From contig JAUWBD010000004.1 of NCBI GenBank assembly GCA_030605125.1, forward strand, positions 1 through 64,000: DNA of 64,000 nucleotides, given 5' to 3'. This DNA is from Verrucomicrobiota bacterium (GTDB lineage: Bacteria > Verrucomicrobiota > Verrucomicrobiia > Opitutales > Opitutaceae). The position numbers were made by a program, and so were the translations under genes. The notes beneath the pieces were generated by a model. The model saw nothing but the letters and a program-made list of their open reading frames with translations. It was not told where the DNA came from and searched no databases. Shown piece by piece: positions 1-64,000 of the stretch (its first letter is position 1; each line of letters opens with the position of its first letter).

Positions 1-2444
1 ACCACGCGCGTCATGCTCGGCACCGTCTGCACCGCGGGCGGCGGCGTCCAGCGGCCGCCGCTCAGGCGCACGTTGCGTTCGGCGTAGCTCTCCGCTCCGC
101 CCAAGCGCCGGTTGGTCTCGTCGTAGGTCTCGTCGATCCGTCGCTTCGGCGTCGGGACGTTCGTCGCGCCTGGCGCTTCGCCACGGCCGCGCTTGGCGGC
201 GGCCTCCTGAGCGAGGATCAGACGACGAGCCGCGCGCTCCGCCTCCGCCTCGCTGACGCCCGTCGCCTCCACGATCCGGCGGATCTCCTCGCGCAGGCGC
301 TTCTGTCGCTCCAGACGGTCCGCGATCTCGTCCTCACCGCGCGCGCGCGCCTCGGCGATCAGGATCTCGCTGGTGATGTCCTGTCGCGCAGCGAGGGTTC
401 TCTCCGTCGCTTCGAGCACACCGTCCAAGGCTTCCTTGGTTTTTTGCGTCTCGTCGGCCGCCTTCTTGGCTTCCGCCGCGATCTTCTCCGCGAGCTGCGC
501 GATCGCGCGATCAAGTTCGAGGGCCTGGCGCTTCGCCTCAAACAGAGCACGGGTCTCCGCCTCGCCGCCTGTCGCCGCCGCGCGCTCCAGTCCCGGCATC
601 CGCAGATCGAGATCTGCGCGACGTGCCCCCAATGTGATGAGCTTGTTCTCGTCGGACAGTGCGTCGAACTCCGCCGACCGGAGCGCCTCGTAGGCCTGAG
701 ACAGCTCCGACGCTTTGTCGGCCATGGCAGCGAGCAGCTCACGCTGCCGTTCGAGTTCGGCGGTGGTGTCGGTCGCGGTGCGGCGCCGCACGAGGTCCTC
801 AGCGCTGATCGAGCGCAACCGGTCAAAGAGTAGATCGAGGGTATGGACCTGGCGACGGTAGATCCCAGCGAGGGTCTCGTCCTTGAAGATGTTTTCCGCC
901 AGCAGGCGGCTCGCCTCGCGCCGGCGATCGGTGATTTCCTTCATCAACGCCACCTGCTCTGCGGCGGTGGTTGTTTGGGCCACGCGCCTGGAGAGCCCCG
1001 TTGTCTGCTCAAAGCTCGCCTCACCCGCAGCCGCCACCCTGGCCGCTCGTGCCTCGGCGCGCGCGATCACCCCCTGGGCGATCAGCTCGCCAATCACGTA
1101 GGTCACGATCGCGGCTGTAGCGACGGTGCTCACGCCGGCGAGGATGCCTCCCGCCGTCACGCCAGGCGCAGCCGGGCGAGGCGGCAGCGGATTAAGCGGC
1201 GCCACCGGCCCCACCCACTGGCCTCGGCGCGCGGCGAGCACCCGCTTCTCGAACTCCGCCGCCTCGGCCGCTTTTCGAGCGTTCTCGGCCGCGCGTCCGG
1301 CCTGGCCCCAGCCTGCCGGCGCGTTGATCGAGCCACCGCCGGCGCGCCGCGCGGCCGTGTTGGCCGCCTGCGCGGCGGTGTTGCGGCTGAGGGCGGCGGT
1401 CTCCGCATCGAGCGCCGTCTTGCTCGCGGTGAGCGCGATCGCCTTTTTTCCGAGGCCGGTGAGCAGGTCGGTGAGTTTGATCGCCGTGATCGCCACGCCG
1501 TAGGCCGTCGCCGCCCGGGCGAGGAAGACGAGCAGCTCCTGGTTCTCGATCGCCCACTCCGTGAGCTGGTATCCGGCGCGCACCAGTTTCGAGATCTCGA
1601 TGCCGACGCTCCGCAGGCTCTCCACGATCTTCGGGTCCTCGAGCGCCGCCTTCAGATCGAGCGTGCCCTTGGTCATCGCCTCGAAGATCGGCTTGGTGAC
1701 CTGCGCGAGCACGTTGTCGATCGCGTCCTCGAGGTTGGAGAGCGCGGCCGTCATGGTGGTGGCTCCGCGCGCGCCGGCCTCGGCAAAGGCGCTGATCTTG
1801 CCGCTGAGGAACTCGTAGAGCTGCCCCTGCGCCTTCGCCGCGTTCACATCCGCGGTGGTGATGCCGAGGATCTTCGCCGCCGCCGCGTTTGCGTTGATGT
1901 TGCCGGTGATGAGGGCGCGCGTCTCCTGCAGGATCTGCGAGGAGTGGATGCCGAGGCCGCTGAGCGCCTGGCTCATGTTGACGATCAGGTCCACCTGGCG
2001 CTCGAGCGGGATGTTGGCGGCCGCCATCGCGCCGGCCGTGCCCTGGAAGGCCGAGACCAGCTCGGCGAAGGTCGCGGGGCTCTCCTTCGCCTTTTGCTTC
2101 AGCAGCTCGATCGCCTCGGCCGAGGCGCGCATCGCGTCGTTGAAGCTCTCGAAGCGGCCCTCCGTGTCGAATTGCCGCAGGATCGCCGCGATGCCCAGCT
2201 GCGCGGTCTCGATCTGCGCGTTGAACTGCACGCCACGCTGGATCGCGCGATCGAACGCGGCCGGCACCTGCGCGAGCCCGCTCACCAGGCGCCCGCCGAT
2301 ATCGATCCCCACGCCCATCTTGAGCGTCTCGAACAAGCTGTCGGCCGAGGACTCGAGGCCGCTCAGGCGTTTCTCGACCAGGTCGATGCCCGCGGGGTTG
2401 CCCTGGGTGTCGATGAGGATGCTGATGCGGCGTTCGGCGGCCAT
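1..2444 (-). CDS. Phage tail tape measure protein (3' part outside window)
   Basis: The frame is open on the minus strand from an ATG at 2444 to the window edge, about 814 codons. The protein begins MAAERRISILIDTQGNPAG, has long alanine-rich helical stretches, a probable membrane or hydrophobic segment around residues 435-460 (GGILAGVSTVATAAIV), and a glutamate/arginine-rich coiled-coil region after residue 460. Length, composition and position directly downstream of the frameshifted tail chaperone are typical of tape measure proteins, which set tail length and are injected during infection. The start lies 6 bases past the chaperone's second stop and is preceded by AACCCACC instead of a Shine-Dalgarno sequence. 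Identity rests on context and architecture, not on a catalytic motif. Confidence 0.85.
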   Translation of the reverse strand, partial: MAAERRISILIDTQGNPAGIDLVEKRLSGLESSADSLFETLKMGVGIDIGGRLVSGLAQVPAAFDRAIQRGVQFNAQIETAQLGIAAILRQFDTEGRFESFNDAMRASAEAIELLKQKAKESPATFAELVSAFQGTAGAMAAANIPLERQVDLIVNMSQALSGLGIHSSQILQETRALITGNINANAAAAKILGITTADVNAAKAQGQLYEFLSGKISAFAEAGARGATTMTAALSNLEDAIDNVLAQVTKPIFEAMTKGTLDLKAALEDPKIVESLRSVGIEISKLVRAGYQLTEWAIENQELLVFLARAATAYGVAITAIKLTDLLTGLGKKAIALTASKTALDAETAALSRNTAAQAANTAARRAGGGSINAPAGWGQAGRAAENARKAAEAAEFEKRVLAARRGQWVGPVAPLNPLPPRPAAPGVTAGGILAGVSTVATAAIVTYVIGELIAQGVIARAEARAARVAAAGEASFEQTTGLSRRVAQTTTAAEQVALMKEITDRRREASRLLAENIFKDETLAGIYRRQVHTLDLLFDRLRSISAEDLVRRRTATDTTAELERQRELLAAMADKASELSQAYEALRSAEFDALSDENKLITLGARRADLDLRMPGLERAAATGGEAETRALFEAKRQALELDRAIAQLAEKIAAEAKKAADETQKTKEALDGVLEATERTLAARQDITSEILIAEARARGEDEIADRLERQKRLREEIRRIVEATGVSEAEAERAARRLILAQEAAAKRGRGEAPGATNVPTPKRRIDETYDETNRRLGGAESYAERNVRLSGGRWTPPPAVQTVPSMTRV

Positions 2445-2450
2445 GGTGGG

Positions 2451-3079
2451 TTATTCGGTTTTCATGCCCGCGAGGCCCGCCTCCCAGCGCAGGCGGCGCT
2501 CCTCTTCTTCGTTGAGGGCCTCGGCGAGGGCGAAGGCGTCGGGTGCGGGCTGCAGGCGGATGCTTGCGAGGTCGGTGTGCTGTGCGATCGCGAGGCGGAC
2601 GGTCAGCTGGCGGAGGCGCTCGAGGACGTCGTCGCGGCCGTCGGCTCCGCTACCGGCGTGCTTTTTTTTTGAGCCTCAAGGGCCTTTTCAAACTCCTCCA
2701 CGGTCTCGAAATCCACGCCCTGCACGGCGAGCATGAGCTTTCGATACACATCGAGCAGCTGGGGGTATTGCAGGCTCAGCAGCCAGGCCTTGGCGCGGCG
2801 ACGGTGGCGCCAGGCGGCGAGCCAGCTCGGCGGGTGCCAGGCGCGCGTCACCGGCGGGCAGAGCAGCGCCAGGCACTGCGCGAGGTAGCGGCGCTGCCGC
2901 GCGATCGCGCCTTCCTCCGGAAGGCCCGGCACGTGGCCGCCGATCACCTTGGCCGGGCCCGGCGGCTCGAGGCGGATACACGCCTCGATCTGCGCGAGGC
3001 AGGGCACGGGAGAGGAGAAGACGATCGCGCCGGTCGCCGCGTCGGTGAACTGGAGGATCTTGGCGGGAGCGAGGTGCAT
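2451..3079 (-). CDS. Tail assembly chaperone, long form made by -1 ribosomal frameshift
   Basis: On the minus strand the gene reads CAA AAA AAA AGC; slipping back one base at this run of nine A gives a second frame that is open for about 70 codons. It ends at a TAA at 2451-2453, six bases before the tape measure ATG. The extension is normal-looking coding sequence (for example LERLRQLTVRLAIAQ and LNEEEERRLRWEAG) and fills what would otherwise be a 158-base gap between genes. This matches the lambda G/G-T arrangement, in which the longer minor product is needed for tail assembly. The shift is inferred from sequence; its efficiency is unknown. Confidence 0.72.
2603..3079 (-). CDS. Tail assembly chaperone, short (unshifted) form
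   Basis: A 158-residue protein beginning MHLAPAKILQFTDAATG. Its ATG overlaps the stop of the upstream gene (ATGA at 3079), so translation is probably coupled. The last 20 residues after the A-run are a low-complexity Ala/Thr/Ser tail, as expected when one frame of a slippery gene is simply read to its stop. In tailed phages the short G-type chaperone precedes the tape measure gene and binds it during tail assembly. The order tail tube, chaperone, tape measure seen here fits that role. I recognise no family in the body of the protein, so the call depends on position and the frameshift signal. Confidence 0.7.
   Translation of the reverse strand: MHLAPAKILQFTDAATGAIVFSSPVPCLAQIEACIRLEPPGPAKVIGGHVPGLPEEGAIARQRRYLAQCLALLCPPVTRAWHPPSWLAAWRHRRRAKAWLLSLQYPQLLDVYRKLMLAVQGVDFETVEEFEKALEAQKKSTPVAEPTAATTSSSASAS
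2661..2671 (-). promoter_or_regulatory. Slippery site for programmed -1 frameshift
   Basis: Nine consecutive A on the minus strand (positions 2670-2662) follow codon CAA near the 3' end of the tail chaperone gene. The run contains A AAA AAG-type heptamers, which are efficient slippery sequences in bacteria. No clear Shine-Dalgarno-like stimulator upstream was seen; a GC-rich region capable of pairing follows. Confidence 0.7.
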
Positions 3080-3534
3080 CAGAGGACGGGGCGGGTGGGC
3101 TTGTATTGGGCGGCGTGGGCGCGGACGTTCGCCTCGGTCAGCGGCGGGCGCGCCGGGCTGTTGGCTTGCTCGATCGTGCCGGTCCAGAGGTCCGAGCGGG
3201 CCTCGAACATTGCCTCGGCCTCCGCTGCGAAGATCGGGTTTTTGTCTCCTCTGTAGGTGATGCAGCGCGCGGCGCTCGCGTAACCCCACTCGCGCGCCCA
3301 GTCGTCGAGGATGGTGTCGAGCAGCGCCTCTGCCTCGGTCTCGGCAAGAACACGCGCGGGCGGAGAGGCGAGAAACTCCTCGAGCTCCTCGGCGGTGAGA
3401 GGCTCGGCGCTGTCAACACAAGGCACGCCGATGACTTGGCCGTCCGCGGTCTGCACCCGATGGAAGTTTTGCTGCTCGGAATCGAGAACGACGTATTTTT
3501 TCCCGGATACGGTAAGGATATAGGGGGCGCTCAT
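3079..3534 (-). CDS. Phage tail protein, DUF4376-like
   Basis: A 151-residue protein whose C-terminal half (residues about 75-130, including YASAARCITYRGDKNPIFAA) resembles the DUF4376 region of phage tail-fibre-associated and tail-assembly proteins: a helical stretch, then a Tyr/Asp segment, then a long helix with a Trp near the end. The N-terminal third looks like a small beta domain (YILTVSGKKYVVLDSE). It sits two bases after the fibre-like gene and overlaps the chaperone start by ATGA. It probably helps assemble or cap the fibre encoded upstream. The family assignment is from memory of the pattern and is moderate. Confidence 0.5.
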   Translation of the reverse strand: MSAPYILTVSGKKYVVLDSEQQNFHRVQTADGQVIGVPCVDSAEPLTAEELEEFLASPPARVLAETEAEALLDTILDDWAREWGYASAARCITYRGDKNPIFAAEAEAMFEARSDLWTGTIEQANSPARPPLTEANVRAHAAQYKPTRPVL

Positions 3535-3536
3535 AA

Positions 3537-5960
3537 CTAGATGTCGGTTGTGGTTACCACGAGAGACGCGCTCGTCGTGGCCGCGAAGGTCAGCCAGATC
3601 GAATTGTTGGTGGCCAAGAGCCGGCTCACGAAAGTCGAGATATCAAAGTGTCCGTTCACCGCGTGGGCGTTGACGATCTGGGTGCCTCCGCTGGCCGTGC
3701 CCACCGAGATCGTGGTGTTGGCGGTCGAGAAGCCCGTGATGGACATGATGCGCTGAGAGCGCGCTCCGACGACCCCGCCACCCAAGACCTGGACCGAGAC
3801 GCCGGCGGCGAACGCTTGCGCGGGCACCTCGATCCGTGACGCATCCTGTGGGATCGTGAGAATGGCCACGCCGCCGACGAGCCGGCCCTGGTTACCGCCG
3901 ATCAAGCTCATGTCGCGGGCCACCGGGAGAGGCTGCGGGGCAGGAATGCTGACAGCACCGTCGGTTGAGATGGTGAAGTCATCCAGGTCGATGCCCTCGG
4001 TGCCACTAGGCGAAAGCACCGTGAACATGATTTGGTCGGTGTCTTGCGCCACGACCTGGGTGTGAGTGCGAAACTCCCAATCGGTGGTCGCGTTCAAAAA
4101 CCAAGCGTGCACCGAGCTGCCCGCACCGACGCTCGAGGGAGCCGGAGTCAACCGGTAGGCGGTGTTGGAGCTGTTGCCGGCCGTCTTCCGCACCCAAAAA
4201 GAGAAAGTAACCGTGCGACCGGTGAAGACGCGCGGGATGCGGAAGCCCCAGTTGCCGTTGCCACGCACCTGGAGATACCAAGACCCCGCGCCTCCGGTTC
4301 GAGCGCCGGCGGCGACGGTCAGGGTTGCTCCAGCATTCTCGACCGGCACCGGCACCTGGCCGTCCGCAGCCCCGACGCTGAGCGCGTTGCCGATGCCCAT
4401 GAATGAGCGGTGGCCGCCGGGGGAGATCCACTGCGGAGGTTGGCCGCTGAGGCGCCAGGCCAGCGCCTCGGAGTCGGTGGTGTGCCCAAAACTCCACACG
4501 CCTACCGGCCACTCGCCGGCTACCCAGTTGGAAGCCTGAAATTGGAAGAGGAAGCTGCCCGTCGCGGGAATCCAGTCGGGTGGAGCGCCGATGTTGGACG
4601 CGCTGAGAGGGATGTTTACGCCATCGATCTCGGCGACCGGCGGAGTAGCCGACCCCGCCCAGAGACGCACGCGTAGCCACACGAGCTGGCCGGCAAAGTT
4701 AGCGCGCACGTTGTCAGCGCGATGCCGACGCACGTTGCTAAAAGTGGCAGCGGTGGACGCCACGACGAGTCGGCCGTTGCCATCGAAGTGGATGTTAACG
4801 GACGCACCCGCGGCCGCGTTCATGTCGGGGGTGTTGGAGTCGCAGAAACCCGCGATGTAGGCGGACACAGCCGGATTGGCCGCGGGGACTCGGAGAAGGC
4901 CGTTATACTCGATCACCGGCGCGCCAGCTATGTTGTTGCGGACGCCCACAAAAACCATGCCGCGGCCCGCAGTCCCGCCGTCGCCGATGAAGCGACCGCG
5001 GCTCGCTCGAGGATAGAGGTCAACGATTCCGGTCGCGCCCGCTGCGGTGCGCGCCGCCGCCGGAGTCGCGGCCTGCACGAGGGCGCGGCCGGTGACGCCG
5101 GAGTCGCTGATCTGCGATGCCGTGTGCGTGTGCTGCGCTGCCGCCGGGCGGAAGCGCGCGAGCTCCGGAAAGCTGAACTCGCCACCGCCCTCGTCTTGCG
5201 CGTCGAAGCGAACCGACTCGCCGGGCAGAAGGAAGAGCGAGTAGCTCCCCACCGAGTCGTAGATCTCCAGGCTGTCCGCGCCGATGTTCGTAATGCTCAC
5301 GTCACTACGCGGCGCGTTCACCATATCCAGATACTGGCCGGTGCCGACGATCACGTAGCGGCCGCCGTCCACCACGTCCGCCCAGGCGTCGGGCAGGCGA
5401 TGCTGCGCGCGACCGAGGCGCTCGAACAGCGCGTTCGCCTCCACCTTCGAGTAGGCGGTGCCGTCCACCACGGCCGCCGGATCGGCGATGCCGTAGCCGT
5501 CCTCGACCACGCTCATGGTGCCGAACTGCACCGGCACCGACTTGCCGCTGGTGAGCAGCGCGGTGAAGACGCACCACACCGTCGCCGGCAGCGCGTTGAT
5601 CTGCGCCTCCGTGAAGTCGAAGGCCGCATGCTGGTGCGTGAGCGCGTTCCACTGTTCGTTTGTGAGCGCCGCGTGGAGATCGGCCGCGAGCACCGTCGCC
5701 TGGGCGAGCGTCGGAGCGTTGCCGGCGGGCCCGGTGTTGTTGGCTCCGGGCGCCTTGAAGGTGCAGGTCAGCGACACCCAATTGGAGATATCGACCAGCG
5801 AGAGCTGCGTGTTGAGCTTGCCGATGAAGGCCGCCACCTCGAGGCGCAGATCCGCCTTGGGAAACACCACACCGCTGCCGGTCAGCTGATCGGTGAACGC
5901 GCCGTAGCTCGCCACGTTGAGGGCGAGCCGCACGGTCTTGGACTGGAGTTGGATGGACAT
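3537..5960 (-). CDS. Large tail fibre-like or adhesin protein
   Basis: An 807-residue protein. Residues 1-140 look like a phage particle-binding head; around residue 275 is the segment AAQHTHTASQISDSGVTGRA, the His-Thr-His and Gln-Ile-Ser pattern common in tail fibre repeats. Residues about 310-700 contain two beta-rich segments resembling lectin or carbohydrate-binding sandwiches (for example SWYLQVRGNGNWGFRIPRV and the acidic end GTEGIDLDDFTIST). It probably binds the cell surface. Its place between the tail-tube genes and the chaperone/tape measure genes is unusual, since fibres normally lie at the distal end of the tail cluster. No enzymatic motif was recognised. Confidence 0.65.
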   Translation of the reverse strand: MSIQLQSKTVRLALNVASYGAFTDQLTGSGVVFPKADLRLEVAAFIGKLNTQLSLVDISNWVSLTCTFKAPGANNTGPAGNAPTLAQATVLAADLHAALTNEQWNALTHQHAAFDFTEAQINALPATVWCVFTALLTSGKSVPVQFGTMSVVEDGYGIADPAAVVDGTAYSKVEANALFERLGRAQHRLPDAWADVVDGGRYVIVGTGQYLDMVNAPRSDVSITNIGADSLEIYDSVGSYSLFLLPGESVRFDAQDEGGGEFSFPELARFRPAAAQHTHTASQISDSGVTGRALVQAATPAAARTAAGATGIVDLYPRASRGRFIGDGGTAGRGMVFVGVRNNIAGAPVIEYNGLLRVPAANPAVSAYIAGFCDSNTPDMNAAAGASVNIHFDGNGRLVVASTAATFSNVRRHRADNVRANFAGQLVWLRVRLWAGSATPPVAEIDGVNIPLSASNIGAPPDWIPATGSFLFQFQASNWVAGEWPVGVWSFGHTTDSEALAWRLSGQPPQWISPGGHRSFMGIGNALSVGAADGQVPVPVENAGATLTVAAGARTGGAGSWYLQVRGNGNWGFRIPRVFTGRTVTFSFWVRKTAGNSSNTAYRLTPAPSSVGAGSSVHAWFLNATTDWEFRTHTQVVAQDTDQIMFTVLSPSGTEGIDLDDFTISTDGAVSIPAPQPLPVARDMSLIGGNQGRLVGGVAILTIPQDASRIEVPAQAFAAGVSVQVLGGGVVGARSQRIMSITGFSTANTTISVGTASGGTQIVNAHAVNGHFDISTFVSRLLATNNSIWLTFAATTSASLVVTTTDI

Positions 5961-5984
5961 GGGAAGAGAGGCAAGGAGCTGGGG

Positions 5985-6377
5985 CTAGGTGAGGTTGGGC
6001 GGCAGCGCGCCGGTCACGGTGAAGGTCACGCTGGTGAGCACGCCGCTCATCGGCGCCGCCTGGAAGGTCGCGGAGGCTTTCACGAGCTGCGCTTGCGGCG
6101 CGCCCGTGCCCCGCTGCGCGATGAAGTCGCCAAAGGCGCGGCCGACCAGGCGCGGCAGCTGCACCAGGTAGTCCTCCGCGGCCGCGAGGCTGGAGTGGCT
6201 CCTCGCGACCGTGAAGGTGTAGCTCACGAGCACGTTGCCGCCGTCGATCTGCGTCGCGTTCTTCGCCCGCGCCAGCGGCACGATCTGCACCTCGCGCATG
6301 AGCGCGGGCACCCAGCCGGATACGAGATCCGAGGTGTCCGCCAGGCGCAGGTCGGCGAGCTGGATGAGGCTGTTCAT
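5985..6377 (-). CDS. Phage tail-cluster hypothetical protein
   Basis: A 130-residue protein (MNSLIQLADLRLADTSDLVS) without a family I can name. It is mostly beta-strand in appearance, with a C-terminal VTFTVTGALPP strand pair, and sits between the tail tube gene and the fibre-like gene on the same strand with gaps of about 24 bases. A role as a minor tail or fibre-attachment protein is possible from position only. It lacks a signal peptide and membrane segments. Confidence 0.6.
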   Translation of the reverse strand: MNSLIQLADLRLADTSDLVSGWVPALMREVQIVPLARAKNATQIDGGNVLVSYTFTVARSHSSLAAAEDYLVQLPRLVGRAFGDFIAQRGTGAPQAQLVKASATFQAAPMSGVLTSVTFTVTGALPPNLT

Positions 6378-6400
6378 CGTGACGGGGCTCGAGATCAGGC

Positions 6401-7333
6401 TCAGGCGCCGGGCTCGCCGAAGGTGTAGAGGGCGTCGAGCGCGCCGGTGGTGACGCTGCGGGTGGCCACCAGCTCCACCTCGCCGAGTCGCTTTTGCGTG
6501 CGGTGGTAGCGCAGCGGCGTGGAGCGGCGCGTGCAGTTCTTGAGCGTGAAGGAGCGGCCGGCCAGGGCTCCGGTCACCACGAGATCCTGCACCGCCGCCG
6601 TGGCGCCGCGCACCACGCCCGCGCCCTGGATGCCGAGCGCGGTGATCGCGGCCTCCTCCTCGATGCCGACGGGCACATAGCTCGCCGTCACCTCGATGCC
6701 CTCAAAGCTCCAGTCCACCAGGCCCACGCTATCGACGCGTTGCTCGGTGAGCTGCGGGTTGAAGTTGACCGCGATGCCGTCCTCGTGGTCCGGGATCGCC
6801 GAGCCGCCCAGCGCGGCCGACCAACCGCAGAGCGCGAGGTCCGCCGGCACCAGGCCCGTGAGCGCCACACCCGAGGCGTCGGCGCCGTGAGTGAGGCGCG
6901 CGCCGGCCGCCGACCAGGCGGTGTTGTTGGCGAGCACGCCGGCCCAGGTGACGCCGCTCGCGAAGAAGCCCTTCGATGCGGAGAGCATGAGGTTCGGCGG
7001 CGTGCGCACGCAGGCGCAGGCGAGCGTCAGCGGCTTGCCGTTCACCGGCGTGATGACGAGCGGCTTGTCCGTGCCGCCGCAGAGCAGCTGGCCGATCACC
7101 ATCGAGCCGAAAGGATTCAGCTTCGCGAGGTTTCTCCAGGCCTTGGGCGTGCCGGATACTTCGATGGTGGTGTCGGTGTGGGCTCGCAGCACGACGCCGA
7201 AGGCATCGACCTCGATGTCCACGAAGACCTTGGTGACGTTGAGCGTGAGCCCGTCCTGGAAGAAGTGAGTCGCCCCGTCGTGGGTGACTTTGGCGGGGCC
7301 GATTTTGATGGTGGCGCGATCGATGGAACCCAT
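6401..7333 (-). CDS. Major tail tube protein (putative)
   Basis: A 310-residue, beta-rich protein that begins MGSIDRATIKIGPAKVTHDG and continues with FQDGLTLNVTKVFVDIEVD, the kind of opening seen in phage tail tube proteins that describe a tube polymer. It lies between the tail terminator and chaperone genes, exactly where the tube gene belongs. No sheath gene is seen in this window, so a long non-contractile tail is likely, unless a sheath lies to the left. The assignment rests on order and fold-like composition. Confidence 0.6.
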   Translation of the reverse strand: MGSIDRATIKIGPAKVTHDGATHFFQDGLTLNVTKVFVDIEVDAFGVVLRAHTDTTIEVSGTPKAWRNLAKLNPFGSMVIGQLLCGGTDKPLVITPVNGKPLTLACACVRTPPNLMLSASKGFFASGVTWAGVLANNTAWSAAGARLTHGADASGVALTGLVPADLALCGWSAALGGSAIPDHEDGIAVNFNPQLTEQRVDSVGLVDWSFEGIEVTASYVPVGIEEEAAITALGIQGAGVVRGATAAVQDLVVTGALAGRSFTLKNCTRRSTPLRYHRTQKRLGEVELVATRSVTTGALDALYTFGEPGA

Positions 7334-7391
7334 GGGAGGAGGCCCGCAGAGCGGGCAGATGAAGATAAAAGTTTAAGGTGAAGGGTGGAGG

Positions 7392-7667
7392 TCAGGTGGC
7401 GGAGGCGGGGGCCTCGGGCTCGGCCTTCGGCGCCGGGCGCTCGGGCGGGAGGTAGCGTTTGCCCTCCTCGGCGGAGACGGTGGCGATGTAGTCGCCGGCG
7501 TAGCTGAAGAGGTGCGTCTTCTCGCCGTCCATCTGGACGTGGCAGACGGTGCGGGCGGTCTTCTCGTGTCGCTGCGGCGGCACGATCTTCGCGGTTTGCG
7601 GGGCAAAGGCCGGCGCGGCGGGCTTGGGTTCGGCGGCGGGCGCCGGAGCGGTTTTGGTGTTTTTCAT
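7392..7667 (-). CDS. Small phage protein, possible tail-cluster accessory
   Basis: A 91-residue protein starting MKNTKTAPAPAAEPKPAAP. The ATG at 7667 is chosen over an in-frame TTG at 7700 because it has the CCCACC-ATG context shared by several neighbours. Residues 1-40 are disordered and Ala/Pro rich; residues 40-75 (CHVQMDGEKTHLFSYAGDY) look like a small folded unit; the tail is again Pro/Glu rich. No function is recognised. Confidence 0.55.
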   Translation of the reverse strand: MKNTKTAPAPAAEPKPAAPAFAPQTAKIVPPQRHEKTARTVCHVQMDGEKTHLFSYAGDYIATVSAEEGKRYLPPERPAPKAEPEAPASAT

Positions 7668-7696
7668 GGTGGGCTTGAGGAGGGTTTGAAGGCCGC

Positions 7697-8155
7697 TCAA
7701 TCGATCCCCGCGTCGAGCGTGACCGAGGTGCGGAAAGTGAGGTCGCGGATGTCGGTGGCTTTGCGTGGGCGGCCGCCCTCCGGATCGGGCACCAGCGTGA
7801 TGCGCCCCACGCCCGCGATCACCGGCTGGTAGCCGTGCAGGCGGCGCATCACGATCTCGCGCAGGGTGGCGCTGTTCCGGCCGGTATCGTTGCTCGTCGG
7901 GTTGTTGTAGATCGCGACGGTGAACTGCGCGTCTTGCGCGCTCACGTTGTCCATGTCTCCGCTCACGCCGCCGAGCTCCACCTCGGAGACGAAGATGGTG
8001 ACGCCGACCGCGGTGAGCTGCTTGTTGATCGCGTCGTCCACGTCGCCGACCTCACGGTCGTAGATCTCGATGCCGGCGAGGGCCGCGCAGGCGCGCAGAT
8101 GGCCGTGGATGGTCTTCTGGAGATCGTTCAGGACGCTGCTGACGGTGAGTCTCAT
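7697..8155 (-). CDS. Tail terminator / Mu gp37-like protein
   Basis: A 152-residue protein (MRLTVSSVLNDLQKTIHGHL). It has a helical start, an alternating beta region and the segment LREIVMRRLHGYQPV followed by a strand pair, similar to gp37-type and other tail terminator proteins that close the head end of the tail. It lies between the gpG-like gene and the tail tube gene, which is where Mu-like phages carry this protein. The start has the CCCACC-ATG context. Function is inferred from order plus moderate similarity. Confidence 0.55.
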   Translation of the reverse strand: MRLTVSSVLNDLQKTIHGHLRACAALAGIEIYDREVGDVDDAINKQLTAVGVTIFVSEVELGGVSGDMDNVSAQDAQFTVAIYNNPTSNDTGRNSATLREIVMRRLHGYQPVIAGVGRITLVPDPEGGRPRKATDIRDLTFRTSVTLDAGID

Positions 8156-8175
8156 GGTGGGATTGGTTGAGTGGT

Positions 8176-8880
8176 TCAGGCGGCGCCGGAGCCGCGCTCG
8201 ATCACGATGCCGACGTATTCGTCCACGGCCTCGATCGCCTCCTCGGCGATCTGGCCCTCGGGCGGCAGCACGGTCTCGTCGCCCTTCTGGCGGACTTGGC
8301 GCACCAGCCAGAAGATGGGCTCGCCCGTGTTCTCCACCGTGCCGGGGCCGAGCGGCAGCGCCACCGGGCGACCCGCGCCCTGGCCACGGCGCTTCGGCGT
8401 GGCGCTCAGGGCCGAGCCTTTGCGCACCAGGGCCGGGCGCATCCGGCCCAGCTCCACGTCGAAGGCGAAGCCGAACTCAAGGTCGGCAAACTCGCGCGCA
8501 CGCTTCCCGTGGGCCTCGGGGGCGGCGGGTTTCGTGAGGTAGATGCCGGAGATCGGGCGCAGCACGCCGCCGGGCAGATAGCCCGTGCCGTGGTAGCGCA
8601 GCGCCAGGCCGATCTGGTTGGACGAGATCTCCACGGCTGCGCCCTGGCCCGAGTTCTCGACCAGGTGGAAGCTCGTGGCCTCGGCCGCCTTCGCCCAGTA
8701 ATTGGTGCGCTTGCCGCCGAGCTGGTTCGGGTGGCTGCGGTTTCGCTCGCGCAGATGCCGCGCCATCGTGTTGCGGCCGGCCCGGCCGGCCACCTGCAGC
8801 AGCGCGCGTGTGTCGGTCACGCGCTTGCGCACCGGGGCGAGGCCGGAGTTGCCGGAGAGCGTTACGCGGGCGCCGATCAT
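8176..8880 (-). CDS. Virion morphogenesis protein, Mu gpG-like
   Basis: A 234-residue protein with the pattern of the phage virion morphogenesis (gpG) family: an N-terminal helical region (LLQVAGRAGRNTMARHLRER), a central HPNQLGGKRTNYWAKAA segment, where Asn-Gln-Leu-Gly-Gly and the following Tyr-Trp are typical, and a beta region with NQIGLALRYHGTG. The family acts in joining tail to head. The ATG overlaps the stop of the 45-residue gene upstream. The C-terminal 80 residues are probably lineage-specific. Confidence 0.7.
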   Translation of the reverse strand: MIGARVTLSGNSGLAPVRKRVTDTRALLQVAGRAGRNTMARHLRERNRSHPNQLGGKRTNYWAKAAEATSFHLVENSGQGAAVEISSNQIGLALRYHGTGYLPGGVLRPISGIYLTKPAAPEAHGKRAREFADLEFGFAFDVELGRMRPALVRKGSALSATPKRRGQGAGRPVALPLGPGTVENTGEPIFWLVRQVRQKGDETVLPPEGQIAEEAIEAVDEYVGIVIERGSGAA

Positions 8881-9014
8881 GCCGCACCTCCGCCATTGAC
8901 CAGGAGCGCGGCCTGGCTAAGGTTACGGGTAAGCAGCCGCCACCACTCACCGCCGCCGACGTGTAGGCGGGGAGTGCGTAGGGCCGAGGGCATCGCCAAT
9001 TGTCCCGGTTTCAT
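8877..9014 (-). CDS. 45-residue coupled small protein
   Basis: A very short gene, MKPGQLAMPSALRTPRLHVG and 25 more residues, whose ATG overlaps the stop of the gpF-like gene (ATGA at 9014) and whose stop overlaps the start of the gpG-like gene (ATGA at 8880). The double overlap suggests translation passes through it from one gene to the next. It may be a real protein or a coupling leader. No family is recognised. Confidence 0.45.
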   Translation of the reverse strand: MKPGQLAMPSALRTPRLHVGGGEWWRLLTRNLSQAALLVNGGGAA

Positions 9015-10270
9015 CGGCTGCTTTTTTTCTGCTCGGAGAGGTCGTAGCTCGAGAGCACCCAGTGCGCGCTCGGCTTGCCCTTCCACTGGTTGGCCAACAC
9101 CACGCGGTAGCCGTCGTGCTCGATCGTGATCGAGCGCGAGCCCCGCTGAGTCACGGTCCCCTCCGCGATGACGGTGGGCATCTTCCGGAGGATCGTTTCC
9201 CCATCGATGCCGTCCTGGAACTTCGCGGCACGCGCGTCTCCGCGCGCCTTGATGTGGACGAGCCCCATGCGCTCGTTGCCCCAGCGGAAGTCGATCGCGC
9301 CGATGTCCTCGCGCTCCATCGCGCTCATCACGTCGGTCTTGGTCGCCAGCGCTTTTTCCACCGCGGCGTTGCCGGCCGCGATCGCGTTGGTCTTCGCGAA
9401 GCGCCCGTTCTCGTCGCGCGCGTATTCACGGTTGGCGAGCGGAGCGCCGGGCTCGTCGGTGAGGCGATACACGCCGTCCGGGTCGAAGCGGCCCACGCCC
9501 GTCGCCTCGAGCGCGGCGCGCAGGCGCGGATCCTCGATCGCAAGCGTCGCCTGGGCATCCCCGCCGAAGTCGCGCACCGCCTCGCGGTCCGGCTCGATGC
9601 GCGTGTGCAGATCGATCAGCCCGAGCGCCATCGCCTCGCGCCGGCTCACGTCCTCGAGGCCCATCCCCGAGCCGAAATCGAAGGGCGGATAGGGATTCCC
9701 GAAGCGGGAGATTTTCACCCAGATCGGATGATCCTTCAGCGCGATCATTCGCGGCCAGGCCTCGGTGCGCGGGCCGCCGGCATCGAGCCAGATCTGGTTC
9801 CAGTCGCGCGCGGTGCCGCGGTCAACCGCGTCGAAGTTCGTCACCCGCACCAGCTCCTGCGCGGGATACATGTCGAGGATGGCCTCGTCCTGGCCCTGGA
9901 TGTGGGCGCCCAGGTTGCGCATCATCGACACGTTGGTCTCGATCTGGAGATTGGTCCGTCGTGTCGAGGCGAAGTCCTCGAGGCCGCCGGCCTTCTCCGG
10001 CGGCGCCTGGTATCCGGTGCTCCAGAGGAACTGTTTGATGCTCAGTCGCGCCGTCGCCACGTCGATCTCGCCGGCGAGCACGCGGCGATTCACGCGCGAG
10101 ATGCGATCAAGATGACGCACGTCCTGCACCTTGGCCGAAAACTCCGCGCGCCGTAGCAAGTCCGCGTCGATCCGCGCGAGATCCGCCGTGCCGAGGCTGG
10201 TCGGCAGCAGAGCGCGCGCATCATGTGCGTCGATCGCCTCGCGGAAGGGACGTGGACGGGGAGAGATCAC
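9011..10270 (-). CDS. Head morphogenesis protein (Mu gpF-like) with C-terminal BECR-type nuclease-like domain
   Basis: A 419-residue protein; the GTG at 10270 is chosen because it follows the methyltransferase stop by five bases. Residues about 40-215 match the phage Mu gpF-like head morphogenesis family, with TNVSMMRNLGAHIQGQDEA and the stretch RFGNPYPPFDFGSGMGLEDV. Such proteins sit at the portal and are ejected with DNA. Residues about 310-410 form a separate unit (GAIDFRWGNERMGLVHIKA, then a strand-rich stretch ending HWVLSSYDL) that resembles the phage-carried barnase/EndoU/colicin/RelE (BECR) nuclease-like domains often fused to gpF. The fusion suggests an RNase-type effector delivered or packaged with the genome; activity is not shown. 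The linker at residues 220-305 is Arg/Asp rich. Confidence 0.75.
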   Translation of the reverse strand: MISPRPRPFREAIDAHDARALLPTSLGTADLARIDADLLRRAEFSAKVQDVRHLDRISRVNRRVLAGEIDVATARLSIKQFLWSTGYQAPPEKAGGLEDFASTRRTNLQIETNVSMMRNLGAHIQGQDEAILDMYPAQELVRVTNFDAVDRGTARDWNQIWLDAGGPRTEAWPRMIALKDHPIWVKISRFGNPYPPFDFGSGMGLEDVSRREAMALGLIDLHTRIEPDREAVRDFGGDAQATLAIEDPRLRAALEATGVGRFDPDGVYRLTDEPGAPLANREYARDENGRFAKTNAIAAGNAAVEKALATKTDVMSAMEREDIGAIDFRWGNERMGLVHIKARGDARAAKFQDGIDGETILRKMPTVIAEGTVTQRGSRSITIEHDGYRVVLANQWKGKPSAHWVLSSYDLSEQKKSSR

Positions 10271-10275
10271 GGTTG

Positions 10276-11106
10276 TCAGGCGGCGCGTTTGCGCTGCGCG
10301 GCTTTGATCGGGTAGCTCGTGATGATGACCTCGCGGTAGCGGCGCCCGGTGCGGCCGCGGTTGTTGCCGATGCCGTTGGCGCGCTCCACCGCGAGGAGGT
10401 CGCGCCCCTTGAAGGCCGCGCGCACCTGGTCGCAGTCCTGGAAGGTCACCATCCACTTGCCCGCGAGGCCCTGCACGGCCTGCGCGAAGCGGTTGAGGGT
10501 GACCTCATCCCAGCCGTCGTAGGCCTCGCCGCCGGCGTCAAGGTAGGGCGGGTCCATGAAGAAGAAGGTGCCAGGCGCATCGTAGAGCTTCAGCACGCGC
10601 GACCAGTCGCCCTTCTCGATCGTGGTGCGATCGAGCCGGTGTGAGAGGGAGCGGATGGCGAGCAGCCGCTGCGAGCGCGACACGAGGCCGTGCGTGCGCG
10701 TCACCGCGAAGGTCTTGCCCATGCCGCCGAAGGAGAGGCGGTGGCGGATGAACCAGCGCGCCGCGCGCTGGATCTCCGTGAGACCAGGCTGCGCGAGGTA
10801 GTCGTCGAAGACCTGGCGCGCGTTCAGCACGAGATCCATCTGATCGAGCAGCTCGTCCAGGTGGTATTTCGCGTTGTTCATGAACGCGACCAGGTCGCCG
10901 TTGATGTCGTTGATCACCTCGTGGTGGCTCGGCGGCCGCGCGAAAAACACCGCGCCACCGCCGAAGAAGGGCTCCACGTAGGCGGTGTGCTCCGGGATGA
11001 GCGGCAGGATGTGCTTCAGCATGCGCGTCTTTCCGCCCGGCCAGGCGATCACGGGTTTGGCGGCGGGCAGACCAGGGAAGGGGATTTCGTTTTCGTGCGG
11101 CTTCAT
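10276..11106 (-). CDS. DNA adenine-N6 methyltransferase (Dam/DpnM family)
   Basis: A 276-residue protein with both hallmark motifs of D12-class adenine methyltransferases: the SAM-binding YVEPFFGGGAVFFA at residues 43-56, preceded by IAWPGGKTRML at 20-30, and the catalytic DPPYLDAGG at 185-193. It transfers a methyl group to adenine N6 in duplex DNA; the site is unknown, since GATC is only one possibility for the family. It lies between the DUF1320-like gene and the gpF-like gene, a typical place for an extra 'moron' gene that may shield phage DNA from restriction. No partner restriction nuclease is seen nearby. Confidence 0.92.
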   Translation of the reverse strand: MKPHENEIPFPGLPAAKPVIAWPGGKTRMLKHILPLIPEHTAYVEPFFGGGAVFFARPPSHHEVINDINGDLVAFMNNAKYHLDELLDQMDLVLNARQVFDDYLAQPGLTEIQRAARWFIRHRLSFGGMGKTFAVTRTHGLVSRSQRLLAIRSLSHRLDRTTIEKGDWSRVLKLYDAPGTFFFMDPPYLDAGGEAYDGWDEVTLNRFAQAVQGLAGKWMVTFQDCDQVRAAFKGRDLLAVERANGIGNNRGRTGRRYREVIITSYPIKAAQRKRAA

Positions 11107-11119
11107 GGCGAAAAAGAGG

Positions 11120-11563
11120 TCAGGCGCCGTCGGCGTCCTCGCGGGTGAACTTTCGCGGGCGTGGGGTGATTCGCGGAGAACGCGCCGCGCTCTTCTCGTC
11201 GGTTCGCTCCAACGGCTCTTCGATGTCGAAGGCCCCGTCGCGCACATCCCGCAGCACCGCCTCCGCCGACTTGTAGAGCGTGTTTTTCGCCTCGCTGATC
11301 TCGAGGTCGAGGCGAGCGAGGATCATCACCGCGAAGAGATCCAGCGTGGTGCTCTTCAGCTTGCCGGGGATGGTGTCGCCGGCGCCGAGGATGTATTTCC
11401 CCGACGCGCCCACGGCGCCGCGCACGCGACCCACCGCCTGCACGAGTTTCTCGAAAAGCGGGTCGGGCTGGCCGGCCGCGATCACCTTCGTGCGCGCGGC
11501 TTCGAGGAGCTTCGCGTTCACGACGGAGAGGGCGTCGGCTTCGGAAAGAGAGATCCAGGCCAT
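11120..11563 (-). CDS. Head-tail connector, DUF1320 / Mu gp36-like
   Basis: A 147-residue protein beginning MAWISLSEADALSVVNAKLL. The short N-terminal strand, then helices including LVQAVGRVRGAVGAS, then a C-terminal helix pair (LKSTTLDLFAVMILARLDL) are characteristic of the DUF1320/gp36 family of Mu-like phages, which follow the major capsid gene. The C-terminal 35 residues are charged and probably disordered. It lies 85 bases after the capsid gene and 13 bases before the methyltransferase. Confidence 0.7.
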   Translation of the reverse strand: MAWISLSEADALSVVNAKLLEAARTKVIAAGQPDPLFEKLVQAVGRVRGAVGASGKYILGAGDTIPGKLKSTTLDLFAVMILARLDLEISEAKNTLYKSAEAVLRDVRDGAFDIEEPLERTDEKSAARSPRITPRPRKFTREDADGA

Positions 11564-11648
11564 GATTTTGAGTGGTTTGATGGGCTCTAAAAACCCGCCG
11601 AGCCGGGAGCTCGGAGGGTCGAAGAATCCACCAAGAGCGCGGGGTTCG

Positions 11649-12578
11649 TTAGGCGGCCTTGGCGTTGATACGCTTGGCGGCGACGGGGTTCGTCTCCGCG
11701 ATCTCCTCGGTCCAGTCGAACTTGAGCACCTCGTCGCGACCGTCCTCGCTCTCGTAGCTGCCGGGCACCATCCACTGGCCCATCAGGCGGAAGGTCTTCA
11801 TGAAAGACGCATCCATCGTGTTGGGCGTGGGGCTGCACGCGAAGACCAGGATCTGGTCGTCCAGAAGGAAGTCGATGGCCTCCTCCTTGCCTTCGGGAGC
11901 GGTGTCCTGGACCATCATCGACATCATCACCTCGGGTTTGCTGATGAGCATCGCCGAGATGTCCTCGAGCGTGGGCACCTTGAGCGCCTTGCCGGTGCCG
12001 CCGTTGAAGCGGCCGAGCACCTTGTCGTTGTTCTTGGTGCGGAGGTAGGCGGTCGGGCCGAAGAGCACGCGCACCGGCGCGCCGTTCTTGGCGAGCTTCA
12101 TCACCTCGAGGATGATCGAGTCGAGCTGCTTGATCGGATCGTAGCCGGCCGCCTCGAAGTTGACGTTGGTGCCCGCACCGACGGCCGCGAGCGCCTTCTC
12201 GATCGTCTCCGCCTCGTGGTCGAGGCCGGCGGCGTCGGCGAGGAGGGTGGCGCCATACTTCGCCTGGTTGAGCAGCTGCTCGTCGTTGAGCGTCTCGAAG
12301 TTCGGGATCGGGAAATCGAGCGCGCGGGGATCGAGCGCATAGTTCGCGTCGCTGGCGAGGAAGCCGATGCGAGTGGCGCGGCCGTCCGGCGAGCGGCGCG
12401 TGTTGGGACGCTTGTAGCGATGCTTCGCGTCGTATTTCTTGTATTTGCCGGTCAGCGTGGGGACTTCGACCGTGGGCGCGAGGAACTGCGCCACGGGGCG
12501 GATCGAGGCCTGGGAGGCATCGCGCGCGTAGTTGCGGAGGGTCGGGTTGGTGCCGAGGGAGGTGATGCGGTTGGGCAT
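11649..12578 (-). CDS. Major capsid (head) protein
   Basis: A 309-residue protein in the major head gene position, directly downstream of the protease-scaffold and decoration genes. It begins MPNRITSLGTNPTLRNYARD and contains an HK97-like body with FDWTEEIAETNPVAAKRI near the end, similar to putative major capsid proteins of other transposable phages. Helices in residues 90-150 and the FGPTAYLRTKNN segment at about 168-180 are typical of this family. No cleavage prodomain is obvious, in agreement with a separately encoded scaffold. The start has the CTCCCACC-ATG context. Confidence 0.8.
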   Translation of the reverse strand: MPNRITSLGTNPTLRNYARDASQASIRPVAQFLAPTVEVPTLTGKYKKYDAKHRYKRPNTRRSPDGRATRIGFLASDANYALDPRALDFPIPNFETLNDEQLLNQAKYGATLLADAAGLDHEAETIEKALAAVGAGTNVNFEAAGYDPIKQLDSIILEVMKLAKNGAPVRVLFGPTAYLRTKNNDKVLGRFNGGTGKALKVPTLEDISAMLISKPEVMMSMMVQDTAPEGKEEAIDFLLDDQILVFACSPTPNTMDASFMKTFRLMGQWMVPGSYESEDGRDEVLKFDWTEEIAETNPVAAKRINAKAA

Positions 12579-12645
12579 GGTGGGAGGGCCCGCTTGGCGG
12601 GCCGTTCAAGGATGAGGTTTGGGTGGTGGGCTGGGTGTTGCTGGA

Positions 12646-13074
12646 TCAGGTGACGGTGACGTTGCCGATGAGCACGGGGCGCAGGAGGACGAGCTGGCCG
12701 TCCACGCCCTTCTCCTCGGCGATCGCGATCACGCGGTAGGTGCCGGCGGCGGCGGGCAAGGCGCGCACCTTGCCCTTGTCGGCGGCGGTGCCGACGTCCG
12801 CCAGGACGAGGCGGTCGCCGGGGTTGCACGCGCCCTTGAGCGGCACGCGGTAGTTCCGCATCGGGTTGAGGAACTCGACCGAGGTGCGCTGGCCATCCAC
12901 GGCCTCGTCGTCGATGAGGTAAAGCGCGTCGGCCGTGTTCGCGGCCGGCAGCTTCACCTCGGGCACGCCGGCGTCGTGCGTGAGCACGCCGAGGCGGGAG
13001 CGCATGCCGGTGAGGTCTTCGCCGGCGAGCACGGGGAACGCGCCGATGCGCGTGTTGGATTGATCGGCATTCAT
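12646..13074 (-). CDS. Capsid decoration-type protein (DUF2190-like)
   Basis: A 142-residue, beta-rich protein between the protease-scaffold and major capsid genes, the usual site of a head decoration or stabilisation protein. It contains VPLKGACNPGDRLVLADVG and a strand pair around TYRVIAIAEEKG, resembling DUF2190-type proteins with repeated short beta-barrel strands. The assignment relies on order and fold-like pattern. Confidence 0.55.
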   Translation of the reverse strand: MNADQSNTRIGAFPVLAGEDLTGMRSRLGVLTHDAGVPEVKLPAANTADALYLIDDEAVDGQRTSVEFLNPMRNYRVPLKGACNPGDRLVLADVGTAADKGKVRALPAAAGTYRVIAIAEEKGVDGQLVLLRPVLIGNVTVT

Positions 13075-13126
13075 GGGTTCTGGATCGGGTTTGGGTGACT
13101 GGGTGTGTTTGCGGGCGGGAGCGCCT

Positions 13127-13615
13127 TTAGCCGGCGTCGATCTCGGCCGCCGCCTGGTCGTAGGCTTGGCTGAGGCTCAGGCGCGGGTTGGCCTGGCGGA
13201 GCGCGGCGGCGCGGTTGCTGATCTTGGCGGCGCGCGCCTGTTCTTTCGCGGCCTTTTGGTCCGCGGCGACCTCGGCGGGCGTCTTGGCCGATTGGCGGTT
13301 GGTGATCGGCGCGCGGTCCTCGGCGCCGGTGCCGCCCTCGACCACGGGGATGCTCTCGAGGAGATCGAGCGTGCCGGCGCGGTTGGCGATCAACTGCGCC
13401 TTCCACTTGTCGCGGTGCTCGGGCTTGAAGCGGTTCTTGTATTTCTCGAGGTCGGCCTCGACCTGGGCGGCACGGAGCGTGGTGAGCTCCTTGTTGGCGG
13501 TTTCGAGATCGCCCTCGGCCTTGGTGGCGCGGTTCGCGATCTGGCTGTAGGCGGCGAGGGCCGCGTCTTCGGAGGCGTCTTCCGACAGCCCCATCTTTCT
13601 GAGCAGTGCTTTCAT
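13127..13615 (-). CDS. Nested scaffold protein (Z-like), internal start
   Basis: The same frame as the protease, beginning at an internal ATG whose upstream bases (CAACCCACC) match the start contexts of the capsid, tape measure and tail-terminator genes. The product is 162 residues, highly charged, with long predicted helices (KAEGDLETANKELTTLRAAQ), as expected of a head scaffold. Phage Mu makes its scaffold from gene I in the same nested manner. The use of this start is inferred. Confidence 0.6.
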   Translation of the reverse strand: MKALLRKMGLSEDASEDAALAAYSQIANRATKAEGDLETANKELTTLRAAQVEADLEKYKNRFKPEHRDKWKAQLIANRAGTLDLLESIPVVEGGTGAEDRAPITNRQSAKTPAEVAADQKAAKEQARAAKISNRAAALRQANPRLSLSQAYDQAAAEIDAG

Positions 13616-14155
13616 GGTGGGTTGGGTTTCGCTCCGCTCCGGCGACGCGCCGGGATCGCGGTTGGAAATGGGTTTGCCGCCCTTGTTGTTCGGGTCGTTG
13701 GTCAGGGCCAGGCGCTCCAGCGCCAGCGGGCGGACGAGCGGATAAGCGCGGTTGCGCACCCTGCGCTCGCCGACCTTCTCCACATCGGCCGGATCATAGA
13801 CGGTGGAGAAAAACTTGTAGCGGCCGCTCTTCACCGCCGGCTCGCCGATGTCGGTCCAGTCGATCCGGCCCTCGAGCTGCCCGTCGCGGTTGCGCACCTC
13901 CTTCAGCCAGCCGAAGGCCTCGCTGCTCTTCTCAGGGTCGAGGGAGAAGTGATCCTGGTCGATCAGCAGCCCGGCGAAGCCGTCGCCGGCCTCACGCGCC
14001 GCCGCCTGGAAGCGGTTGACGATCGAGTCGAGCGCCTTGGCGTCGATGGCTTGCACCACCCCGGCCGCGCGGTTGAGATGCTCGCCAGTGACTTCGATCT
14101 GATACCAGCCATCGGCCGGCAGTTGGCCGGCTCGGTTAAGGATTCGGGAGTTCAT
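13127..14155 (-). CDS. Prohead protease and scaffold (Mu I/Z-like)
   Basis: A 342-residue protein like Mu protein I. Residues 1-150 are the protease half, with GLLIDQDHFSLDPEKSSEAFGWL carrying the D-x-x-H type segment and the KFFSTVYDP strand typical of phage I-like serine proteases. Residues 180-342 are charged and helical, as in a scaffold. An internal ATG at 13615 (MKALLRKMGLSEDASEDAAL) with the CAACCCACC-ATG context probably makes the scaffold (Z) as a separate nested product. The linker before it, GGKPISNRDPGASPERSETQ, contains an Asn-Arg repeat-like peptide. It matures the prohead. Confidence 0.8.
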   Translation of the reverse strand: MNSRILNRAGQLPADGWYQIEVTGEHLNRAAGVVQAIDAKALDSIVNRFQAAAREAGDGFAGLLIDQDHFSLDPEKSSEAFGWLKEVRNRDGQLEGRIDWTDIGEPAVKSGRYKFFSTVYDPADVEKVGERRVRNRAYPLVRPLALERLALTNDPNNKGGKPISNRDPGASPERSETQPTMKALLRKMGLSEDASEDAALAAYSQIANRATKAEGDLETANKELTTLRAAQVEADLEKYKNRFKPEHRDKWKAQLIANRAGTLDLLESIPVVEGGTGAEDRAPITNRQSAKTPAEVAADQKAAKEQARAAKISNRAAALRQANPRLSLSQAYDQAAAEIDAG

Positions 14156-14191
14156 GCGTTTCGAGAGGGCGTTAAAGGTTCTTCAATGGGC

Positions 14192-15907
14192 CTATTTCCG
14201 GCCCTTCCGGGCACGGGAGGGGGCAAGGGCGCGGGCCGGGCGCGAAACCGCCTTATTTTTGATTTCTCCGGACCGCGCCTCGGCCCCGGTCGCCAAGCCA
14301 TCGACAAACGCGGTGGAGTAGATCCGGTGAAACGCCTCGGTCTTGCCGCCGGCCGCCAGCACCTGCGCATAGATCGAGGGCATCTCCGCATCGAGCCGCC
14401 GCATCGCATCCAGCCATTCGGCCTCGTCGGTAATGGCGTCGATCTCGGCCAGGCGCTTGAGCAGCGGGGCGAGGTCCTGCAGATCCGCGGCCGACAGCTC
14501 CAGCTCCGCCGCCTTAGCGAAGCGCAGAGCGCTGGCGGCCTCGTCGCCCTGGGCGCGATTCGCGAACGGGCGCCCATTGGGCATTGGTCCTTGGTCATTG
14601 GGCATTCCCGCGCCCGGCGCGGGCGCCTTCTTCTTCACCGTCCAGCCGGTGCGCTCGGTAACCTCCGCCTCATCCAGCTCGAAGCCCGCGCCCGAAAGCT
14701 TGGCGACATCCTCGATGATCGCCGAGCTGTCCGTCTCCTCGTTGGCCGCGATCCGGAAATACGCCAAGTGCGCCTCGCCGGGAAAAGCCGCGTCCAACCA
14801 GGGCTTCACCAGATCGCGGTTGATGACCTCGCTGATGCGCCGCGCCTCGGCGGAGGCGATGCTGTCGAAGGCCTTCGAGTGCGCCTCGCTCGCCCCGCTG
14901 CCCAGGCCGGTGGCGTCGGTCAGCATGGTCAGCTTGCCGCCCGTGCCCGCGAGCACGAGCTTCTCGCTCAAGTGGCTCAGCCGGTCCTTGAACGGGGCCG
15001 AGCCCGTCGGCGCCTTGTTCTGGTGGTAGGTCGAGCCGTGCGGCAGGTAGCCGCTGCCGCCCTCCGCGATCTTCTGCGCGGCGCCTTCATACTCCGCCTC
15101 CTTGCCCTCCGGCACGTCCGGCGGCCCGATCACCACGCCGCTGGCGATATTGTAGATCTCGCCAAAGGCATCCCAATCCTTCTCCGACAACCCGGCGCGG
15201 ATAAACTTGAGCAGCGCGATGCGGTTCACCGGCCGCGCCACCTCGCGGTAAACGAAACGCTCCATCGGCAAGATTGCCTCGTCCGGCAGCGCGGCGAAAT
15301 GGGTGTCGCGGCCGTCGGGGTTGTATTTCCACGCGCCCTTCAGGCCGTCGCGCACCACGTTCCACTGGTCCACGATCTCGAGGTGGTGGCAGATCCCGCC
15401 CTTCTCCCACTTCTCACAGTGGGCGTAGCCCCGGAAGCGGGCCATAGCCAGGTGGTCGATGGCCTCGTAGAGATTGTCGATCGCATCGAAGCGGGCCCGG
15501 AGAAACGTCTTTTGCTTCTCCGCCTGCTTCTCCTCGGCCTTGGGATTGGAGAGGACATCCCAGTCCATCTCCTGGAGGCGGGCGAGCGTCAGCTCGATCA
15601 GCGCGACCATGTCGGCGTCGCTGCCCTCGATGTGGAAATACGTCCACTGCAGCTCCGCCATGTCGCCGCGGAAGTAGTCCTGGATAAGCCGGATCGCCCG
15701 CCGCAGCGTGAGCCCGCGCAGGGGATTTTCCTGCTCCCGCGAGCGACGGTAGGCAGCGAGACGCTGGTCGAAGGTGCGCCCGCCGGCGCCGCCTCGATTG
15801 CCGGTGATCGGCTTCTCGTCGCGATTGCGAATCGCGCGGGCCTGGCGGGGCGGGCGCGCCGCGATCAAGCGTTTGGTCTCGGCGAGAGTCTGTTTGGCTT
15901 TGCTCAT
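14192..15907 (-). CDS. Portal protein, DUF935 / Mu gp29-like
   Basis: A 571-residue protein of the DUF935 portal family, about the usual 500 residues plus extra sequence. Family marks include RRAIRLIQDYFRGDMAELQW (about 70-90), HCEKWEKGG near 165, and PVNRIALLKFIRAGLSEKDW with a FGEIYNIASG stretch. The C-terminal helical part interacts with the gpF-like protein in Mu relatives. It forms the dodecameric DNA entry ring. Residues about 436-452 (GMPNDQGPMPNGRPFANRAQ) look like an inserted low-complexity repeat. The ATG overlaps the large terminase stop. Confidence 0.88.
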   Translation of the reverse strand: MSKAKQTLAETKRLIAARPPRQARAIRNRDEKPITGNRGGAGGRTFDQRLAAYRRSREQENPLRGLTLRRAIRLIQDYFRGDMAELQWTYFHIEGSDADMVALIELTLARLQEMDWDVLSNPKAEEKQAEKQKTFLRARFDAIDNLYEAIDHLAMARFRGYAHCEKWEKGGICHHLEIVDQWNVVRDGLKGAWKYNPDGRDTHFAALPDEAILPMERFVYREVARPVNRIALLKFIRAGLSEKDWDAFGEIYNIASGVVIGPPDVPEGKEAEYEGAAQKIAEGGSGYLPHGSTYHQNKAPTGSAPFKDRLSHLSEKLVLAGTGGKLTMLTDATGLGSGASEAHSKAFDSIASAEARRISEVINRDLVKPWLDAAFPGEAHLAYFRIAANEETDSSAIIEDVAKLSGAGFELDEAEVTERTGWTVKKKAPAPGAGMPNDQGPMPNGRPFANRAQGDEAASALRFAKAAELELSAADLQDLAPLLKRLAEIDAITDEAEWLDAMRRLDAEMPSIYAQVLAAGGKTEAFHRIYSTAFVDGLATGAEARSGEIKNKAVSRPARALAPSRARKGRK

Positions 15908-17415
15908 GCGTTCACCTCACGGATGCGGCTGGCGGCCACGCGGCCGGTTTGTCGGGAGAAAGCCTTGGGGACGAAGCTCACCCGCGCCGCCTTGGCCGCG
16001 TGCAAGGCCAGGGCCCAGGCCCAGAACTCGTCGGCGTGGCCCGCGTCGTTGCTCTCGGCCACAAAGCGGATGTTGCCGGCCGCCGTCGTCTCTTTGCGGA
16101 TCGCGCGGAAAGCCGCGGTGAGCTTGTCGTCGTCGGGGATGCGCGCGCCGCGATCCTCGGCCGCCGCGCGGGCCGGATAAGCCAGCTCCTCCTTCACCGC
16201 GCCCGTGAACGTGACGGCCTCAACCTTGTATTTCCCGAAGCGCTTCTGCGCGCGCTCGACCAGCTGCCGGCCGATACCAGTGTTGTCGATGCAGGCGCGG
16301 CGCAGGTTGGGCAGCGCGAGCATCTGGTAGAGCTGCCGCTCCTGCTCTTCGAACGGCGTGTTTTGGAGCCGGACCAAGCGGCGGGTGAGGTGCACGCCGC
16401 CCGCCAGCTCGTTGAGCCAGAAGCAGGTCAAATCCTTCACGCGACCGATGTCGCCACCGAGGAAGAGAGGGTTCGGCGACGCCGCGAGCTCGGCCAGGGT
16501 GCGCTCCCACTTCTCGCCGCCCTTGTATTTGATGCCGTCGATCAGCTCGTAGCTCAGGAAGGCGCTGTTGTCGTCGGAGGGGACGCACATGTATTCCTGC
16601 AAAAACGTCTCCTCGTCCGCGCAGCCCGAGCGCACCCAGTTGAAATACTCCGCCTCGTCCATCTGCTGGCGCTCGTCCTCGGGCGGCAGCTTCTTTTGGA
16701 GCTTGTAGAGCAGCCCCGCGTCGAGCGCGTCCTGGAGCGTCACCCGGTGCAGGCTTATGCCCTTCGGGTTCCCTTTGTGGCGGATCTCCGTGACGAGGGT
16801 ATTGAAGTAGTGGGCCGAGCCACGGTGCGTGGAGAAGAAGCGGATGCCACCGCCCCAGGTGATGCCGGGGAAAGCGATGGCCCAGAGCTTGCGGAAGTCT
16901 TTGTGCAGCGCCGCCTCGTCCAGCGTGCGGCCACCGCGCTTGCCCGCCTGGCTGTCGGGGTTGCTCGACATCGAGTGCACGCGCCGGCCGGAGTCGAAGC
17001 CGAGCACGTGCGCGGTGTTGCCCTCGGGGTCGATGACGCGCTCCCCGAGATCCTGTGCCGCGACGTTCAGGATCGAGGCGAAGCCCTTCACGTCATCCAG
17101 GAACAGCCGAGCTTGGATCTCGTCGCGCGAGCTTACCCAGTGGTCGTAGCGCGCACCCTGGACCGAGAGGTCGCGGGCGATCGAGTAGCCCTCGGACCAG
17201 GTCCAGCCCACTTGGCGCGACTTCTCGCACCCCTTCTTGATCGCGGGGTCCAGCACCCACTTTTTCTGCGGGTTGAGAAGTAGCGGCTCCTTCCCGCCGA
17301 CCGGGGCGGGGAAGATCTTGCAGCGGCCGCCGAAGCTCGCCGGCACGTAGGCCGGCCGCTTCCGCACGGGCGCGTGCAGCTCGATGCCGAGAGACTTAGC
17401 TTTCTCGTCGGTCAT
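15904..17415 (-). CDS. Large terminase subunit, Mu gp28-like
   Basis: A 503-residue terminase with both domains. The ATPase half has KKGCEKSRQVGWTWSEG (Walker A-like, about 61-77) and GKRGGRTLDEAALHKDF, whose LDEAA is the Walker B and catalytic Glu. The nuclease half begins LFLGGDIGRVKD (Asp at about 317) and has an IDNTGIGRQLVERAQKRFG strand and DDDKLTAAFRAIRKE near the end, consistent with the RNase H-fold nuclease. It cuts and pumps phage DNA into the prohead; Mu-like phages package by headful from the host junction. It overlaps both neighbours by ATGA. Confidence 0.92.
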   Translation of the reverse strand: MTDEKAKSLGIELHAPVRKRPAYVPASFGGRCKIFPAPVGGKEPLLLNPQKKWVLDPAIKKGCEKSRQVGWTWSEGYSIARDLSVQGARYDHWVSSRDEIQARLFLDDVKGFASILNVAAQDLGERVIDPEGNTAHVLGFDSGRRVHSMSSNPDSQAGKRGGRTLDEAALHKDFRKLWAIAFPGITWGGGIRFFSTHRGSAHYFNTLVTEIRHKGNPKGISLHRVTLQDALDAGLLYKLQKKLPPEDERQQMDEAEYFNWVRSGCADEETFLQEYMCVPSDDNSAFLSYELIDGIKYKGGEKWERTLAELAASPNPLFLGGDIGRVKDLTCFWLNELAGGVHLTRRLVRLQNTPFEEQERQLYQMLALPNLRRACIDNTGIGRQLVERAQKRFGKYKVEAVTFTGAVKEELAYPARAAAEDRGARIPDDDKLTAAFRAIRKETTAAGNIRFVAESNDAGHADEFWAWALALHAAKAARVSFVPKAFSRQTGRVAASRIREVNA

Positions 17416-17981
17416 AGGATCGCCACCGCCTCCTCGATCTGCTTGAGGGTTTCCTTGCGCAGGCCGCCGCCCGCCTTCACGCGCTCCAGCGCGGCCTTCG
17501 CCTTCGCCTGGCGCTCGTCGCGCTCCTTGGCATCCGCCTTGAGTTTCGTCAGCTGCTCATCCCGCAGCTTCAGATCCGCCTCGAGCTTCTGCGCGCGCTG
17601 GTCGCCCAGGCGCGCGCGGGCGATGATCTTCGAGTAGGTGTCGCGCTCCTTCGCCGTTAGGCCGGCCGCGTCGGGCGACATGAGATCGTCGAAGACCGTC
17701 TCGGCCAGGCGCACGCTCGCGGCGTCGCTCATCGAGAGGCCCTCGCGGGCGAAGGCCGCCACCTGCTGCGCGCGCTCGCTCTTCGCCTTCAGCTCCTCGA
17801 GATAGTTCTTCAGGGCGCCCTTGCGGAAGGTGTTCGCGCTCTCGTGCGAGATCTCCACGCCGAACTCCTGCGCCAGCGCCTGGATGGCGGGGCCCCGCGC
17901 GCCGCCCTTGGTCTGCGCGCAGCGACGGAAGAACTCCATGAGTTCCTCGGGCGTGAGAGAGGTTTCGATTTTGGTGGGCAT
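17412..17981 (-). CDS. Small terminase subunit, DUF3486 / Mu gp27-like
   Basis: A 189-residue protein with an N-terminal DNA-binding region (LMEFFRRCAQTKGGARGPAI, then EFGVEISHESANTFRKG) and a long C-terminal coiled coil from residue 120 (RAQKLEADLKLRDEQLTKLK). This is the usual layout of the DUF3486 small terminase of Mu-like phages, which recognises the packaging end. A 112-base leader with a strong hairpin precedes it, and it overlaps the large terminase gene by ATGA. Confidence 0.82.
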   Translation of the reverse strand: MPTKIETSLTPEELMEFFRRCAQTKGGARGPAIQALAQEFGVEISHESANTFRKGALKNYLEELKAKSERAQQVAAFAREGLSMSDAASVRLAETVFDDLMSPDAAGLTAKERDTYSKIIARARLGDQRAQKLEADLKLRDEQLTKLKADAKERDERQAKAKAALERVKAGGGLRKETLKQIEEAVAIL

Positions 17982-17994
17982 GCTCAGCGAGTTG

Positions 17995-18029
17995 CCCGGC
18001 GCGCGCCGGAGATACGCGCGCGCGCCGGG
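17995..18029 (-). promoter_or_regulatory. Perfect 12-bp hairpin upstream of small terminase
   Basis: CCCGGCGCGCGC and its exact reverse complement flank an 11-base loop. There is no T-run, so it is not a standard terminator. It lies between an upstream small gene and the small terminase start. A role in mRNA processing, attenuation or as a terminase (pac-like) recognition site is possible but unproven. A second, weaker inverted repeat (CCACCG..CGGTGG) lies at 18050-18064. Confidence 0.55.
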
Positions 18030-18093
18030 ACTTTACCCCTATTAACCGGTCCACCGCCACGGTGGCCGGAAGATGACTGGAGGCCGGCACCCA

Positions 18094-18363
18094 TCAGGCC
18101 AGGCCCTCCTGCGCCGCGTAGTCGCGGCCGTCGGCGGTGATGCGCCAGCGCTTCAGCTCGGGGCTGATTGCCTTGTCCATCGCCGTCACCAAGCCCTTGT
18201 CGGCGAGGTATTGCAGTTCTGCGTCGATCTGCGCGTCGCCCGGCTCGAAGCCGCCGGCGCGGGCGCCGACCTTGAGCGCGGGCACCTTCATGCCAACCGG
18301 CCCGATCGCGGCGAGCTGCTGGATGAGGTTCTGGCGGAAAAGTTCGCGGGTGGCGGCGTTCAT
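18094..18363 (-). CDS. Small phage protein upstream of terminase, winged-helix-like
   Basis: An 89-residue protein (MNAATRELFRQNLIQQLAAI) with helices followed by LQYLADKGLVTAMDKAISPE and a strand KRWRITADGRDYAA, the layout of a small winged-helix domain. In Mu-like phages small genes in this position (gp26 region) precede the terminase. The ATG overlaps the stop of the DUF2730-like gene. It may bind DNA; no further function can be given. Confidence 0.65.
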   Translation of the reverse strand: MNAATRELFRQNLIQQLAAIGPVGMKVPALKVGARAGGFEPGDAQIDAELQYLADKGLVTAMDKAISPELKRWRITADGRDYAAQEGLA

Positions 18364-18839
18364 TGTTTGCGGTTGAGGAGGGTGGTCACCAGCTGCTGCA
18401 CCTGCTGGTTCAAGAGGCGCACCTCGCCGGCCAGCGACGCGGAGCTGTTCGCCACCGCGTCCACCTTCTGGTGCAGATTGGCGACGGAGGTGCGCCGCTC
18501 GCCGTTGAGCTTGTCGAAGCCGTCGCGCACCTCGGTGGAGAGTTTCTCCACGTCTTCCTTGAGCGCCTGGAGCGCGGTGGCCTCGGCGTATTCCACCGCG
18601 CCTCTGACGACCAAGGGGCTCTGCACCTGCACCTGCATCGCCTTCGCGCTGGCCTCGATCTCGCGCTTCATCTCCTGAGCGAGTGCGCTGCGCAATCTCT
18701 GGAAGCCCGCGAGCACCACGCCCGCGACCAGGGCCGTGGTGACGATCCCGCCGATCACGAGCGCGGAGTATCCTCCGAAATGATCGGGCAGCGGCGGGCC
18801 GGACTGCGCGGCTTGGGCGAGGAGAGGAAGGTGGAGCAT
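18360..18839 (-). CDS. Membrane-anchored coiled-coil protein, DUF2730-like
   Basis: A 159-residue protein with an N-terminal membrane segment at residues 26-46 (YSALVIGGIVTTALVAGVVL) and a long helical C-terminal half (LKEDVEKLSTEVRDGFDKLN). This is the pattern of the DUF2730 (Mu gp25-like) proteins that lie between the lysis and terminase genes in Mu-like phages. Its function there is unknown; a membrane role in lysis is possible. The next gene upstream stops immediately before its start. Confidence 0.65.
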   Translation of the reverse strand: MLHLPLLAQAAQSGPPLPDHFGGYSALVIGGIVTTALVAGVVLAGFQRLRSALAQEMKREIEASAKAMQVQVQSPLVVRGAVEYAEATALQALKEDVEKLSTEVRDGFDKLNGERRTSVANLHQKVDAVANSSASLAGEVRLLNQQVQQLVTTLLNRKQ

Positions 18840-19244
18840 TTAGCGTGCGGATAGAGCGTCGCGGAGACGCGTGTTCTCTTGGGCGAGTTCGGAGAGGCGG
18901 AGGCGGAGCGTGGCTTCGGCGGAGTTGCGTTCGTGGATGTAGGCGGGGCTCACCAGCTGGAGGGCGGCGCCGAGCGTGACGCGCCGGCCCTCGATCTGGC
19001 TCAGCTCGTTCACCGCCACGGCAGCGAGCTGCGCGGCGGCCTGGTCAGTGGGGGCCTCGATCCGGGTCCCCGCCGGGAGCAGCAGGCGGTAGCTGTTGCC
19101 CAGCGGCCCCGCCGCCGGCGTCACGCTGGGGCGCGAGCCGGTCGTTGAGCATGCGGCGCAGAGCATCAGCAGCGGCGAAATCGCCAGCGGCTTCCAGCTC
19201 CACGATCCGCGCTTCGGCGAGGGCGAGATCGAAGGCGCCGGCAT
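18840..19244 (-). CDS. Lipoprotein, possible outer-membrane spanin (Rz1-like)
   Basis: Starting at the ATG at 19244 the protein is 134 residues with a basic region (PKRGSWSWKP), a hydrophobic stretch and a clear lipobox (ISPLLMLCAACSTTG) near residue 32; the ATG at 19166 inside it would give too short a signal. After the Cys comes a Pro/Gly region, then a helical C-terminus (ATLRLRLSELAQENTRLRDA). Its N-terminal part overlaps a membrane-anchored gene in another frame, as outer-membrane spanins do. It ends just before the DUF2730-like gene. The start choice is uncertain. Confidence 0.5.
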   Translation of the reverse strand: MPAPSISPSPKRGSWSWKPLAISPLLMLCAACSTTGSRPSVTPAAGPLGNSYRLLLPAGTRIEAPTDQAAAQLAAVAVNELSQIEGRRVTLGAALQLVSPAYIHERNSAEATLRLRLSELAQENTRLRDALSAR

Positions 19245-19347
19245 CGCGCCGCTGCTCTGGCGTCGGCGCCACGCGGCGGCGCAGGAGGTCCACGACCACC
19301 GGCGCGAGCGCGGTGAGCAGACCGAGGACAGCGAGGACAATCGACAC
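19045..19347 (-). CDS. Membrane-anchored helical protein, possible inner-membrane spanin (Rz-like)
   Basis: A 100-residue protein with an N-terminal membrane anchor (MSIVLAVLGLLTALAPVVVD) followed by basic and helical sequence (FDLALAEARIVELEAAGDFA). Its 3' half overlaps the lipoprotein gene in a different frame. An anchored helical protein overlapping a lipoprotein gene is the signature of a two-component spanin pair, which fuses inner and outer membranes at lysis. It is shorter than most Rz proteins, so the call is tentative. Confidence 0.5.
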   Translation of the reverse strand: MSIVLAVLGLLTALAPVVVDLLRRRVAPTPEQRRDAGAFDLALAEARIVELEAAGDFAAADALRRMLNDRLAPQRDAGGGAAGQQLPPAAPGGDPDRGPH

Positions 19348-19378
19348 ACGGGGATCTCCGGTTGGCGCGTCACGCGGA

Positions 19379-19771
19379 TTAGGTGAGATCCTTGACCAGG
19401 CGATGGACGACCGGCTGCACGCCCAGGTCTGTCACCGTCTCGCGGATCTTCGCTTTGATCGCCTTCTCCTTGTCGGCGACGGCGGGGATTTTGGTCGCGG
19501 CCTCGATCGCGAGAACGAGCGACTCGCTCACCTTCTGCGCGGTTTTCTTTTCCTTGTGTTGCCAGACGGCGATCAGGCCGGTGGCGAGCGCGATCACCGC
19601 GGAGATCACCTCGGCGCCGCTCCACCAGGGAGCGGTGACCGCGGGAGCTGAAGCGGCGGCCTCTTGGCCGAAGGCGGCGGGCGAGAGGAGCACGCAGAGC
19701 AGGCAGGCGAGGGCGAGGAGCAGCGCGGGCAGGAGGCCCTGGGCGCGATTGGATGCGGGTGTGTGTTTCAT
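19379..19771 (-). CDS. Putative holin-like membrane protein
   Basis: A 130-residue protein with a signal-like segment (LLPALLLALACLLCVLLSPA, residues 13-32) and a second membrane segment (AEVISAVIALATGLIAVWQH, about 53-72), then a basic and helical tail starting HKEKKTAQKVSESL. Two hydrophobic segments and a charged tail at the head of the lysis block suggest a holin or holin-like protein. No endolysin was recognised within the window, which would support the call if found elsewhere. The start is CGACACC-ATG. Confidence 0.5.
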   Translation of the reverse strand: MKHTPASNRAQGLLPALLLALACLLCVLLSPAAFGQEAAASAPAVTAPWWSGAEVISAVIALATGLIAVWQHKEKKTAQKVSESLVLAIEAATKIPAVADKEKAIKAKIRETVTDLGVQPVVHRLVKDLT

Positions 19772-19801
19772 GGTGTCGTGTTTTGGCGGAACAAGGTGGG
19801 T

Positions 19802-20068
19802 TCAGAGGGCGCGCAGCCGCTCCCCGAGCACCGGGTCGGCGTCGCGCAGCTGCGCGAAGATGCGGCACCAGTCGTCGTGGCTGGCGCGCAGGCCGTGTTG
19901 CTTCGGCTCGGTGTTCTCGTCGCCGACCACGACCGTCAGCATCGTGGCCGTGCCCTGGGGCTCGGCGCGCACGGCGCGGTAGATCTGCGCCACGGGCAGC
20001 ACCTCCGCGCGGGCGTGGTGGCGTGACTTCGCGGCCGGTTTCTGCTGTGCTGTGACTACGTCGGGCAT
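19802..20068 (-). CDS. Hypothetical first gene of the leftward late operon
   Basis: An 88-residue protein with no recognised family; it contains KQHGLRASHDDWCRIFAQLR, a helical stretch with a Trp-Cys pair. It is the first gene downstream of a terminator and a repeat-bearing non-coding stretch, so it may be the first gene of the late operon. No membrane segment is visible. Confidence 0.5.
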   Translation of the reverse strand: MPDVVTAQQKPAAKSRHHARAEVLPVAQIYRAVRAEPQGTATMLTVVVGDENTEPKQHGLRASHDDWCRIFAQLRDADPVLGERLRAL

Positions 20069-20122
20069 GGGGGCTCGTGTGAGCCCTCACCCTACGAGAT
20101 TCTCCCGCCGGACCGTTACCCT

Positions 20123-20148
20123 TGGAGTCCTAGCTGTCGCTGGAGTCC
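20123..20148 (-). promoter_or_regulatory. Direct repeat in the leader of the late operon
   Basis: TGGAGTCC occurs twice, starting at 20123 and 20141, 18 bases apart, in the non-coding stretch upstream of the first leftward gene. Spaced direct repeats of this type could bind an activator of late transcription. There is no proof, and no good -10 sequence stands out. Confidence 0.25.
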
Positions 20149-20195
20149 GGGAAAAGTTCGCTGCCCTCCCGGCCCGTCTCCGATTTCCGGATACG

Positions 20196-20223
20196 AAAAA
20201 GCCCCGCCGTAGCGGGGCTTTTC
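20196..20223. terminator. Bidirectional rho-independent terminator
   Basis: AAGCCCCGC and its complement GCGGGGCTT flank a 4-base CGTA loop, with A-runs and T-runs on the two sides. It ends the leftward SHD1/zinc-ribbon transcript and separates it from the late operon, and would also stop rightward readthrough. A second near-palindrome (GCCGAGCTCCAGCTCGGC, 20231-20248) follows. Confidence 0.85.
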
Positions 20224-20250
20224 CTGGGAGCGCCGAGCTCCAGCTCGGCA

Positions 20251-20418
20251 TCAGCGCCAAAGGCAGCTCCCCACGAGAAGGAAGAACGCCAGCAACAGGC
20301 CCCAGCCGAAGATCTTCAGCCCGATATCGGCGAAGCCGATCTTCGAGTGGCAATGGTGGCAGACCGTGGCGTCGCGTGCCACCGGCTGCCGGCAGAAGGG
20401 ACACGGCACGTCGCTCAT
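20251..20418 (-). CDS. 55-residue zinc-ribbon membrane protein
   Basis: A short protein beginning MSDVPCPFCRQPVARDATVC. Two Cys-x-x-Cys/His pairs (CPFC and CHHC) form a probable zinc ribbon, and residues about 34-52 (IFGWGLLLAFFLLVGSC) form one membrane segment. The ATG overlaps the stop of the SHD1-type gene (ATGA), so the two are translated together and end at the terminator. The role is unknown; it resembles host housekeeping zinc-ribbon membrane proteins more than a virion protein. Confidence 0.7.
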   Translation of the reverse strand: MSDVPCPFCRQPVARDATVCHHCHSKIGFADIGLKIFGWGLLLAFFLLVGSCLWR

Positions 20419-20990
20419 GGATTCACCTCCACCGGGGGATTCACTCTGAACATCCGCACCCGCTTCGCGGCGCCGGCTACCGTTTCGTAGTCATGAAAAC
20501 CGGCTTGCCACACCTGCAGGCTGCGCACCCGCAGCCCCTGTGGAACGGTGTTGAGCCCTTGGATGAAGAGGATGTCTCCGACCGGGTAATAGCGCCATCC
20601 CTGCTCCATTTCGGTGCCGATAGTGTAGCCATGCTGGGTTACTTGATGCACGCGGGTCGTGCCCTCTTTGGGCCACGTCTCCCACTTCGCCTCAAACCGT
20701 TGCACGTAGGCCCCCTCTTTCGTGACCTGCTGGACCTCGAAGCTCGTCAGCGCCTGGGCTTGGGGTTGCGCGGCGATCCACGCCTTCACGTGGGTCACAT
20801 CCACATCGCTGAGCAGCGAGAGGGCGATCGGGATCGGCTGAGTGCCATCCATTCGGTCGATGGTCACCACCGATGCGTTGGCACTCACGAGCAGCCCCAC
20901 GACCTTGCGTCCCTTTTTGTCTGTCCACTCTCGCGCCGAAGCCGATGCCAAGCAGCCGAAGGCCAAAAGGAAAAAGAGCACGTTCTTCAT
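20415..20990 (-). CDS. Secreted SHD1 (SLA1 homology domain 1)-type protein
   Basis: A 191-residue protein with a signal peptide (MKNVLFFLLAFGCLASASA) followed at once by REWTDKKGRKVVGLLVSANA, the beginning of the SHD1 domain common in secreted proteins of Verrucomicrobiota and Planctomycetota. The domain ends near IALSLLSDVDVTHVKAW. Residues 80-191 form a beta-rich unit without a named family. Together with the zinc-ribbon gene it forms a two-gene unit with its own terminator inside the prophage. It is probably a host-type gene carried by the phage, perhaps expressed in the lysogen. Confidence 0.75.
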   Translation of the reverse strand: MKNVLFFLLAFGCLASASAREWTDKKGRKVVGLLVSANASVVTIDRMDGTQPIPIALSLLSDVDVTHVKAWIAAQPQAQALTSFEVQQVTKEGAYVQRFEAKWETWPKEGTTRVHQVTQHGYTIGTEMEQGWRYYPVGDILFIQGLNTVPQGLRVRSLQVWQAGFHDYETVAGAAKRVRMFRVNPPVEVNP

Positions 20991-21042
20991 GGTGTAAAAT
21001 AAGTGTTCCTGCGCACCGGCCTTTTTCAATGCTCAAACCTCA

Positions 21043-21246
21043 GTGCGCCACCCAAGCACGAGACGCAAACTCACCGACGCCGAAGGGCAGATGGTCTTTC
21101 GTTTCGCGCATGACGTAAGGAAAGAGAATCAGGAGCTGAGGGAGGAGCTAAGGCGGTCCGCTATCCTGCTCGAGATTCATGCGAAGAAGATCCGGAGCTA
21201 CCTCGCTTCGCTTCCTCCTTTAGCAGCCGATCCGCCTCTGCGCTGA
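21043..21246 (+). CDS. Small coiled-coil protein, paralogue of 21735-21941 product
   Basis: A 67-residue protein with a heptad-like stretch ENQELREELRRSAILLEIHA followed by KKIRSYLAS. The core is clearly related to the 21735-21941 product (REELLKTAQVMELHAKKIRS). It converges on the leftward RHH gene and overlaps its 3' end by 86 bases in the opposite strand, which is unusual, but conservation of the protein sequence argues that it is translated. A partner or antirepressor-like role to the RHH protein is a guess. Confidence 0.55.
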   Translation: MRHPSTRRKLTDAEGQMVFRFAHDVRKENQELREELRRSAILLEIHAKKIRSYLASLPPLAADPPLR

Positions 21247-21469
21247 GATCAGCGAAATCCTTCTCTGCCTCCTTTCGAGTGTATCGATAGCGGCGACCAT
21301 CAAGAGCAGCGAGCGCTGCTGCATCGGCCGTCTCTATCACACCGAGCTGTTTTGCCAGGCAGACCTTGATGGCGGCGGCTCGGCTCAAGCCGGCCGCTTT
21401 AGCCCACGCGTCCAAGGGCGTGAGGAGATTTTCCGGCAGGCGAACGGGGATGGTCGAAGCTGTGGCCAT
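21161..21469 (-). CDS. Ribbon-helix-helix DNA-binding protein, leftward switch gene
   Basis: A 102-residue protein. Residues 5-45 are a ribbon-helix-helix domain: strand TIPVRLPENLLTPLDAWAKA, then a turn and the second helix SRAAAIKVCLAKQLG. The rest is charged and helical (YTRKEAEKDFADLSAEADRL). It starts 9 bases from a palindrome-like CATAC site and faces away from the second RHH gene. It is likely one of two opposing regulators deciding between early and lysogenic expression. Confidence 0.75.
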   Translation of the reverse strand: MATASTIPVRLPENLLTPLDAWAKAAGLSRAAAIKVCLAKQLGVIETADAAALAALDGRRYRYTRKEAEKDFADLSAEADRLLKEEAKRGSSGSSSHESRAG

Positions 21470-21477
21470 ATCTTTAG

Positions 21478-21496
21478 CGCATACAAAACGTATATG
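21478..21496. promoter_or_regulatory. Imperfect operator copy beside leftward RHH gene
   Basis: CGCATAC, a 5-base spacer (AAAAC), then GTATATG: the same half-site and spacing as the perfect operator at 21528, with two mismatches. It lies directly upstream of the leftward RHH start, so this gene is probably repressed by itself or by the opposing regulator. Confidence 0.65.
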
Positions 21497-21527
21497 TTTT
21501 CCACCATCCCGAAAAACAATTTGACCA

Positions 21528-21550
21528 AACGCATACGTTCTGTATGCGTT
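21528..21550. promoter_or_regulatory. Perfect 9-bp palindromic operator beside rightward RHH gene
   Basis: AACGCATAC and its exact complement GTATGCGTT flank a 5-base spacer GTTCT, ending 6 bases before the ATG of the rightward RHH gene. Short palindromes next to RHH genes are typical operator sites for dimers of Arc/CopG-type repressors. This is the strongest candidate for the phage switch operator. Confidence 0.75.
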
Positions 21551-21555
21551 AGGTC

Positions 21556-21738
21556 ATGGCCTCGCCCAAGACCGCCACCATCCCCGTTCGGCTAGATGCC
21601 GAGACCAACACGCGAGTGAAGAAAGCCGCCAAGCGGCTCCGCACTTCCTCGTCTTCAATCATCCGCCTCTCGGTTGCTGCCCAGCTCGCTGAGATCGAAT
21701 CCGGCACCATCAAGGTGCCGGCGGAGGTCGCGAAGTGA
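21556..21738 (+). CDS. Ribbon-helix-helix repressor, rightward switch gene
   Basis: A 60-residue protein that is almost entirely one RHH domain: strand TATIPVRLDAETNTRVKKAA, then KRLRTSSSSIIRLSVAAQLA. Short RHH proteins act as dimers that insert the strand into the major groove. It is the first gene of the rightward early operon, with a perfect palindromic operator 6 bases upstream of its ATG, so self-repression is likely. Its stop overlaps the GTG start of the next gene. Confidence 0.82.
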   Translation: MASPKTATIPVRLDAETNTRVKKAAKRLRTSSSSIIRLSVAAQLAEIESGTIKVPAEVAK

Positions 21739-21941
21739 GCGCCCTCGAAAAACTCGTCGGCAACCGCGAGGCGGTCGCCCAGCTGCTCGCGGAGAACGCC
21801 ACGATCCGGGCGGAAAACGCAGCCCTCCGTGAAGAGCTGCTCAAGACCGCTCAGGTCATGGAACTCCACGCGAAGAAAATCCGCTCCGGCCTCGCCACTC
21901 AGAAAATCCGCACCGCCACCGGTGCCCGCCCCGCCGCCTGA
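21735..21941 (+). CDS. Small coiled-coil protein, paralogue of 21043-21246 product
   Basis: A 68-residue protein starting with GTG (GTGA overlap with the RHH stop). The body LLAENATIRAENAALREELL is a heptad-like helix, then KTAQVMELHAKKIRSGLA. It matches the 21043-21246 product over about 25 residues. Each paralogue sits beside an RHH gene, which suggests an old duplication of a two-gene module followed by inversion of one RHH gene. Confidence 0.65.
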   Translation: MSALEKLVGNREAVAQLLAENATIRAENAALREELLKTAQVMELHAKKIRSGLATQKIRTATGARPAA

Positions 21942-21944
21942 GCC

Positions 21945-22340
21945 ATGCCCGCCGCGCGCAAACACCTCTCCGCCGCCGACCGCGCTCTCTGGGAGCCGGC
22001 GCTCGGGCTGGTGTTTCCGCGCAAGCCGATGCTCCGGCCCGACGAGATCGCCGCCGCCCTTGGCGTGGATCTCCGCACCGTCGCCCGTCTTTTCGAGGTG
22101 GACGGTCGCGATCTCGCGAAGCGGCCCTGGCTGATGGGCATCGAGTTCAACGCCGGCGAGGGCGAGCGGATGAGCCGCCGCGTGCCGCGCGATGCCGCCA
22201 TCCTCTTCTGGGCCGCCTCCGCCAACTACACCCCGGCCGAGCTGCTCAGCCTCCTCCTCGACGTCCTCGAGGCCCGCACCGACGCCGAGCTGCTCGCCGT
22301 GATCGAGCGCGCGCAGGCCATCCTCCGCCGCCGCGCCTAG
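21945..22340 (+). CDS. Early protein with helix-turn-helix-like segment
   Basis: A 131-residue protein. Residues 30-65 (RPDEIAAALGVDLRTVARLF) look like a helix-turn-helix; the C-terminal half (YTPAELLSLLLDVLEARTDA) is helical. It lies four bases after the preceding gene in the rightward early operon. It could be a further regulator such as a Ner-type protein, but I cannot assign it to a family. Confidence 0.6.
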   Translation: MPAARKHLSAADRALWEPALGLVFPRKPMLRPDEIAAALGVDLRTVARLFEVDGRDLAKRPWLMGIEFNAGEGERMSRRVPRDAAILFWAASANYTPAELLSLLLDVLEARTDAELLAVIERAQAILRRRA

Positions 22341-22384
22341 CCCGTATCCGCCTTTCCCCTACAGACCCGACCACCACCGCCACC
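22341..22384 (+). promoter_or_regulatory. Repeated leader before 22385 gene (copy 1)
   Basis: The 44 bases between two genes read CCCGTATCCGCCTTTCCCCT near their start and end CCGCCACC at the ATG. The same arrangement, with small changes, precedes the gene at 26283. Conservation of non-coding sequence between unrelated genes suggests an internal promoter, an mRNA processing signal or a translation enhancer. Confidence 0.45.
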
Positions 22385-22831
22385 ATGAAATCCGTCAACG
22401 CCATCATACATTCCGAACGCGACGCCGCCGCGATCGCCAAAGCCAAAGACGCCCTCGAAACAGCCAAGCAGGCGCGCCGCACCGCGGAGCGCCGCGCCGA
22501 GGAGGCCCGCGAGACCGAGTCCGCCGCGGCCGGCCAGGTCGCCGTCGCTATCGCCAAGGCAATCGAGCACGGTGCCGACCCCGCGCTTGTGCTGCCCTTC
22601 GAGATGATCCGAGCGCACCCCGGCGGCCCGCGAATCATCACGAGCGCCGCCGCGCTCAACCTGAAGCGCGTCGCCAACACGCTCAGCATCACCGGCAGCC
22701 GCTTCCCCGGCTGGATGGAGATCACCGTCGGCGAGCTCTTCGTCCACTACATGCCCACGCCGACGTGGTGGGATTGGTCGAAGGCCGACGAGGAACGCCG
22801 CGAGCGCGCAAAGCGGGAGGCGCACGCCTGA
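22385..22831 (+). CDS. Early-operon hypothetical, coiled-coil N-terminus
   Basis: A 148-residue protein. Residues 12-60 are a charged, Ala-rich helix (RDAAAIAKAKDALETAKQAR), followed by a more compact region with ALNLKRVANTLSITGSRFPG and ending near HYMPTPTWWDWSKADEERR. No family is recognised. It sits behind the repeated leader in the early operon. Confidence 0.6.
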   Translation: MKSVNAIIHSERDAAAIAKAKDALETAKQARRTAERRAEEARETESAAAGQVAVAIAKAIEHGADPALVLPFEMIRAHPGGPRIITSAAALNLKRVANTLSITGSRFPGWMEITVGELFVHYMPTPTWWDWSKADEERRERAKREAHA

Positions 22832-22835
22832 TCCC

Positions 22836-23051
22836 ATGCCTCTCACCCTCCAGCTCCCCCGCGCGCCGCGCCGCACCCACCCCCTGCGCAACGCCCTCCG
22901 CCTCGATCCGATCTGCCAGGTGTGGATCGCCGAGGCCGTGCACTACCGCCGCCGCGGCCTCCGCGCCACGATGCGCGTCAACGCCCACGCCGCGATCCTC
23001 CGCGCCCGCACCGTTTGGCGCACCTACGTCAACCGCCCTCTCGCCGCCTGA
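22836..23051 (+). CDS. Early-operon hypothetical protein (71 aa)
   Basis: A small Arg-rich protein (MPLTLQLPRAPRRTHPLRNA) four bases after its neighbour. It has no visible domain beyond a likely helix (VWIAEAVHYRRRGLRATMRV). Coding status rests on tight packing within the operon and continued frame use. Confidence 0.5.
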   Translation: MPLTLQLPRAPRRTHPLRNALRLDPICQVWIAEAVHYRRRGLRATMRVNAHAAILRARTVWRTYVNRPLAA

Positions 23052-23054
23052 GCC

Positions 23055-23312
23055 ATGGTCACTCTCGCTCAACGTCACCCTCAGATCCCGCCCTTCGTGC
23101 CGAATCGCTCCCGCGTCTCGCATGGCCTCACCCCCGGCTGGCTCTACTGCGAACTCTTCAACGCCGAGGGCGAGTGCTACGCCACGGCCTTCAACTGGAG
23201 CCCCTTCCTGTTGTTTGGCCCGCCCGCCTTCGAGGACTTGGTCCGCTCCGCAAAGCTCGCTCCGCAGAATTGGCAGCGCGACCGCTGGGAGCATCCCAGC
23301 CCCGCCGTATGA
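23055..23312 (+). CDS. Early-operon hypothetical protein (85 aa)
   Basis: An 85-residue protein (MVTLAQRHPQIPPFVPNRSR) with an aromatic-rich middle (GWLYCELFNAEGECYATAFN). No family is recognised. Its stop overlaps the start of the next gene (ATGA). Confidence 0.55.
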   Translation: MVTLAQRHPQIPPFVPNRSRVSHGLTPGWLYCELFNAEGECYATAFNWSPFLLFGPPAFEDLVRSAKLAPQNWQRDRWEHPSPAV

Positions 23313-24223
23313 GCGCCGAGATCCTCCACACCTGCCCCGACTGCGGCGCCAGCAACCTCCTCGCCCGAGGCCTTCAGGCCCACCGCGGCTCGCTCAACTG
23401 CCAGCGCCGCGCCGCCGCCCGCGCCTTCGATTCTCCCATGCCCAAAGCACCCTCCAAAGCCCTCTCAAAACCCGCTAAAAAAACCTCCGCCCCGGCCGTG
23501 ATCGACATCGAGCCCGCCGCGCCCGCTCCCGCGCAGGCCTGGGCCAAGGCTCGCCACTTCGTCGAACTCTCCTCGCTCCACTACGCCTGCTCCTGCGCCG
23601 CCCAGGTCATGGCCGGCATGGAGCTGCTCACCCTCCACAAGGCCTATGAGGGGCGCGGCCGGCGAAACGACCGCAACGTCTTTCACGATGAAAGAAGTTG
23701 GCCCGCCGCCGTGAAGGCCGAGCTGGGTGTCTCCGAGGCCACCGCCTGGCGCTGGATGGAGATGGGCCGCGAGGCCAAGCGCCGCCTCGCCAAGGACGGC
23801 ACCGACCTCGCCTCCCTCCTCGGCCAGCCACCCTCCGCCCTCACCGAGGCGGAGCGCGATCTCCTCAAGCGCGCCGTCGCCAAGATCACCGACGGCCACA
23901 CCCAGACGGAGCTGATGCTCGAATGGGGCATCATCAAAAAAGGCGGCGGCGACCCCAAGCCCTACGTTCGCAGGCCCGCCCTCACCGAGGGCGAGGGCGG
24001 CGAGCCCGCGGCACCCGCCGCCCCGCCTCGCGTGGACGCCGACATCGCCTGGTATGCCGAGCAGCTCGCCGAGCTCAACATCCACCTCCGCGTGCGCTGC
24101 ACCTGGACCAAGCTCGCCATCCGCCCCGAGGAGTGCCCCCGCGCCAACCTCCAAAACCTCCACGACCTCCTCGCCGAGGTCCTCCCCGCCATCGCCGCCC
24201 GCCTCGAACAACACGCCCGATGA
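23309..24223 (+). CDS. Zinc-finger-like early protein upstream of the transposase
   Basis: A 304-residue protein. Residues 8-32 (CPDCGASNLLARGLQAHRGS followed by LNC) form a C-C-H-C pattern like a zinc finger. A basic linker (KAPSKALSKPAKKTS) follows. Residues about 130-170 contain SEATAWRWMEMGREAKRRLA, a helix-turn-helix-like stretch, and later PSALTEAERDLLKRAVAKIT. It is tightly coupled to the transposase gene (ATGA overlap) and could bind DNA ends or regulate transposition. An alternative start at 23439 would drop the zinc finger. Confidence 0.65.
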   Translation: MSAEILHTCPDCGASNLLARGLQAHRGSLNCQRRAAARAFDSPMPKAPSKALSKPAKKTSAPAVIDIEPAAPAPAQAWAKARHFVELSSLHYACSCAAQVMAGMELLTLHKAYEGRGRRNDRNVFHDERSWPAAVKAELGVSEATAWRWMEMGREAKRRLAKDGTDLASLLGQPPSALTEAERDLLKRAVAKITDGHTQTELMLEWGIIKKGGGDPKPYVRRPALTEGEGGEPAAPAAPPRVDADIAWYAEQLAELNIHLRVRCTWTKLAIRPEECPRANLQNLHDLLAEVLPAIAARLEQHAR

Positions 24224-26244
24224 ACAGCAGCCTCGTCCACATCCGCCGCCAGCTCTTCAACGTCCCCGTCTCCGAGCAGGAGGAGTTCGCCGCCATCGAC
24301 CTCGTCTGGCAGCGCAAGATCGACCTCCGCCTCGACCTCATGGAGTGCATCCACCGGGCGAGGAACAAAAAGGCGGAATACGAGCGGCTCTCCGCCCTCG
24401 TCGGCGGCGGCAACGGCTATTCCCCGTTCAACTTGAAGCGCATGTATCGCCGCTTCGTGCGCGGCGGCATGCGCTGGCAGGCCCTCGCCCCCAAATACAA
24501 GGAGGCCTGCGCCGCCGCCGGGCGCGGCCTGCCCGCCGAGTTCGTCACCTACTGGCGCGAGCAGGTGCTCGCCAACCAGCGCAAGAGCCGCCCCATGTGG
24601 AAAAAGCTCCTCCTCGACTGGGAGCGCGGCGAGGCCATCCCCGGCTACGGCACATGGATGGACCACTGGCGTCGCCGCCACCCCTTGCGACCGCTCCCTC
24701 TCCGCTGCCCCGGCACCCCGCGCGGCTGGAGCTACGACAACCTCATGGACCACGCCCCCGAGCGCGTGGAGATCGACCTCGCCCGCGACGGCGAGTTTGC
24801 CTCCCTCGCCCAGCTCGCCCAGATCCAGCGCGACCGCTCCGAGCTGCGCCCCCTCGAGTTCATCGCCTTCGACGACGTGCAGCTCGATTTCCGCTGCGTA
24901 TCCTTGGAGCACCTACAGGTCGTGCCCCTCCGCGGCCTCGTCGCCCTCGATATCGGCATGGCCGTCGCCCTCGACCACGCCGCCGGCCCCTGCCACGTGG
25001 ACGACAAGGGCGTGCGCAAGAGCATCGCCTACGCCGACATGAAGCGGCTGCTCTTCCGCCTGCTCACCACCGTGGGCATCCCGCGCGGCTACAAGATGAC
25101 GCTCCTCGTCGAGAACGAGACCGCCACCATCGACCCCGCCGACGAAATCCTCCTCTCCCGCGTCAGCAACGGCCAGATCGTCGTCAAGCGCACCCCGATG
25201 AAAAGCCGCGCCATCGTCGCCGGCGGCTTCGAGGAGCGCCACGGCTCCCCGCAGGCCAAGGGCTGGCTGGAGAGCTGGTTCAACCTCCTCCACAACGAAC
25301 TCGCCTCCGTGCCCGGCCAGTTCGGCCGCGATCCCATCAAGGCCAAGGCCGGCGACTACGAAGGCCGCCTCGCCGAGACCACCCGCCTGCTCAAGGACGT
25401 CGCCCACCTCCCCGTCGAGGTGCGCTCCGACCTGCACTTCGCCTTCCCCACCGTCGAGCAGGGCCTGCGTCACCTCCGCGAGGCCGTGGCTCGCATCAAC
25501 AGCCGCGAGCACCACCGCCTCCAAGGCTTCGCCGACATCGTCGAGTGGCGCTTTCAGGAAGGCCACGAGTGGCAGCCCATCGCCACCCTCAAACCCGAGC
25601 ACGAAAGCGTGGTGGAGAAGCGCAAACGCAAGGAGCGCCCCATCGAGCGCCTCGAGCGCGGCGTGCGCGACCACGAGTTCGAGCGCCTCTCCCCCGGCGT
25701 GCTCGGCTTCCTCCTCGAGGACAAGCGCCTCGTCGCCACCACCAAGCCCTACGAGCTGGCCTTCCAAGTCGGCGGCAAACGCCGCGTCTTCCGCAACGCC
25801 GCGCTCGATGCCCTGTCCAAGGTCGGCCGCCAGTTCATCGCCTGCTGGCAGGCCGATCTCTTCGACCGCGTCTATCTCTTCAACGAGGAGGGCGGCTGGG
25901 TCGGCGAGGCCCGTTGCGTGCAGGCCGTCAACCCGCTCGATGCCGACGCCTTCGGCCGCGCCGTCGCCGAGGCCCGCGAGATCAACGAGCGCACTCTCAA
26001 GACCGTGCAGGAAGTCCGCGCCCCCGCCTCCCGCCAGCGCCTCGCCGACCTGGAGGTTAACAGCGCCGTCCTCGCCCGCGCCGCAATCGCCGCCGGCGCC
26101 CCCACCGCCGAAGCCGACGCCGCCGCGCTCACCACCGCCATGGAGGCCGCCGCCGCCGAGCGCCGCCGAGCCAAGAGCAAGGCCCAGACCGCCAAGGAGC
26201 TGAGCCTCGCCCGCGGCGCCGGCGACGAGGACGACGCCGACTGA
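24220..26244 (+). CDS. Mu A-like DDE transposase
   Basis: A 674-residue transposase, similar in length to MuA (663). The DDE core begins with IAFDDVQLDFRCV (Asp218/219, with Asp223 nearby), then LLVENETATIDPADE, where Glu298 takes the place of the usual second Asp (MuA has IDNTRGAA), and SPQAKGWLESWFNLL with the final Glu351. The C-terminal domain keeps the MuA-like DLFDRVYLFNEEGGWVGEAR and a basic tail (ERRRAKSKAQTAKE). It inserts phage DNA and replicates it by transposition together with the MuB-like ATPase. The start overlaps the previous stop. The Asp-to-Glu change at the second position is the odd feature. Confidence 0.93.
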   Translation: MNSSLVHIRRQLFNVPVSEQEEFAAIDLVWQRKIDLRLDLMECIHRARNKKAEYERLSALVGGGNGYSPFNLKRMYRRFVRGGMRWQALAPKYKEACAAAGRGLPAEFVTYWREQVLANQRKSRPMWKKLLLDWERGEAIPGYGTWMDHWRRRHPLRPLPLRCPGTPRGWSYDNLMDHAPERVEIDLARDGEFASLAQLAQIQRDRSELRPLEFIAFDDVQLDFRCVSLEHLQVVPLRGLVALDIGMAVALDHAAGPCHVDDKGVRKSIAYADMKRLLFRLLTTVGIPRGYKMTLLVENETATIDPADEILLSRVSNGQIVVKRTPMKSRAIVAGGFEERHGSPQAKGWLESWFNLLHNELASVPGQFGRDPIKAKAGDYEGRLAETTRLLKDVAHLPVEVRSDLHFAFPTVEQGLRHLREAVARINSREHHRLQGFADIVEWRFQEGHEWQPIATLKPEHESVVEKRKRKERPIERLERGVRDHEFERLSPGVLGFLLEDKRLVATTKPYELAFQVGGKRRVFRNAALDALSKVGRQFIACWQADLFDRVYLFNEEGGWVGEARCVQAVNPLDADAFGRAVAEAREINERTLKTVQEVRAPASRQRLADLEVNSAVLARAAIAAGAPTAEADAAALTTAMEAAAAERRRAKSKAQTAKELSLARGAGDEDDAD

Positions 26245-26282
26245 TCCCGTATCCGCCCTTTCCCTATCAACCCACCGCCACC
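26245..26282 (+). promoter_or_regulatory. Repeated leader before 26283 gene (copy 2)
   Basis: Starts CCCGTATCCGCCCTTTCCCT and ends ACCGCCACC before the ATG, closely matching the leader at 22341-22384. The first seven bases overlap or touch the transposase stop. Confidence 0.45.
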
Positions 26283-26633
26283 ATGCCCGAACAATACGAA
26301 CAGACCCATCAGGTCCACACCACCGAGACCGACGCCACCGGCCCCGCCCGCCACGCCGCGCTTCAAGCCATCGCCGAAATGAGCGACCGCGGGCTCTGCC
26401 TCTTCCACTACGAGGCGGCGAAGAACGCCCTCGAGTTCCTCGAGCACGAGATCCGCGACTACAGTGACCGCGGCGAGCAGACCGAGCCCATCACCGAGCG
26501 CGAGGCCGGTGTCATCGTCCAGATGATCGACAAGGTCACCGCCAGCCTCGCCCTCGTCCGCGCCGTCGCCGTCGAGGCCGGCGAGCACACCGCCCGCGCG
26601 CTCCCCGAGAACGCCGCCAAAAACGAAGGCTGA
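26283..26633 (+). CDS. Early hypothetical between transposase and ATPase (116 aa)
   Basis: A 116-residue, mostly helical protein (CLFHYEAAKNALEFLEHEIR and EAGVIVQMIDKVTASLALVR). No family is recognised. Its place between the A-like and B-like genes suggests a transposition or replication role, but that is only position. Confidence 0.6.
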   Translation: MPEQYEQTHQVHTTETDATGPARHAALQAIAEMSDRGLCLFHYEAAKNALEFLEHEIRDYSDRGEQTEPITEREAGVIVQMIDKVTASLALVRAVAVEAGEHTARALPENAAKNEG

Positions 26634-26693
26634 GCCGCGGTAACGGCCCAGCCCTCCAGCCACATCCCCAGACCCGACCAAGGGACCAAGAAC

Positions 26694-27677
26694 ATGACCG
26701 CTCCGATCGACACCAAGAACCACCCCACCGTCAAGGCCCTCGCCGCGCATCAAGCCCGGCTCGGCCTCTCCGGCGCCCGCTTTGCGAAGCGCTACCTCCA
26801 TTGCTCCGATGCCACCTGGAGCCAGCTCAAATCCGGCACCTATCCCGCCGCCTCCGCCGGCACCTGGCTGGAGAAATTCGAGGGCGCCCTGCAGATCCTC
26901 CAGGACGAGGAGGCCAACGCCAAGGCCACCGGCGCCGACTCCCTCGTCACCATCAGCGACCAGAAAGCCGCGCTCAACGCCGTGCGCCGCTGCTCCAACG
27001 AGGTCCGCAACCGCCTCGTCAACTACCTCGCCGACACCGGCGGCGGGAAGACCGTCCTCGCCGGCCAGATCTCCGCCACCTTCCGCGAGTCCTGCCTCTC
27101 CTTCGAGGCCACGGAATGCTGGCGCGATAGCTACTACGCCGTGCTCCGCTGCTTCGCCGAGAAGCTGGAGCTGCACGACGACGTCTCCACCAAGCTCAAG
27201 GCCGAGACCGCCGTCATCGATGCCCTCAGCGTCTCTCCCCGCGTCGTCGTGATCGACGAAGCCCACTACCTCGGCCCGGCCGCGCTCAACTTCATCAAGG
27301 CCGTCCTCAACATCAAAGCGGTGAAGAACCGCGTGGTTATGGTCGCCATGCCCCAGCTCTGGGCCCGTATGCAGTCCAAGAGCTGGGAGGAGACGCGCCA
27401 GCTCGCCAACCGCACCTTCACCACCATCCGCGTCGAGAAGATCGCCGCCGAGGATGTCCGCGCCTACCTCGAGGCCAAGGTGCCCGCCTTCGCCGCTCTC
27501 GGCAAAGACGAGGCCAAGGCCGTCTCCACGGTCTGCCGCGCCGCCGCCAACAAGTTCGGCCTCTACAACACGCTCCAGGCGATCTGCGACGAGCTGAACC
27601 TCGAGGAGCGAAAAGACGCCCTCACCGTCGCCGACGCCGAGAACGCCATCAACCGCGTGGAGGCGCTCCGCGGATGA
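26694..27677 (+). CDS. Mu B-like AAA ATPase, transposition activator
   Basis: A 327-residue protein with an N-terminal helix-turn-helix-like region (RLGLSGARFAKRYLHCSDAT, residues 22-41) and an ATPase core: YLADTGGGKTVLAG (Walker A at 113-120, with Ala where the first Gly usually stands) and RVVVIDEAHYLG (Walker B at 184-191). MuB binds target DNA and activates the transposase. The arrangement and length fit MuB (312 residues). The preceding 60 non-coding bases start GCGGTAACGGCC. It is coupled by ATGA to the next gene. Confidence 0.9.
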   Translation: MTAPIDTKNHPTVKALAAHQARLGLSGARFAKRYLHCSDATWSQLKSGTYPAASAGTWLEKFEGALQILQDEEANAKATGADSLVTISDQKAALNAVRRCSNEVRNRLVNYLADTGGGKTVLAGQISATFRESCLSFEATECWRDSYYAVLRCFAEKLELHDDVSTKLKAETAVIDALSVSPRVVVIDEAHYLGPAALNFIKAVLNIKAVKNRVVMVAMPQLWARMQSKSWEETRQLANRTFTTIRVEKIAAEDVRAYLEAKVPAFAALGKDEAKAVSTVCRAAANKFGLYNTLQAICDELNLEERKDALTVADAENAINRVEALRG

Positions 27678-27985
27678 ACAAGACCGGCACCGCTCCCACG
27701 CTCTCAGCGCTCGATCTCGAGGCGCTTGCCTACGTCGCCGAGACCGGCGGCATGGTCGATGTCTGGTCGCCGCAGCTCGCCCGCGTGCTGTCCGATCTGC
27801 ACGTCCGCTGCCCGGCGCTCTTCGACCGAGTCAACAGCGAGCCCGACCGCCGCGGCTCCAAGCCCTATTTCGGCGTCGTTCTCAAGGCCGCCGGCCGCGA
27901 GGCCTTGGCCGAAGCCGTGCCCACTGAGGATGCCTCGTGCGTCGCGCTCAACGCCATCCGCTTAGCGAAGGGAGGCCGCTCGTGA
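27674..27985 (+). CDS. Early-operon hypothetical protein (103 aa)
   Basis: A 103-residue protein with a helical start (LSALDLEALAYVAETGGMVD) and a compact remainder. It follows the ATPase gene with an ATGA overlap and precedes the DUF551-like gene with a GTGA overlap. No family is recognised. Confidence 0.6.
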   Translation: MNKTGTAPTLSALDLEALAYVAETGGMVDVWSPQLARVLSDLHVRCPALFDRVNSEPDRRGSKPYFGVVLKAAGREALAEAVPTEDASCVALNAIRLAKGGRS

Positions 27986-28212
27986 TCACCTGGCACAACC
28001 CCGCCACGACTCCGCCGCCCGAGCGCGTCGAAATCCTGATCGCGCTCTACAACGAGAAGGGCGCCACGGTCGGCTATCACGTCTCCAGCGAGAAAGGCTA
28101 CCAGCTCATGGACGATCACTACGTCGCCGAGCGCGCCGTTTACGCGTGGGCCGCGCTGCCCACGCCGCCAATGCCCCAACAACTCGGCATCGGTCGAGGC
28201 TCCCGCCGATGA
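27982..28212 (+). CDS. DUF551-like early protein
   Basis: A 76-residue protein from a GTG at 27982 that overlaps the previous stop. It begins ITWHNPATTPPPERVEILIA, the Trp-x-x-x..Pro-Pro pattern of DUF551-like phage proteins, and ends with Trp-Ala. Function unknown. Confidence 0.6.
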   Translation: MITWHNPATTPPPERVEILIALYNEKGATVGYHVSSEKGYQLMDDHYVAERAVYAWAALPTPPMPQQLGIGRGSRR

Positions 28213-28364
28213 AACCCCGCCACCCCATCCAGGGCCTCGACGCGCGGCCCACCAACAACGCCGAGCGCGTCCGCGAGACCGACCAGATCGCCGGCCTGCT
28301 CATCGCCATCGTCACCGTCGCCGCCCTCGGCCTCCTCCTCGCCGTTATCGTAGCCACCAAATGA
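28209..28364 (+). CDS. 51-residue single-pass membrane protein
   Basis: MKPRHPIQGLDARPTNNAER, then a strong membrane segment IAGLLIAIVTVAALGLLLAV. Start and stop both overlap neighbours by ATGA. Function unknown; small membrane proteins in early phage operons can act in exclusion. Confidence 0.55.
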   Translation: MKPRHPIQGLDARPTNNAERVRETDQIAGLLIAIVTVAALGLLLAVIVATK

Positions 28365-28591
28365 ATACGCCCTGCACCGAGGCGCGCACCGCGCCCACCC
28401 TCAGCTTCCGTCTCACGAATTATCACGCCGGCCGCGATCTCATCATCACCGCGATCGCCGGCACCTGGCATTGGCGGATCGACGAGCCCAATGCCTCCCA
28501 ATCTCGCGGCTACCCCTCCCATGCCGAGGCCAAGGCCGCCGCCCACCACGCCCTCGGCATCCCTGCTATCCGCCAGTCCATCTCCCACTGA
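28361..28591 (+). CDS. Early-operon hypothetical protein (76 aa)
   Basis: A 76-residue protein with a beta-strand-like middle (RDLIITAIAGTWHWRIDEPN) and helical end (YPSHAEAKAAAHHALGIPA). Reminiscent of small 'W-R-x-D' beta-hairpin phage proteins, but no family is named. It is coupled to the preceding gene by ATGA. Confidence 0.5.
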   Translation: MNTPCTEARTAPTLSFRLTNYHAGRDLIITAIAGTWHWRIDEPNASQSRGYPSHAEAKAAAHHALGIPAIRQSISH

Positions 28592-28615
28592 CCAGCCACT
28601 CCAGCCTTCTAGCAC

Positions 28616-28951
28616 ATGCCACTCTTCACGCTCCAAGATCGCGCCGCCCTCGTCCGCTACCTCCGTCACCAGGTGGAGAGCCACACCCTCGCCGCCCATC
28701 TCGCCGCCGAACACGGCTCCCCGACCAGCGCCCTCTACGAGCAGGCCGAGGCCGAGCAGCTCGCGCACTGGGTCGCCGGCCTCGAGGCCGATCTCGCGGA
28801 GCGCCGTCTGGGCGCGGTGGATACGCCACTCTTCGCCGTCGATTCCGCCACCGGTGCCGTCGCCGTGGTCCCGGAGATTCCGGGCCTCACCGACGGCCCC
28901 GTCCACCACATCCCGGCCAACTTCCCGACCGACGAGTCGATGCACTCTTAA
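28616..28951 (+). CDS. Early-operon hypothetical protein (111 aa)
   Basis: A 111-residue protein: a helical half with TLQDRAALVRYLRHQVESHT, then EQLAHWVAGLEADLAERRLG, and a short acidic end. No family is recognised. Confidence 0.55.
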   Translation: MPLFTLQDRAALVRYLRHQVESHTLAAHLAAEHGSPTSALYEQAEAEQLAHWVAGLEADLAERRLGAVDTPLFAVDSATGAVAVVPEIPGLTDGPVHHIPANFPTDESMHS

Positions 28952-28975
28952 ACGCCCTTTCAGCCCACCACACAC

Positions 28976-29443
28976 ATGCCTAAAATCGACACCAACCAAG
29001 TCGCGGAGATCCTGAAGCGGAACGACATCGATCCCGCTCTGCTCCGCCAGATCATCGAGGAGATGAACCTCGCCGTGCAGCCCGAGGTCGATCGTGAGCC
29101 CGAGCCCGCGGTCAAAAAGCAATTCGTCATCCTGGTCTCCGACCCCGAGGGCAAAATCGCCTCGGGCGAGTTCGCCGGCTGGGTCTTGCAGATCCCCGAG
29201 GACGCCTCCGTCACCGGCGCGCTCGATCGCGTCCACAAGGCCGCCTACGAGTTCAACACCACGAAGAAGGGGCGGATGATGCCGGCCAAGAGCGTGGCCG
29301 ACGCCCTGGAGAACATCGCGGCGAAGCACTTCAAGGAGCAGCACGTCTGGGTGAAGACCAAGACGCCCGTCTTCGTCGTCACGACCGACAACGCGATCCC
29401 CATGGAGCGCACGGCAAAGAAGAGCGTCCGCGGCCGACTCTGA
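28976..29443 (+). CDS. Early-operon hypothetical protein (155 aa)
   Basis: A 155-residue protein with an N-terminal helical domain (TNQVAEILKRNDIDPALLRQ) and a beta-rich middle (KKQFVILVSDPEGKIASGEF). It resembles small conserved proteins of Mu-like early regions that precede the DUF3164 gene; I cannot name the family. It ends in a basic tail. Confidence 0.6.
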   Translation: MPKIDTNQVAEILKRNDIDPALLRQIIEEMNLAVQPEVDREPEPAVKKQFVILVSDPEGKIASGEFAGWVLQIPEDASVTGALDRVHKAAYEFNTTKKGRMMPAKSVADALENIAAKHFKEQHVWVKTKTPVFVVTTDNAIPMERTAKKSVRGRL

Positions 29444-29475
29444 TCGCGCCCCGCCCTCCGCCACCCACCCACGCC

Positions 29476-30099
29476 ATGAACACACCCACTGCATCCATCC
29501 CGCCCGACTACCGTCGCGACGCTCACGGCCGCCTCGTTCCCGTCGCCCACATCAAGGAGGTCGATCTTCTCCGCGACTCCACCGTCGCCGAACTCGCCGC
29601 CGAGGCAAAGAAGCTCAACGCCCAGCTCGCCGAGTTCCGCGTCAAGGCTCACTCCACGATCCAGGCTTTCGCCGAACTCTCCGCCGAAAAATACGGGGCC
29701 AAGCTCCGCGGCAAGAAGGGCAACCTCACCCTCATCACCTTCGACGGTCGCTTCAAAATCCAGCGCGCGATCAGCGACCAGCTCGTGTTCGATGAGCGCC
29801 TTCAGGCGGCCAAGACGCTCATCGACGAATGCATCAACGAGTGGGCGAGCGGCTCGCGCACCGAGCTGCGCACGCTCATCAACGACGCCTTCCAGGTGGA
29901 CCGCGCCGGCAAGATCGACACCGCGCGCGTCCTCGGCCTTCGCCGCCTCGACATCAAGGACGAGCGCTGGAAGCGCGCGATGAAGGCGATCGGCGAGAGC
30001 CTGAGCGTCGCCAGCACCCGCAGCTACATCCGCGTCTATGAGCGCGTCGGCGAGACCGAGCGCTACCTCCCCATCAACCTCGACCTCGCCAACGCATGA
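29476..30099 (+). CDS. DUF3164-like Mu-type early protein
   Basis: A 207-residue protein matching the DUF3164 pattern: PPDYRRDAHGRLVPVAHIKE at the start, a helix, AEKYGAKLRGKKGNLTLITF, then FKIQRAISDQLVFDERLQAA, and a C-terminal RSYIRVYERVG. DUF3164 proteins are found in the early region of many Mu-like phages and have no proven role. It is a good family marker for the prophage. Confidence 0.82.
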   Translation: MNTPTASIPPDYRRDAHGRLVPVAHIKEVDLLRDSTVAELAAEAKKLNAQLAEFRVKAHSTIQAFAELSAEKYGAKLRGKKGNLTLITFDGRFKIQRAISDQLVFDERLQAAKTLIDECINEWASGSRTELRTLINDAFQVDRAGKIDTARVLGLRRLDIKDERWKRAMKAIGESLSVASTRSYIRVYERVGETERYLPINLDLANA

Positions 30100-30284
30100 G
30101 CTCGCGCACCTCCAAGGCCGATCCCGCTGGGGCGCTGTCGGCCGTCTACGATCTCCTCCGGCGGGAGGCGTGCGTGCCACGCTGCGCCTTCTGGGCCCAT
30201 CTCCTGAGGCGCGGCCGCTATCTCGCCTCCGCTCGCGACATCCTCGCCGCCTACGAGCGCACCCTTCGAGAGCGCCGCAAATGA
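30096..30284 (+). CDS. Small early protein (62 aa)
   Basis: A 62-residue, Arg-rich helical protein (GALSAVYDLLRREACVPRCA) overlapping the DUF3164-like stop by ATGA and the next gene by ATGA. No family is recognised. Confidence 0.5.
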   Translation: MSSRTSKADPAGALSAVYDLLRREACVPRCAFWAHLLRRGRYLASARDILAAYERTLRERRK

Positions 30285-30544
30285 GCACGCCTGCACCTTC
30301 CATTGGCGGCGTCTCCATCGCCTGGCTCGACCAGGTGGCGCAGGCCCTGCACCGCCAGGGCCTGACCATCCAGGCCGGCGCGGATGGCCCTTGGATCGAG
30401 GTCCTGAACACCAGCACGGGCCGCTTCGAGTGCCTCACCCTGGAGAGCCGTCCCGCCGGCAACTGCGCCTTCGCCAGCATCAACGACCGCGACGAGGTCC
30501 TTGCCTCGCTCGAGCGCCGCGTCGCCCGCCTCAACCGCCCCTAG
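30281..30544 (+). CDS. Small early protein (87 aa)
   Basis: An 87-residue protein, start at 30281 by ATGA overlap. It contains VSIAWLDQVAQALHRQGLTI and a short beta region (WIEVLNTSTGRFECLTLESR). No family is recognised. Confidence 0.5.
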   Translation: MSTPAPSIGGVSIAWLDQVAQALHRQGLTIQAGADGPWIEVLNTSTGRFECLTLESRPAGNCAFASINDRDEVLASLERRVARLNRP

Positions 30545-30548
30545 CACC

Positions 30549-31055
30549 ATGCCCGCGCTTGGAACCAAATCGCTCCTCTTCGGCGTGCATCAATTCGCCT
30601 GGCACCCGATCACCGTCTGGCTCGCTTGGCGCGATCTCTACGGCCGCCCCTCGTGGCGTGAGGCCGTCTGCATCGTCATTCACGATTGGGGCTATTGGGG
30701 ATGCGCCGATATGGACGGCACCGTGGGCAAGCAGCACCCGCGCCTAGGGGCGAAGATCGCCGACCGGCTCTTCGGCCCTGCCTATCACGATCTCGTGCTA
30801 CACCACAGCCGCCACCTCGCCAAAGAGCTGGGAGCCACTCCCAGTCGCCTCTGTTGGGCCGACAAGCTCTCGATGCTCTACGACCCCGCTTGGTTCTACC
30901 TCCTTCGTGCCCGCTCCACTGGAGAGCTTCGCGAATACCGCTGGCACGCCCGTCACCACGTCTCACTCCTCGCCTCCGACGCCGACTGGCTCGCCTGGCT
31001 CAAGGCTCACCTGGCGCGTCTCGCCAAGGAACAGTCCGCCACCTCGCGCCGCTGA
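30549..31055 (+). CDS. HD-domain-like protein
   Basis: A 168-residue protein with the layout of an HD phosphohydrolase: REAVCIVIHDWGYWGCADMD (His-Asp), HPRLGAKIADRLFG, then DLVLHHSRHLAKEL (His) and RLCWADKLSMLY (Asp). The order H..HD..H..D matches the metal-binding pattern of the HD superfamily. Such proteins can hydrolyse nucleotides; a role in altering nucleotide pools or defence against host systems is possible. The start has an AGCACC-ATG context. Confidence 0.7.
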   Translation: MPALGTKSLLFGVHQFAWHPITVWLAWRDLYGRPSWREAVCIVIHDWGYWGCADMDGTVGKQHPRLGAKIADRLFGPAYHDLVLHHSRHLAKELGATPSRLCWADKLSMLYDPAWFYLLRARSTGELREYRWHARHHVSLLASDADWLAWLKAHLARLAKEQSATSRR

Positions 31056-31058
31056 ACT

Positions 31059-31472
31059 ATGACAGTCGCCGCCGCCAACGCCGCCTACGAGACTGCGCGA
31101 GCCGCCTACCTGCGCGCAGCGGATGACCTGCGCGCGGCCATCGATGCCGAAACCATTGAACTCGCTTCCGACCTCCCGGAGGAGGTGCTGGCGATTGTCC
31201 GAGCCGTAGCGGCGGAGTTCCGAGTAGAGGTGGCGGAACTCCTCGGCCGCTCCAGGCGGCGCGAGCACACCGAGCCGCGCTTCGCCGTCATCGGCCTCTC
31301 GCAGGAGCGGTGTCCGCACTACGGCCAGCACCGCCTCGCCGCCTGTTTCGGACGCGATCACAACATGGTGCCGCACTCCGTCGCGGCCATGACCCGCCTG
31401 ATCGATAGCGATCCCCGCTACCGCGCTAGCATCGCTCGCATCCGCGCCACTCTCGATGCCTCCCCGTCATGA
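31059..31472 (+). CDS. DnaA domain IV-like DNA-binding protein
   Basis: A 137-residue protein whose C-terminal half (residues 45-130) resembles the DNA-binding domain IV of DnaA: FRVEVAELLGRSRRREHTEP, then AVIGLSQERCPHYGQHRLAA, then CFGRDHNMVPHSVAAMTRL, in which Gly-Arg-Asp-His matches the signature GRDHSTV-type loop. The ATPase domain is absent, so it cannot be an initiator by itself. It might tie phage replication to the host origin machinery or replace Mor-type activators. Confidence 0.7.
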   Translation: MTVAAANAAYETARAAYLRAADDLRAAIDAETIELASDLPEEVLAIVRAVAAEFRVEVAELLGRSRRREHTEPRFAVIGLSQERCPHYGQHRLAACFGRDHNMVPHSVAAMTRLIDSDPRYRASIARIRATLDASPS

Positions 31473-31582
31473 AAAACCGCCACCACACCAAAGATCCCGC
31501 AGCACCGCTGCGTCGTCACCCGGAACGGCATGCCTACCACGCTCGAGCCCGTGTCCGTTCGTTGCCCTCAATTCAACTTTAG
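31469..31582 (+). CDS. Possible 37-residue coupled peptide
   Basis: MKNRHHTKDPAAPLRRHPER and 17 more residues, coupled to the previous stop by ATGA and overlapping the next gene in another frame. It is highly basic with no known family; coding status is uncertain. Confidence 0.3.
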   Translation: MKNRHHTKDPAAPLRRHPERHAYHARARVRSLPSIQL

Positions 31583-31814
31583 CGGGCGCGTGTGCTTCCC
31601 GCTCCCGCTTCCGCCCGGCGATCCCTACGTCTTCCGCTCGCAGCCTCGCGCTGAGAGCGCTCTGGATCGCACCGAGCGCCTCTGCCGCAAGCTCCGCGAG
31701 TCGATCCATCTCGACTACGTGCTCGCCCGTTTCCCAAGCCTCCAGCCCTTCGCCCTCCCCGCCACCTGGGCCATCGAGCGCAAAGCCAAAAAGCGCCGCC
31801 GCGCCGCGAAATGA
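31530..31814 (+). CDS. Early-operon hypothetical protein (94 aa)
   Basis: A 94-residue protein (MPTTLEPVSVRCPQFNFSGR) with an aromatic/Pro-rich centre (VCFPLPLPPGDPYVFRSQ) and a very basic end (KAKKRRRAAK). It is coupled to the next gene by ATGA. No family recognised. Confidence 0.5.
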   Translation: MPTTLEPVSVRCPQFNFSGRVCFPLPLPPGDPYVFRSQPRAESALDRTERLCRKLRESIHLDYVLARFPSLQPFALPATWAIERKAKKRRRAAK

Positions 31815-32176
31815 ACCTTCTTATCGCTCTCTCCACCGTCCGCAGCTGCGCGCGCTCCTCCGCGCAGATCCGGACTCGCCAGGGTCGCGCGGCGCTGCGC
31901 CACGTCGATAAGAAGATCCAGCAGCTGCTTCGCAAAAAGGCATGGCGTGACCGCGAGCCTGGCGAGCCGATGCCGGTCCACATGCACGACGACTCGCACC
32001 TTTACCCGGTCCCCGAAGACCCGCTCGTCGCCGCCCTACGCGAGCTGGTCCTGGCCGAGGCCGATTTCGTCAGCTCACTCCAGGAACTCCGCTCCCCGCG
32101 TCTTCGTGCGGCCGTCGAGAAAGCCAACGCCGCCCTCGCCGCTCTCGAAGACGAGCTCACCCCGCCACTCATCTGA
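31811..32176 (+). CDS. Early-operon hypothetical protein (121 aa)
   Basis: A 121-residue protein, N-terminally basic (ALRHVDKKIQQLLRKKAWRD) and helical at the C-terminus (LVAALRELVLAEADFVSSLQ). No family is recognised. Confidence 0.55.
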   Translation: MNLLIALSTVRSCARSSAQIRTRQGRAALRHVDKKIQQLLRKKAWRDREPGEPMPVHMHDDSHLYPVPEDPLVAALRELVLAEADFVSSLQELRSPRLRAAVEKANAALAALEDELTPPLI

Positions 32177-32195
32177 AGACGAAACACTTTCGCTT

Positions 32196-32834
32196 ATGAC
32201 CCCCGGCCAACGCAGCTCCTACTTCCTCGCCTGGGCCGACGTTTGCGCGGCCCAGGGCTGGAACCCCAAGGACAACGCCAAGCGCCAGGAGACCACCGCA
32301 CGCTGCATGGCCGCCGTGCGCGGCCCGGCCGTCGCGTCCACCAGCGACCTCGGCGAAGACGAAATCACCGCGCTCTTCTGCTATCTCCGCTACCTCAAGA
32401 CCGGCGACGCGGATCTCGACGCCGCCGCCCGCTGGGTGGATTGCCAGCAGGACTACAAGGCCTTCGCCCGCGCCCGCCAGGCCGACTGGCACGAGGAGAA
32501 GCTCTACGGCAAAACCTCGAAGCCGAACAAACTCGATCGGAACCGCTTCAAGGGGGCGAAGACGGCCGTGGGCGAGCCCCTCGAAAAGTTCGACCCCGAG
32601 GAGATCCACAAGCGCCACCTCACCCTCGCCACGCGCCATCAGAAGAAGGCGCGCAAGCTCGGCCTCCCCAAGCCCGCAGCCGGCACACCCTCGATCAACG
32701 CCTCCGCGCCCGCCAAATCGGCCGGGAACGGCCAGGAATCGGCTAGCCAACTGCCGGCCAACCGCGCCGCGTCCACCCCGGTCCCCGCCGTCGCCCCGCA
32801 ACCCGGCCTCGAGGGCTGGGACGGCGAAATCTAG
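32196..32834 (+). CDS. Early/middle protein, possibly gp16 (DUF1018)-like
   Basis: A 212-residue protein. The first 70 residues (SSYFLAWADVCAAQGWNPKD, then RQETTARCMAAVRG) with a helical end (EITALFCYLRYLKT) resemble gp16-type proteins of Mu-like phages. The C-terminal third is disordered and Pro/Ala-rich. Function unknown; the family link is weak. Confidence 0.5.
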   Translation: MTPGQRSSYFLAWADVCAAQGWNPKDNAKRQETTARCMAAVRGPAVASTSDLGEDEITALFCYLRYLKTGDADLDAAARWVDCQQDYKAFARARQADWHEEKLYGKTSKPNKLDRNRFKGAKTAVGEPLEKFDPEEIHKRHLTLATRHQKKARKLGLPKPAAGTPSINASAPAKSAGNGQESASQLPANRAASTPVPAVAPQPGLEGWDGEI

Positions 32835-32911
32835 CGAGTGGAATTGTCGCGCAGGAGTGGAGTCCGGTTCGACTCGATGCGGTCGGCGATGCCGAGCGAA
32901 CACACGACCCG

Positions 32912-33439
32912 ATGAAACCTTCCTTCCTCACAAACAACCCCACCTGGGGCTTCTACGGCACGATCAAGACCAACCTGCGCCTCACTGACTTCCAGGCCGC
33001 TGAATCCTACGCCATCGCCGGCAAGATGATCGCCGAGGCCTACAACGCTCCCGAGGCCGCGGTGGTGAAGCTCCTCGACAGCTCCACCGGCCGGCACATC
33101 GCCGACCAGATCGACGACCGCGGCCTCACCGAGGTCCGGGTGGAGAAGCTGCTCAAGGACTGGCGCGGCCAGCTCACCCGCGAGCTGCGCGACATTCTGG
33201 AGGAGCTGGCGGGTCCGAAACCCGGCCTTTCCGCCCTCCTGAAGCAGATCCCGGCCGCGCGCCACGGCGAGATCCGCGACGCCTACTATAAGGCCGCTGA
33301 GGGCCTGCAGGCGCTCCGCCGCGCCCTCCAGCAGGCGGACGCCGAGGCAGGCGGCTCGACGGAGTTCCTGGCCGAGTTCTACCTGGCCGCCCGCGCCGAC
33401 GATATGCTCGGCCGCAGCAAGCTCGGGACCCTCGTTTGA
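32912..33439 (+). CDS. Last rightward phage gene, helical hypothetical protein (175 aa)
   Basis: A 175-residue, helical protein (NLRLTDFQAAESYAIAGKMI, then VRVEKLLKDWRGQLTRELRD). It is the last gene before the prophage end, separated from its neighbour by 77 non-coding bases. A late activator (Mor-like) role is possible only by position. No DNA-binding motif is clear. Confidence 0.55.
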   Translation: MKPSFLTNNPTWGFYGTIKTNLRLTDFQAAESYAIAGKMIAEAYNAPEAAVVKLLDSSTGRHIADQIDDRGLTEVRVEKLLKDWRGQLTRELRDILEELAGPKPGLSALLKQIPAARHGEIRDAYYKAAEGLQALRRALQQADAEAGGSTEFLAEFYLAARADDMLGRSKLGTLV

Positions 33440-33636
33440 AGCGCCCTCGAACGCCCTTTTAAGGTCTGCCGGGCGGCCTTCAAAACGCCCGGCGCGAGGA
33501 TCAAACCTCCGCCAAACAGCCCAGAAAGGCGCCGATCCGGCCGCCTCGGGATCAAACCAGCCGCCCCGGCATACCTGGAGCCCGGTCCCCCTCGGAGATC
33601 AGGGTTTTTCAGGGCTCCACAGCCCTTTTCAGGGCA
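33440..33636. repeat. Non-coding prophage right end with transposase-type repeats
   Basis: About 200 bases without a gene. TTTTCAGGG occurs at 33606 and 33626 (20-bp spacing), GGATCAAAC at 33498 and 33549, with a related GGATCAGAC at 33637. A CA dinucleotide occurs at 33636, as expected for the end of a transposable phage (5'-TG on the other strand). Mu-type right ends carry two or three spaced copies of the transposase site. The outer junction could be a few bases either way. Confidence 0.6.
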
Positions 33637-35001
33637 GGATCAGACCTCACTCCTCCCCTCTCCGCCGCATATCGCGAGCTGCTCGCCGCCGTGCGCGCTC
33701 AACTCGCGACCGGATCCCGCCCACCGGCCGATACCTTGGTGGTCGCACCCTATCGCGGGATCGCGGCGGACTACCGCCCGGAGGAGTTGCTGGGCACCAA
33801 TGTCCACAACGCCGGCACTTATCCCGACACCGCGGCCGGTCGCACGAACACCCGCTTCCTCGCCGACGTGGAAGCGCTGCATCGGGCCGGGATCGCCTAC
33901 GACATCACGGACGAGCGCACGGTCGAGGAGGTCGGCGAGCCGACGGAGGGCGGCGTGCGGATCGGCCGTTGTGTGTATCGCCGCGTCTGGGTGGATCCGG
34001 CGGCGCTGCTTTCTCCTGCCGCCGATGCGCTGCTGCGTTCGTGGTTGATCGATCCGCCAGTGGCACCTGCGGCCGCCGATGGGAGCGCGAGCGAGGCCAT
34101 GGAAGTGCAGCCGGACGCTCTGGCAGGCAGGCGCCGACCGGCGGGCGCAGGCGACGCGATCTCCCTGCGGTGGCGGCTGATCGAGCCGCCGCACAACGCG
34201 CTGCCTCTCGAATGCGAAGAGGCGACCGACGGTGAATTCGCGGCCGGTTTTCGCGCGGAGGCGCTCCCCGCGGAGGCGGTGACCTCGCTGCGTTTCGCGG
34301 ACGATGTCACGACGCTGACGGTGAATGACCACGCGGTTTCGCTCGTGCAGACGGAGGAGGGCTCGCGAGCCGCGCTGGGCGGGCTCTTGGTGACGGGGGT
34401 GAACCGCGTCCGGTTTCGCCGCCCGAAAGCGGGGCCGCGTCCCTTCGTGTGGTTGGAGGGGCGATTTCGCGTCTTGAGCGAAAGTCGGTTCCAACCCGGA
34501 CCCGGAGGCACCCTGAAAACCGAAGGCCCCTTCGTCGCCGCCCCGTCGTTCGCGGCGGCGGACGAACGGCCGGAGGTGGGCGATCTCGTCGCCGCCGGGC
34601 TGCCTTTCTTGCGCGCGACGGTGCGGCTCGAGGCGCGTATCGAGTTGCCGCGAGCCACCCGTCTTCTCCGGTTTCACGCCCCCGCGATGGATGCCGCGCG
34701 ACTGGCCATCGGCGGCGATCCCGCCACGGCGTGGTCGTGGCCGAAGCGGGGTGAGCTGCGCTTCGAGTTGGCGCGTCCGCTTGCGCCGGGCCCCCGGGTT
34801 CTGATCCTGGAGTTGGCGGCCAATGGATACAACGCGTATGGGCCGCACCACTACTACGGTGGAGACTGGCACGTGGTCAGCCCCGACCAGATCCGCGGCG
34901 TGCGCAACTTCGCCGATCCTCTCGACGCGCCCCCGTGCACGCATGTTTCGGCCTGGCATTTTCGTCCGTTCGCACCGCCCGCTTCGTTGCGGATCGATTG
35001 A
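33637..35001 (+). pseudogene. Glycoside hydrolase C-terminal half, cut by prophage insertion
   Basis: The frame resumes directly after the prophage end (SDLTPPLSAAYRELLAAVRA) and is open to 35001, about 450 codons. It contains a flavodoxin-like fold region (ADTLVVAPYRGIAADYRPEE, then FLADVEALHRAGIAYDITDE) and a C-terminal beta-sandwich ending YNAYGPHHYYGGDWHVVSPD, as in large glycosidases of the GH106-like or related 'GH2-like' architectures. The normal start and catalytic domain are absent from this window and should lie beyond the left prophage end. It is therefore a broken host gene. A GTG at 33691 could start a truncated product. Confidence 0.7.
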
Positions 35002-35006
35002 CCTCC

Positions 35007-36041
35007 ATGAGCCCCCCCCGCTTCGCGCTCGCCGCTTTTATCGCCAGCCTCGTCCTCGCCTTTCCGATGCTCGCGCGAGAGACCGCGGCCGTATCCGCGC
35101 CGTTCCCGATCCAGCCCCTGCCGCGGGGAGTGGACGCCATGTGGGACGCGGCTTGGATCCAGGCTCCGGTTATCCGCAGCGCGTCGGCGGACGCGCGCCT
35201 TCGGGCGGAGGCGCAACTCTTGCACGACGAGCAGGCGCTGTATCTGCGGGTGCGCGTGCAAGACGCGACGCGGGTCTTTGCTTCACGTGAGGCGGTGGCC
35301 TCGGGCGAGGCGCACTTCCACGACTCGGTCGAGTTCTGGATCGGGCGGCACCAGTTCGCGCTTGCGCCCATCAGCGGATCGGACGCGGGCGAGGTGGTGT
35401 TTTATGATTATCTACGGGCGAAGCTGAAGGAGCTGGAGTCGCAAAAGGTCGAACTGGGCGAGGACGGCTACTCGCTGATCGTGCGGCTGCCTTGGGCAAT
35501 TCTGGAGCAGAAGTATGCGCCGCGCCGCTTTTTCCAGTTTGCGCTCTCGTTCGTCGATTTCGAATCCCCTCCGGCCGGCCCCGCGGGGCGTCGCACGCGC
35601 CGGCAGATTTGGGCGCCGGCTGATCTGAAGGTGGATCGACCGGTGACCTACGGCGCGGCCTTCCTCAACGACAGCCTTCCGGTGGCCGCATGTTCGTCGG
35701 TGCTCGCCCCGTTTTTCGTGCCCGAGGTGGAAGTCGGAGCGTTTTTTCCGCGCTACCGCCTGTTTCTGTATCCATCGAGGGATTACGCGCGAATCGCGAT
35801 TCATATGCGCGTGTCGGACGCCGAGGGCGCGGTGCGTTTCGAGCGGGTGAGCCGGCTTGAGGGCGAGGCGTTGATGATCGACTTGCCACCGGGGAAGACG
35901 GCCGGCGTGGAGCGTCTGGATTTCCATGTCGCCTTCGACGACGGCGCGCAGTTCGGGCCCGTGCCGCTGGAGTTTTTCTCCTCCGGCGAAAAGCCCCTGC
36001 GCGACTACCGGAGCGATCGGCGGGCGCCGGAGGATTTTTGA
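35007..36041 (+). CDS. Secreted CBM9/DOMON-like sugar-binding protein
   Basis: A 344-residue protein with a signal peptide (RFALAAFIASLVLAFPMLAR) then a domain of the CBM9 type: AMWDAAWIQAPVIR, EAQLLHDEQALYLRVRVQDA, DSVEFWIGRH. The C-terminal half (about 200-340) is another beta-rich region. Such proteins bind polysaccharides outside the cell. It lies five bases after the broken glycosidase gene and was probably co-transcribed with it. The last 37 bases overlap a minus-strand integrase remnant. Confidence 0.75.
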   Translation: MSPPRFALAAFIASLVLAFPMLARETAAVSAPFPIQPLPRGVDAMWDAAWIQAPVIRSASADARLRAEAQLLHDEQALYLRVRVQDATRVFASREAVASGEAHFHDSVEFWIGRHQFALAPISGSDAGEVVFYDYLRAKLKELESQKVELGEDGYSLIVRLPWAILEQKYAPRRFFQFALSFVDFESPPAGPAGRRTRRQIWAPADLKVDRPVTYGAAFLNDSLPVAACSSVLAPFFVPEVEVGAFFPRYRLFLYPSRDYARIAIHMRVSDAEGAVRFERVSRLEGEALMIDLPPGKTAGVERLDFHVAFDDGAQFGPVPLEFFSSGEKPLRDYRSDRRAPEDF

Positions 36042-36283
36042 CGCACGGTTGCGGCTTCGGCGTCGCGGATCGCGTCCTCGTATAGACGCGTGATGGCGGT
36101 GCGGATGCCGGACTCGGCTTGTGCGCGCTGAACTTCGAGAATCTGGTGCTCCGCCTTGGCTTCTTGGCGGGTGCGGAAGTTTTTGCGGACGCGTTTGCCG
36201 TCCAACCAGCCAACTACCCTGAAAACGACTTCCCCTGACGGATTTTTGAACTGCTTGATGACGAACGGAGCTTTTGGGCTCAT
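36005..36283 (-). pseudogene. Integrase remnant (N-terminal part only)
   Basis: A 92-codon frame starting MSPKAPFVIKQFKNPSGEVV, with GWLDGKRVRKNFRTRQEAKA, the N-terminal arm-binding pattern of tyrosine recombinases that act at tRNA genes. No catalytic R..HxxR..Y part follows; the last codons run into the tail of the opposite-strand gene. It lies just beyond the 3' end of the tRNA-Asp gene, where an integrative element would insert. It is probably the stump of a lost element. Confidence 0.6.
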
Positions 36284-36345
36284 GACCGATTTGCCACGTC
36301 AACTGGCAAATCCGGATTGCGGGCCACCCCCTCAGAGGAGGGAAA

Positions 36346-36422
36346 TGGCGGGATGGACGGGACTCGAACCCGCGACCTTCTGCGTGACAGGCAGACGCTC
36401 TAACCAGCTGAGCTACCACCCC
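36346..36422 (-). tRNA. tRNA-Asp (GTC)
   Basis: A complete cloverleaf: acceptor stem GGGGTGG paired to CCATCCC, D arm with AGCTCAGCTGGTTAGAGC, anticodon stem-loop TCTGC-CTGTCAC-GCAGA with anticodon GTC, T arm GGTTCGAGTCC, discriminator G and an encoded CCA. Its 3' end faces the integrase remnant, which suggests it was once an attachment site. Confidence 0.95.
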
Positions 36423-36486
36423 GTGAGGGGAAAGAAGTGCGGACCGTAGAATGCGTGTCACATCGGTCAATAGCTTTTTGGAAAAT

Positions 36487-37044
36487 TTATCCGGCTGGGG
36501 AAAAATTACTCGGAAAACAGCCTTCCCACACTCTGCGCCATCGCGCGCTCTCGCCGGGCAAGCCGTGCTTCTCCAGTTCGTCCGCGATACGCTCAGGCGT
36601 CGGCTCCTCGACCACGTGCTTCGGATCCGCCGGCCACTCCGGGCGCAGCCGGCGAGCGAGCGCCCAGCAGGCCCAGGCCCGGGCGACGCGTTGCTCGCGG
36701 CGGGGCGCGTTCATCCGGTCCGCGTAGTGCTGAAAATGCACGCGCGGGTTGCCGATGAACACGTGGGGCGGCGTGTGCGCGAGAAACCAAGCCATCGCAT
36801 CGTAGGGCATGGGCCAGGCGCGCAGCTCAGGCTCGTCACCGCGCAAGTCGGCGCCCATCGCGCGGTCGAGGCAGAGCACGGCGCGAGCGGCGAGACCCCG
36901 TTGCCAAAGCGCATGGCCGTATTCGAGACAACTCAGGTAGAAGGCGCCGTCGCGCGCTTCGTTGTGACGCGACAAGTGCCGATAATCGATTCCCCGCGGG
37001 GGCGGGGGCAGGTGCGGACAAGGCGGAAGCGGTGTCGTGGACAT
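36487..37044 (-). CDS. Conserved hypothetical protein (185 aa)
   Basis: A 185-residue protein with DYRHLSRHNEARDGAFYLSC, PYDAMAWFLAHTPPHVFIGN, HFQHYADRMNAPRREQRVAR and ending CFPSNFSPAG. Conserved aromatic and His/Arg residues (HFQHYADRM) suggest a defined fold, but I do not recognise a family. No signal peptide or membrane segment. It reads toward the tRNA gene and may share a transcript with it. Confidence 0.7.
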   Translation of the reverse strand: MSTTPLPPCPHLPPPPRGIDYRHLSRHNEARDGAFYLSCLEYGHALWQRGLAARAVLCLDRAMGADLRGDEPELRAWPMPYDAMAWFLAHTPPHVFIGNPRVHFQHYADRMNAPRREQRVARAWACWALARRLRPEWPADPKHVVEEPTPERIADELEKHGLPGESARWRRVWEGCFPSNFSPAG

Positions 37045-37139
37045 ACGGCTGACGCCGAATGACCGACGACCAAGGGCCGATGTCCAACGTTAACATCCGC
37101 CCGGGCCAGGACGTTCAGGCGAGGCCGGGCGAAAGGCCG

Positions 37140-37480
37140 AGCGAACGAACGCCCGCGCATCTCGTGCCGTGGCCAGAGCGTTTGAGCGCGACCACGAGGT
37201 AGGCTGCGAACGTGCTCGGGGAATGGGGCGCGGGCGCGCTCCAAGCCGGCGGCGACCTCCTCAGCGCGGCCGAGGTGGAGCAGGCAGGCGGCGCGGCCGG
37301 CGAGGGCGTTGGCCTGCTCGGCAGGCCGAGCGCGAGGGCGCGATCATAGGCTTCGATCGCCGCCGCGTCCTCGCCGCACGAGACGTGGGCGAAGGCGATT
37401 TCGGACGTGTGCGGGTGGCGGGCGTAGAGCGCCTTGAGAGCGGGCAGCACGACGCGCGCCAATGTGCAATCCCGAACGCG
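37140..37480 (-). pseudogene. Decayed TPR-like gene fragment
   Basis: One minus-strand frame encodes AFAHVSCGEDAAAIEAYDRA then LALGL; the next frame continues the same sense with AEQANALAGRAACLLHLGRA, then EEVAAGLERA and FPEHVRSL, which look like tetratricopeptide helices. The switch occurs near 37320. With a stop-free but frame-broken reading and no full start, it appears to be a degraded gene. The 481 bases from 37045 to 37525 hold nothing else I can support. Confidence 0.35.
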
Positions 37481-37525
37481 GCGCGGATCTTGCCGGGAGC
37501 GCGCGGCGCGGCTAGGCTCCGCCGC

Positions 37526-37936
37526 ATGGCCAAGATCACCGGCACCTACGAGGGCGAGCTGCATTGCACGGCGCGCCACGAGCCTTCGGGCGACACGCTC
37601 GACACCGACGCCCCGCGCGACAACCAGGGCCGCGGCGCGGCCTTCTCGCCCACCGACCTGGTGGCCACGGCCTTCGCGACCTGCGTCGCCACGACGATGG
37701 CGCTCATGGCCCGCAAACACGGCCATGAGCTCGGCCCGCTGCGCTACGAGGTGACGAAGGAGATGAGCGCCACGCCGCCGCGCACGATCGCGCGCCTGGC
37801 GCTCACGGTCTGGCTGCCTGCCTCGGCGCGCGCCGTGCCGGAGGGCGAGCTGGAGCGCGCCGCGCACGGCTGTCCGGTCCACCGCAGCCTCGCGCCCGAG
37901 GTTGTGAAGGACGTCGCGCTGGTTTGGGAGGACTGA
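37526..37936 (+). CDS. OsmC-family peroxide-defence-like protein
   Basis: A 136-residue OsmC/Ohr-type protein: LDTDAPRDNQGRGAAFSPTD, then LVATAFATCVATTMALMARK with the conserved Cys, and GCPVHRSLAPEVVKD with the second Cys. Members reduce organic hydroperoxides through the Cys pair. ATG at 37526. It appears to stand alone. Confidence 0.85.
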   Translation: MAKITGTYEGELHCTARHEPSGDTLDTDAPRDNQGRGAAFSPTDLVATAFATCVATTMALMARKHGHELGPLRYEVTKEMSATPPRTIARLALTVWLPASARAVPEGELERAAHGCPVHRSLAPEVVKDVALVWED

Positions 37937-38083
37937 GCGCGCGGGCGGGGGCGGTTCGCGACGCCCGCGGATCGGCCGCCATTTCTCCTTTGGAAAAAAT
38001 CGCCGTGCTTTGGCGGTGGAGGAAACCGGGCGGGCGAGGAAGGCTGGTCCCGCGCGGCGCGGCCCGTCGGCGCCGCGCGCCCT

Positions 38084-40150
38084 ATGCATCGCCGCCCCCT
38101 CCGCGTCCGTCTCGTGTCTCTCCTGATCGCGCTCGCCGTCGCGCCGCCGGCCTTCGCGACGAAAATCCTGTTCGTCGGCAACAGCTTCACGCACGGGGGC
38201 ACGCCCTACAACGCCGCGAACATCACCGACCTGAACGGCACCGGCCATGGCGGCGTGCCGGGCATCTTCAAGAAACTCGCCGACGAGGGCGGCTTCGCCG
38301 CGGTCGATGTGAGCATCGAGGCCGTCAGCGGCCAGACGCTCCAATACCACTTCGAAAACAAGCGCCCGCTGATCGACGCCGCGTGGGACTACGTGGTGCT
38401 CCAGGACCACAGCCTCCGGCCGCTAACGCTTCACGCGAGCGGCAACGTGCCGCTGTTCCGGCAGGCGGTGCAGGACCTCGCGGGGCTCGTCGAGGCGCGA
38501 AACCCGGCCGTGCGCGTGATGCTCTACACAACCTGGGCCCGGCCGGACCAGGTGCCGTCGGCCCGCTATCCGACCTTGCGCGCGATGCAGGACGATCTGC
38601 TCGGCAACTACGCCTCCGCCGCGGAGGACTTCGCGCTGCACGGGTGGGCGCCGGTGGGCGAGGCGTTCATGTGCGCGCTCGACCAGGCGGTGGCGCACGC
38701 GCCGGGCTCGGTGCCGCCGGGCGGCTTTACCTTGTGGGGGGGCGACAACTACCACGCGAACAACCACGGGCTCTACCTCTCCGCCCTTGTATTCTATGCG
38801 CGGATACTGCGCGCCGACCCCCGCCTCCTGCCGGAGGGCGCGGGCAGCGCCGCGGCCGGCCTGGGCATCGACGCCGTCCGGGCCGCCCGGCTCCAGGAGG
38901 TGGCCGAGGAGGCGACGCGGCCCGGGTTCGTGGCGCAGCCCGTGTCGCGGGTGTCCTTCGCCGGGCGCTCCGTGCGCTTCGCGGCCCGCGCCAACGACGG
39001 CGGCGTCGCCTACCAGTGGCTGCGCAACGGCGTCCCCGTCCCCGGCGCGACCGAGCGCGTGCTGGAGCTGCCCTCCGTCGGCGCGGGCGACGCGGGCCTC
39101 TACCGGGTCCGCGCGACGCACTTCCCGGGCGATGTCGTCGAATCCGCCGCGGCCACGCTCACGCTCGCCACCGGCTCGAGCGCCCGTTCGTGGTTGATCG
39201 ACCTGGGCTCGGCCACCGCGGGCTATCCCACCGCGAGTCCCGCCGCCGACGGGCGGCACTGGAACAACCTCTCGGCCTCGGGCACCGGCTCGACCCTGCC
39301 GGCCCTGGTGCTCGCCGACGGCACCACGCATCCGACGGCGTCGTCGCGGGTTGTGTCGTCGTTTTCCGGGACAAATCTGGATGGGCCGAACAACGAGGCG
39401 CCCGGCGTGCCGGCGACCGCGCGGCGGGATTCGTTCTACGTCACCGGCACGGGCGGCACGGGCACGCAAAAAAGCGGCGCCCTCCGCTTCCTCGGCCTCG
39501 ATCCGACGGCGAGCTACGACTGCACCGTCTTCGCCTCGCGGAACAACGTGTCGGCGCGCACCACGCGATTCACCTGGGGCGCGCTGGCGCCCGCTTTCGT
39601 GCTGGCGGGCAACAACTCCGCGACCCCCGCCACTCTCGTCGGCGCGGCGCCCGCGGCCGACGACACGCTCACGCTGACGGTCGAGCCCTTCGACGCGGCG
39701 GGCGTGGAGCAGGAGTATGGGTATCTCAACTACATGATTGTCACGGAGCGGATCCCGACGGCCGGCGCCTACGAGCTGTGGGCGAGCCGGCGCATGCTGC
39801 CGGAGGGCGCGTCGGCGCCGCCGGACGATCCCGACGGGGACGGCGCGCCGAACCTGCTCGAGTTCGCGCTGGGGCGGGATCCGCTCGCGCCCGAGCCGTC
39901 GGCCGACGGGATCGCCGTGGCGGTGGACGAGGCGAACCGTCTCGTCCTCGAGGCGCGCCTCGCGGAGGAGGCGGAGGAGGCCGTGGTGTGCGTGGTCGAG
40001 TTTTCGGCTGACCTCGTGACCTGGCGTTCTGGGCCCGAGCACTCCGTGGTCGAGGCGGCGACCCCGACCCTGCTCCGCGTGCGCGACTCCGTGGCGCTCG
40101 ATGCCGGCGGCGGGCGGCGTTTCGCGCGGCTCCGGGTGGAGCCGCATTGA
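38084..40150 (+). CDS. Secreted SGNH/DUF4886-like esterase with Ig-like and C-terminal calcium-type module
   Basis: A 688-residue protein. A signal peptide (LVSLLIALAVAPPAFA) ends near residue 24. Residues 25-270 are a DUF4886/SGNH-type domain: TKILFVGNSFTHGGTP with Ser34 in the GNSF block, WDYVVLQDHSL, and GDNYHANNHGLYLSALVF as the Asp/His block. An Ig-like domain follows (about 285-365, VAYQWLRNGVPVPG), then a beta-sandwich domain (about 370-560). The last 125 residues have DDPDGDGAPNLLEFALGRDP and end RRFARLRVEPH. It probably removes acyl groups from sugars. It is the first of several enzymes here with this C-terminal module. Confidence 0.8.
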   Translation: MHRRPLRVRLVSLLIALAVAPPAFATKILFVGNSFTHGGTPYNAANITDLNGTGHGGVPGIFKKLADEGGFAAVDVSIEAVSGQTLQYHFENKRPLIDAAWDYVVLQDHSLRPLTLHASGNVPLFRQAVQDLAGLVEARNPAVRVMLYTTWARPDQVPSARYPTLRAMQDDLLGNYASAAEDFALHGWAPVGEAFMCALDQAVAHAPGSVPPGGFTLWGGDNYHANNHGLYLSALVFYARILRADPRLLPEGAGSAAAGLGIDAVRAARLQEVAEEATRPGFVAQPVSRVSFAGRSVRFAARANDGGVAYQWLRNGVPVPGATERVLELPSVGAGDAGLYRVRATHFPGDVVESAAATLTLATGSSARSWLIDLGSATAGYPTASPAADGRHWNNLSASGTGSTLPALVLADGTTHPTASSRVVSSFSGTNLDGPNNEAPGVPATARRDSFYVTGTGGTGTQKSGALRFLGLDPTASYDCTVFASRNNVSARTTRFTWGALAPAFVLAGNNSATPATLVGAAPAADDTLTLTVEPFDAAGVEQEYGYLNYMIVTERIPTAGAYELWASRRMLPEGASAPPDDPDGDGAPNLLEFALGRDPLAPEPSADGIAVAVDEANRLVLEARLAEEAEEAVVCVVEFSADLVTWRSGPEHSVVEAATPTLLRVRDSVALDAGGGRRFARLRVEPH

Positions 40151-40163
40151 AGCGGGACGGCGC

Positions 40164-43100
40164 CTACTGCTCCAGCCAGAAACGCAGGCGAAAGAAGCGG
40201 CGGGCGCCGGGCGCGAGCGGGGCGGGGTCGCGAAAAACGACGGTTTCGGTGCCGTCGCCGTGGTCGATGGCGCCGGGCAGGAGCACGCCGTCGGCGGTCC
40301 AGCCGAGGAGGTCGCCGGAGGTCTCCGCCGCGCAGTGCAGCGAGGGGTCGTCGGTGCGGCGGCGCATGGCGATCACCAGATGCTCGGCGTTATCGATCAC
40401 GGCGATTGACGCGGCCAGACGCTCGCCGGCGGGGGACGGCTCGAGCGGAGGAATGCCGAGCGCGTATTCTACGAGGTTGGGCAGGCCGTCGCTGTCCGGG
40501 TCGGCGTCGGGCGCGGCCTCCGGCGTTTCGGGTGTAGCGAAATTATCGATACGCCACTGCGCGAAGGGGGAGAGCGGCGCGGCGACGATCTCGATGGAAT
40601 ACCAGATAGTCTCGGGGCGCTTCGGCAGCGAGACGGTGGCGCGGCGGACGCCGTCCACGGTTTGATGCGAAACCTGGAGGGCGGTGCCGAAATCGCCGCG
40701 GATATCCAGCTCGTGCGCGACGAGCCGGGCGCCCGGGGCGACGGGGAAGGAGATAGTGCCGGTGATGCGCTCGACGAGGCTCGGGGCGCGGCCGAAGTCG
40801 CGGATGCTGGACGTGTTGTCCCAGGGGCCCTGGCTCGTGGTCTCGGTATCGATCCAGCGGAGGAAATGGTTGTCGGCGTAGCCGGTCGTGGTGAGGAGCC
40901 AGCGGCTGCCGAGGGCGCCGGCGGGGGCGTCGCCGAGCGCGTCGGTGCGGGTGAGGACGAAGCAGGCCCAGTTGCGCTCGGGATGGGCGATGCGGTTGGG
41001 GCCGGTCATGCGGGCCGAGCCCTGGAGCTTCGGGGCGGTGGATTCGAGCGACACGCCGTGGCCGAGGTCGAGGGCGCCGTCGGCGGGCAACTGGCCGATG
41101 GCGGCCTTGGTCCGCGCGGCGCGGATGAGGACGCGGGCGTCGGCCGTCTCCCAGCGCAAGGAGCCGTCGCGGCTCTCGAGGGCGCCGGCCGGGGCCGTGG
41201 GGAGAACGGGCAGGGTGCGGGAGTCGGCGGGGCGGACGATCGGGGCGCGGCGCATGCCGATCGGCGCTCGGTAGGCGAGTTCGGGGGCGATGCCGAAATC
41301 GGTCGCGCCGATGGCGGCCTTCATCATCTGGCGGATCATCTCCTGCGCGGTGGCGTCGATGATGGTGACGGAGGCGCTGTGCGCCGGCGTGCCGTCGTGT
41401 TCGCTGGCGATGTGGCCGCGGTCGAGCATGGCGCGGGCGGCGGGCAGCGTGACCATCTTGGCGGGGGCGCGGGCGATGGTGAGCCAGCCCTCGTAGCCGT
41501 GGCGCCAGGTCATGCCGCCGGAGTCGCGGCCGTGCTCGTATTCGAAGCCTAACACGCCGGCCCAGCCCTGGAGCGCGCCGTAGGCCGCGAAGAGGGGGAA
41601 TCCCTCGGTGCCGTAGGTGTTGGGCGCGGGGTGGGCGTATTCGGATATCACATACGGCTTGCCCACGATGCGGCGGCCGGCGCGGTGGGCGATGGTGTTG
41701 GCGCCGAGATCGGGCTCGCCGGTCATGGGGACGTTGTAGGTGTGCCAGGGCGCGTGAAACGAGGTGGGGTGCTGCCAGTAGCCGTGGTCGTCGATGACGT
41801 CGAAGCCGGCGGCCTCCTGGAGCAGGTTCGGGCTCATGAGGCCCTGCGTGCCGAGGAGGAGGATGGGCGGAAGACCGGTGGCGGTCTTGATGGTCTCGCG
41901 CACGTGGCGGCGCATCGTCTGCCAGTAGTCGAGCTCGGTGTCCCAGAGAAAAGCGAGCCAGTCGCGCTGCACGCTCCGGAAGCGGGAGTAGAAGGCGTTT
42001 TTCGTGATCGGCTCGACGAAGGCCTCCGCCGCGAGGGATTCGCCCTCGGGCAGGCCGGCGAGCCCGCCGCGGCGCACGTAGATGTTGGCCAGCTCGAAGT
42101 CGCCGTCGATCAGCCCGAGCCCGAAGCCGATGCGGCGCGTTGTGGTGGTGGCGTCGGAGACGGTGAAGGTGATGGAGCAGGTCTGCCAGTCGCCGGTGCC
42201 GGTGAAGGTGGCGGAGCCGAAGACGGGGAAGGCGCCGCCGTGCAACTGGCCGTTGGCGGTGAATGTCGCGCCGGCGGGCGCCTTGGCGTCGAACCGGAGC
42301 TGGTAGGGCTCGCCGAAGAGCAGGGCGCCCGAGCCGAAGGTGCGGAAGAGGAGCGCGGAGCCCGCGGTCGGCACGGTGGCGGGGACGACGGAGAAGAGGA
42401 GCGAGTCCACGCCGGGGGCGCGCCCGTCGGGAACGTGCGTGCGCTGCGCCACGTCGCCGGACGGCATGGTCCAGCTCGTGGCGGTGGTGGCGGCGAAGTT
42501 GAAGGGGCCGTTGTTGTTGGCGGTGAAGAGCAGGTTGGCGGGATCGATGCCGGTGGGCTCGGCGGTCGAGGCGAGGCGGCCGACGAGGGCGTTGCCGACG
42601 CCGAGCGAAAAACCGGACAGGTAGATGTGGCCGGTCTGGGCGGCGAAATCGGTGACGGAGAAATTGAGCGAGGAAACGGGGGCGGGCGGGAAGCAGACGG
42701 TGAACTCCTGCCAACGCGACGTGAGCCGGAGCTCGGCGATGCTGTAGTTCACGGAGCCGGAGGGCGTGCGGAGCACGACGCGGAAGGGGCGGTCGGGCTC
42801 GCCCGCGCCGACCTTGCCGTGGAAGCGCAGCGTGTGGGCGACGTCGGTGTTCAGGGCGAGGCTCTTGCGGAGGAGCTGCACGTGGTGCTTCGTGCCGTTG
42901 CTTGACGGCTGGGTGACGTGGATGCGCAGCGCGGTGGCGGCGCCGGGACTATCGACCTCGGGCGCGGAGCCCGCCACCCAAGCGCCGGTGGCGGCCGCGC
43001 CCGTGGTGGTGTTGACCTGGAGTTCCCATGGATCGGCGATGGCGCTGCCGGGCGCGGGGGCGCCGGCGAGAAGCTGCGTGCCGTAGGCGGGTGTGCCGGC

Positions 43101-44237
43101 GGCGATGGCGTGCGCGCTCCAGGCGGCGCGGAGCGCGTCGTCGTCGGCATGGCGATTGCGCAGCCACTCGGTCCAGAGGTGGCGGAGTTCGCCGTGGTAG
43201 GTGGGAAATTCGGTGGCGAGGCGGTCGAGGTTGCCGCGCGCCCACTGGTCGATGAGGCCGTTCTCGTTGTTGATCTCGACGATCGAGACGGCGGGGTGAT
43301 CGCGGAGGCGGCCGATACCGGGGATGGAGTGGTTGAGAAAGCGCGTGGCGTAGTCGAGCTGCTGCTGGCGAATGTTGGCGGCGCCACCGGCGAGGTGGCT
43401 GAAGATCGCGACGCCCTTGAAGCGCTGGCGTTCGGGCTTCGGGTCGAGGCTCAGATAGCTGCGGGAAACGTGGAGATTGAGGTTGGTGTAGATCCCTTCG
43501 GCGGCGAGCGCGTCGATGAAGCCGCCGAGGCGGGCCATCTGCGAGGCGTCGAACTCGGTGAGGACGCTGTTCGAGAAGACGCCGTTGGGGCGGAGCTGGT
43601 CGATCTGGTGGAAGCGCACGAGGTTGATGCCGAACTTCGCCATGCGTTTGGCGACGACGGCGGCCTCGGCGGCTTCGGGAAAGGCCGCCGCGGCGCAGAT
43701 GTTGACCCCCATGAAACGGACGGGCTGTCCGGCGCGCAGCAGTCGGGCGCCGCTCGCGGTGAGGCGCACGCGGGCGTCGTGCGAGGGCCGGAAGTCGAAG
43801 GCGGGGCTGGGAGTGGTGTCGCCCCACGGAAGCACGAAGCCGAAGCGTTGCCGCGCGAAGAGGATCGGGGCGGAGCGCGGCCCCTCGGCGCCCGTGGCGT
43901 CGTGGGCGCGGACGGCGTATTCGTAGGAATGGTCGATGGGGAGCGCGGGCTGGCTCCAGAAGGTCGCGGTCGTGGCGCCATGCAATTGCCAGGCGGACTC
44001 GGCGGGCACGGCGGCGGAGGCGGGCACCTCGTGGCGGGACACGCGGTAGATGCGGTAGCCGGCGGGGACTTCGCCCGCAGAAGCCTCCCAGCTCAGGTGC
44101 ACGCCGTCGGCGGCGTCGAGGGCGACGAGCGCGGTGGGCGCGCCGGGCACGGCGAGAGCGGCGGCGGGGAGGACGCAGAGCAGGCAAGCGCGGATGAACA
44201 ACCACGCGAGACACGAAAGAGAAAGTGGGGCGGACAT
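40164..44237 (-). CDS. Multidomain clan GH-A-like glycosidase, two inserted beta-sandwiches
   Basis: A 1357-residue secreted enzyme (signal peptide about 1-29; start at 44237 chosen because it gives the best signal). A fibronectin III-like domain (30-128) precedes a TIM-barrel glycosidase. The acid/base motif EINNENGLID has Glu325, and the nucleophile region VISEYAHPAPNTYGTEG has Glu866. About 540 residues separate them, and that interval holds two CenC/CBM-like domains (about 400-550 and 560-725). The C-terminus has the DADPDSDGLPNLVEYALG module and ends RRFFRLRF. It is related to the products at 44389, 51655 and 54324. Its substrate is unknown. Confidence 0.75.
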   Translation of the reverse strand: MSAPLSLSCLAWLFIRACLLCVLPAAALAVPGAPTALVALDAADGVHLSWEASAGEVPAGYRIYRVSRHEVPASAAVPAESAWQLHGATTATFWSQPALPIDHSYEYAVRAHDATGAEGPRSAPILFARQRFGFVLPWGDTTPSPAFDFRPSHDARVRLTASGARLLRAGQPVRFMGVNICAAAAFPEAAEAAVVAKRMAKFGINLVRFHQIDQLRPNGVFSNSVLTEFDASQMARLGGFIDALAAEGIYTNLNLHVSRSYLSLDPKPERQRFKGVAIFSHLAGGAANIRQQQLDYATRFLNHSIPGIGRLRDHPAVSIVEINNENGLIDQWARGNLDRLATEFPTYHGELRHLWTEWLRNRHADDDALRAAWSAHAIAAGTPAYGTQLLAGAPAPGSAIADPWELQVNTTTGAAATGAWVAGSAPEVDSPGAATALRIHVTQPSSNGTKHHVQLLRKSLALNTDVAHTLRFHGKVGAGEPDRPFRVVLRTPSGSVNYSIAELRLTSRWQEFTVCFPPAPVSSLNFSVTDFAAQTGHIYLSGFSLGVGNALVGRLASTAEPTGIDPANLLFTANNNGPFNFAATTATSWTMPSGDVAQRTHVPDGRAPGVDSLLFSVVPATVPTAGSALLFRTFGSGALLFGEPYQLRFDAKAPAGATFTANGQLHGGAFPVFGSATFTGTGDWQTCSITFTVSDATTTTRRIGFGLGLIDGDFELANIYVRRGGLAGLPEGESLAAEAFVEPITKNAFYSRFRSVQRDWLAFLWDTELDYWQTMRRHVRETIKTATGLPPILLLGTQGLMSPNLLQEAAGFDVIDDHGYWQHPTSFHAPWHTYNVPMTGEPDLGANTIAHRAGRRIVGKPYVISEYAHPAPNTYGTEGFPLFAAYGALQGWAGVLGFEYEHGRDSGGMTWRHGYEGWLTIARAPAKMVTLPAARAMLDRGHIASEHDGTPAHSASVTIIDATAQEMIRQMMKAAIGATDFGIAPELAYRAPIGMRRAPIVRPADSRTLPVLPTAPAGALESRDGSLRWETADARVLIRAARTKAAIGQLPADGALDLGHGVSLESTAPKLQGSARMTGPNRIAHPERNWACFVLTRTDALGDAPAGALGSRWLLTTTGYADNHFLRWIDTETTSQGPWDNTSSIRDFGRAPSLVERITGTISFPVAPGARLVAHELDIRGDFGTALQVSHQTVDGVRRATVSLPKRPETIWYSIEIVAAPLSPFAQWRIDNFATPETPEAAPDADPDSDGLPNLVEYALGIPPLEPSPAGERLAASIAVIDNAEHLVIAMRRRTDDPSLHCAAETSGDLLGWTADGVLLPGAIDHGDGTETVVFRDPAPLAPGARRFFRLRFWLEQ

Positions 44238-44306
44238 GGGGGAAACCGAGGGACGGGGCGTCGTCATCAGTCGGCCGAGCCCGGGGCCGCATCAAGGGAC
44301 GGCGGC

Positions 44307-44330
44307 GGCGGGATTTTTCATTACGCGAAA
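44307..44330 (-). promoter_or_regulatory. Shared upstream motif, copy 1
   Basis: On the minus strand TTTCGCGTAATGAAAAATCC then CGCC lies 70 bases upstream of the 40164-44237 gene. It closely matches TTTGCCTAATGGAAAAACCC then GCC upstream of the 44389-48063 gene. The conserved core TAATGRAAAAAYCCCGCC suggests a common promoter or regulator site. Confidence 0.4.
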
Positions 44331-44357
44331 GAGGCGCCGCCACGCGGGCGCCGCCTC
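44331..44357 (-). terminator. Hairpin after 44389 gene
   Basis: GAGGCGGCG and a nearly matching CGGCGCCTC flank a 9-base loop on the minus strand, followed by TTTC. It could end the transcript of the 44389-48063 gene. The T-run is short, so this is tentative. Confidence 0.4.
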
Positions 44358-44388
44358 GGGAGCTCGATGCGGATGCGACGATCGTGGC

Positions 44389-47300
44389 TCAGGGCGTCAC
44401 ATACATCTCATACCAAGGCGTGAGCGGGTGGTCGGGCAGCGTGACGGTCGCGGTGCGCGCGGAGCCCGAGCCGGAGTAGCTGACGGCGAGAGCGGGCCCG
44501 AAGGGGTCGCCGCCGGCGTCAAGGGCGTGGGCGACGAGCGTGCCGGACGGCACGTTGAACGTGAGCTGGCCGCCGATGCTCTCCAGCAAGGTCGGGCTGG
44601 TGCCGAAGTGGCTGACGCTCGACGTGGCGGCGGTCGGGCCCTGGTTGGCGATCCATCGCACGAAGTGGTTGTCCGCGTATCCGGTGGTGGTGAGGAGCCA
44701 GCGCGTGCCGCTGGCGCCGAAGGGCTGGCCGGCGAGCGTGTCCTTGCGAGTCAGGACGAAGCAGGCCCAGTTGCTCGCCGTGCCTTGCAACTTCGTGCCG
44801 CCGGGGGAGGAGACGAACACGCCGTGCCCGAGATCGAGCGAGCCGGCGGTCGGCAGGTTGCCGAGAGCGGCTTTGCTCAGCGGGGATTTTATCAGGACGC
44901 GTTTCGCGGCGGTGTCCCACGCCAGTTGACCGGAGGCCGGGGAGTAGGGTGAAGAAGGCGAGGCGGCGGGCACGGAGCGGTGCGCGGGCACGTCGGCCGC
45001 GAGGTTTTTCAGGCCGACTGGCATGACGTAGGCGAGCGCGGCGGGCACGCCGAAGCTCATCGCGCCGATGTCGGCGGTCAGGGTGCGGCAGATTTTCTGA
45101 ATCGCGGTCTCCCGGTTCACGGCGGCGAAGGCGAGGCCGGAGAGGTTGCTGCCGACGTAGGGCGTGGCGACGTGGCCGCGGGCGATCATGGCGCGGGCGG
45201 CGGGCAACGTGATCATCTTTGCGGGGGCGCGGCCCATGGCGAACCAGCCCTCGCTGCCGCGGGCCCAGCCGATCACGCCGGTGGCGGGGTCGATGTAGTT
45301 TTCGTAGTCGAAGGTCATCACGCCCTGCCAGCCCTGGAGGGCGGCGTAGGCGCCGAACAACGGATAGCCTTCGGTGCCGTAGGTGTTGGGCGCGGGGTGA
45401 TTGTATTCGGATACCGTATACGGCTTGCCGATGATGCGCCGGCCGGCCCGGGCGGGCAGGGTGGTGGCGGCGAGGTTGGCGTCGTCGGCGCCCGTCATCG
45501 GACGGTTCCTGAAATACCAGGGGTTCTTCAGCTGGTTGGGATGCTGCCAATAGCCGTGGGCGTCGATCACGTCGAAGCCGGCCTCGGCCTGGAGCAGGGT
45601 GGGGGAGTATTCGCCCTGGGTGCCGATGAGGAGGGCCTGCGTCCCGAGCGTGGTCTTCACGTGCGCCTTCATGTCTTCCCAGAAGGCGAGCTCGGTTTCC
45701 CAGAGGAAGCGGACCCAGTCCGACTGCACCGCGCGGAAACGGCTCTGGAACACGTCGCGACGGATCGGCGCCACGCCGCCGGCCAGGCTCTCGCCGGACG
45801 GGAGCCCCACGGCGCCGCCTTCCTTCAAGGAGATGTTGGCGAACTCGATCTCCGCGCCGGTGGGCATGGCGCCGAGGCCAAAGGTGAACCGGGCCGGGAC
45901 GGTGGAGCTGGAGAAGTCGTTGTCCTCGCTGACGGTGAAGGCGACGGTGTGATGGGTCCACGTGGTCGTGGCGTCGAACTCCCGCGAGCCAAAGACCGGG
46001 TAGAAAAGGACGCCGCCCGCCTGGGAGTGGCCCTGCCCGTTGGCGACGAAGGTGCCGGCGACGGACGCCTTCACGTCGAAGGAGAGCGTGTAGGTTTTGC
46101 CAAAGCCGAGCGACCTCGCGCAGAGCAACGTGATGTCGCCCGAGGCGGGATTGGGACCGCGGGTCGTTTGCACGCGCAGCGAATTGATCGCGGTGGGAGA
46201 CGTCTGACGTCCGCCGGCGACGTAGGTCCAGGAGGTGGAGGCTCCGCTGCCGCCGGCGGCGCCGAGGGTCCAGTTCGACGGCAGGGAGTTGCCGCTGGCG
46301 GGGAAATTGTAGGCCGCGCTCGACGAGGTGAGAATGTTGGTGGCGCCAACGGCGGTGCCGGATTCGGCGGCGGCGTAGAGGGGCCCGAGAAACTCGTCCC
46401 CGGTGCTGAGCGAGAAGCCCGCGAGATGGATTTGGCCGGTCTGCGCCGCGAAGTCGGTGAAGCCGATCGTGCGCGTGCCGCTGTGGGTGCCGATCGCGGG
46501 GAAGGCGACGGTGAACTCTTGCCACTCGGAGCTGAGGCGGAACGAGGCGATGCTGTGGACGATGCTGCCGCTGCCGTTGCGCAACACGACGCGGAAGTCG
46601 CGCTCTCCCGAAGCCACCTTGCCGAAAAAGCGCAAGGTGTGGGTGGTGCCGGCATCGAGGGTGATGCCGTTGAGGAGGGCCTGCACGTGCCACTTCACGG
46701 CCGGCTCGGCGGTCGTCACGTTGATCGACAAGGCGTGGCCGGATGGGCTGCCGACGCTGGCTCCGTCCACCCACGAGGCCGTGGCCGCGGCGGGACTGAT
46801 GACCTGCACCTGCCACGGCGAGGAGACGGGACCGGGGTCGGCCGGCGACGCGCCCGAGGGTAGCGTGTCTTGGCCGTGGGAACCGGCGGATTGGCCTGAC
46901 CATGCGGCCGCGAGGGCGGTGTCGGTGCCGTAGCGGGTGGCGAGCCAGCTCGTCCACTTCGAGCCGAGCTCGGCGTAGTAGCTCGGGCCGGACGAGGCGA
47001 GCTTGTCCAGCCCTCCGGAGGCCCAGAAGGAGATGAGCCCGTCCTCGTTGCCGATCTCCACCAAGGCGACGCCGGGATCGTTCGCGTAGGTGCCCATGCC
47101 GGCGACGTGGTTGCCGTTTGGATACGTCAGGAGCTGTTGCGCGAAGGTTTTTTGGCGCGAGCGCATCGAGGGGGAGCCGGTGTCGGTGCTGAAAACGTCC
47201 ACGCCTTTGAAGCGCTCGGGGACGTTGCCGTTGTCGATGTTCGGATACTCGAGCAGCACGCGGAGGTTGAGGTCCACGTAGATGCCGTTCGCCTTGAGTT

Positions 47301-48063
47301 CGTTCACGAAATAGGCGAGCCGGCCCATCTGGGCGGTATCCAACGACTGGAGGCTGCCGTCGGCGAAGACGCCCTTGGGCGCGGCCTGGTCCATCTGATG
47401 CAGGCGGACGAGGTTGATGCCGAACTGCGCCATGCGGCGCGCGATTTTCGGGGCGTCGGCGTGGGCGGGGAAGCAGCCCGCGGCGGAGAGGTTCACGCCC
47501 AGAAAACGGATCGCGGGGCCGCCGGTGGAGCCGACGCGGAAGGTGCCGTTGGCGCCCTTGTAGATGCGCGAGGCGTTGGTGTTGCCGATGGGTGTGTTCC
47601 ATCCGCCGAAGTCGGTGGTGGCGCTGGTGGTGACGTCGTCCCACGGGAGCACGTAGTCGAAGCGTTTGAGCGCGTGCACGACGGGCGCGGTGCGGGGCGA
47701 CTCGTTGTTGCTGCCCGCGGTGTCCACGGCCGAGACGAAGTATTCGTAGGAGTTGAACTTGTTGAGGCCGGATTGCGTCCAATATGTGGTCGAGCCGTTG
47801 GCGGTCTGGCCCTGAAAGACCGGGACGGAGTCCCCGGGGCCTTTGCGGTAGATCTTGTAGCGGGCGATGCTGCCGGTGCCGCCGACGGGGGAGGGCGCCT
47901 GCCAGTCGAGGCGGACGGAGTCGGTGGTGTTGGCGACGTCAATGGCGACGAGCCCGGCGGGCGGGTTGGGGGCGGCGAAGGCGGCGAGGGCGCAGAGGCC
48001 GGCGAGGGCGACGGCGAGCGCGCGGAGGCGCGACGCGACGCGAAGGGTCGGACAGGGGTGCAT
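44389..48063 (-). CDS. Multidomain clan GH-A-like glycosidase, two inserted beta-sandwiches
   Basis: A 1224-residue secreted enzyme. Signal peptide (LRALAVALAGLCALAAFAAP) to about residue 31, a fibronectin III-like domain (32-130), then a barrel: RFLGVNLSAAGCFPAHADAP, acid/base VEIGNEDGLIS with Glu340, and nucleophile VSEYNHPAPNTYGTEGYPLF with Glu886. Two CBM/CenC-like domains lie between (about 405-555 and 570-750). It lacks the calcium-type C-terminal module of its neighbour and ends LTPWYEMYVTP, like the two smaller relatives. The LacI gene lies 158 bases upstream on the same strand. Confidence 0.75.
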   Translation of the reverse strand: MHPCPTLRVASRLRALAVALAGLCALAAFAAPNPPAGLVAIDVANTTDSVRLDWQAPSPVGGTGSIARYKIYRKGPGDSVPVFQGQTANGSTTYWTQSGLNKFNSYEYFVSAVDTAGSNNESPRTAPVVHALKRFDYVLPWDDVTTSATTDFGGWNTPIGNTNASRIYKGANGTFRVGSTGGPAIRFLGVNLSAAGCFPAHADAPKIARRMAQFGINLVRLHQMDQAAPKGVFADGSLQSLDTAQMGRLAYFVNELKANGIYVDLNLRVLLEYPNIDNGNVPERFKGVDVFSTDTGSPSMRSRQKTFAQQLLTYPNGNHVAGMGTYANDPGVALVEIGNEDGLISFWASGGLDKLASSGPSYYAELGSKWTSWLATRYGTDTALAAAWSGQSAGSHGQDTLPSGASPADPGPVSSPWQVQVISPAAATASWVDGASVGSPSGHALSINVTTAEPAVKWHVQALLNGITLDAGTTHTLRFFGKVASGERDFRVVLRNGSGSIVHSIASFRLSSEWQEFTVAFPAIGTHSGTRTIGFTDFAAQTGQIHLAGFSLSTGDEFLGPLYAAAESGTAVGATNILTSSSAAYNFPASGNSLPSNWTLGAAGGSGASTSWTYVAGGRQTSPTAINSLRVQTTRGPNPASGDITLLCARSLGFGKTYTLSFDVKASVAGTFVANGQGHSQAGGVLFYPVFGSREFDATTTWTHHTVAFTVSEDNDFSSSTVPARFTFGLGAMPTGAEIEFANISLKEGGAVGLPSGESLAGGVAPIRRDVFQSRFRAVQSDWVRFLWETELAFWEDMKAHVKTTLGTQALLIGTQGEYSPTLLQAEAGFDVIDAHGYWQHPNQLKNPWYFRNRPMTGADDANLAATTLPARAGRRIIGKPYTVSEYNHPAPNTYGTEGYPLFGAYAALQGWQGVMTFDYENYIDPATGVIGWARGSEGWFAMGRAPAKMITLPAARAMIARGHVATPYVGSNLSGLAFAAVNRETAIQKICRTLTADIGAMSFGVPAALAYVMPVGLKNLAADVPAHRSVPAASPSSPYSPASGQLAWDTAAKRVLIKSPLSKAALGNLPTAGSLDLGHGVFVSSPGGTKLQGTASNWACFVLTRKDTLAGQPFGASGTRWLLTTTGYADNHFVRWIANQGPTAATSSVSHFGTSPTLLESIGGQLTFNVPSGTLVAHALDAGGDPFGPALAVSYSGSGSARTATVTLPDHPLTPWYEMYVTP

Positions 48064-48164
48064 GGGGCGGGGTGGGGTTGAGGTTGTATCCGGTGAAGGC
48101 CTACGGCGTCCGGACGCACCCCTGCTAATGCCCCGCCCGCGCCCGCCTCAAGTCGCGGGTCGGG

Positions 48165-48187
48165 CGGGTTTTTCCATTAGGCAAAGC
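48165..48187 (-). promoter_or_regulatory. Shared upstream motif, copy 2
   Basis: The minus-strand core TAATGGAAAAACCCGCC lies about 100 bases upstream of the 44389-48063 start, matching copy 1 at 44307-44330. A GC-rich hairpin (CCCGCC/GGCGGG) abuts the T-run on the plus strand, so a terminator reading is an alternative. Confidence 0.4.
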
Positions 48188-48221
48188 GCCGGCGGGAGTG
48201 GCGCGCGGGCGGCGCCTCGCG

Positions 48222-49238
48222 TCACGCCGGGCGGAGCGTGGCGCCTTCGTGCCAGGTGTTGGGCACGCTGAGGATGGGGCGGATGGCGGGGATGCCGAGT
48301 TCGCCGCGCTCGAGGGAGGAGGTGAGCAGACTCACGGCCGACTGCCCCATCTGCTCGTAGTTGGCTCGCAGGCCGGACTCGGGGCGGCCGGGCACGCAGT
48401 CGATGCGGCAGACACCGATGTCGGCGGGAGCTTCCCGGCCGCGGGCGCGGAGCCAGTCCAGCGGCTCGTCGCCGTTCACGACGATCACGTCGGGCTTCTC
48501 GCGCCGCAGCCAGCGCATCAAGGAGGCGGCATCGTAGGCGCTTTCGTCCTCGAGCGGGCGCAGTGCGGGAAGATCGAGGTTTTGGCGCTGGAAGAGCAGA
48601 TAGGGGGCGAGGATGGCCCAGCGGCGGCGCTTCTCGTCGGCGATGTTCATCGCGAGACCGATGCGGCGGTAGCCGCGCTCCTTGAGCCGGAGAAACGTGC
48701 GGACGTAGTCGTCGGCCAGGTCGCGCTCCACCCGCGGCAGCTCCGGGGACCAGAGGACGTGGCCGATCTCGATCGCGGAAAACTTGTCCCAGTCGAGGTC
48801 CATCTTGAGCAGCACGCGGTCCACCACGGGCGTGATGACGAGGCCTCGGATGCCCCGCGCGTGCAGTTGGCGGCTGAGCGCGCGCTGGAGGCGCGGCTGC
48901 CGCGGGATCTCGATCCATTCGAGCCCGTAGCCGAGCGCTGCCGCCCGGTCCTTCACGCCGCGGTGGATGCCGATGAGCCAGGCGAAGCGTTCGCGCTGTC
49001 GCTCGGGCACCGCCGCGAGAAAGCCCAGCGTCTCGCGATAGACGGGCTTCTGCGCCTTCCGCGCGAAGGCGAGCGCCGTGGCGAGGAGCGGATCGCGCAC
49101 GTAGCCCAATTTCCGGGCGACGGACAGGACGCGTTCTCTCGTGTCCGGCTCCACTCCCTTCAGATCCCGCAGCGCGCGCGAGGCGGTGGCGACGCAGACT
49201 CCGGCGGCCGAGGCGATAGATCGAAGGCTCACTCGCAT
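48222..49238 (-). CDS. LacI-family transcription regulator
   Basis: A 338-residue regulator: N-terminal helix-turn-helix and hinge (SLRSIASAAGVCVATASRAL, then LKGVEPDTRERVLSVARKLG), and a periplasmic-binding-fold sensor (GIRGLVITPVVD, IGLAMNI, VIVVNGDEPL, GVCRIDCVPGRPESGLRANY). The sugar signal is unknown. It is divergent from the 49353-57990 gene set and sits in front of the GH-A-like gene at 44389, so it may control both directions. Confidence 0.88.
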   Translation of the reverse strand: MRVSLRSIASAAGVCVATASRALRDLKGVEPDTRERVLSVARKLGYVRDPLLATALAFARKAQKPVYRETLGFLAAVPERQRERFAWLIGIHRGVKDRAAALGYGLEWIEIPRQPRLQRALSRQLHARGIRGLVITPVVDRVLLKMDLDWDKFSAIEIGHVLWSPELPRVERDLADDYVRTFLRLKERGYRRIGLAMNIADEKRRRWAILAPYLLFQRQNLDLPALRPLEDESAYDAASLMRWLRREKPDVIVVNGDEPLDWLRARGREAPADIGVCRIDCVPGRPESGLRANYEQMGQSAVSLLTSSLERGELGIPAIRPILSVPNTWHEGATLRPA

Positions 49239-49275
49239 GCAACTGTTTCTTTTGGGAACGATTGCCGCCGGGGGA

Positions 49276-49293
49276 AGGATAAAATTTTGTCCT
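49276..49293. promoter_or_regulatory. Near-palindrome in LacI/prepilin intergenic region, possible operator
   Basis: AGGATAAAATTTTGTCCT reads almost the same on both strands, in the 114-base gap between the divergent LacI gene and the prepilin-like gene. It is a plausible LacI-type operator; the A/T core could also be part of a promoter. Confidence 0.45.
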
Positions 49294-49352
49294 CGGCAGC
49301 AACCCTTGGCGAGCGCCTCGCCGTCCCTCCACCCCGAAACCCGCGCAAGGTC

Positions 49353-50006
49353 ATGTCGCTTTCACGCATCACATTTTTCCGCAGCCCCCGCCGTCGTGGC
49401 TTCACGTTGATCGAACTCCTCACGGTCATAGCGATCATCGGCATCCTCGCCGCGATCATCATCCCTGTCGTAGGGCGAGTCCGCGCCTCGGCGAGGCAGG
49501 TGCAGTGCGCGTCGAATCTGCGCCAGATGGCCATGGCCATGCGGATGTATGCGCAGGAAAACAACAACGTGCTGCCCTTGGGAGGCAATGATGCGACGGC
49601 CGCGGGAAAACCGGCTTGGTATGTTTCGATCGCGCCGTTTTTGAACATCCCGGACGGCACCCTCGGCGCCGCCCCGAAGCTGCGCGCGGCCGGCGTCCAG
49701 ATCTGCCCCTCGTTCGAGGAGAAGGCCAATCGGGCCACGTCATACGGCATCAATGTCTATATGATGTCGGGGTCGTTTTGGCAGTGGAAGTATCGCCTGT
49801 CGATGGTGCCCGCCCCTTCGAAGATCATCATGATCGGCGAGAAAAACTACAACGTGGACCAGGTCGATCCCCGCACGCCGGGCAACTCGACTTATCCGGA
49901 GCTGCGCCATTCCGACGGCGCCAACTACGCCTTTCTCGACGGCCACGTCGAATACGTGAAGGGCCAGATCCCCGCGGACGACCCGCGCTGGAAGTGGTGG
50001 CCCTGA
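49353..50006 (+). CDS. Prepilin-like secreted protein (DUF1559-type)
   Basis: A 217-residue protein with a type IV pilin-like leader and helix (SPRRRGFTLIELLTVIAIIG) starting at residue 11, and the H-x9-DG-type end HSDGANYAFLDGHVEYVKGQ. Proteins of this type are abundant in Verrucomicrobiota and Planctomycetota and often sit beside sugar-use genes. The role may be in a surface pseudopilus. It is the first gene of the rightward set. Confidence 0.85.
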   Translation: MSLSRITFFRSPRRRGFTLIELLTVIAIIGILAAIIIPVVGRVRASARQVQCASNLRQMAMAMRMYAQENNNVLPLGGNDATAAGKPAWYVSIAPFLNIPDGTLGAAPKLRAAGVQICPSFEEKANRATSYGINVYMMSGSFWQWKYRLSMVPAPSKIIMIGEKNYNVDQVDPRTPGNSTYPELRHSDGANYAFLDGHVEYVKGQIPADDPRWKWWP

Positions 50007-50119
50007 GCGGCTCGTTCGCACTCCGCAGTCCCCTCACTTTTTTTCGTTCAGCCGCGGGCGCGCTTCGCCGGCGGAGAGCCCCAGCCGCGTCTTTTTCCCA
50101 GCCCAACATCCCAATACCG

Positions 50120-50956
50120 ATGAAATCCAAACACACGTCGCAGCTCCTGTCGCTGCTAGCCGCCGGCCTCGCCATGGCGGTTCCCGCCTCCGCCCAGTTC
50201 GTGACCGGGTTCGAAACCGATCAGGGCTATTCGGGCACCACGCTAAACGGCGTGGACGATCCCGTGCTCGCCGGCACCGCCGCGTGGTATATCCCGGCCA
50301 CCTATTCCGGCGCCGGCTCGCGGCAGACCTATCTCGATTCGCCCGCCTTGCGTATTTCCGACAGCAATACGAGCGCGTGGGCCTTCGGCATCAACGCCGC
50401 CGCCGCCATCGACTACTCGCAGCCGTTCAGGTTCTCCTTCGACCTCGCGGTCGCGTCCATGACGCCGGGCACGGCCACGGGCAGCTCGGCCGCGCTCAAC
50501 ATCCGCCTCGGCGCCGACACCAACAGCAACAGCAACAAGAGCTGGGCGCGTCTATCCTACAACGTGGACGACTCTCTCAGCCTGTGGGTCAACAGCGGCG
50601 GAGGCACCACCACGCAGATGCATGTCGGCTACCTTGCCGACTTCGTGACGGCGGGCGCCTACCTGAGCGTGAGCATCACCGTCGATCCCTCGACCAAGAC
50701 CTACACGGGCCTTACGTTGAGCGGCGACAAGAAGTCCGAGACGATCACGGACGTCGCCGGTGTCGTGCTGCCGTGGATACCCAACTCCGCCGGCGATCCT
50801 CCGGCCAATCTCTGGTTTGGCACCACCGGCCAGCCCACCTCGACAAGCTACATCGACAACATCTCCCTCACCAACATCCCCGAGCCCTCCGCCGCCGCCG
50901 CGCTGCTCGGCCTCGCCGGCCTCGCCGCGGCCGGCCTCCGCCGCCGTCGCGCCTGA
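50120..50956 (+). CDS. PEP-CTERM-anchored lectin-like protein
   Basis: A 278-residue protein with a signal peptide (SLLAAGLAMAVPASAQ) to about residue 26, a beta-rich domain (about 27-255), and a PEP-CTERM signal: IPEPSAAAALLGLAGLAAAG then LRRRRA. PEP-CTERM proteins are cut and attached by exosortase; no exosortase gene is in the window. Its main domain (FVTGFETDQGYSG at the start, SWARLSYNVDDSLSLWVNSG in the middle) matches the end of the 58015-62505 product. Confidence 0.85.
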   Translation: MKSKHTSQLLSLLAAGLAMAVPASAQFVTGFETDQGYSGTTLNGVDDPVLAGTAAWYIPATYSGAGSRQTYLDSPALRISDSNTSAWAFGINAAAAIDYSQPFRFSFDLAVASMTPGTATGSSAALNIRLGADTNSNSNKSWARLSYNVDDSLSLWVNSGGGTTTQMHVGYLADFVTAGAYLSVSITVDPSTKTYTGLTLSGDKKSETITDVAGVVLPWIPNSAGDPPANLWFGTTGQPTSTSYIDNISLTNIPEPSAAAALLGLAGLAAAGLRRRRA

Positions 50957-51040
50957 CGCGGTTTTCCCTTCGCTCATGGCGGGTCGGCGCGCATGCGCCG
51001 GTCCGCCTTTTTTTCCCTCAACCCGACCGTCGCCATCCCG

Positions 51041-51655
51041 ATGAACCCGTTCGCTTCCCGCTTTTGCTCCGCGCTCGCGCTGCTCCTCCTTGTCTCGGCC
51101 CCGCTCCGCGCCGACGAATCCAGGACCGTTCGCATCGACTTCAATGGCGAGGCGCAGGGCGTGGCGCTTGCGGTCAACGGCGCCAGTCCGGGCGCGATGG
51201 CCAAGAACTCCGAGTGGCGAAAGGACAAGGCGGAGTTCTGGATCACCGCGACTTTCCCGAGCCGCGCCGAAAGCTGGAGCGAGGGCTCCATCACCTTCAC
51301 GCCCTCCGTCACCGGCCGCGTCGTCGTCATCCTGAAGGGGCCCTACGTGCGCCAGCAGGGCGCGGGCGCGCGCGTGGTCTGGGTGTATTTCGACGATCTG
51401 CGCGTCACTGGCGCCCGCCTCGTCAATCCTGGTTTTGAAGAGGTCCAGGGCAACCGCCCGGTGGGGTGGTATCGCCCTCCTCCGCCCACCGGCGCCACCG
51501 TCACGCCCGAGACCATGGCCGATCTCGACGCCACGCAGCCGGCCGAGGGCAAGTTCTGCGCCCGCGTGTGGCACAATTCCAATTATTCCCAGGCCATGGA
51601 CGTGACCGCGGGACAACCGGTCACGCTCGTTTTCCGTCACCGACTCTACGACTGA
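51041..51655 (+). CDS. Small secreted CBM/CenC-like protein
   Basis: A 204-residue protein with a signal peptide (FCSALALLLLVSAPLRA) and two beta-sandwich-like halves. The second contains LVNPGFEEVQGNRPVGWYRP and AEGKFCARVWHNSNYSQAMD, the NPGFE...W pattern of CenC-type carbohydrate-binding domains. It overlaps the start of the next glycosidase gene (TGATG), so it is probably translated with it. Confidence 0.75.
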   Translation: MNPFASRFCSALALLLLVSAPLRADESRTVRIDFNGEAQGVALAVNGASPGAMAKNSEWRKDKAEFWITATFPSRAESWSEGSITFTPSVTGRVVVILKGPYVRQQGAGARVVWVYFDDLRVTGARLVNPGFEEVQGNRPVGWYRPPPPTGATVTPETMADLDATQPAEGKFCARVWHNSNYSQAMDVTAGQPVTLVFRHRLYD

Positions 51656-54327
51656 TGCTCATGCGTTTCTCCTTCCGAACGATCGCCACGCGCCTGATCG
51701 TGCCCGTCGCCGCGACCGGCTTCGCCTTCTCGCTCGCCGTCGCCGCGCCGACCGCTTCGTCCGCTCCCGCGCCATCGCGCGCCGACGATCCGGCGATGTT
51801 CCCCTTTGTGTTGCCGTGGGACGACGCGTCGCCCGGCCCCGCCGACGTCTCGGGCTTGTTGCACAAACCCGCCGGGAAGTTTGGCCCGGTGCACGTCCAC
51901 GATGGCCGCCTCCACGTCGGCGACGACGCCGCGAAGGGCCCGCGTCAACGCATCCGTTTCTGGGGCGTCAACCTCTCCTTCGCCGCCAACTTTCCCACCC
52001 GCGAGGAGGCCGTCGCGATCGCCGGTCGTCTCGCGAAGTTCGGCGTCAACTGCGTGCGTTTCCACCACATGGATCGTCACGCCGCGCCGCGCGGCATCTT
52101 CGCCCAGGATATGCGCGCCATCGATCCCGGTCAGCTCGAGCGCCTCGACTTCTTCGTCGCCGAGCTGAAACGCCGCGGGATCTACACGAACATCAACCTC
52201 CACGTGAGCCGCTACTATCCGGACTTCCCGGACGAGAAGGATGGCGGCACGCGCATGCACAAGGGCGTCGATATGTTCACGCCCGGCATGATCGAGTGGC
52301 AAAAGACCTTCGCCCGCGAACTCCTGCTTCATCGCAACCCGCACACCGGCCTAACCTACGCGGAGGATCCGGCCGTCGCGCTCGTCGAGATCAACAACGA
52401 GAACGGCGTCATCAGCCGTTGGTGGGACGGCGTGCTCGACGACATCGCGCCGCAGTTCACCGACGAGTTTCGCGTCCGCTGGAACACCTGGACGCTCGCC
52501 CGTCACGGCTCGCTCGCCGCCGCCCGGAGCGCCTGGATGGGCGAGGTCGAGCCGCTCGGATCGGAGATGCTCCAGAATGGAAACTTCGACGAGGGTCGCC
52601 GCCACTGGACGCTGCAAAACGGCGACGAGGCCGCTCCCTTCGTTACGTTGGCGGAAGACCGCAAGGGCGTCCTCGTCCGCCAGGCGGAGAGCGCCGACGA
52701 GCCGCGCCGCACCGAGCTTTACCAGCGCGGTCTCAAGCTCGTGCCCGGCCAGGCCTACACGATCCGGGTAAAGGCGGCCGCCGCCGCGGAGCAGGAAATC
52801 GTCGTCGGCGTGAAGGACGCCCGCACGCCTTGGCGCATTCACGCCTCGTCGCCGGTGAAACTCTCCGCCGAATCCACGACGCACGAGTTCTCCTTTGTTT
52901 ACGAGGCCGACGCCGACGCCGAGCTGCGGATCAACTTCTCCGGGTTCAATCCCGGCGCGGGCGAGATTCGCCTGGAATCGGTCTCGCTCCGCCGCGGCGG
53001 CCGCCCGGGCGAGGCGCCCGCGGACCATGCCGACGGGTTCGACGTCGTTCGGAAGCGCGACTTCCGCCGCCTCTCTCCCGCCGCGCAGCGCGATTGGATG
53101 AAGTTCCTCTGGGACACCGAGGCCGCCTACTACGCCGACATGCGCGACTTCCTGCGCGACGAGCTCGGCGTGCGTTCGCTGCTCGTCGGCTCGCAGCTCG
53201 GCGCCTACAGCATCTTCCCGGTCCAGGAGCAGCTCGACGTCCTCGACATCCACGCCTACTGGCAGCACCCGACTTTCCCCGGCCGCTCCGGCGACTGGCA
53301 GAACTGGGTCGTCGGCAACAAGTCCATGGTCAACGAGGCCGACGGCGGCTACGCCTCCTGGTCCGCGATGTATCGGGTGGCCGACCGCCCCTTCCTCATC
53401 ACGGAATACAACCACAGCGCGCCCAACACCTACTCGGCCGAGGGCTTCCCGCTGATGGCCGCCTATGGCGCCTTGCAGGATTTCGACGGCATCTTCGTGT
53501 ATTCCTACTCGCACCTGCTCCTGCCTTGGGATTCCGGCCGCATGCCCGGCATCTTCGACATGGACCAGCACCCGGTGAAGATGGCGACCTTTCCGATCGC
53601 GGCCGCGCTCTTCCTCCGCGGCGATGTCGCGGTGCCGGCCAAGCGCGGCGTCACCGCCATCTCGGAGTCCGGCATCCTCGACTTCATGCGGCGCGGCGGC
53701 ACCCGCGTCGCGGCCGAGCAATACGGCGCAAAGCGGCTCGACGGTCTCCGCCATCCGCACGGCGTGCGCCTCGATCCGTCCGGCCCGGAAAAGACGCGGG
53801 CTCCCGAGCCGATCGCCTACTCGGGGCCCGTCGTGAGCGAGGGCGGGCAACTGGTTTGGAACGCCGAGCCCGACGCCGGTATCGTGACCGTGAATACACC
53901 GCGCACCCAGGCCGCGATCGGCTTTGGCCGCGGCCGCACGCACAAGCTCGATCGCGTCGCGATCCGCCCCGGCGAGACCATGCAGGACTGGTCGATGATC
54001 GCGCTCACCCAGACCGAGGGCGAGGCCATCGGCTCGCCCGGCCGCGCCCTGCTCGTCGCCGCCGGCTACATCGAAAACACCGGCATGGTTTGGAAAAACG
54101 CGGAGAAATCCAGCGTCTCCTCCTGGGGCCGCGCGCCGACCCTTGTCGAGGGCGTGCGCGCCGAGATCTCGCTCCGGCTCGACGCCGGCCGCAGCGTCGA
54201 GGTCTGGTCGCTCGACGAGCGCGGCCAGCGCTCCCGCCGCGTGAAGGTCGATCGCACCCGCTCCGGCGTCCGCTTCGCGATCGGGCCGGATTACAAGACC
54301 CTCTGGTATGAGGTCGTCACACGATGA
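51655..54327 (+). CDS. Clan GH-A-like glycosidase with one inserted beta-sandwich
   Basis: An 890-residue secreted enzyme. Signal peptide to about residue 31, then FVLPWDDASPGPADVSGLLH and the barrel: FWGVNLSFAANFPTREE, FGVNCVRFHHMDRHAA, acid/base LVEINNENGVISRWWD (Glu249), and nucleophile FLITEYNHSAPNTYSAEG (Glu584). The 335 residues between them contain one CenC-like domain (about 303-455, LGSEMLQNGNFDEGRRHWTL). A beta domain ends the protein (GPDYKTLWYEVVTR). The gene overlaps the next one by ATGA. The alternative start at 51661 differs by two residues. Confidence 0.8.
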   Translation: MLMRFSFRTIATRLIVPVAATGFAFSLAVAAPTASSAPAPSRADDPAMFPFVLPWDDASPGPADVSGLLHKPAGKFGPVHVHDGRLHVGDDAAKGPRQRIRFWGVNLSFAANFPTREEAVAIAGRLAKFGVNCVRFHHMDRHAAPRGIFAQDMRAIDPGQLERLDFFVAELKRRGIYTNINLHVSRYYPDFPDEKDGGTRMHKGVDMFTPGMIEWQKTFARELLLHRNPHTGLTYAEDPAVALVEINNENGVISRWWDGVLDDIAPQFTDEFRVRWNTWTLARHGSLAAARSAWMGEVEPLGSEMLQNGNFDEGRRHWTLQNGDEAAPFVTLAEDRKGVLVRQAESADEPRRTELYQRGLKLVPGQAYTIRVKAAAAAEQEIVVGVKDARTPWRIHASSPVKLSAESTTHEFSFVYEADADAELRINFSGFNPGAGEIRLESVSLRRGGRPGEAPADHADGFDVVRKRDFRRLSPAAQRDWMKFLWDTEAAYYADMRDFLRDELGVRSLLVGSQLGAYSIFPVQEQLDVLDIHAYWQHPTFPGRSGDWQNWVVGNKSMVNEADGGYASWSAMYRVADRPFLITEYNHSAPNTYSAEGFPLMAAYGALQDFDGIFVYSYSHLLLPWDSGRMPGIFDMDQHPVKMATFPIAAALFLRGDVAVPAKRGVTAISESGILDFMRRGGTRVAAEQYGAKRLDGLRHPHGVRLDPSGPEKTRAPEPIAYSGPVVSEGGQLVWNAEPDAGIVTVNTPRTQAAIGFGRGRTHKLDRVAIRPGETMQDWSMIALTQTEGEAIGSPGRALLVAAGYIENTGMVWKNAEKSSVSSWGRAPTLVEGVRAEISLRLDAGRSVEVWSLDERGQRSRRVKVDRTRSGVRFAIGPDYKTLWYEVVTR

Positions 54328-56369
54328 GCGCCGCCTCCGCCACGCCCTCGGACATGTTCCCCTTCGTCCTGCCCTGGGATGACGCCTCGCCCGGCGTCGC
54401 CGACCTGTCGGGCTTGTTGCACCGGCCCGCCGGGCGTTTCGGCCACGCCCGCGCCGAGGCCGACGGCCACATCTACGTGGGGCGGGGGAGCGAGCGCCGC
54501 CGCCTGCGCGTGTTTGGCGTGAACCTTTCCTTCGCCGCCAACTTCCCGACCCGCGAGGACGCGCCGAAGGTCGCCGCCCGCCTCGCAAAGTTCGGCGTCA
54601 ATTGCGTGCGCTTTCACCACATGGATCGCGACCCGGCGCCGAAGGGCATCTGGCGCGACGACCTGCGCACGATCGATCCGGAGCAGCTCGCGCGGCTCGA
54701 TTTCTTCATCGCCGAACTCAAGGCCCGCGGCATCTACGCGAACCTCAACCTCCACGTCAGCCGCGTGTATCCGGGCTTCCCCGTCTGGCCCGGCATGTCG
54801 CCTTTTCACAAGGGCGTGGACCTGTTTCACCCCGGCCTGATCGCGATGCAGCGCGACTATGCCCGAGAGCTTCTCCTGCACCGCAATCCGCACACCGGCC
54901 TCACCTACGCCGAGGATCCGGCCGTGCTCTTCGTCGAGATCAACAACGAGAACGGTCTCGTGAGCCGTTGGTGGGAGAAAAAGCTCGACGACATCCCCGC
55001 GGTTTTCGCCGACGAGCTCGCGCGCCAGTGGCGGCTCTGGCGCTCGGCGCGCGGCCTCTCCGCCGACGCCCCCGTCCTCCTCCGCTGTGACTACGACACC
55101 GTCCCCGCCGACTCGCGGCGCGACTGGACGCGTTTCCTCTGGGAAACCGAGAAGGCGTATTGGGTGGAATTCCAGCGCTTCCTGAAAACCGAGCTCGGCG
55201 TGCGCGCGCTCGTCGTCGGCACGCAGCTCTACTCCTACAGCGTCGCGCCCATCCAGGCGGAGATGGATGTCATCGACATCCATGCCTACTGGGAGCACCC
55301 GGAGTTTCCGCGCGGCGGCGGCCACCATGCCGGCGAGTGGACGGTGGGCAACACCTCCATCGTGAACAGCCCCGACGCGCGCACCATAGCCGATCTCGCG
55401 CTCCAGCGCGTCGAGGGCAAGCCGCTCATCGTCACCGAATACAACCACTCCGCGCCCAACACCTACGGCGCCGAAGGTTTCCCGCTCATCGCCGCCTACG
55501 CCGCGATGCAGGACTGGGACGGCGTATTCGTCTATTCCTACGCCCACCTCACCAGCCGCCACTGGGGCAACGGCGCGATCAACGGCATGTTCGATATCGA
55601 CCAGCACTCGGTGAAGATGACCACGCTCCCGATCGCCGCCGCGATCTTCCACCGCGCCGACGTGGCGCCGTCCGCCGAGGCGCGCACCGTCCTCGCCTCC
55701 GAGGAACAGTTCATCGACATTTGCGCGCGCCACGGCGTGAACATCGGCGGCGACTTCTTCGGCGCCGATCGGCAGGACGCCCTGCGCCGTCGCCAGTATC
55801 TCCGCCTCGCTCCGGCGGGCGGCCTCGTGCGCGAACCGGCGGCGCCGGTTTACGCCGGACCGATTCGCTCCGACGACGGCGCGCTCAACTGGGATGCCGA
55901 CGCGCCGCGCGGCGTCGTCACCCTCGACACGCCGCGCTCCAAGGGTGTGATCGGATTCACCGACGGGCGCGAGTTCACCCTCGGCGCCCTGCGCGTCCGC
56001 CCCGGTCGCACGCGCCAGGGCTGGTCCGCCATCCTGCTCACGCAGATGTCGGGCGAGCGTGTCGGCTCCGCCGGATCGGCGCTGCTCGTCGCCGCCGGGG
56101 ACACCGAAAACAACGGCATGGTGTGGCGCGACGAGCGCAAGAACAACGTCACCAACTGGGGCCGCGCGCCCGTTCTCGTCGAGGGCGTCGCCGCCGAGAT
56201 CGCCGTCGAGACCGGCGGCGCTCCGCTCGCCGTCTGGGCTCTCGACGAGTCCGCCCAACGCCGCGCTCCGGTTCCCGTCCGCGGCGAAGGCGCTCGCGCC
56301 GTCTTCGCCATCGGCCCCGAACACCAAACCCTCTGGTATGAAATCGTCGTCACCGCTCCCTCCGTTTAG
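54324..56369 (+). CDS. Clan GH-A-like glycosidase without insertion or signal peptide
   Basis: A 681-residue relative of the preceding gene product, with the same opening (FVLPWDDASPGVADLSGLLH), FGVNLSFAANFPTRED, acid/base VEINNENGLVSRWWE (Glu209), and nucleophile IVTEYNHSAPNTYGAEG (Glu372). Only 163 residues separate the two Glu, with no inserted domain. The start overlaps the previous stop, and no signal peptide follows, so this form may act in the cell or be exported another way. The end is the same beta domain (GPEHQTLWYEIVVT). Confidence 0.8.
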   Translation: MSAASATPSDMFPFVLPWDDASPGVADLSGLLHRPAGRFGHARAEADGHIYVGRGSERRRLRVFGVNLSFAANFPTREDAPKVAARLAKFGVNCVRFHHMDRDPAPKGIWRDDLRTIDPEQLARLDFFIAELKARGIYANLNLHVSRVYPGFPVWPGMSPFHKGVDLFHPGLIAMQRDYARELLLHRNPHTGLTYAEDPAVLFVEINNENGLVSRWWEKKLDDIPAVFADELARQWRLWRSARGLSADAPVLLRCDYDTVPADSRRDWTRFLWETEKAYWVEFQRFLKTELGVRALVVGTQLYSYSVAPIQAEMDVIDIHAYWEHPEFPRGGGHHAGEWTVGNTSIVNSPDARTIADLALQRVEGKPLIVTEYNHSAPNTYGAEGFPLIAAYAAMQDWDGVFVYSYAHLTSRHWGNGAINGMFDIDQHSVKMTTLPIAAAIFHRADVAPSAEARTVLASEEQFIDICARHGVNIGGDFFGADRQDALRRRQYLRLAPAGGLVREPAAPVYAGPIRSDDGALNWDADAPRGVVTLDTPRSKGVIGFTDGREFTLGALRVRPGRTRQGWSAILLTQMSGERVGSAGSALLVAAGDTENNGMVWRDERKNNVTNWGRAPVLVEGVAAEIAVETGGAPLAVWALDESAQRRAPVPVRGEGARAVFAIGPEHQTLWYEIVVTAPSV

Positions 56370-56384
56370 GCGTTTGGCTCGTTC

Positions 56385-56464
56385 GGTGGAGCGCGTTGTC
56401 CTCAACGCGCTTGGTTTGGGCGCGGTTGAGCCGCGTCAACGCGTTGGGGACAACGCGTTCCACC
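56385..56464. repeat. Long imperfect inverted repeat, REP-like
   Basis: GGTGGAGCGCGTTGTCCTCA then ACGCG on the left (56385-56409) and CGCGTTGGGGACAACGCGTT then CCACC on the right (56440-56464) pair with only two mismatches over 25 bases, around a 30-base loop. It sits between two genes and may even supply the start of the esterase gene. This type of CGCGTTG/CAACGCG hairpin looks like a dispersed intergenic element of the lineage. Confidence 0.65.
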
Positions 56465-57990
56465 CCGCGGATAAGCTCCGCGCGGCGGTCTTGTTCTTCG
56501 TCGCTACCGCCGCGGTCGCGCCGCTCCACGCCGAGGTGCGCCTCCCCGCTTTTTTCTCCGAGAGCATGGTCCTGCAGCGTGATCGCGAGATCCCGGTCTG
56601 GGGCTCGGCCAAACCGGGCGAGCGCGTGTCCGTCGAGTTGGCCGGTCTGACCGCCGCCGCCGTCGCCGACGCCTCCGGTAACTGGTCCGCGCGGCTCCCG
56701 AAGCTCCCCGCGGGCGGACCTCACACGCTCGTCGTGAGCGGTGAAAACCGCGTGACGATCAACGATGTCCTGATCGGAGAGGTCTGGCTCGCCTCCGGCC
56801 AATCCAACATGGAGTGGATTCTCAAGGAGACCGACGACGCCGCGGCCGAGATCGCCGCCGCGCGTCATCCACGCGTCCGTATCTTTCGCGTTCAGCGCGC
56901 CGTCGCCGACGCGCCTCGCGCCGACGTCGAGGGCAAGTGGCTCGTGGCCTCGCCCGACAAGGCCGGCTGGATGAGCGCCGTCGCTTACCACTTCGCGCGC
57001 AAGCTTTCCGCCGAGCTCGACGTGCCGGTCGGCGTGATCAACGCCTCCCGCGGCGCCGCGCAGATCATCCCCTTTATCCCCGAGCCGGCCATCGCGGCCG
57101 CCGCGGAGGTCTTCGCCGAGGACATGGCGAGGTGGCGCGACGCCGTGGAGAAATTCCCCGCTCGTCGGGCCGCCCACGAGGCGAAGCTCGCCGAGACGGC
57201 CCCCGGCGCCCGCCGCCCCGACGAGCCGTATGGCCCCGGCCACTACAACCAGCCCGGAGGCCTCTTCAACGGCATGCACGCCGCCGCCACGCCCTACGCC
57301 ATCCGCGGTTTCCTCTGGTATCAGGGCGAGGCCAACGCGAAGCGCCCCGCCCAATACGAACGCGCCTTCCCCGTGCTGATCGATTCCTGGCGCGAGGTCT
57401 GGGGCGGCGGCGACCTGCCTTTCCTCTTTGTCCAACTCGCCGCCTACAACGTGCCCAAGAGCGGCTTCCCGCCCGAGGGCCTCGACCGCGCGCTCACGCG
57501 GGAGGCGCAGGCGAAGGCGCTCGCCCTGCCGCGCACCGGCATGGTCGTCACGCTCGACGTGAGCGGCCCCGACTCGCAGGAGCATCCGCGCAACAAACGC
57601 CCGGTCGGCGAGCGCCTCGCCGGTCTCGCCGCGAAGATCGCCCACGGTCGCGACGTCGTCGCGGACGGCCCCGTGTTTCTCGCGCACAAGATTGACGGCG
57701 CCTCGGTGCGCATCGCCTACCTGGGCGGCACCGCCCGGGGCCTCGCCGCGCGCGAGGGCGGCGAGATCAAGGGCTTCTTCGTGGCCGGCGCGGACAAGGT
57801 GTTTCACCCCGCGAAAGCGCGCGTCGAGGGCGAGACGATCCGCCTGAGCTCCGAAGCTGTGAAGTCGCCCGTCGCCGCGCGCTACGCGTTCTCCAACGAC
57901 CCCGTTTGCAACCTCGTCAACTCCGCCGGTCTGCCCGCCGCGCCCTTTCGCACCGACGACTGGAACGCGGTGACGTCGTGGGCGCGCTAG
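56386..57990 (+). CDS. Secreted sialate O-acetylesterase-type SGNH protein
   Basis: A protein of about 534 residues if started at the GTG at 56386; the true start is unclear. The signal-like stretch KLRAAVLFFVATAAVAPLHA comes about 30 codons later, behind the hairpin. Family marks: FFSESMVLQRDREIPVWGSA, LIGEVWLASGQSNMEW (the catalytic Ser block), IRGFLWYQGEANAKRP (block with Trp-Tyr-Gln-Gly-Glu), and GVINASRGAAQIIPF. It removes O-acetyl groups from glycans, which opens them to the neighbouring glycosidases. Part of the N-terminus may be altered by the inserted repeat. Confidence 0.82.
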   Translation: MERVVLNALGLGAVEPRQRVGDNAFHPADKLRAAVLFFVATAAVAPLHAEVRLPAFFSESMVLQRDREIPVWGSAKPGERVSVELAGLTAAAVADASGNWSARLPKLPAGGPHTLVVSGENRVTINDVLIGEVWLASGQSNMEWILKETDDAAAEIAAARHPRVRIFRVQRAVADAPRADVEGKWLVASPDKAGWMSAVAYHFARKLSAELDVPVGVINASRGAAQIIPFIPEPAIAAAAEVFAEDMARWRDAVEKFPARRAAHEAKLAETAPGARRPDEPYGPGHYNQPGGLFNGMHAAATPYAIRGFLWYQGEANAKRPAQYERAFPVLIDSWREVWGGGDLPFLFVQLAAYNVPKSGFPPEGLDRALTREAQAKALALPRTGMVVTLDVSGPDSQEHPRNKRPVGERLAGLAAKIAHGRDVVADGPVFLAHKIDGASVRIAYLGGTARGLAAREGGEIKGFFVAGADKVFHPAKARVEGETIRLSSEAVKSPVAARYAFSNDPVCNLVNSAGLPAAPFRTDDWNAVTSWAR

Positions 57991-58014
57991 CCCCGCCCGG
58001 TCCGTTCCCCGCTC

Positions 58015-61000
58015 ATGCGCCGCTTCTCATCCGCTCTCGCCTGGCTTTTGGCGGCGCTCTGTCCGGCGCCCGCGCTGCCGGCGCAGAGCCTTCAGCCGTC
58101 GCAAACGAGGGCTGGTTATGTGATCGAGGTGACGGCGCTCACCAGCGCCACCCCGCCGCACATCACCCTGCGGTGGCCGGTGGTGAGCAACGTGGACGGC
58201 ACCCTCCAAATCTGGCGCCGCCGGCAAGGCGACTCCTCCTGGGGCGCCGCCATCGGCCTCCCCGGCGCCCCCACCGAATACCAGGATTTCACCGCCCTCC
58301 CCGGTGTGAGCTACGAGTATTCGCTCCGCGCCGCCCGCACCCTGCCCACGACCCCTATCCTCGTTTACGGCGCCATCGTGGCCGGTTCGGGCATTCCTCT
58401 CGTCGAGCAGCGCGGCAAGGTGCTGCTCTACATCGACGAGACCCGGGCGGGCGCGCTCGAGCCCGAGCTCGACCAGCTCCAGCGTAATCTCGCCGCCGAC
58501 GGTTGGACGGTTTACCGGCACCACGGCCCGCGCGAAGCTTACGAAAACGACTTGAACGATCCCACGCATCGGCTCGGTCGCGTCGCCGAACGGGAGGCCA
58601 TGCGCGCCACGATCCGTGGCTATTATGACGCCGATCCGGGCCCCGACTGGGCGCTCTTGATCATCGGCCGCGCCCCGGTCGTTTACTCCGGAGCCACCGC
58701 CCCCGACGGCCATGGCGAGCACTATGGCGCGTGGGCCACCGACACGTTTTACGCGGATGCGGACGGCGTCTGGACCGACACCACCGCCAACCTGACCGGT
58801 GCCGACAACGCCCGGAACCACAACGTCCCCGGCGATGGCAAATACGATCAATCCGTCATCCCGTCCGACACGGAGCTGCAAGCCGGACGCGTGGATTTGT
58901 TCGCGATGGACGGCGTGTCCGTGGGCCTGGGCGAGACCGATTTGCTTCGCCAGTATCTGGTCCGCAACCACCGCTTCCGTCGGGGCCTCGCGCCCTACGG
59001 CTCGGTGGCGCGGCGAGCGCTCATCGACGACTCCTTTGACGGCAACTCCTTCGGCGTCACCGCCTGGCAGGCGGCGATAGGCCACTTCGGCCGCGAGCCC
59101 GGGCAGGTGGACGCTCTCGACTGGTTCTCCGTCTTGCCGACCACGCCCATGCTCTTCGCCTACGGTGGCGGCGGCGGTGCGCTTGATCGCGCCCGCGACG
59201 TGGGCACATCGCTCGATTTCGCGACCAAGGGATCGAAGGCCGTCTTCACGCTGACCTTCGGCAGCTGGTTTGGCGACTGGGACAACCCCGACAATTTCCT
59301 GCGCGCCCCGCTCGCGGGCACCGCGGACTCGCTGGGTCTCGCCAACGCCTGGTCCGGCATCGGCGGGGTCTTTCGGCAGCACATGGCGCTCGGCGCGACC
59401 ATCGGATACTCGACGCGCTTCACCCAGAACTTTGTCGAGGACACGAACGCCGGTTCTTGGAACGGATTCGGCAACCGCCGCCACATCGTTTACAACCTCA
59501 TGGGGGACCCGACGCTGCGTTTGCACACCGTGCGTCCGCCCGCGCACGTCACCGCCGCGCCGACCTCCGGCGGCATGGCGGTCAACTGGGAGGCCTCGCC
59601 CGACGCCGAGGCGGGTTATCATGTCTATCGCGGTGGCTCGCCACTCGGGCCCTTCACGCGGTTGACCGGCGCGTCCGCCACGGCCGCCAATCCTCTCGGC
59701 TCGCCGATCACCGGCACCTCCTATGCAGACGGCACCGCGACGCCGGGGGAAACCTATACCTACCTCGTGAAGGCGGTGAAGATGGAGACCTCCGCCTCCG
59801 GCACCTACGCAAACCAGAGTCTCGGCGAGGCCGCCACCGTGAGTCTCGGCCCGATAGCTCCGACCGGCCTGCACGTCGTCGCCACCGGCACCACCGCCTA
59901 TGCGCTCTCCTGGCGCGACCACGCCGACAACGAAACCGGCTACGAGGTGGAGCGACGCGACCTCGCCACCGGCGCTTGGTCGGTGATCGCCGTGCTGCCG
60001 ACAAACAGTATCGGCTACACCGATACAGCGGCGCCGGCCGGCGTCGTTTGCCATTACCGCGTCCGCGCCACGGGATCGGCCGCCGCCTCGGAATACGCCG
60101 AGGTGAACACCGACTACCTGCTGCCCGGAGCCGCGTTCGGAGTCGAGTGGCACAAATCTGCTTACGCGTCATGGGATCAGGTGTCGCTCGCGTTCTCCCG
60201 CTTCAACGGCTCCCGTGGCGACGTGGCGGTCGCCTACGCCGCCAGTGACGTCCTCGCAAACGCGGGAGTGGACTATCAGAGGCTCGACGGGAATCTCGCC
60301 TGGGCGCATGGCGAAACCGGCGAACGCCGCCTCGCCTTCACGCTTCTCCCGCAGCCGCAGCCTGCCCTCACTCGCATCATTCGCGTCTATCCGACGTCGC
60401 CGACGAACGGCCTCCGCATCAGCTTCCCGTCGGAAACCTTCGTGCAAGTTCAGGACCCGACCTTGCAGGCGCTGCCGGCCGCTTGGTCCACGCAAATCAT
60501 CGGCAGCTCCGGTTGGCCAGGCTACGCCGAATATAGAAACGGAGTTTTCGGCCTGAGCACCCGCACGAGCCGTTTCGGCTGGGGCCACCAGACCGACTCG
60601 CTCCGTTTCGTTTCGGTGCCCGTGGCCGGCGATTGCACGCTCACCGCGCGCATCGCCTATGCGGCCGACGCGATGAATCCCGCCGCGCTGCCCGGGCTGA
60701 TGTTGCGCGCCTCCCTGGCGGGCAACTCCGCCATGCGCGCCGTCATGATGCCCTCGGCCACTCAGGTGGTGCAGGTCACCCGCGCTGCGACCAACGCCCA
60801 GGCTTCGACCAACACCGTCAGCGTCTCCGGCGGCTACGCCTGGCTGCGCGTCGTGCGCTCCGGCAGCAACGTGAGCACCTTCCGCTCGTCCAACGGCAGC
60901 ACCTGGGCGCAGGTCGGCACCACCGCCGCGCTGCCGCTCTCCACCACCGCCTACGTCGGCCTCTTCCTCTCGACGAACACCGATCCCGACAAGCTCGCCA

Positions 61001-62505
61001 ATCCCGGCTACGCGCAGTTCGACAACGTCACGCTCGAGGCGACCTTGACCGCGCCGGCCTCGTTCACCGCCGCGCCCGGCGCGCGCCCCGGCGAGATCGC
61101 GCTCGCCTGGGCCGCCGTGCCCGGCGCCTCGAGCTACGAGGTGCAGCGCGGCACGGGCGCCGGCGCCGGCTTCGCCACCGTGGCCACCGTGCTCGGAGCC
61201 TCCGTCGCGCACGCCGACGGCGGCCTCGTGCCCGGCGTCACTTGCCACTATCGCGTCCGCGCCTTGAGCGCGGACGCCCAGTCCGCCTTTTCCACGGAGG
61301 TGTCGGCCCAGCCGTTCCTGCCCGAGGGCTACCTCGGCTGGCGCTACACCTGGTTCACCACCAACGAGGCCGCCGGCCTCGCCGCCGACGCCGCCGACCC
61401 GGAAGGCGATGGCGTGCCCAACCTCGCCGAATACGCCAGCGGCGGGGCGCCTCACGATCCCGACGGCGTCGGCGGCGTCGAGGTCGGCACCATGCGCGCG
61501 GGCGCCGACGAGTTTCTCACGCTCACCTTTGTGCGCGACACCGCCGCGACCGACGTCACCCACGTCGTCGAGTGCGCCGACGATCTCGGCGGGCCGTGGA
61601 GCGGCTTCGACCCGCTGCGCCCCGCGCGCCAGCTCTCGGTCTCGGCCGAAACGCCCTCGGCCGGGCGCGAGACGATCACAGTGCGCGACGATCAACCGCT
61701 CTCCGCCACGTCGCGTCGCTTCATGCGCCTGCGCCGCGCCTGGCAGGACCCGGTATGGCGCGCGTTCTCCACCGGCTTCGAGGAGGAGGCGGGCGACTAC
61801 CTGCTCAACTCTTCCCTCGGCGGCCGCACCGACCACTCCTCCGGCACCAGGTGGAGCGTGCCCGCCGGCTGGGCCGGCGCCGGCACGATCAGCCCCCTTA
61901 ACCCCGCGACCGGAAGCCGCGCCTGGCGTATCCACGATGCCACGACATCCGGCGCGATCGGCGCCACGCTCGACACGGGCCCGGCGGTCGCGGGTTTCCT
62001 CTCCGTCCGCCCCTGGACCTTCCGCGTGTCCTTCTCGCTCGTCGCCTTGCCCGTCCCCGCCACCGAGAACCAGTTCGCCATCGCCCTCGGCCAGGCCACC
62101 GCGAGCGCCACCGGCAAGCAGTGGCTGCGCTTCCTCTACAGCAACGGCGATCTCAACCTCATGGTCCGAAGCGCCGGAGCCGCCGGCAACACGAGCGCGA
62201 CGCAGACCGCGGTGACCGTCGGTCGCTACACCGACTTCGCCGGGCTGGGCGAATACATCACGCTCACCCTCGGCGTCGATCCGATCGGCAAGCGCTACAC
62301 CCACGTTCACCTCTCCGGCCCGAAGGGCTCCGCCACCCGCACCGCGCTGGTTCAGACGGTGGGCGACGGCGTGATCCCATGGGGCAACGCCACCACCGGT
62401 GATCCGGCCGCCCACCTGCTTATCAACAGCACCACCCCTGTTATGCTCACCCTCGACGTGGACGACATCCACATTGGCGCGCTCGGGCCCGAATCAGCTC
62501 CCTGA
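58015..62505 (+). CDS. Giant secreted gingipain-like (C25-type) protein lacking catalytic residues
   Basis: A 1496-residue protein with a signal peptide (SSALAWLLAALCPAPALPAQ). Residues 130-505 have a C25-like layout (GKVLLYIDETRAGALEPELD, ATIRGYYDADPGPDWALLII, NLMGDPTLRLHTVRPP at the end). Where the family has His-Gly and the Cys strand, this protein has AYGGGGGAL (383-391) and FTLTFGSWFGDWD (411-423). Fn3-like domains (510-700) follow, then a concanavalin/DUF1349-like domain (about 835-1020), a third Fn3, the EGDGVPNLAEYASG module (about 1115-1240), and a final 250-residue domain matching the PEP-CTERM protein. Probably a binding or scaffold protein on the cell surface. Confidence 0.65.
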   Translation: MRRFSSALAWLLAALCPAPALPAQSLQPSQTRAGYVIEVTALTSATPPHITLRWPVVSNVDGTLQIWRRRQGDSSWGAAIGLPGAPTEYQDFTALPGVSYEYSLRAARTLPTTPILVYGAIVAGSGIPLVEQRGKVLLYIDETRAGALEPELDQLQRNLAADGWTVYRHHGPREAYENDLNDPTHRLGRVAEREAMRATIRGYYDADPGPDWALLIIGRAPVVYSGATAPDGHGEHYGAWATDTFYADADGVWTDTTANLTGADNARNHNVPGDGKYDQSVIPSDTELQAGRVDLFAMDGVSVGLGETDLLRQYLVRNHRFRRGLAPYGSVARRALIDDSFDGNSFGVTAWQAAIGHFGREPGQVDALDWFSVLPTTPMLFAYGGGGGALDRARDVGTSLDFATKGSKAVFTLTFGSWFGDWDNPDNFLRAPLAGTADSLGLANAWSGIGGVFRQHMALGATIGYSTRFTQNFVEDTNAGSWNGFGNRRHIVYNLMGDPTLRLHTVRPPAHVTAAPTSGGMAVNWEASPDAEAGYHVYRGGSPLGPFTRLTGASATAANPLGSPITGTSYADGTATPGETYTYLVKAVKMETSASGTYANQSLGEAATVSLGPIAPTGLHVVATGTTAYALSWRDHADNETGYEVERRDLATGAWSVIAVLPTNSIGYTDTAAPAGVVCHYRVRATGSAAASEYAEVNTDYLLPGAAFGVEWHKSAYASWDQVSLAFSRFNGSRGDVAVAYAASDVLANAGVDYQRLDGNLAWAHGETGERRLAFTLLPQPQPALTRIIRVYPTSPTNGLRISFPSETFVQVQDPTLQALPAAWSTQIIGSSGWPGYAEYRNGVFGLSTRTSRFGWGHQTDSLRFVSVPVAGDCTLTARIAYAADAMNPAALPGLMLRASLAGNSAMRAVMMPSATQVVQVTRAATNAQASTNTVSVSGGYAWLRVVRSGSNVSTFRSSNGSTWAQVGTTAALPLSTTAYVGLFLSTNTDPDKLANPGYAQFDNVTLEATLTAPASFTAAPGARPGEIALAWAAVPGASSYEVQRGTGAGAGFATVATVLGASVAHADGGLVPGVTCHYRVRALSADAQSAFSTEVSAQPFLPEGYLGWRYTWFTTNEAAGLAADAADPEGDGVPNLAEYASGGAPHDPDGVGGVEVGTMRAGADEFLTLTFVRDTAATDVTHVVECADDLGGPWSGFDPLRPARQLSVSAETPSAGRETITVRDDQPLSATSRRFMRLRRAWQDPVWRAFSTGFEEEAGDYLLNSSLGGRTDHSSGTRWSVPAGWAGAGTISPLNPATGSRAWRIHDATTSGAIGATLDTGPAVAGFLSVRPWTFRVSFSLVALPVPATENQFAIALGQATASATGKQWLRFLYSNGDLNLMVRSAGAAGNTSATQTAVTVGRYTDFAGLGEYITLTLGVDPIGKRYTHVHLSGPKGSATRTALVQTVGDGVIPWGNATTGDPAAHLLINSTTPVMLTLDVDDIHIGALGPESAP

Positions 62506-62527
62506 CCTTCCGCGGACGACAGAAGCC

Positions 62528-63304
62528 ATGACGACGACAGACCACACGATCCCGGTCCTGCGCAAGGCGCTCGCGGTCCTGCACGCGGTCGCCTCGCCGG
62601 ACGGCCCCACCAGCACGAAGGCGATCGCCTCCACGCTCGGCTTCTCCCCCTCGACGACCTACCGCATCCTGCGCACCTATCTCGCCGAGAACTGGCTGCG
62701 GCCGGCGGAGCAGGGCGGGCACAAGCTCTCCTTCGGCCTGCTCCCGATCGTGGAGCCGCTCGTCATGCCGGAGGTCGTCGCCCGGGCGGCGCACAAGCCG
62801 CTGCTCGAGCTCGCGGAGGCAACCGGCCTGCTGGCCAAGCTTTCGGTGCGCGACGCCGACCAGGCGGTGACGGTCTTTCGCGCCGGCAAGCCGCCGCCGG
62901 GCGGCGTGCGCGGCTCGGGCGACTCGACGCCGCTCGTGGTCGGCGCGGCCGGCGCCGCCCTGCTCAGCGGGCTGCCCGCCGCCGGTCGCCGGGAGTTGAT
63001 CGCGCGCGCGCCTCGGGAGTGCTGGAGGCGCCAGCAGCCCGGCGACGTGTTGCGCCGGCTCAACGCCATCGTGGCGCGCGGCTACTGCGCGGATTTCGGC
63101 GGCTTCCACCCGGAGATCGCCGCCCTGGCCGCCCCGCTCGCCGACCCGCGCGGCCGGGTGCTCGGCGCCCTCAGCATCGTGGGCCCGGCCCGTCAGGTGA
63201 AGGCCGAGACCGCGGTGCTGGCCGAAAAGCTCGTCATCGCGGCCGCTCGCTGCCGCGCCGTCCTCGAAGAATCCGTCCCCTTTCCGCATGATCTCGAACC
63301 CTGA
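62528..63304 (+). CDS. IclR-family transcription regulator
   Basis: A 258-residue regulator with an N-terminal winged helix (TSTKAIASTLGFSPSTTYRI, then LRTYLAENWLRPAEQGGHKL) and an IclR effector domain (LAEATGLLAKLSVRDADQAV, GYCADFGGFHPEIAALAAPL, LGALSIVGPARQ). It overlaps the following glycosidase gene by 17 bases, so it probably controls that gene or its pathway. Confidence 0.85.
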   Translation: MTTTDHTIPVLRKALAVLHAVASPDGPTSTKAIASTLGFSPSTTYRILRTYLAENWLRPAEQGGHKLSFGLLPIVEPLVMPEVVARAAHKPLLELAEATGLLAKLSVRDADQAVTVFRAGKPPPGGVRGSGDSTPLVVGAAGAALLSGLPAAGRRELIARAPRECWRRQQPGDVLRRLNAIVARGYCADFGGFHPEIAALAAPLADPRGRVLGALSIVGPARQVKAETAVLAEKLVIAAARCRAVLEESVPFPHDLEP

Positions 63305-64000
63305 AACCAAATCCATCGCGCATCGCGTCGCCGACATCCCGAAAACAAACGGCCTGCTCCGCGCCGGCCACCTCGACCGCGCCGCGGGCTTCCTGGCGCT
63401 GGCCGAGACGCATCGCGGCATGAGCTTCGGTTATCTCGCGCGCCGCGGCTACTACGCCTCGCCCGAGGGCCTCGCGCAGGTGGACCGCATGGCCGCGCTG
63501 GGCGTCACGTGGGTGGCGCTGATGGTGAGCGTCATGCAGGACACGTTCACCAGCACGCGCCTGTATCAGGATTTCGAGTTCACGCCGGAGGACCGCGAGG
63601 TCGAGGCGATCATCGCGCGCTTCCAGGAGCGCGGCGTCCGCGTGATGTTGAAGCCCATGGTCGAGTGCCACGACAGCTCGTGGCGCGGCCGCATCAACTT
63701 TCCCGACGGCGACCAGCAGATCCAGGGGCGGGTGACGCCCTACTGGGACACCTGGTTCGAGAGCCTGCGGCAGAGCGTGCTTCACTATGGGCGCATGGCG
63801 CAGCGCACCGGCTGCGAGATGTATTGCATCGGCTGTGAGCTTTTCGGCGCCGAGCAGGCCTTCAACAACGCGCGCTGGGCCCGCGTCGTCGCCGCGGCGC
63901 GAGAGGTTTACCTGGGGCCGATCTGCTACGACGTGCAGCCGCCCACGCTGCTCGAGCTGGCCGAGCCGCCCGCCTGGCTGAGGGCCCTGGACGCGGTGTG
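63288..64000 (+). CDS. GH113-like glycosidase (N-terminal part; cut by window edge)
   Basis: A frame open from the ATG at 63288 to the end of the window. It has a TIM-barrel start: HRGMSFGYLARRGYYASPEG, VTWVALMVSVMQD, FQERGVRVMLKPMVECHDSS, and TGCEMYCIGCELFGAEQAFN, whose Glu in GCELFG fits the acid/base of GH113-type enzymes (the family holds beta-mannanases). A second possible start is the ATG at 63420, just before SFGYLARR. Substrate and the C-terminal part are not known. Confidence 0.75.
   Translation, partial: MISNPETKSIAHRVADIPKTNGLLRAGHLDRAAGFLALAETHRGMSFGYLARRGYYASPEGLAQVDRMAALGVTWVALMVSVMQDTFTSTRLYQDFEFTPEDREVEAIIARFQERGVRVMLKPMVECHDSSWRGRINFPDGDQQIQGRVTPYWDTWFESLRQSVLHYGRMAQRTGCEMYCIGCELFGAEQAFNNARWARVVAAAREVYLGPICYDVQPPTLLELAEPPAWLRALDAV

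Follow-up and report, generated by a model that had tools for sequence, protein, structure and literature searches.

A divergent pair of ribbon-helix-helix genes with matching palindromes at the probable immunity region of a Mu-like prophage

Gene organization of the prophage

The window, by which we mean the whole 64-kb stretch of DNA that was analysed (contig C147 of genome G000, 4.88 Mb), contains a Mu-like prophage in which the early genes are read rightward and the late genes leftward, with the control region in between. Terminase, portal and head-protease genes lie on the minus strand at approximately 13.1-17.4 kb. On the plus strand are a MuA-family transposase gene (24220-26244; phrog_310) and a gene for a MuB-like AAA ATPase (26694-27677; phrog_296, Pfam AAA_22). 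The late genes span 2603-20852 and the early genes 21556-33439; since the late genes run in the opposite direction, unlike those of Mu, the control region is central in this prophage, whereas in Mu the switch is near one end. A protein of the early region, encoded at 31059-31472, carries a Bac_DnaA_C domain (E 8.7e-9).

Two genes of the control region point away from each other across an 86-bp gap, as a preliminary description of this DNA had recognised. RHH-L (21161-21469, minus strand, 102 aa) reads away from the transposase operon, and RHH-R (21556-21738, plus strand, 60 aa) is the first gene of that operon. Each is adjoined by a small gene for a coiled-coil protein: CC-L (21043-21246, plus strand, 67 aa) is convergent with RHH-L and overlaps its 3' end, and the start of CC-R (21735-21941, plus strand, 68 aa) overlaps the stop of RHH-R. 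Five further predicted genes of the early operon (21945-24223, plus strand) fill the interval from CC-R to MuA, and the one at 21945-22340 has a weak HTH_23 match. Because RHH-R, CC-R and the later genes up to MuA either overlap or are at most 44 bp apart, a single transcript running from RHH-R to MuA is likely.

Both divergent genes encode proteins that are assigned to the ribbon-helix-helix (RHH) superfamily by sequence comparison. RHH-L matches Pfam RHH_1 (PF01402) with 20.5 bits, which is at the cut-off, and RHH-R matches the same model with 18.9 bits, 1.6 bits under it; profiles built from the L set and from the R set each match solved RHH proteins. The AlphaFold2 monomer model of RHH-R (pLDDT 86) has an extended N-terminus followed by two helices, and the Foldseek matches listed for it were mostly RHH proteins (Arc, CopG, PutA, ParG), every one of them with E >0.2. 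The corresponding model of RHH-L consists of an N-terminal RHH domain and a long C-terminal helix at residues 65-91, and a domain search of this protein found no S24 domain.

Putative operators and promoters

The preliminary description had reported a matching operator beside each RHH gene, and this was borne out. The first candidate, O_R (AACGCATAC-gttct-GTATGCGTT; 21528-21550), is a perfect palindrome with 9-bp arms that follows a -35-like hexamer, TTGACC, and precedes the RHH-R start codon. The second, O_L (CGCATAC-aaaac-GTATATG; 21478-21496), is an imperfect, mirrored copy of O_R with two mismatches, located just upstream of RHH-L. A search of the whole 4.88-Mb genome for CGCATAC-N5-GTATGCG without mismatch found a single occurrence, which is O_R, and two of the ten sites with up to two mismatches in this genome fall inside the 86-bp gap. 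With up to three mismatches there were four sites in the window compared with 2.6 expected by chance, which is no excess; the window is distinguished by its one perfect site and by the way the sites are paired, not by their number. When O_L and O_R were compared in mirrored orientation, 20 of 25 bases were alike (p=0.002, the lowest value that 500 shuffles allow), and the palindrome beside RHH-R outscored 400 of 400 shuffles, these shuffled-gap tests sharing the same start-codon assumptions.

For the candidate early promoter P_R (TTGACC-N16-TATGCG; 21521-21548, plus strand), transcription is predicted to begin at the start codon of RHH-R or immediately beside it. No -35 hexamer could be recognised in the P_L candidate, and a generic sigma-70 promoter scan reported no promoter in the switch region. 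Among the related loci described below, 12 of the first 13 have TTG[AC] 35-38 bases ahead of the R start codon, and 13 of the 23 later ones have it within -39 to -34 (1.5 expected), these distances being uncertain by a few bases as some R gene starts were chosen by rule. Since a hexamer in this position followed by a spacer of about 17 bases would place the start of transcription at the R start codon, the simplest reading is that the RHH-R message is leaderless.

Distribution of the divergent pair

MuA is present in 31 of the 286 genomes of the class to which the host belongs, and in 9 of the 23 class loci inspected a divergent RHH pair lies upstream of it. These nine are the window, G221 (same genus), G013, G268, G051, G136, G217, G039 and G163. 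An RHH-domain profile recovered four more divergent pairs from the class (G175, G161, G253 and G056) in fetched DNA without a MuA match, the loci of G161 and G253 ending at contig ends. The G056 pair is surrounded by phage genes and a transposase-like gene. The G175 pair (L057, 10203-10823), which has operators, stands alone among apparently host genes with no MuA nearby. At G051, RHH-R is immediately followed in the early operon by a second RHH gene (L040, 7244-7528), and this in turn by a Bro-N antirepressor-like gene. One further pair with MuA was found outside the class, elsewhere in the phylum, in genome G345.

A search of IMG/VR with RHH-R alone returned 33 contigs, 25 of which carry a divergent RHH-L, and a second search directed at the window's own subfamily added three pairs, all three with MuA. 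Single-protein scans of IMG/VR with MuA and with RHH-R gave no matches, MuA had no match in INPHARED, and three query RHH proteins had none in 50,697 phage records; the alignment of the whole MuA set was too diverse to serve as a scan query. After removal of near-identical contigs, the total came to 39 non-redundant loci (13 from genomes of the class, 1 from another part of the phylum and 25 from IMG/VR), with MuA nearby at 29 of them.

L and R are separated by 78-93 bp in the first 13 loci; among the later ones, most gaps measure 77-95 bp. Over the first 15 pairs the likeness of O_L to O_R was significant (Fisher p=3e-9), as were the palindromes in 22 gaps that had been kept out of the forming of the hypothesis (Fisher p=1e-8). 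A good palindrome was missing at G217, G039, G163, G161 and G056. Two of the 15 pairs, G175b (contig C7) and G162, were dropped on account of atypical promoters and a lack of likeness between O_L and O_R (p>0.8); their strong palindromes suggest that they belong to other systems.

At five or six IMG/VR loci RHH-R occurs without an intact RHH-L, and at two of these the place of RHH-L is taken by a protein that looks HTH-like by eye, giving hybrid loci in which the HTH-like gene diverges from the RHH-R homologue (L111, 4120-4530; L112, 6468-6887). In L101 and L102, which are near-identical IMG/VR contigs, RHH-L at 6795-6932 looks truncated or frameshifted, while RHH-R and MuA are present.

Subfamilies, operator types and history of the pair

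Three subfamilies can be distinguished among the RHH proteins. Proteins with a P-I-P-V-R-L-like ribbon (window, G013 and G175) are found with GTATAy half-sites, which also occur in three subfamily II IMG/VR phages found later, and those with an I-x-L-W-L-like ribbon are found with GGTGTATAAC-type sites, whose centre is often ACTcAGT. Operators were more alike within RHH subfamilies than between them (permutation p=0.005), the subfamilies having been defined from the same RHH proteins that were later compared by operator. Related RHH proteins therefore appear to go with related operators, which is an association and not proof of contact. As the ribbons are similar within each pair, L and R could each use both sites.

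In a tree built on about 45 residues, of which the broad grouping alone was used, L proteins group with L and R proteins with R inside each subfamily. This suggests that L and R are ancient paralogues and that the pair is old, with no duplication in the present phage. In the MuA tree, phages of the RHH type are interspersed with others. For G221, which has the RHH pair, the sister is G015, where the first gene of the early region has an HTH_3/HTH_26 match just below the cut-off, and in G203 (contig C50) an HTH_3 protein stands in the L place. Because some other MuA phages of the class have HTH proteins at the same place, the RHH module appears to be exchangeable. Relatives with a standard c/Ner-like region, which the preliminary description had held to count against an RHH-based switch, do exist, but the RHH pair is an alternative to it at the same place and not a chance feature.

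In G136 (E 3.9e-12) and in G253 (E 3.8e-12), L carries a fused Peptidase_S24 domain. The fusion genes, each the L gene of a divergent pair, lie at L048, 6824-7603, and L071, 850-1470. The S24 peptidase domain is that of LexA and CI repressors, and its fusion to L in two relatives points to L as the lysogeny repressor and to R as a Cro/Ner-like early protein. The analogy with c/Ner and CI/Cro points to the same roles.

Proposed control of lysis and lysogeny

Taken together, the locus is probably the region of a Mu-like phage that governs immunity (lysis-lysogeny), made up of two ancient RHH paralogues of which L would be the repressor, in the role of C or CI, and R would be Cro/Ner-like. Both RHH proteins would recognise the same kind of half-site through their near-identical ribbon strands. 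O_R would sit on the early promoter, between the -35 hexamer and the RHH-R start codon, and O_L in the mirrored place before RHH-L. RHH-L bound to O_R would block the transposase operon and so maintain lysogeny; RHH-R, once made, would turn down both RHH-L and its own operon and thereby allow the lytic phase, and the two together could form a bistable switch. A wider reading, which we put forward tentatively, is that RHH-RHH pairs constitute a large, independent class of Mu-like switches with mirrored leaderless promoters, exchangeable for HTH modules, and with an SOS-sensing branch that carries a self-cleaving S24 domain. Mixed dimers of L and R may form, in which case the switch could operate partly by protein mixing.

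Among known systems, the position is like that of Mu c/Ner (PcM/Pe), in which a repressor gene also diverges from the gene that opens the MuA-MuB operon. The c and Ner proteins of Mu are of the HTH type, whereas both proteins here are of the RHH type. The early transcript of Mu begins with ner and extends across A and B (PMC3820752).

The closest known design is that of Mnt/Arc in phage P22, which is not demonstrably of the same family. In P22 immI, two RHH repressor genes likewise diverge, the larger, L-type gene being read leftward and the small, R-type gene coming first in a rightward operon, and their gap of 90 bp, compared with 86 bp here, holds both operators and overlapping divergent promoters. 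The L and R profiles, however, do not recognise Mnt or Arc (at most 2.4 bits), and Mnt and Arc have separate operators, whereas the two sites in the window match each other. The P22 pair guards an antirepressor gene in the 'ant moron' (PMC2629481), while the pair in the window is located at the transposase operon. The earlier proposal of a lysogeny control system different from c/Ner thus stands in so far as a divergent RHH-RHH pair replaces the HTH proteins at the c/Ner position, recurs, has operators that fit its subfamily and includes two S24 fusions; it is narrowed by the P22 precedent for two divergent RHH repressors.

The nearly identical layout of mnt/arc leads to the alternative that the pair is an accessory module of the immI kind, whose target would be a secondary function, either an antirepressor or some portion of the early region, with the main repressor encoded elsewhere, and the Bro-N antirepressor-like gene that follows RHH-R in G051 and G161 recalls arc-ant and leaves room for it. 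We consider this improbable, given that RHH-R of the window heads a tight operon leading into MuA, that no Bro-N match was found among the scanned genes after it, that the S24 domain, which two relatives have on L, is characteristic of main repressors, and that the HTH-type MuA phages have an HTH protein in the same place. The domain scan for another repressor within the prophage covered about 30 prophage genes. It is less probable still that one RHH protein alone acts on the switch and that the other serves as a decoy or heterodimer partner or is in decay; the poor codon-model scores of RHH-L and CC-L in this genome, the imperfect O_L and the apparent truncation of RHH-L in two IMG/VR contigs would fit such a reading, but both proteins and both sites have been kept across many diverged phages. 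We reject as very improbable the view that the two proteins are autoregulators of the antitoxin type left over from toxin-antitoxin systems, for despite matches below threshold to antitoxin models (BrnA and RelB) and the presence of VapB26 and MazE6 among the nearest solved sequences, domain searches of the neighbours recognised no toxin gene beside RHH-L or RHH-R, and the constant divergent pairing, the proximity of MuA and the S24 fusions argue against it.

An immunity region built on two RHH proteins differs from the textbook lysis-lysogeny switches of lambda, Mu and P2, which are HTH systems, and its interest is that such an RHH switch would recur where Mu-like phages have their main immunity region. 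The S24 domain relates the L proteins of G136 and G253 to repressors of the LexA/CI type, from which they differ in having an RHH and not an HTH DNA-binding part, and these fusions predict SOS-inducible RHH repressors. Searches of the literature on RHH proteins with S24 domains, on RHH proteins in transposable phages and on RHH immunity repressors found no matching description, nor any account of an RHH-S24 fusion. Small viral RHH proteins are otherwise represented by the Arc-type YosL of SPbeta (PMC10516654) and, in fold, by SvtR of SIRV1; the literature searched describes no transposase operon with a divergent RHH pair. As recognition strand and operator vary together over many natural pairs, the loci provide material at hand for studying how RHH proteins recognise DNA and how immunity modules are exchanged.

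The coiled-coil genes

The preliminary description had placed a related coiled-coil gene beside each RHH gene and had seen in this a duplicated RHH plus coiled-coil module. CC-L and CC-R are indeed paralogues (59% over 32 aa), but they are not mirrored, CC-L being on the plus strand as well. A recent duplication of the whole module is not supported, given the separate grouping of L and R and the near confinement of the unmirrored coiled-coil genes to this phage. Nearly all the other RHH pairs lack the coiled-coil genes. No homologue of CC-R was found among the loci compared other than in this prophage itself, and CC-L and CC-R lie outside the core switch. A homologue of CC-L is found in the same place in the same-genus prophage of G221. 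In the window, RHH-L and CC-L (21043-21469) differ from the other prophage genes in codon use and have a lower G+C content, as if they had been acquired separately.
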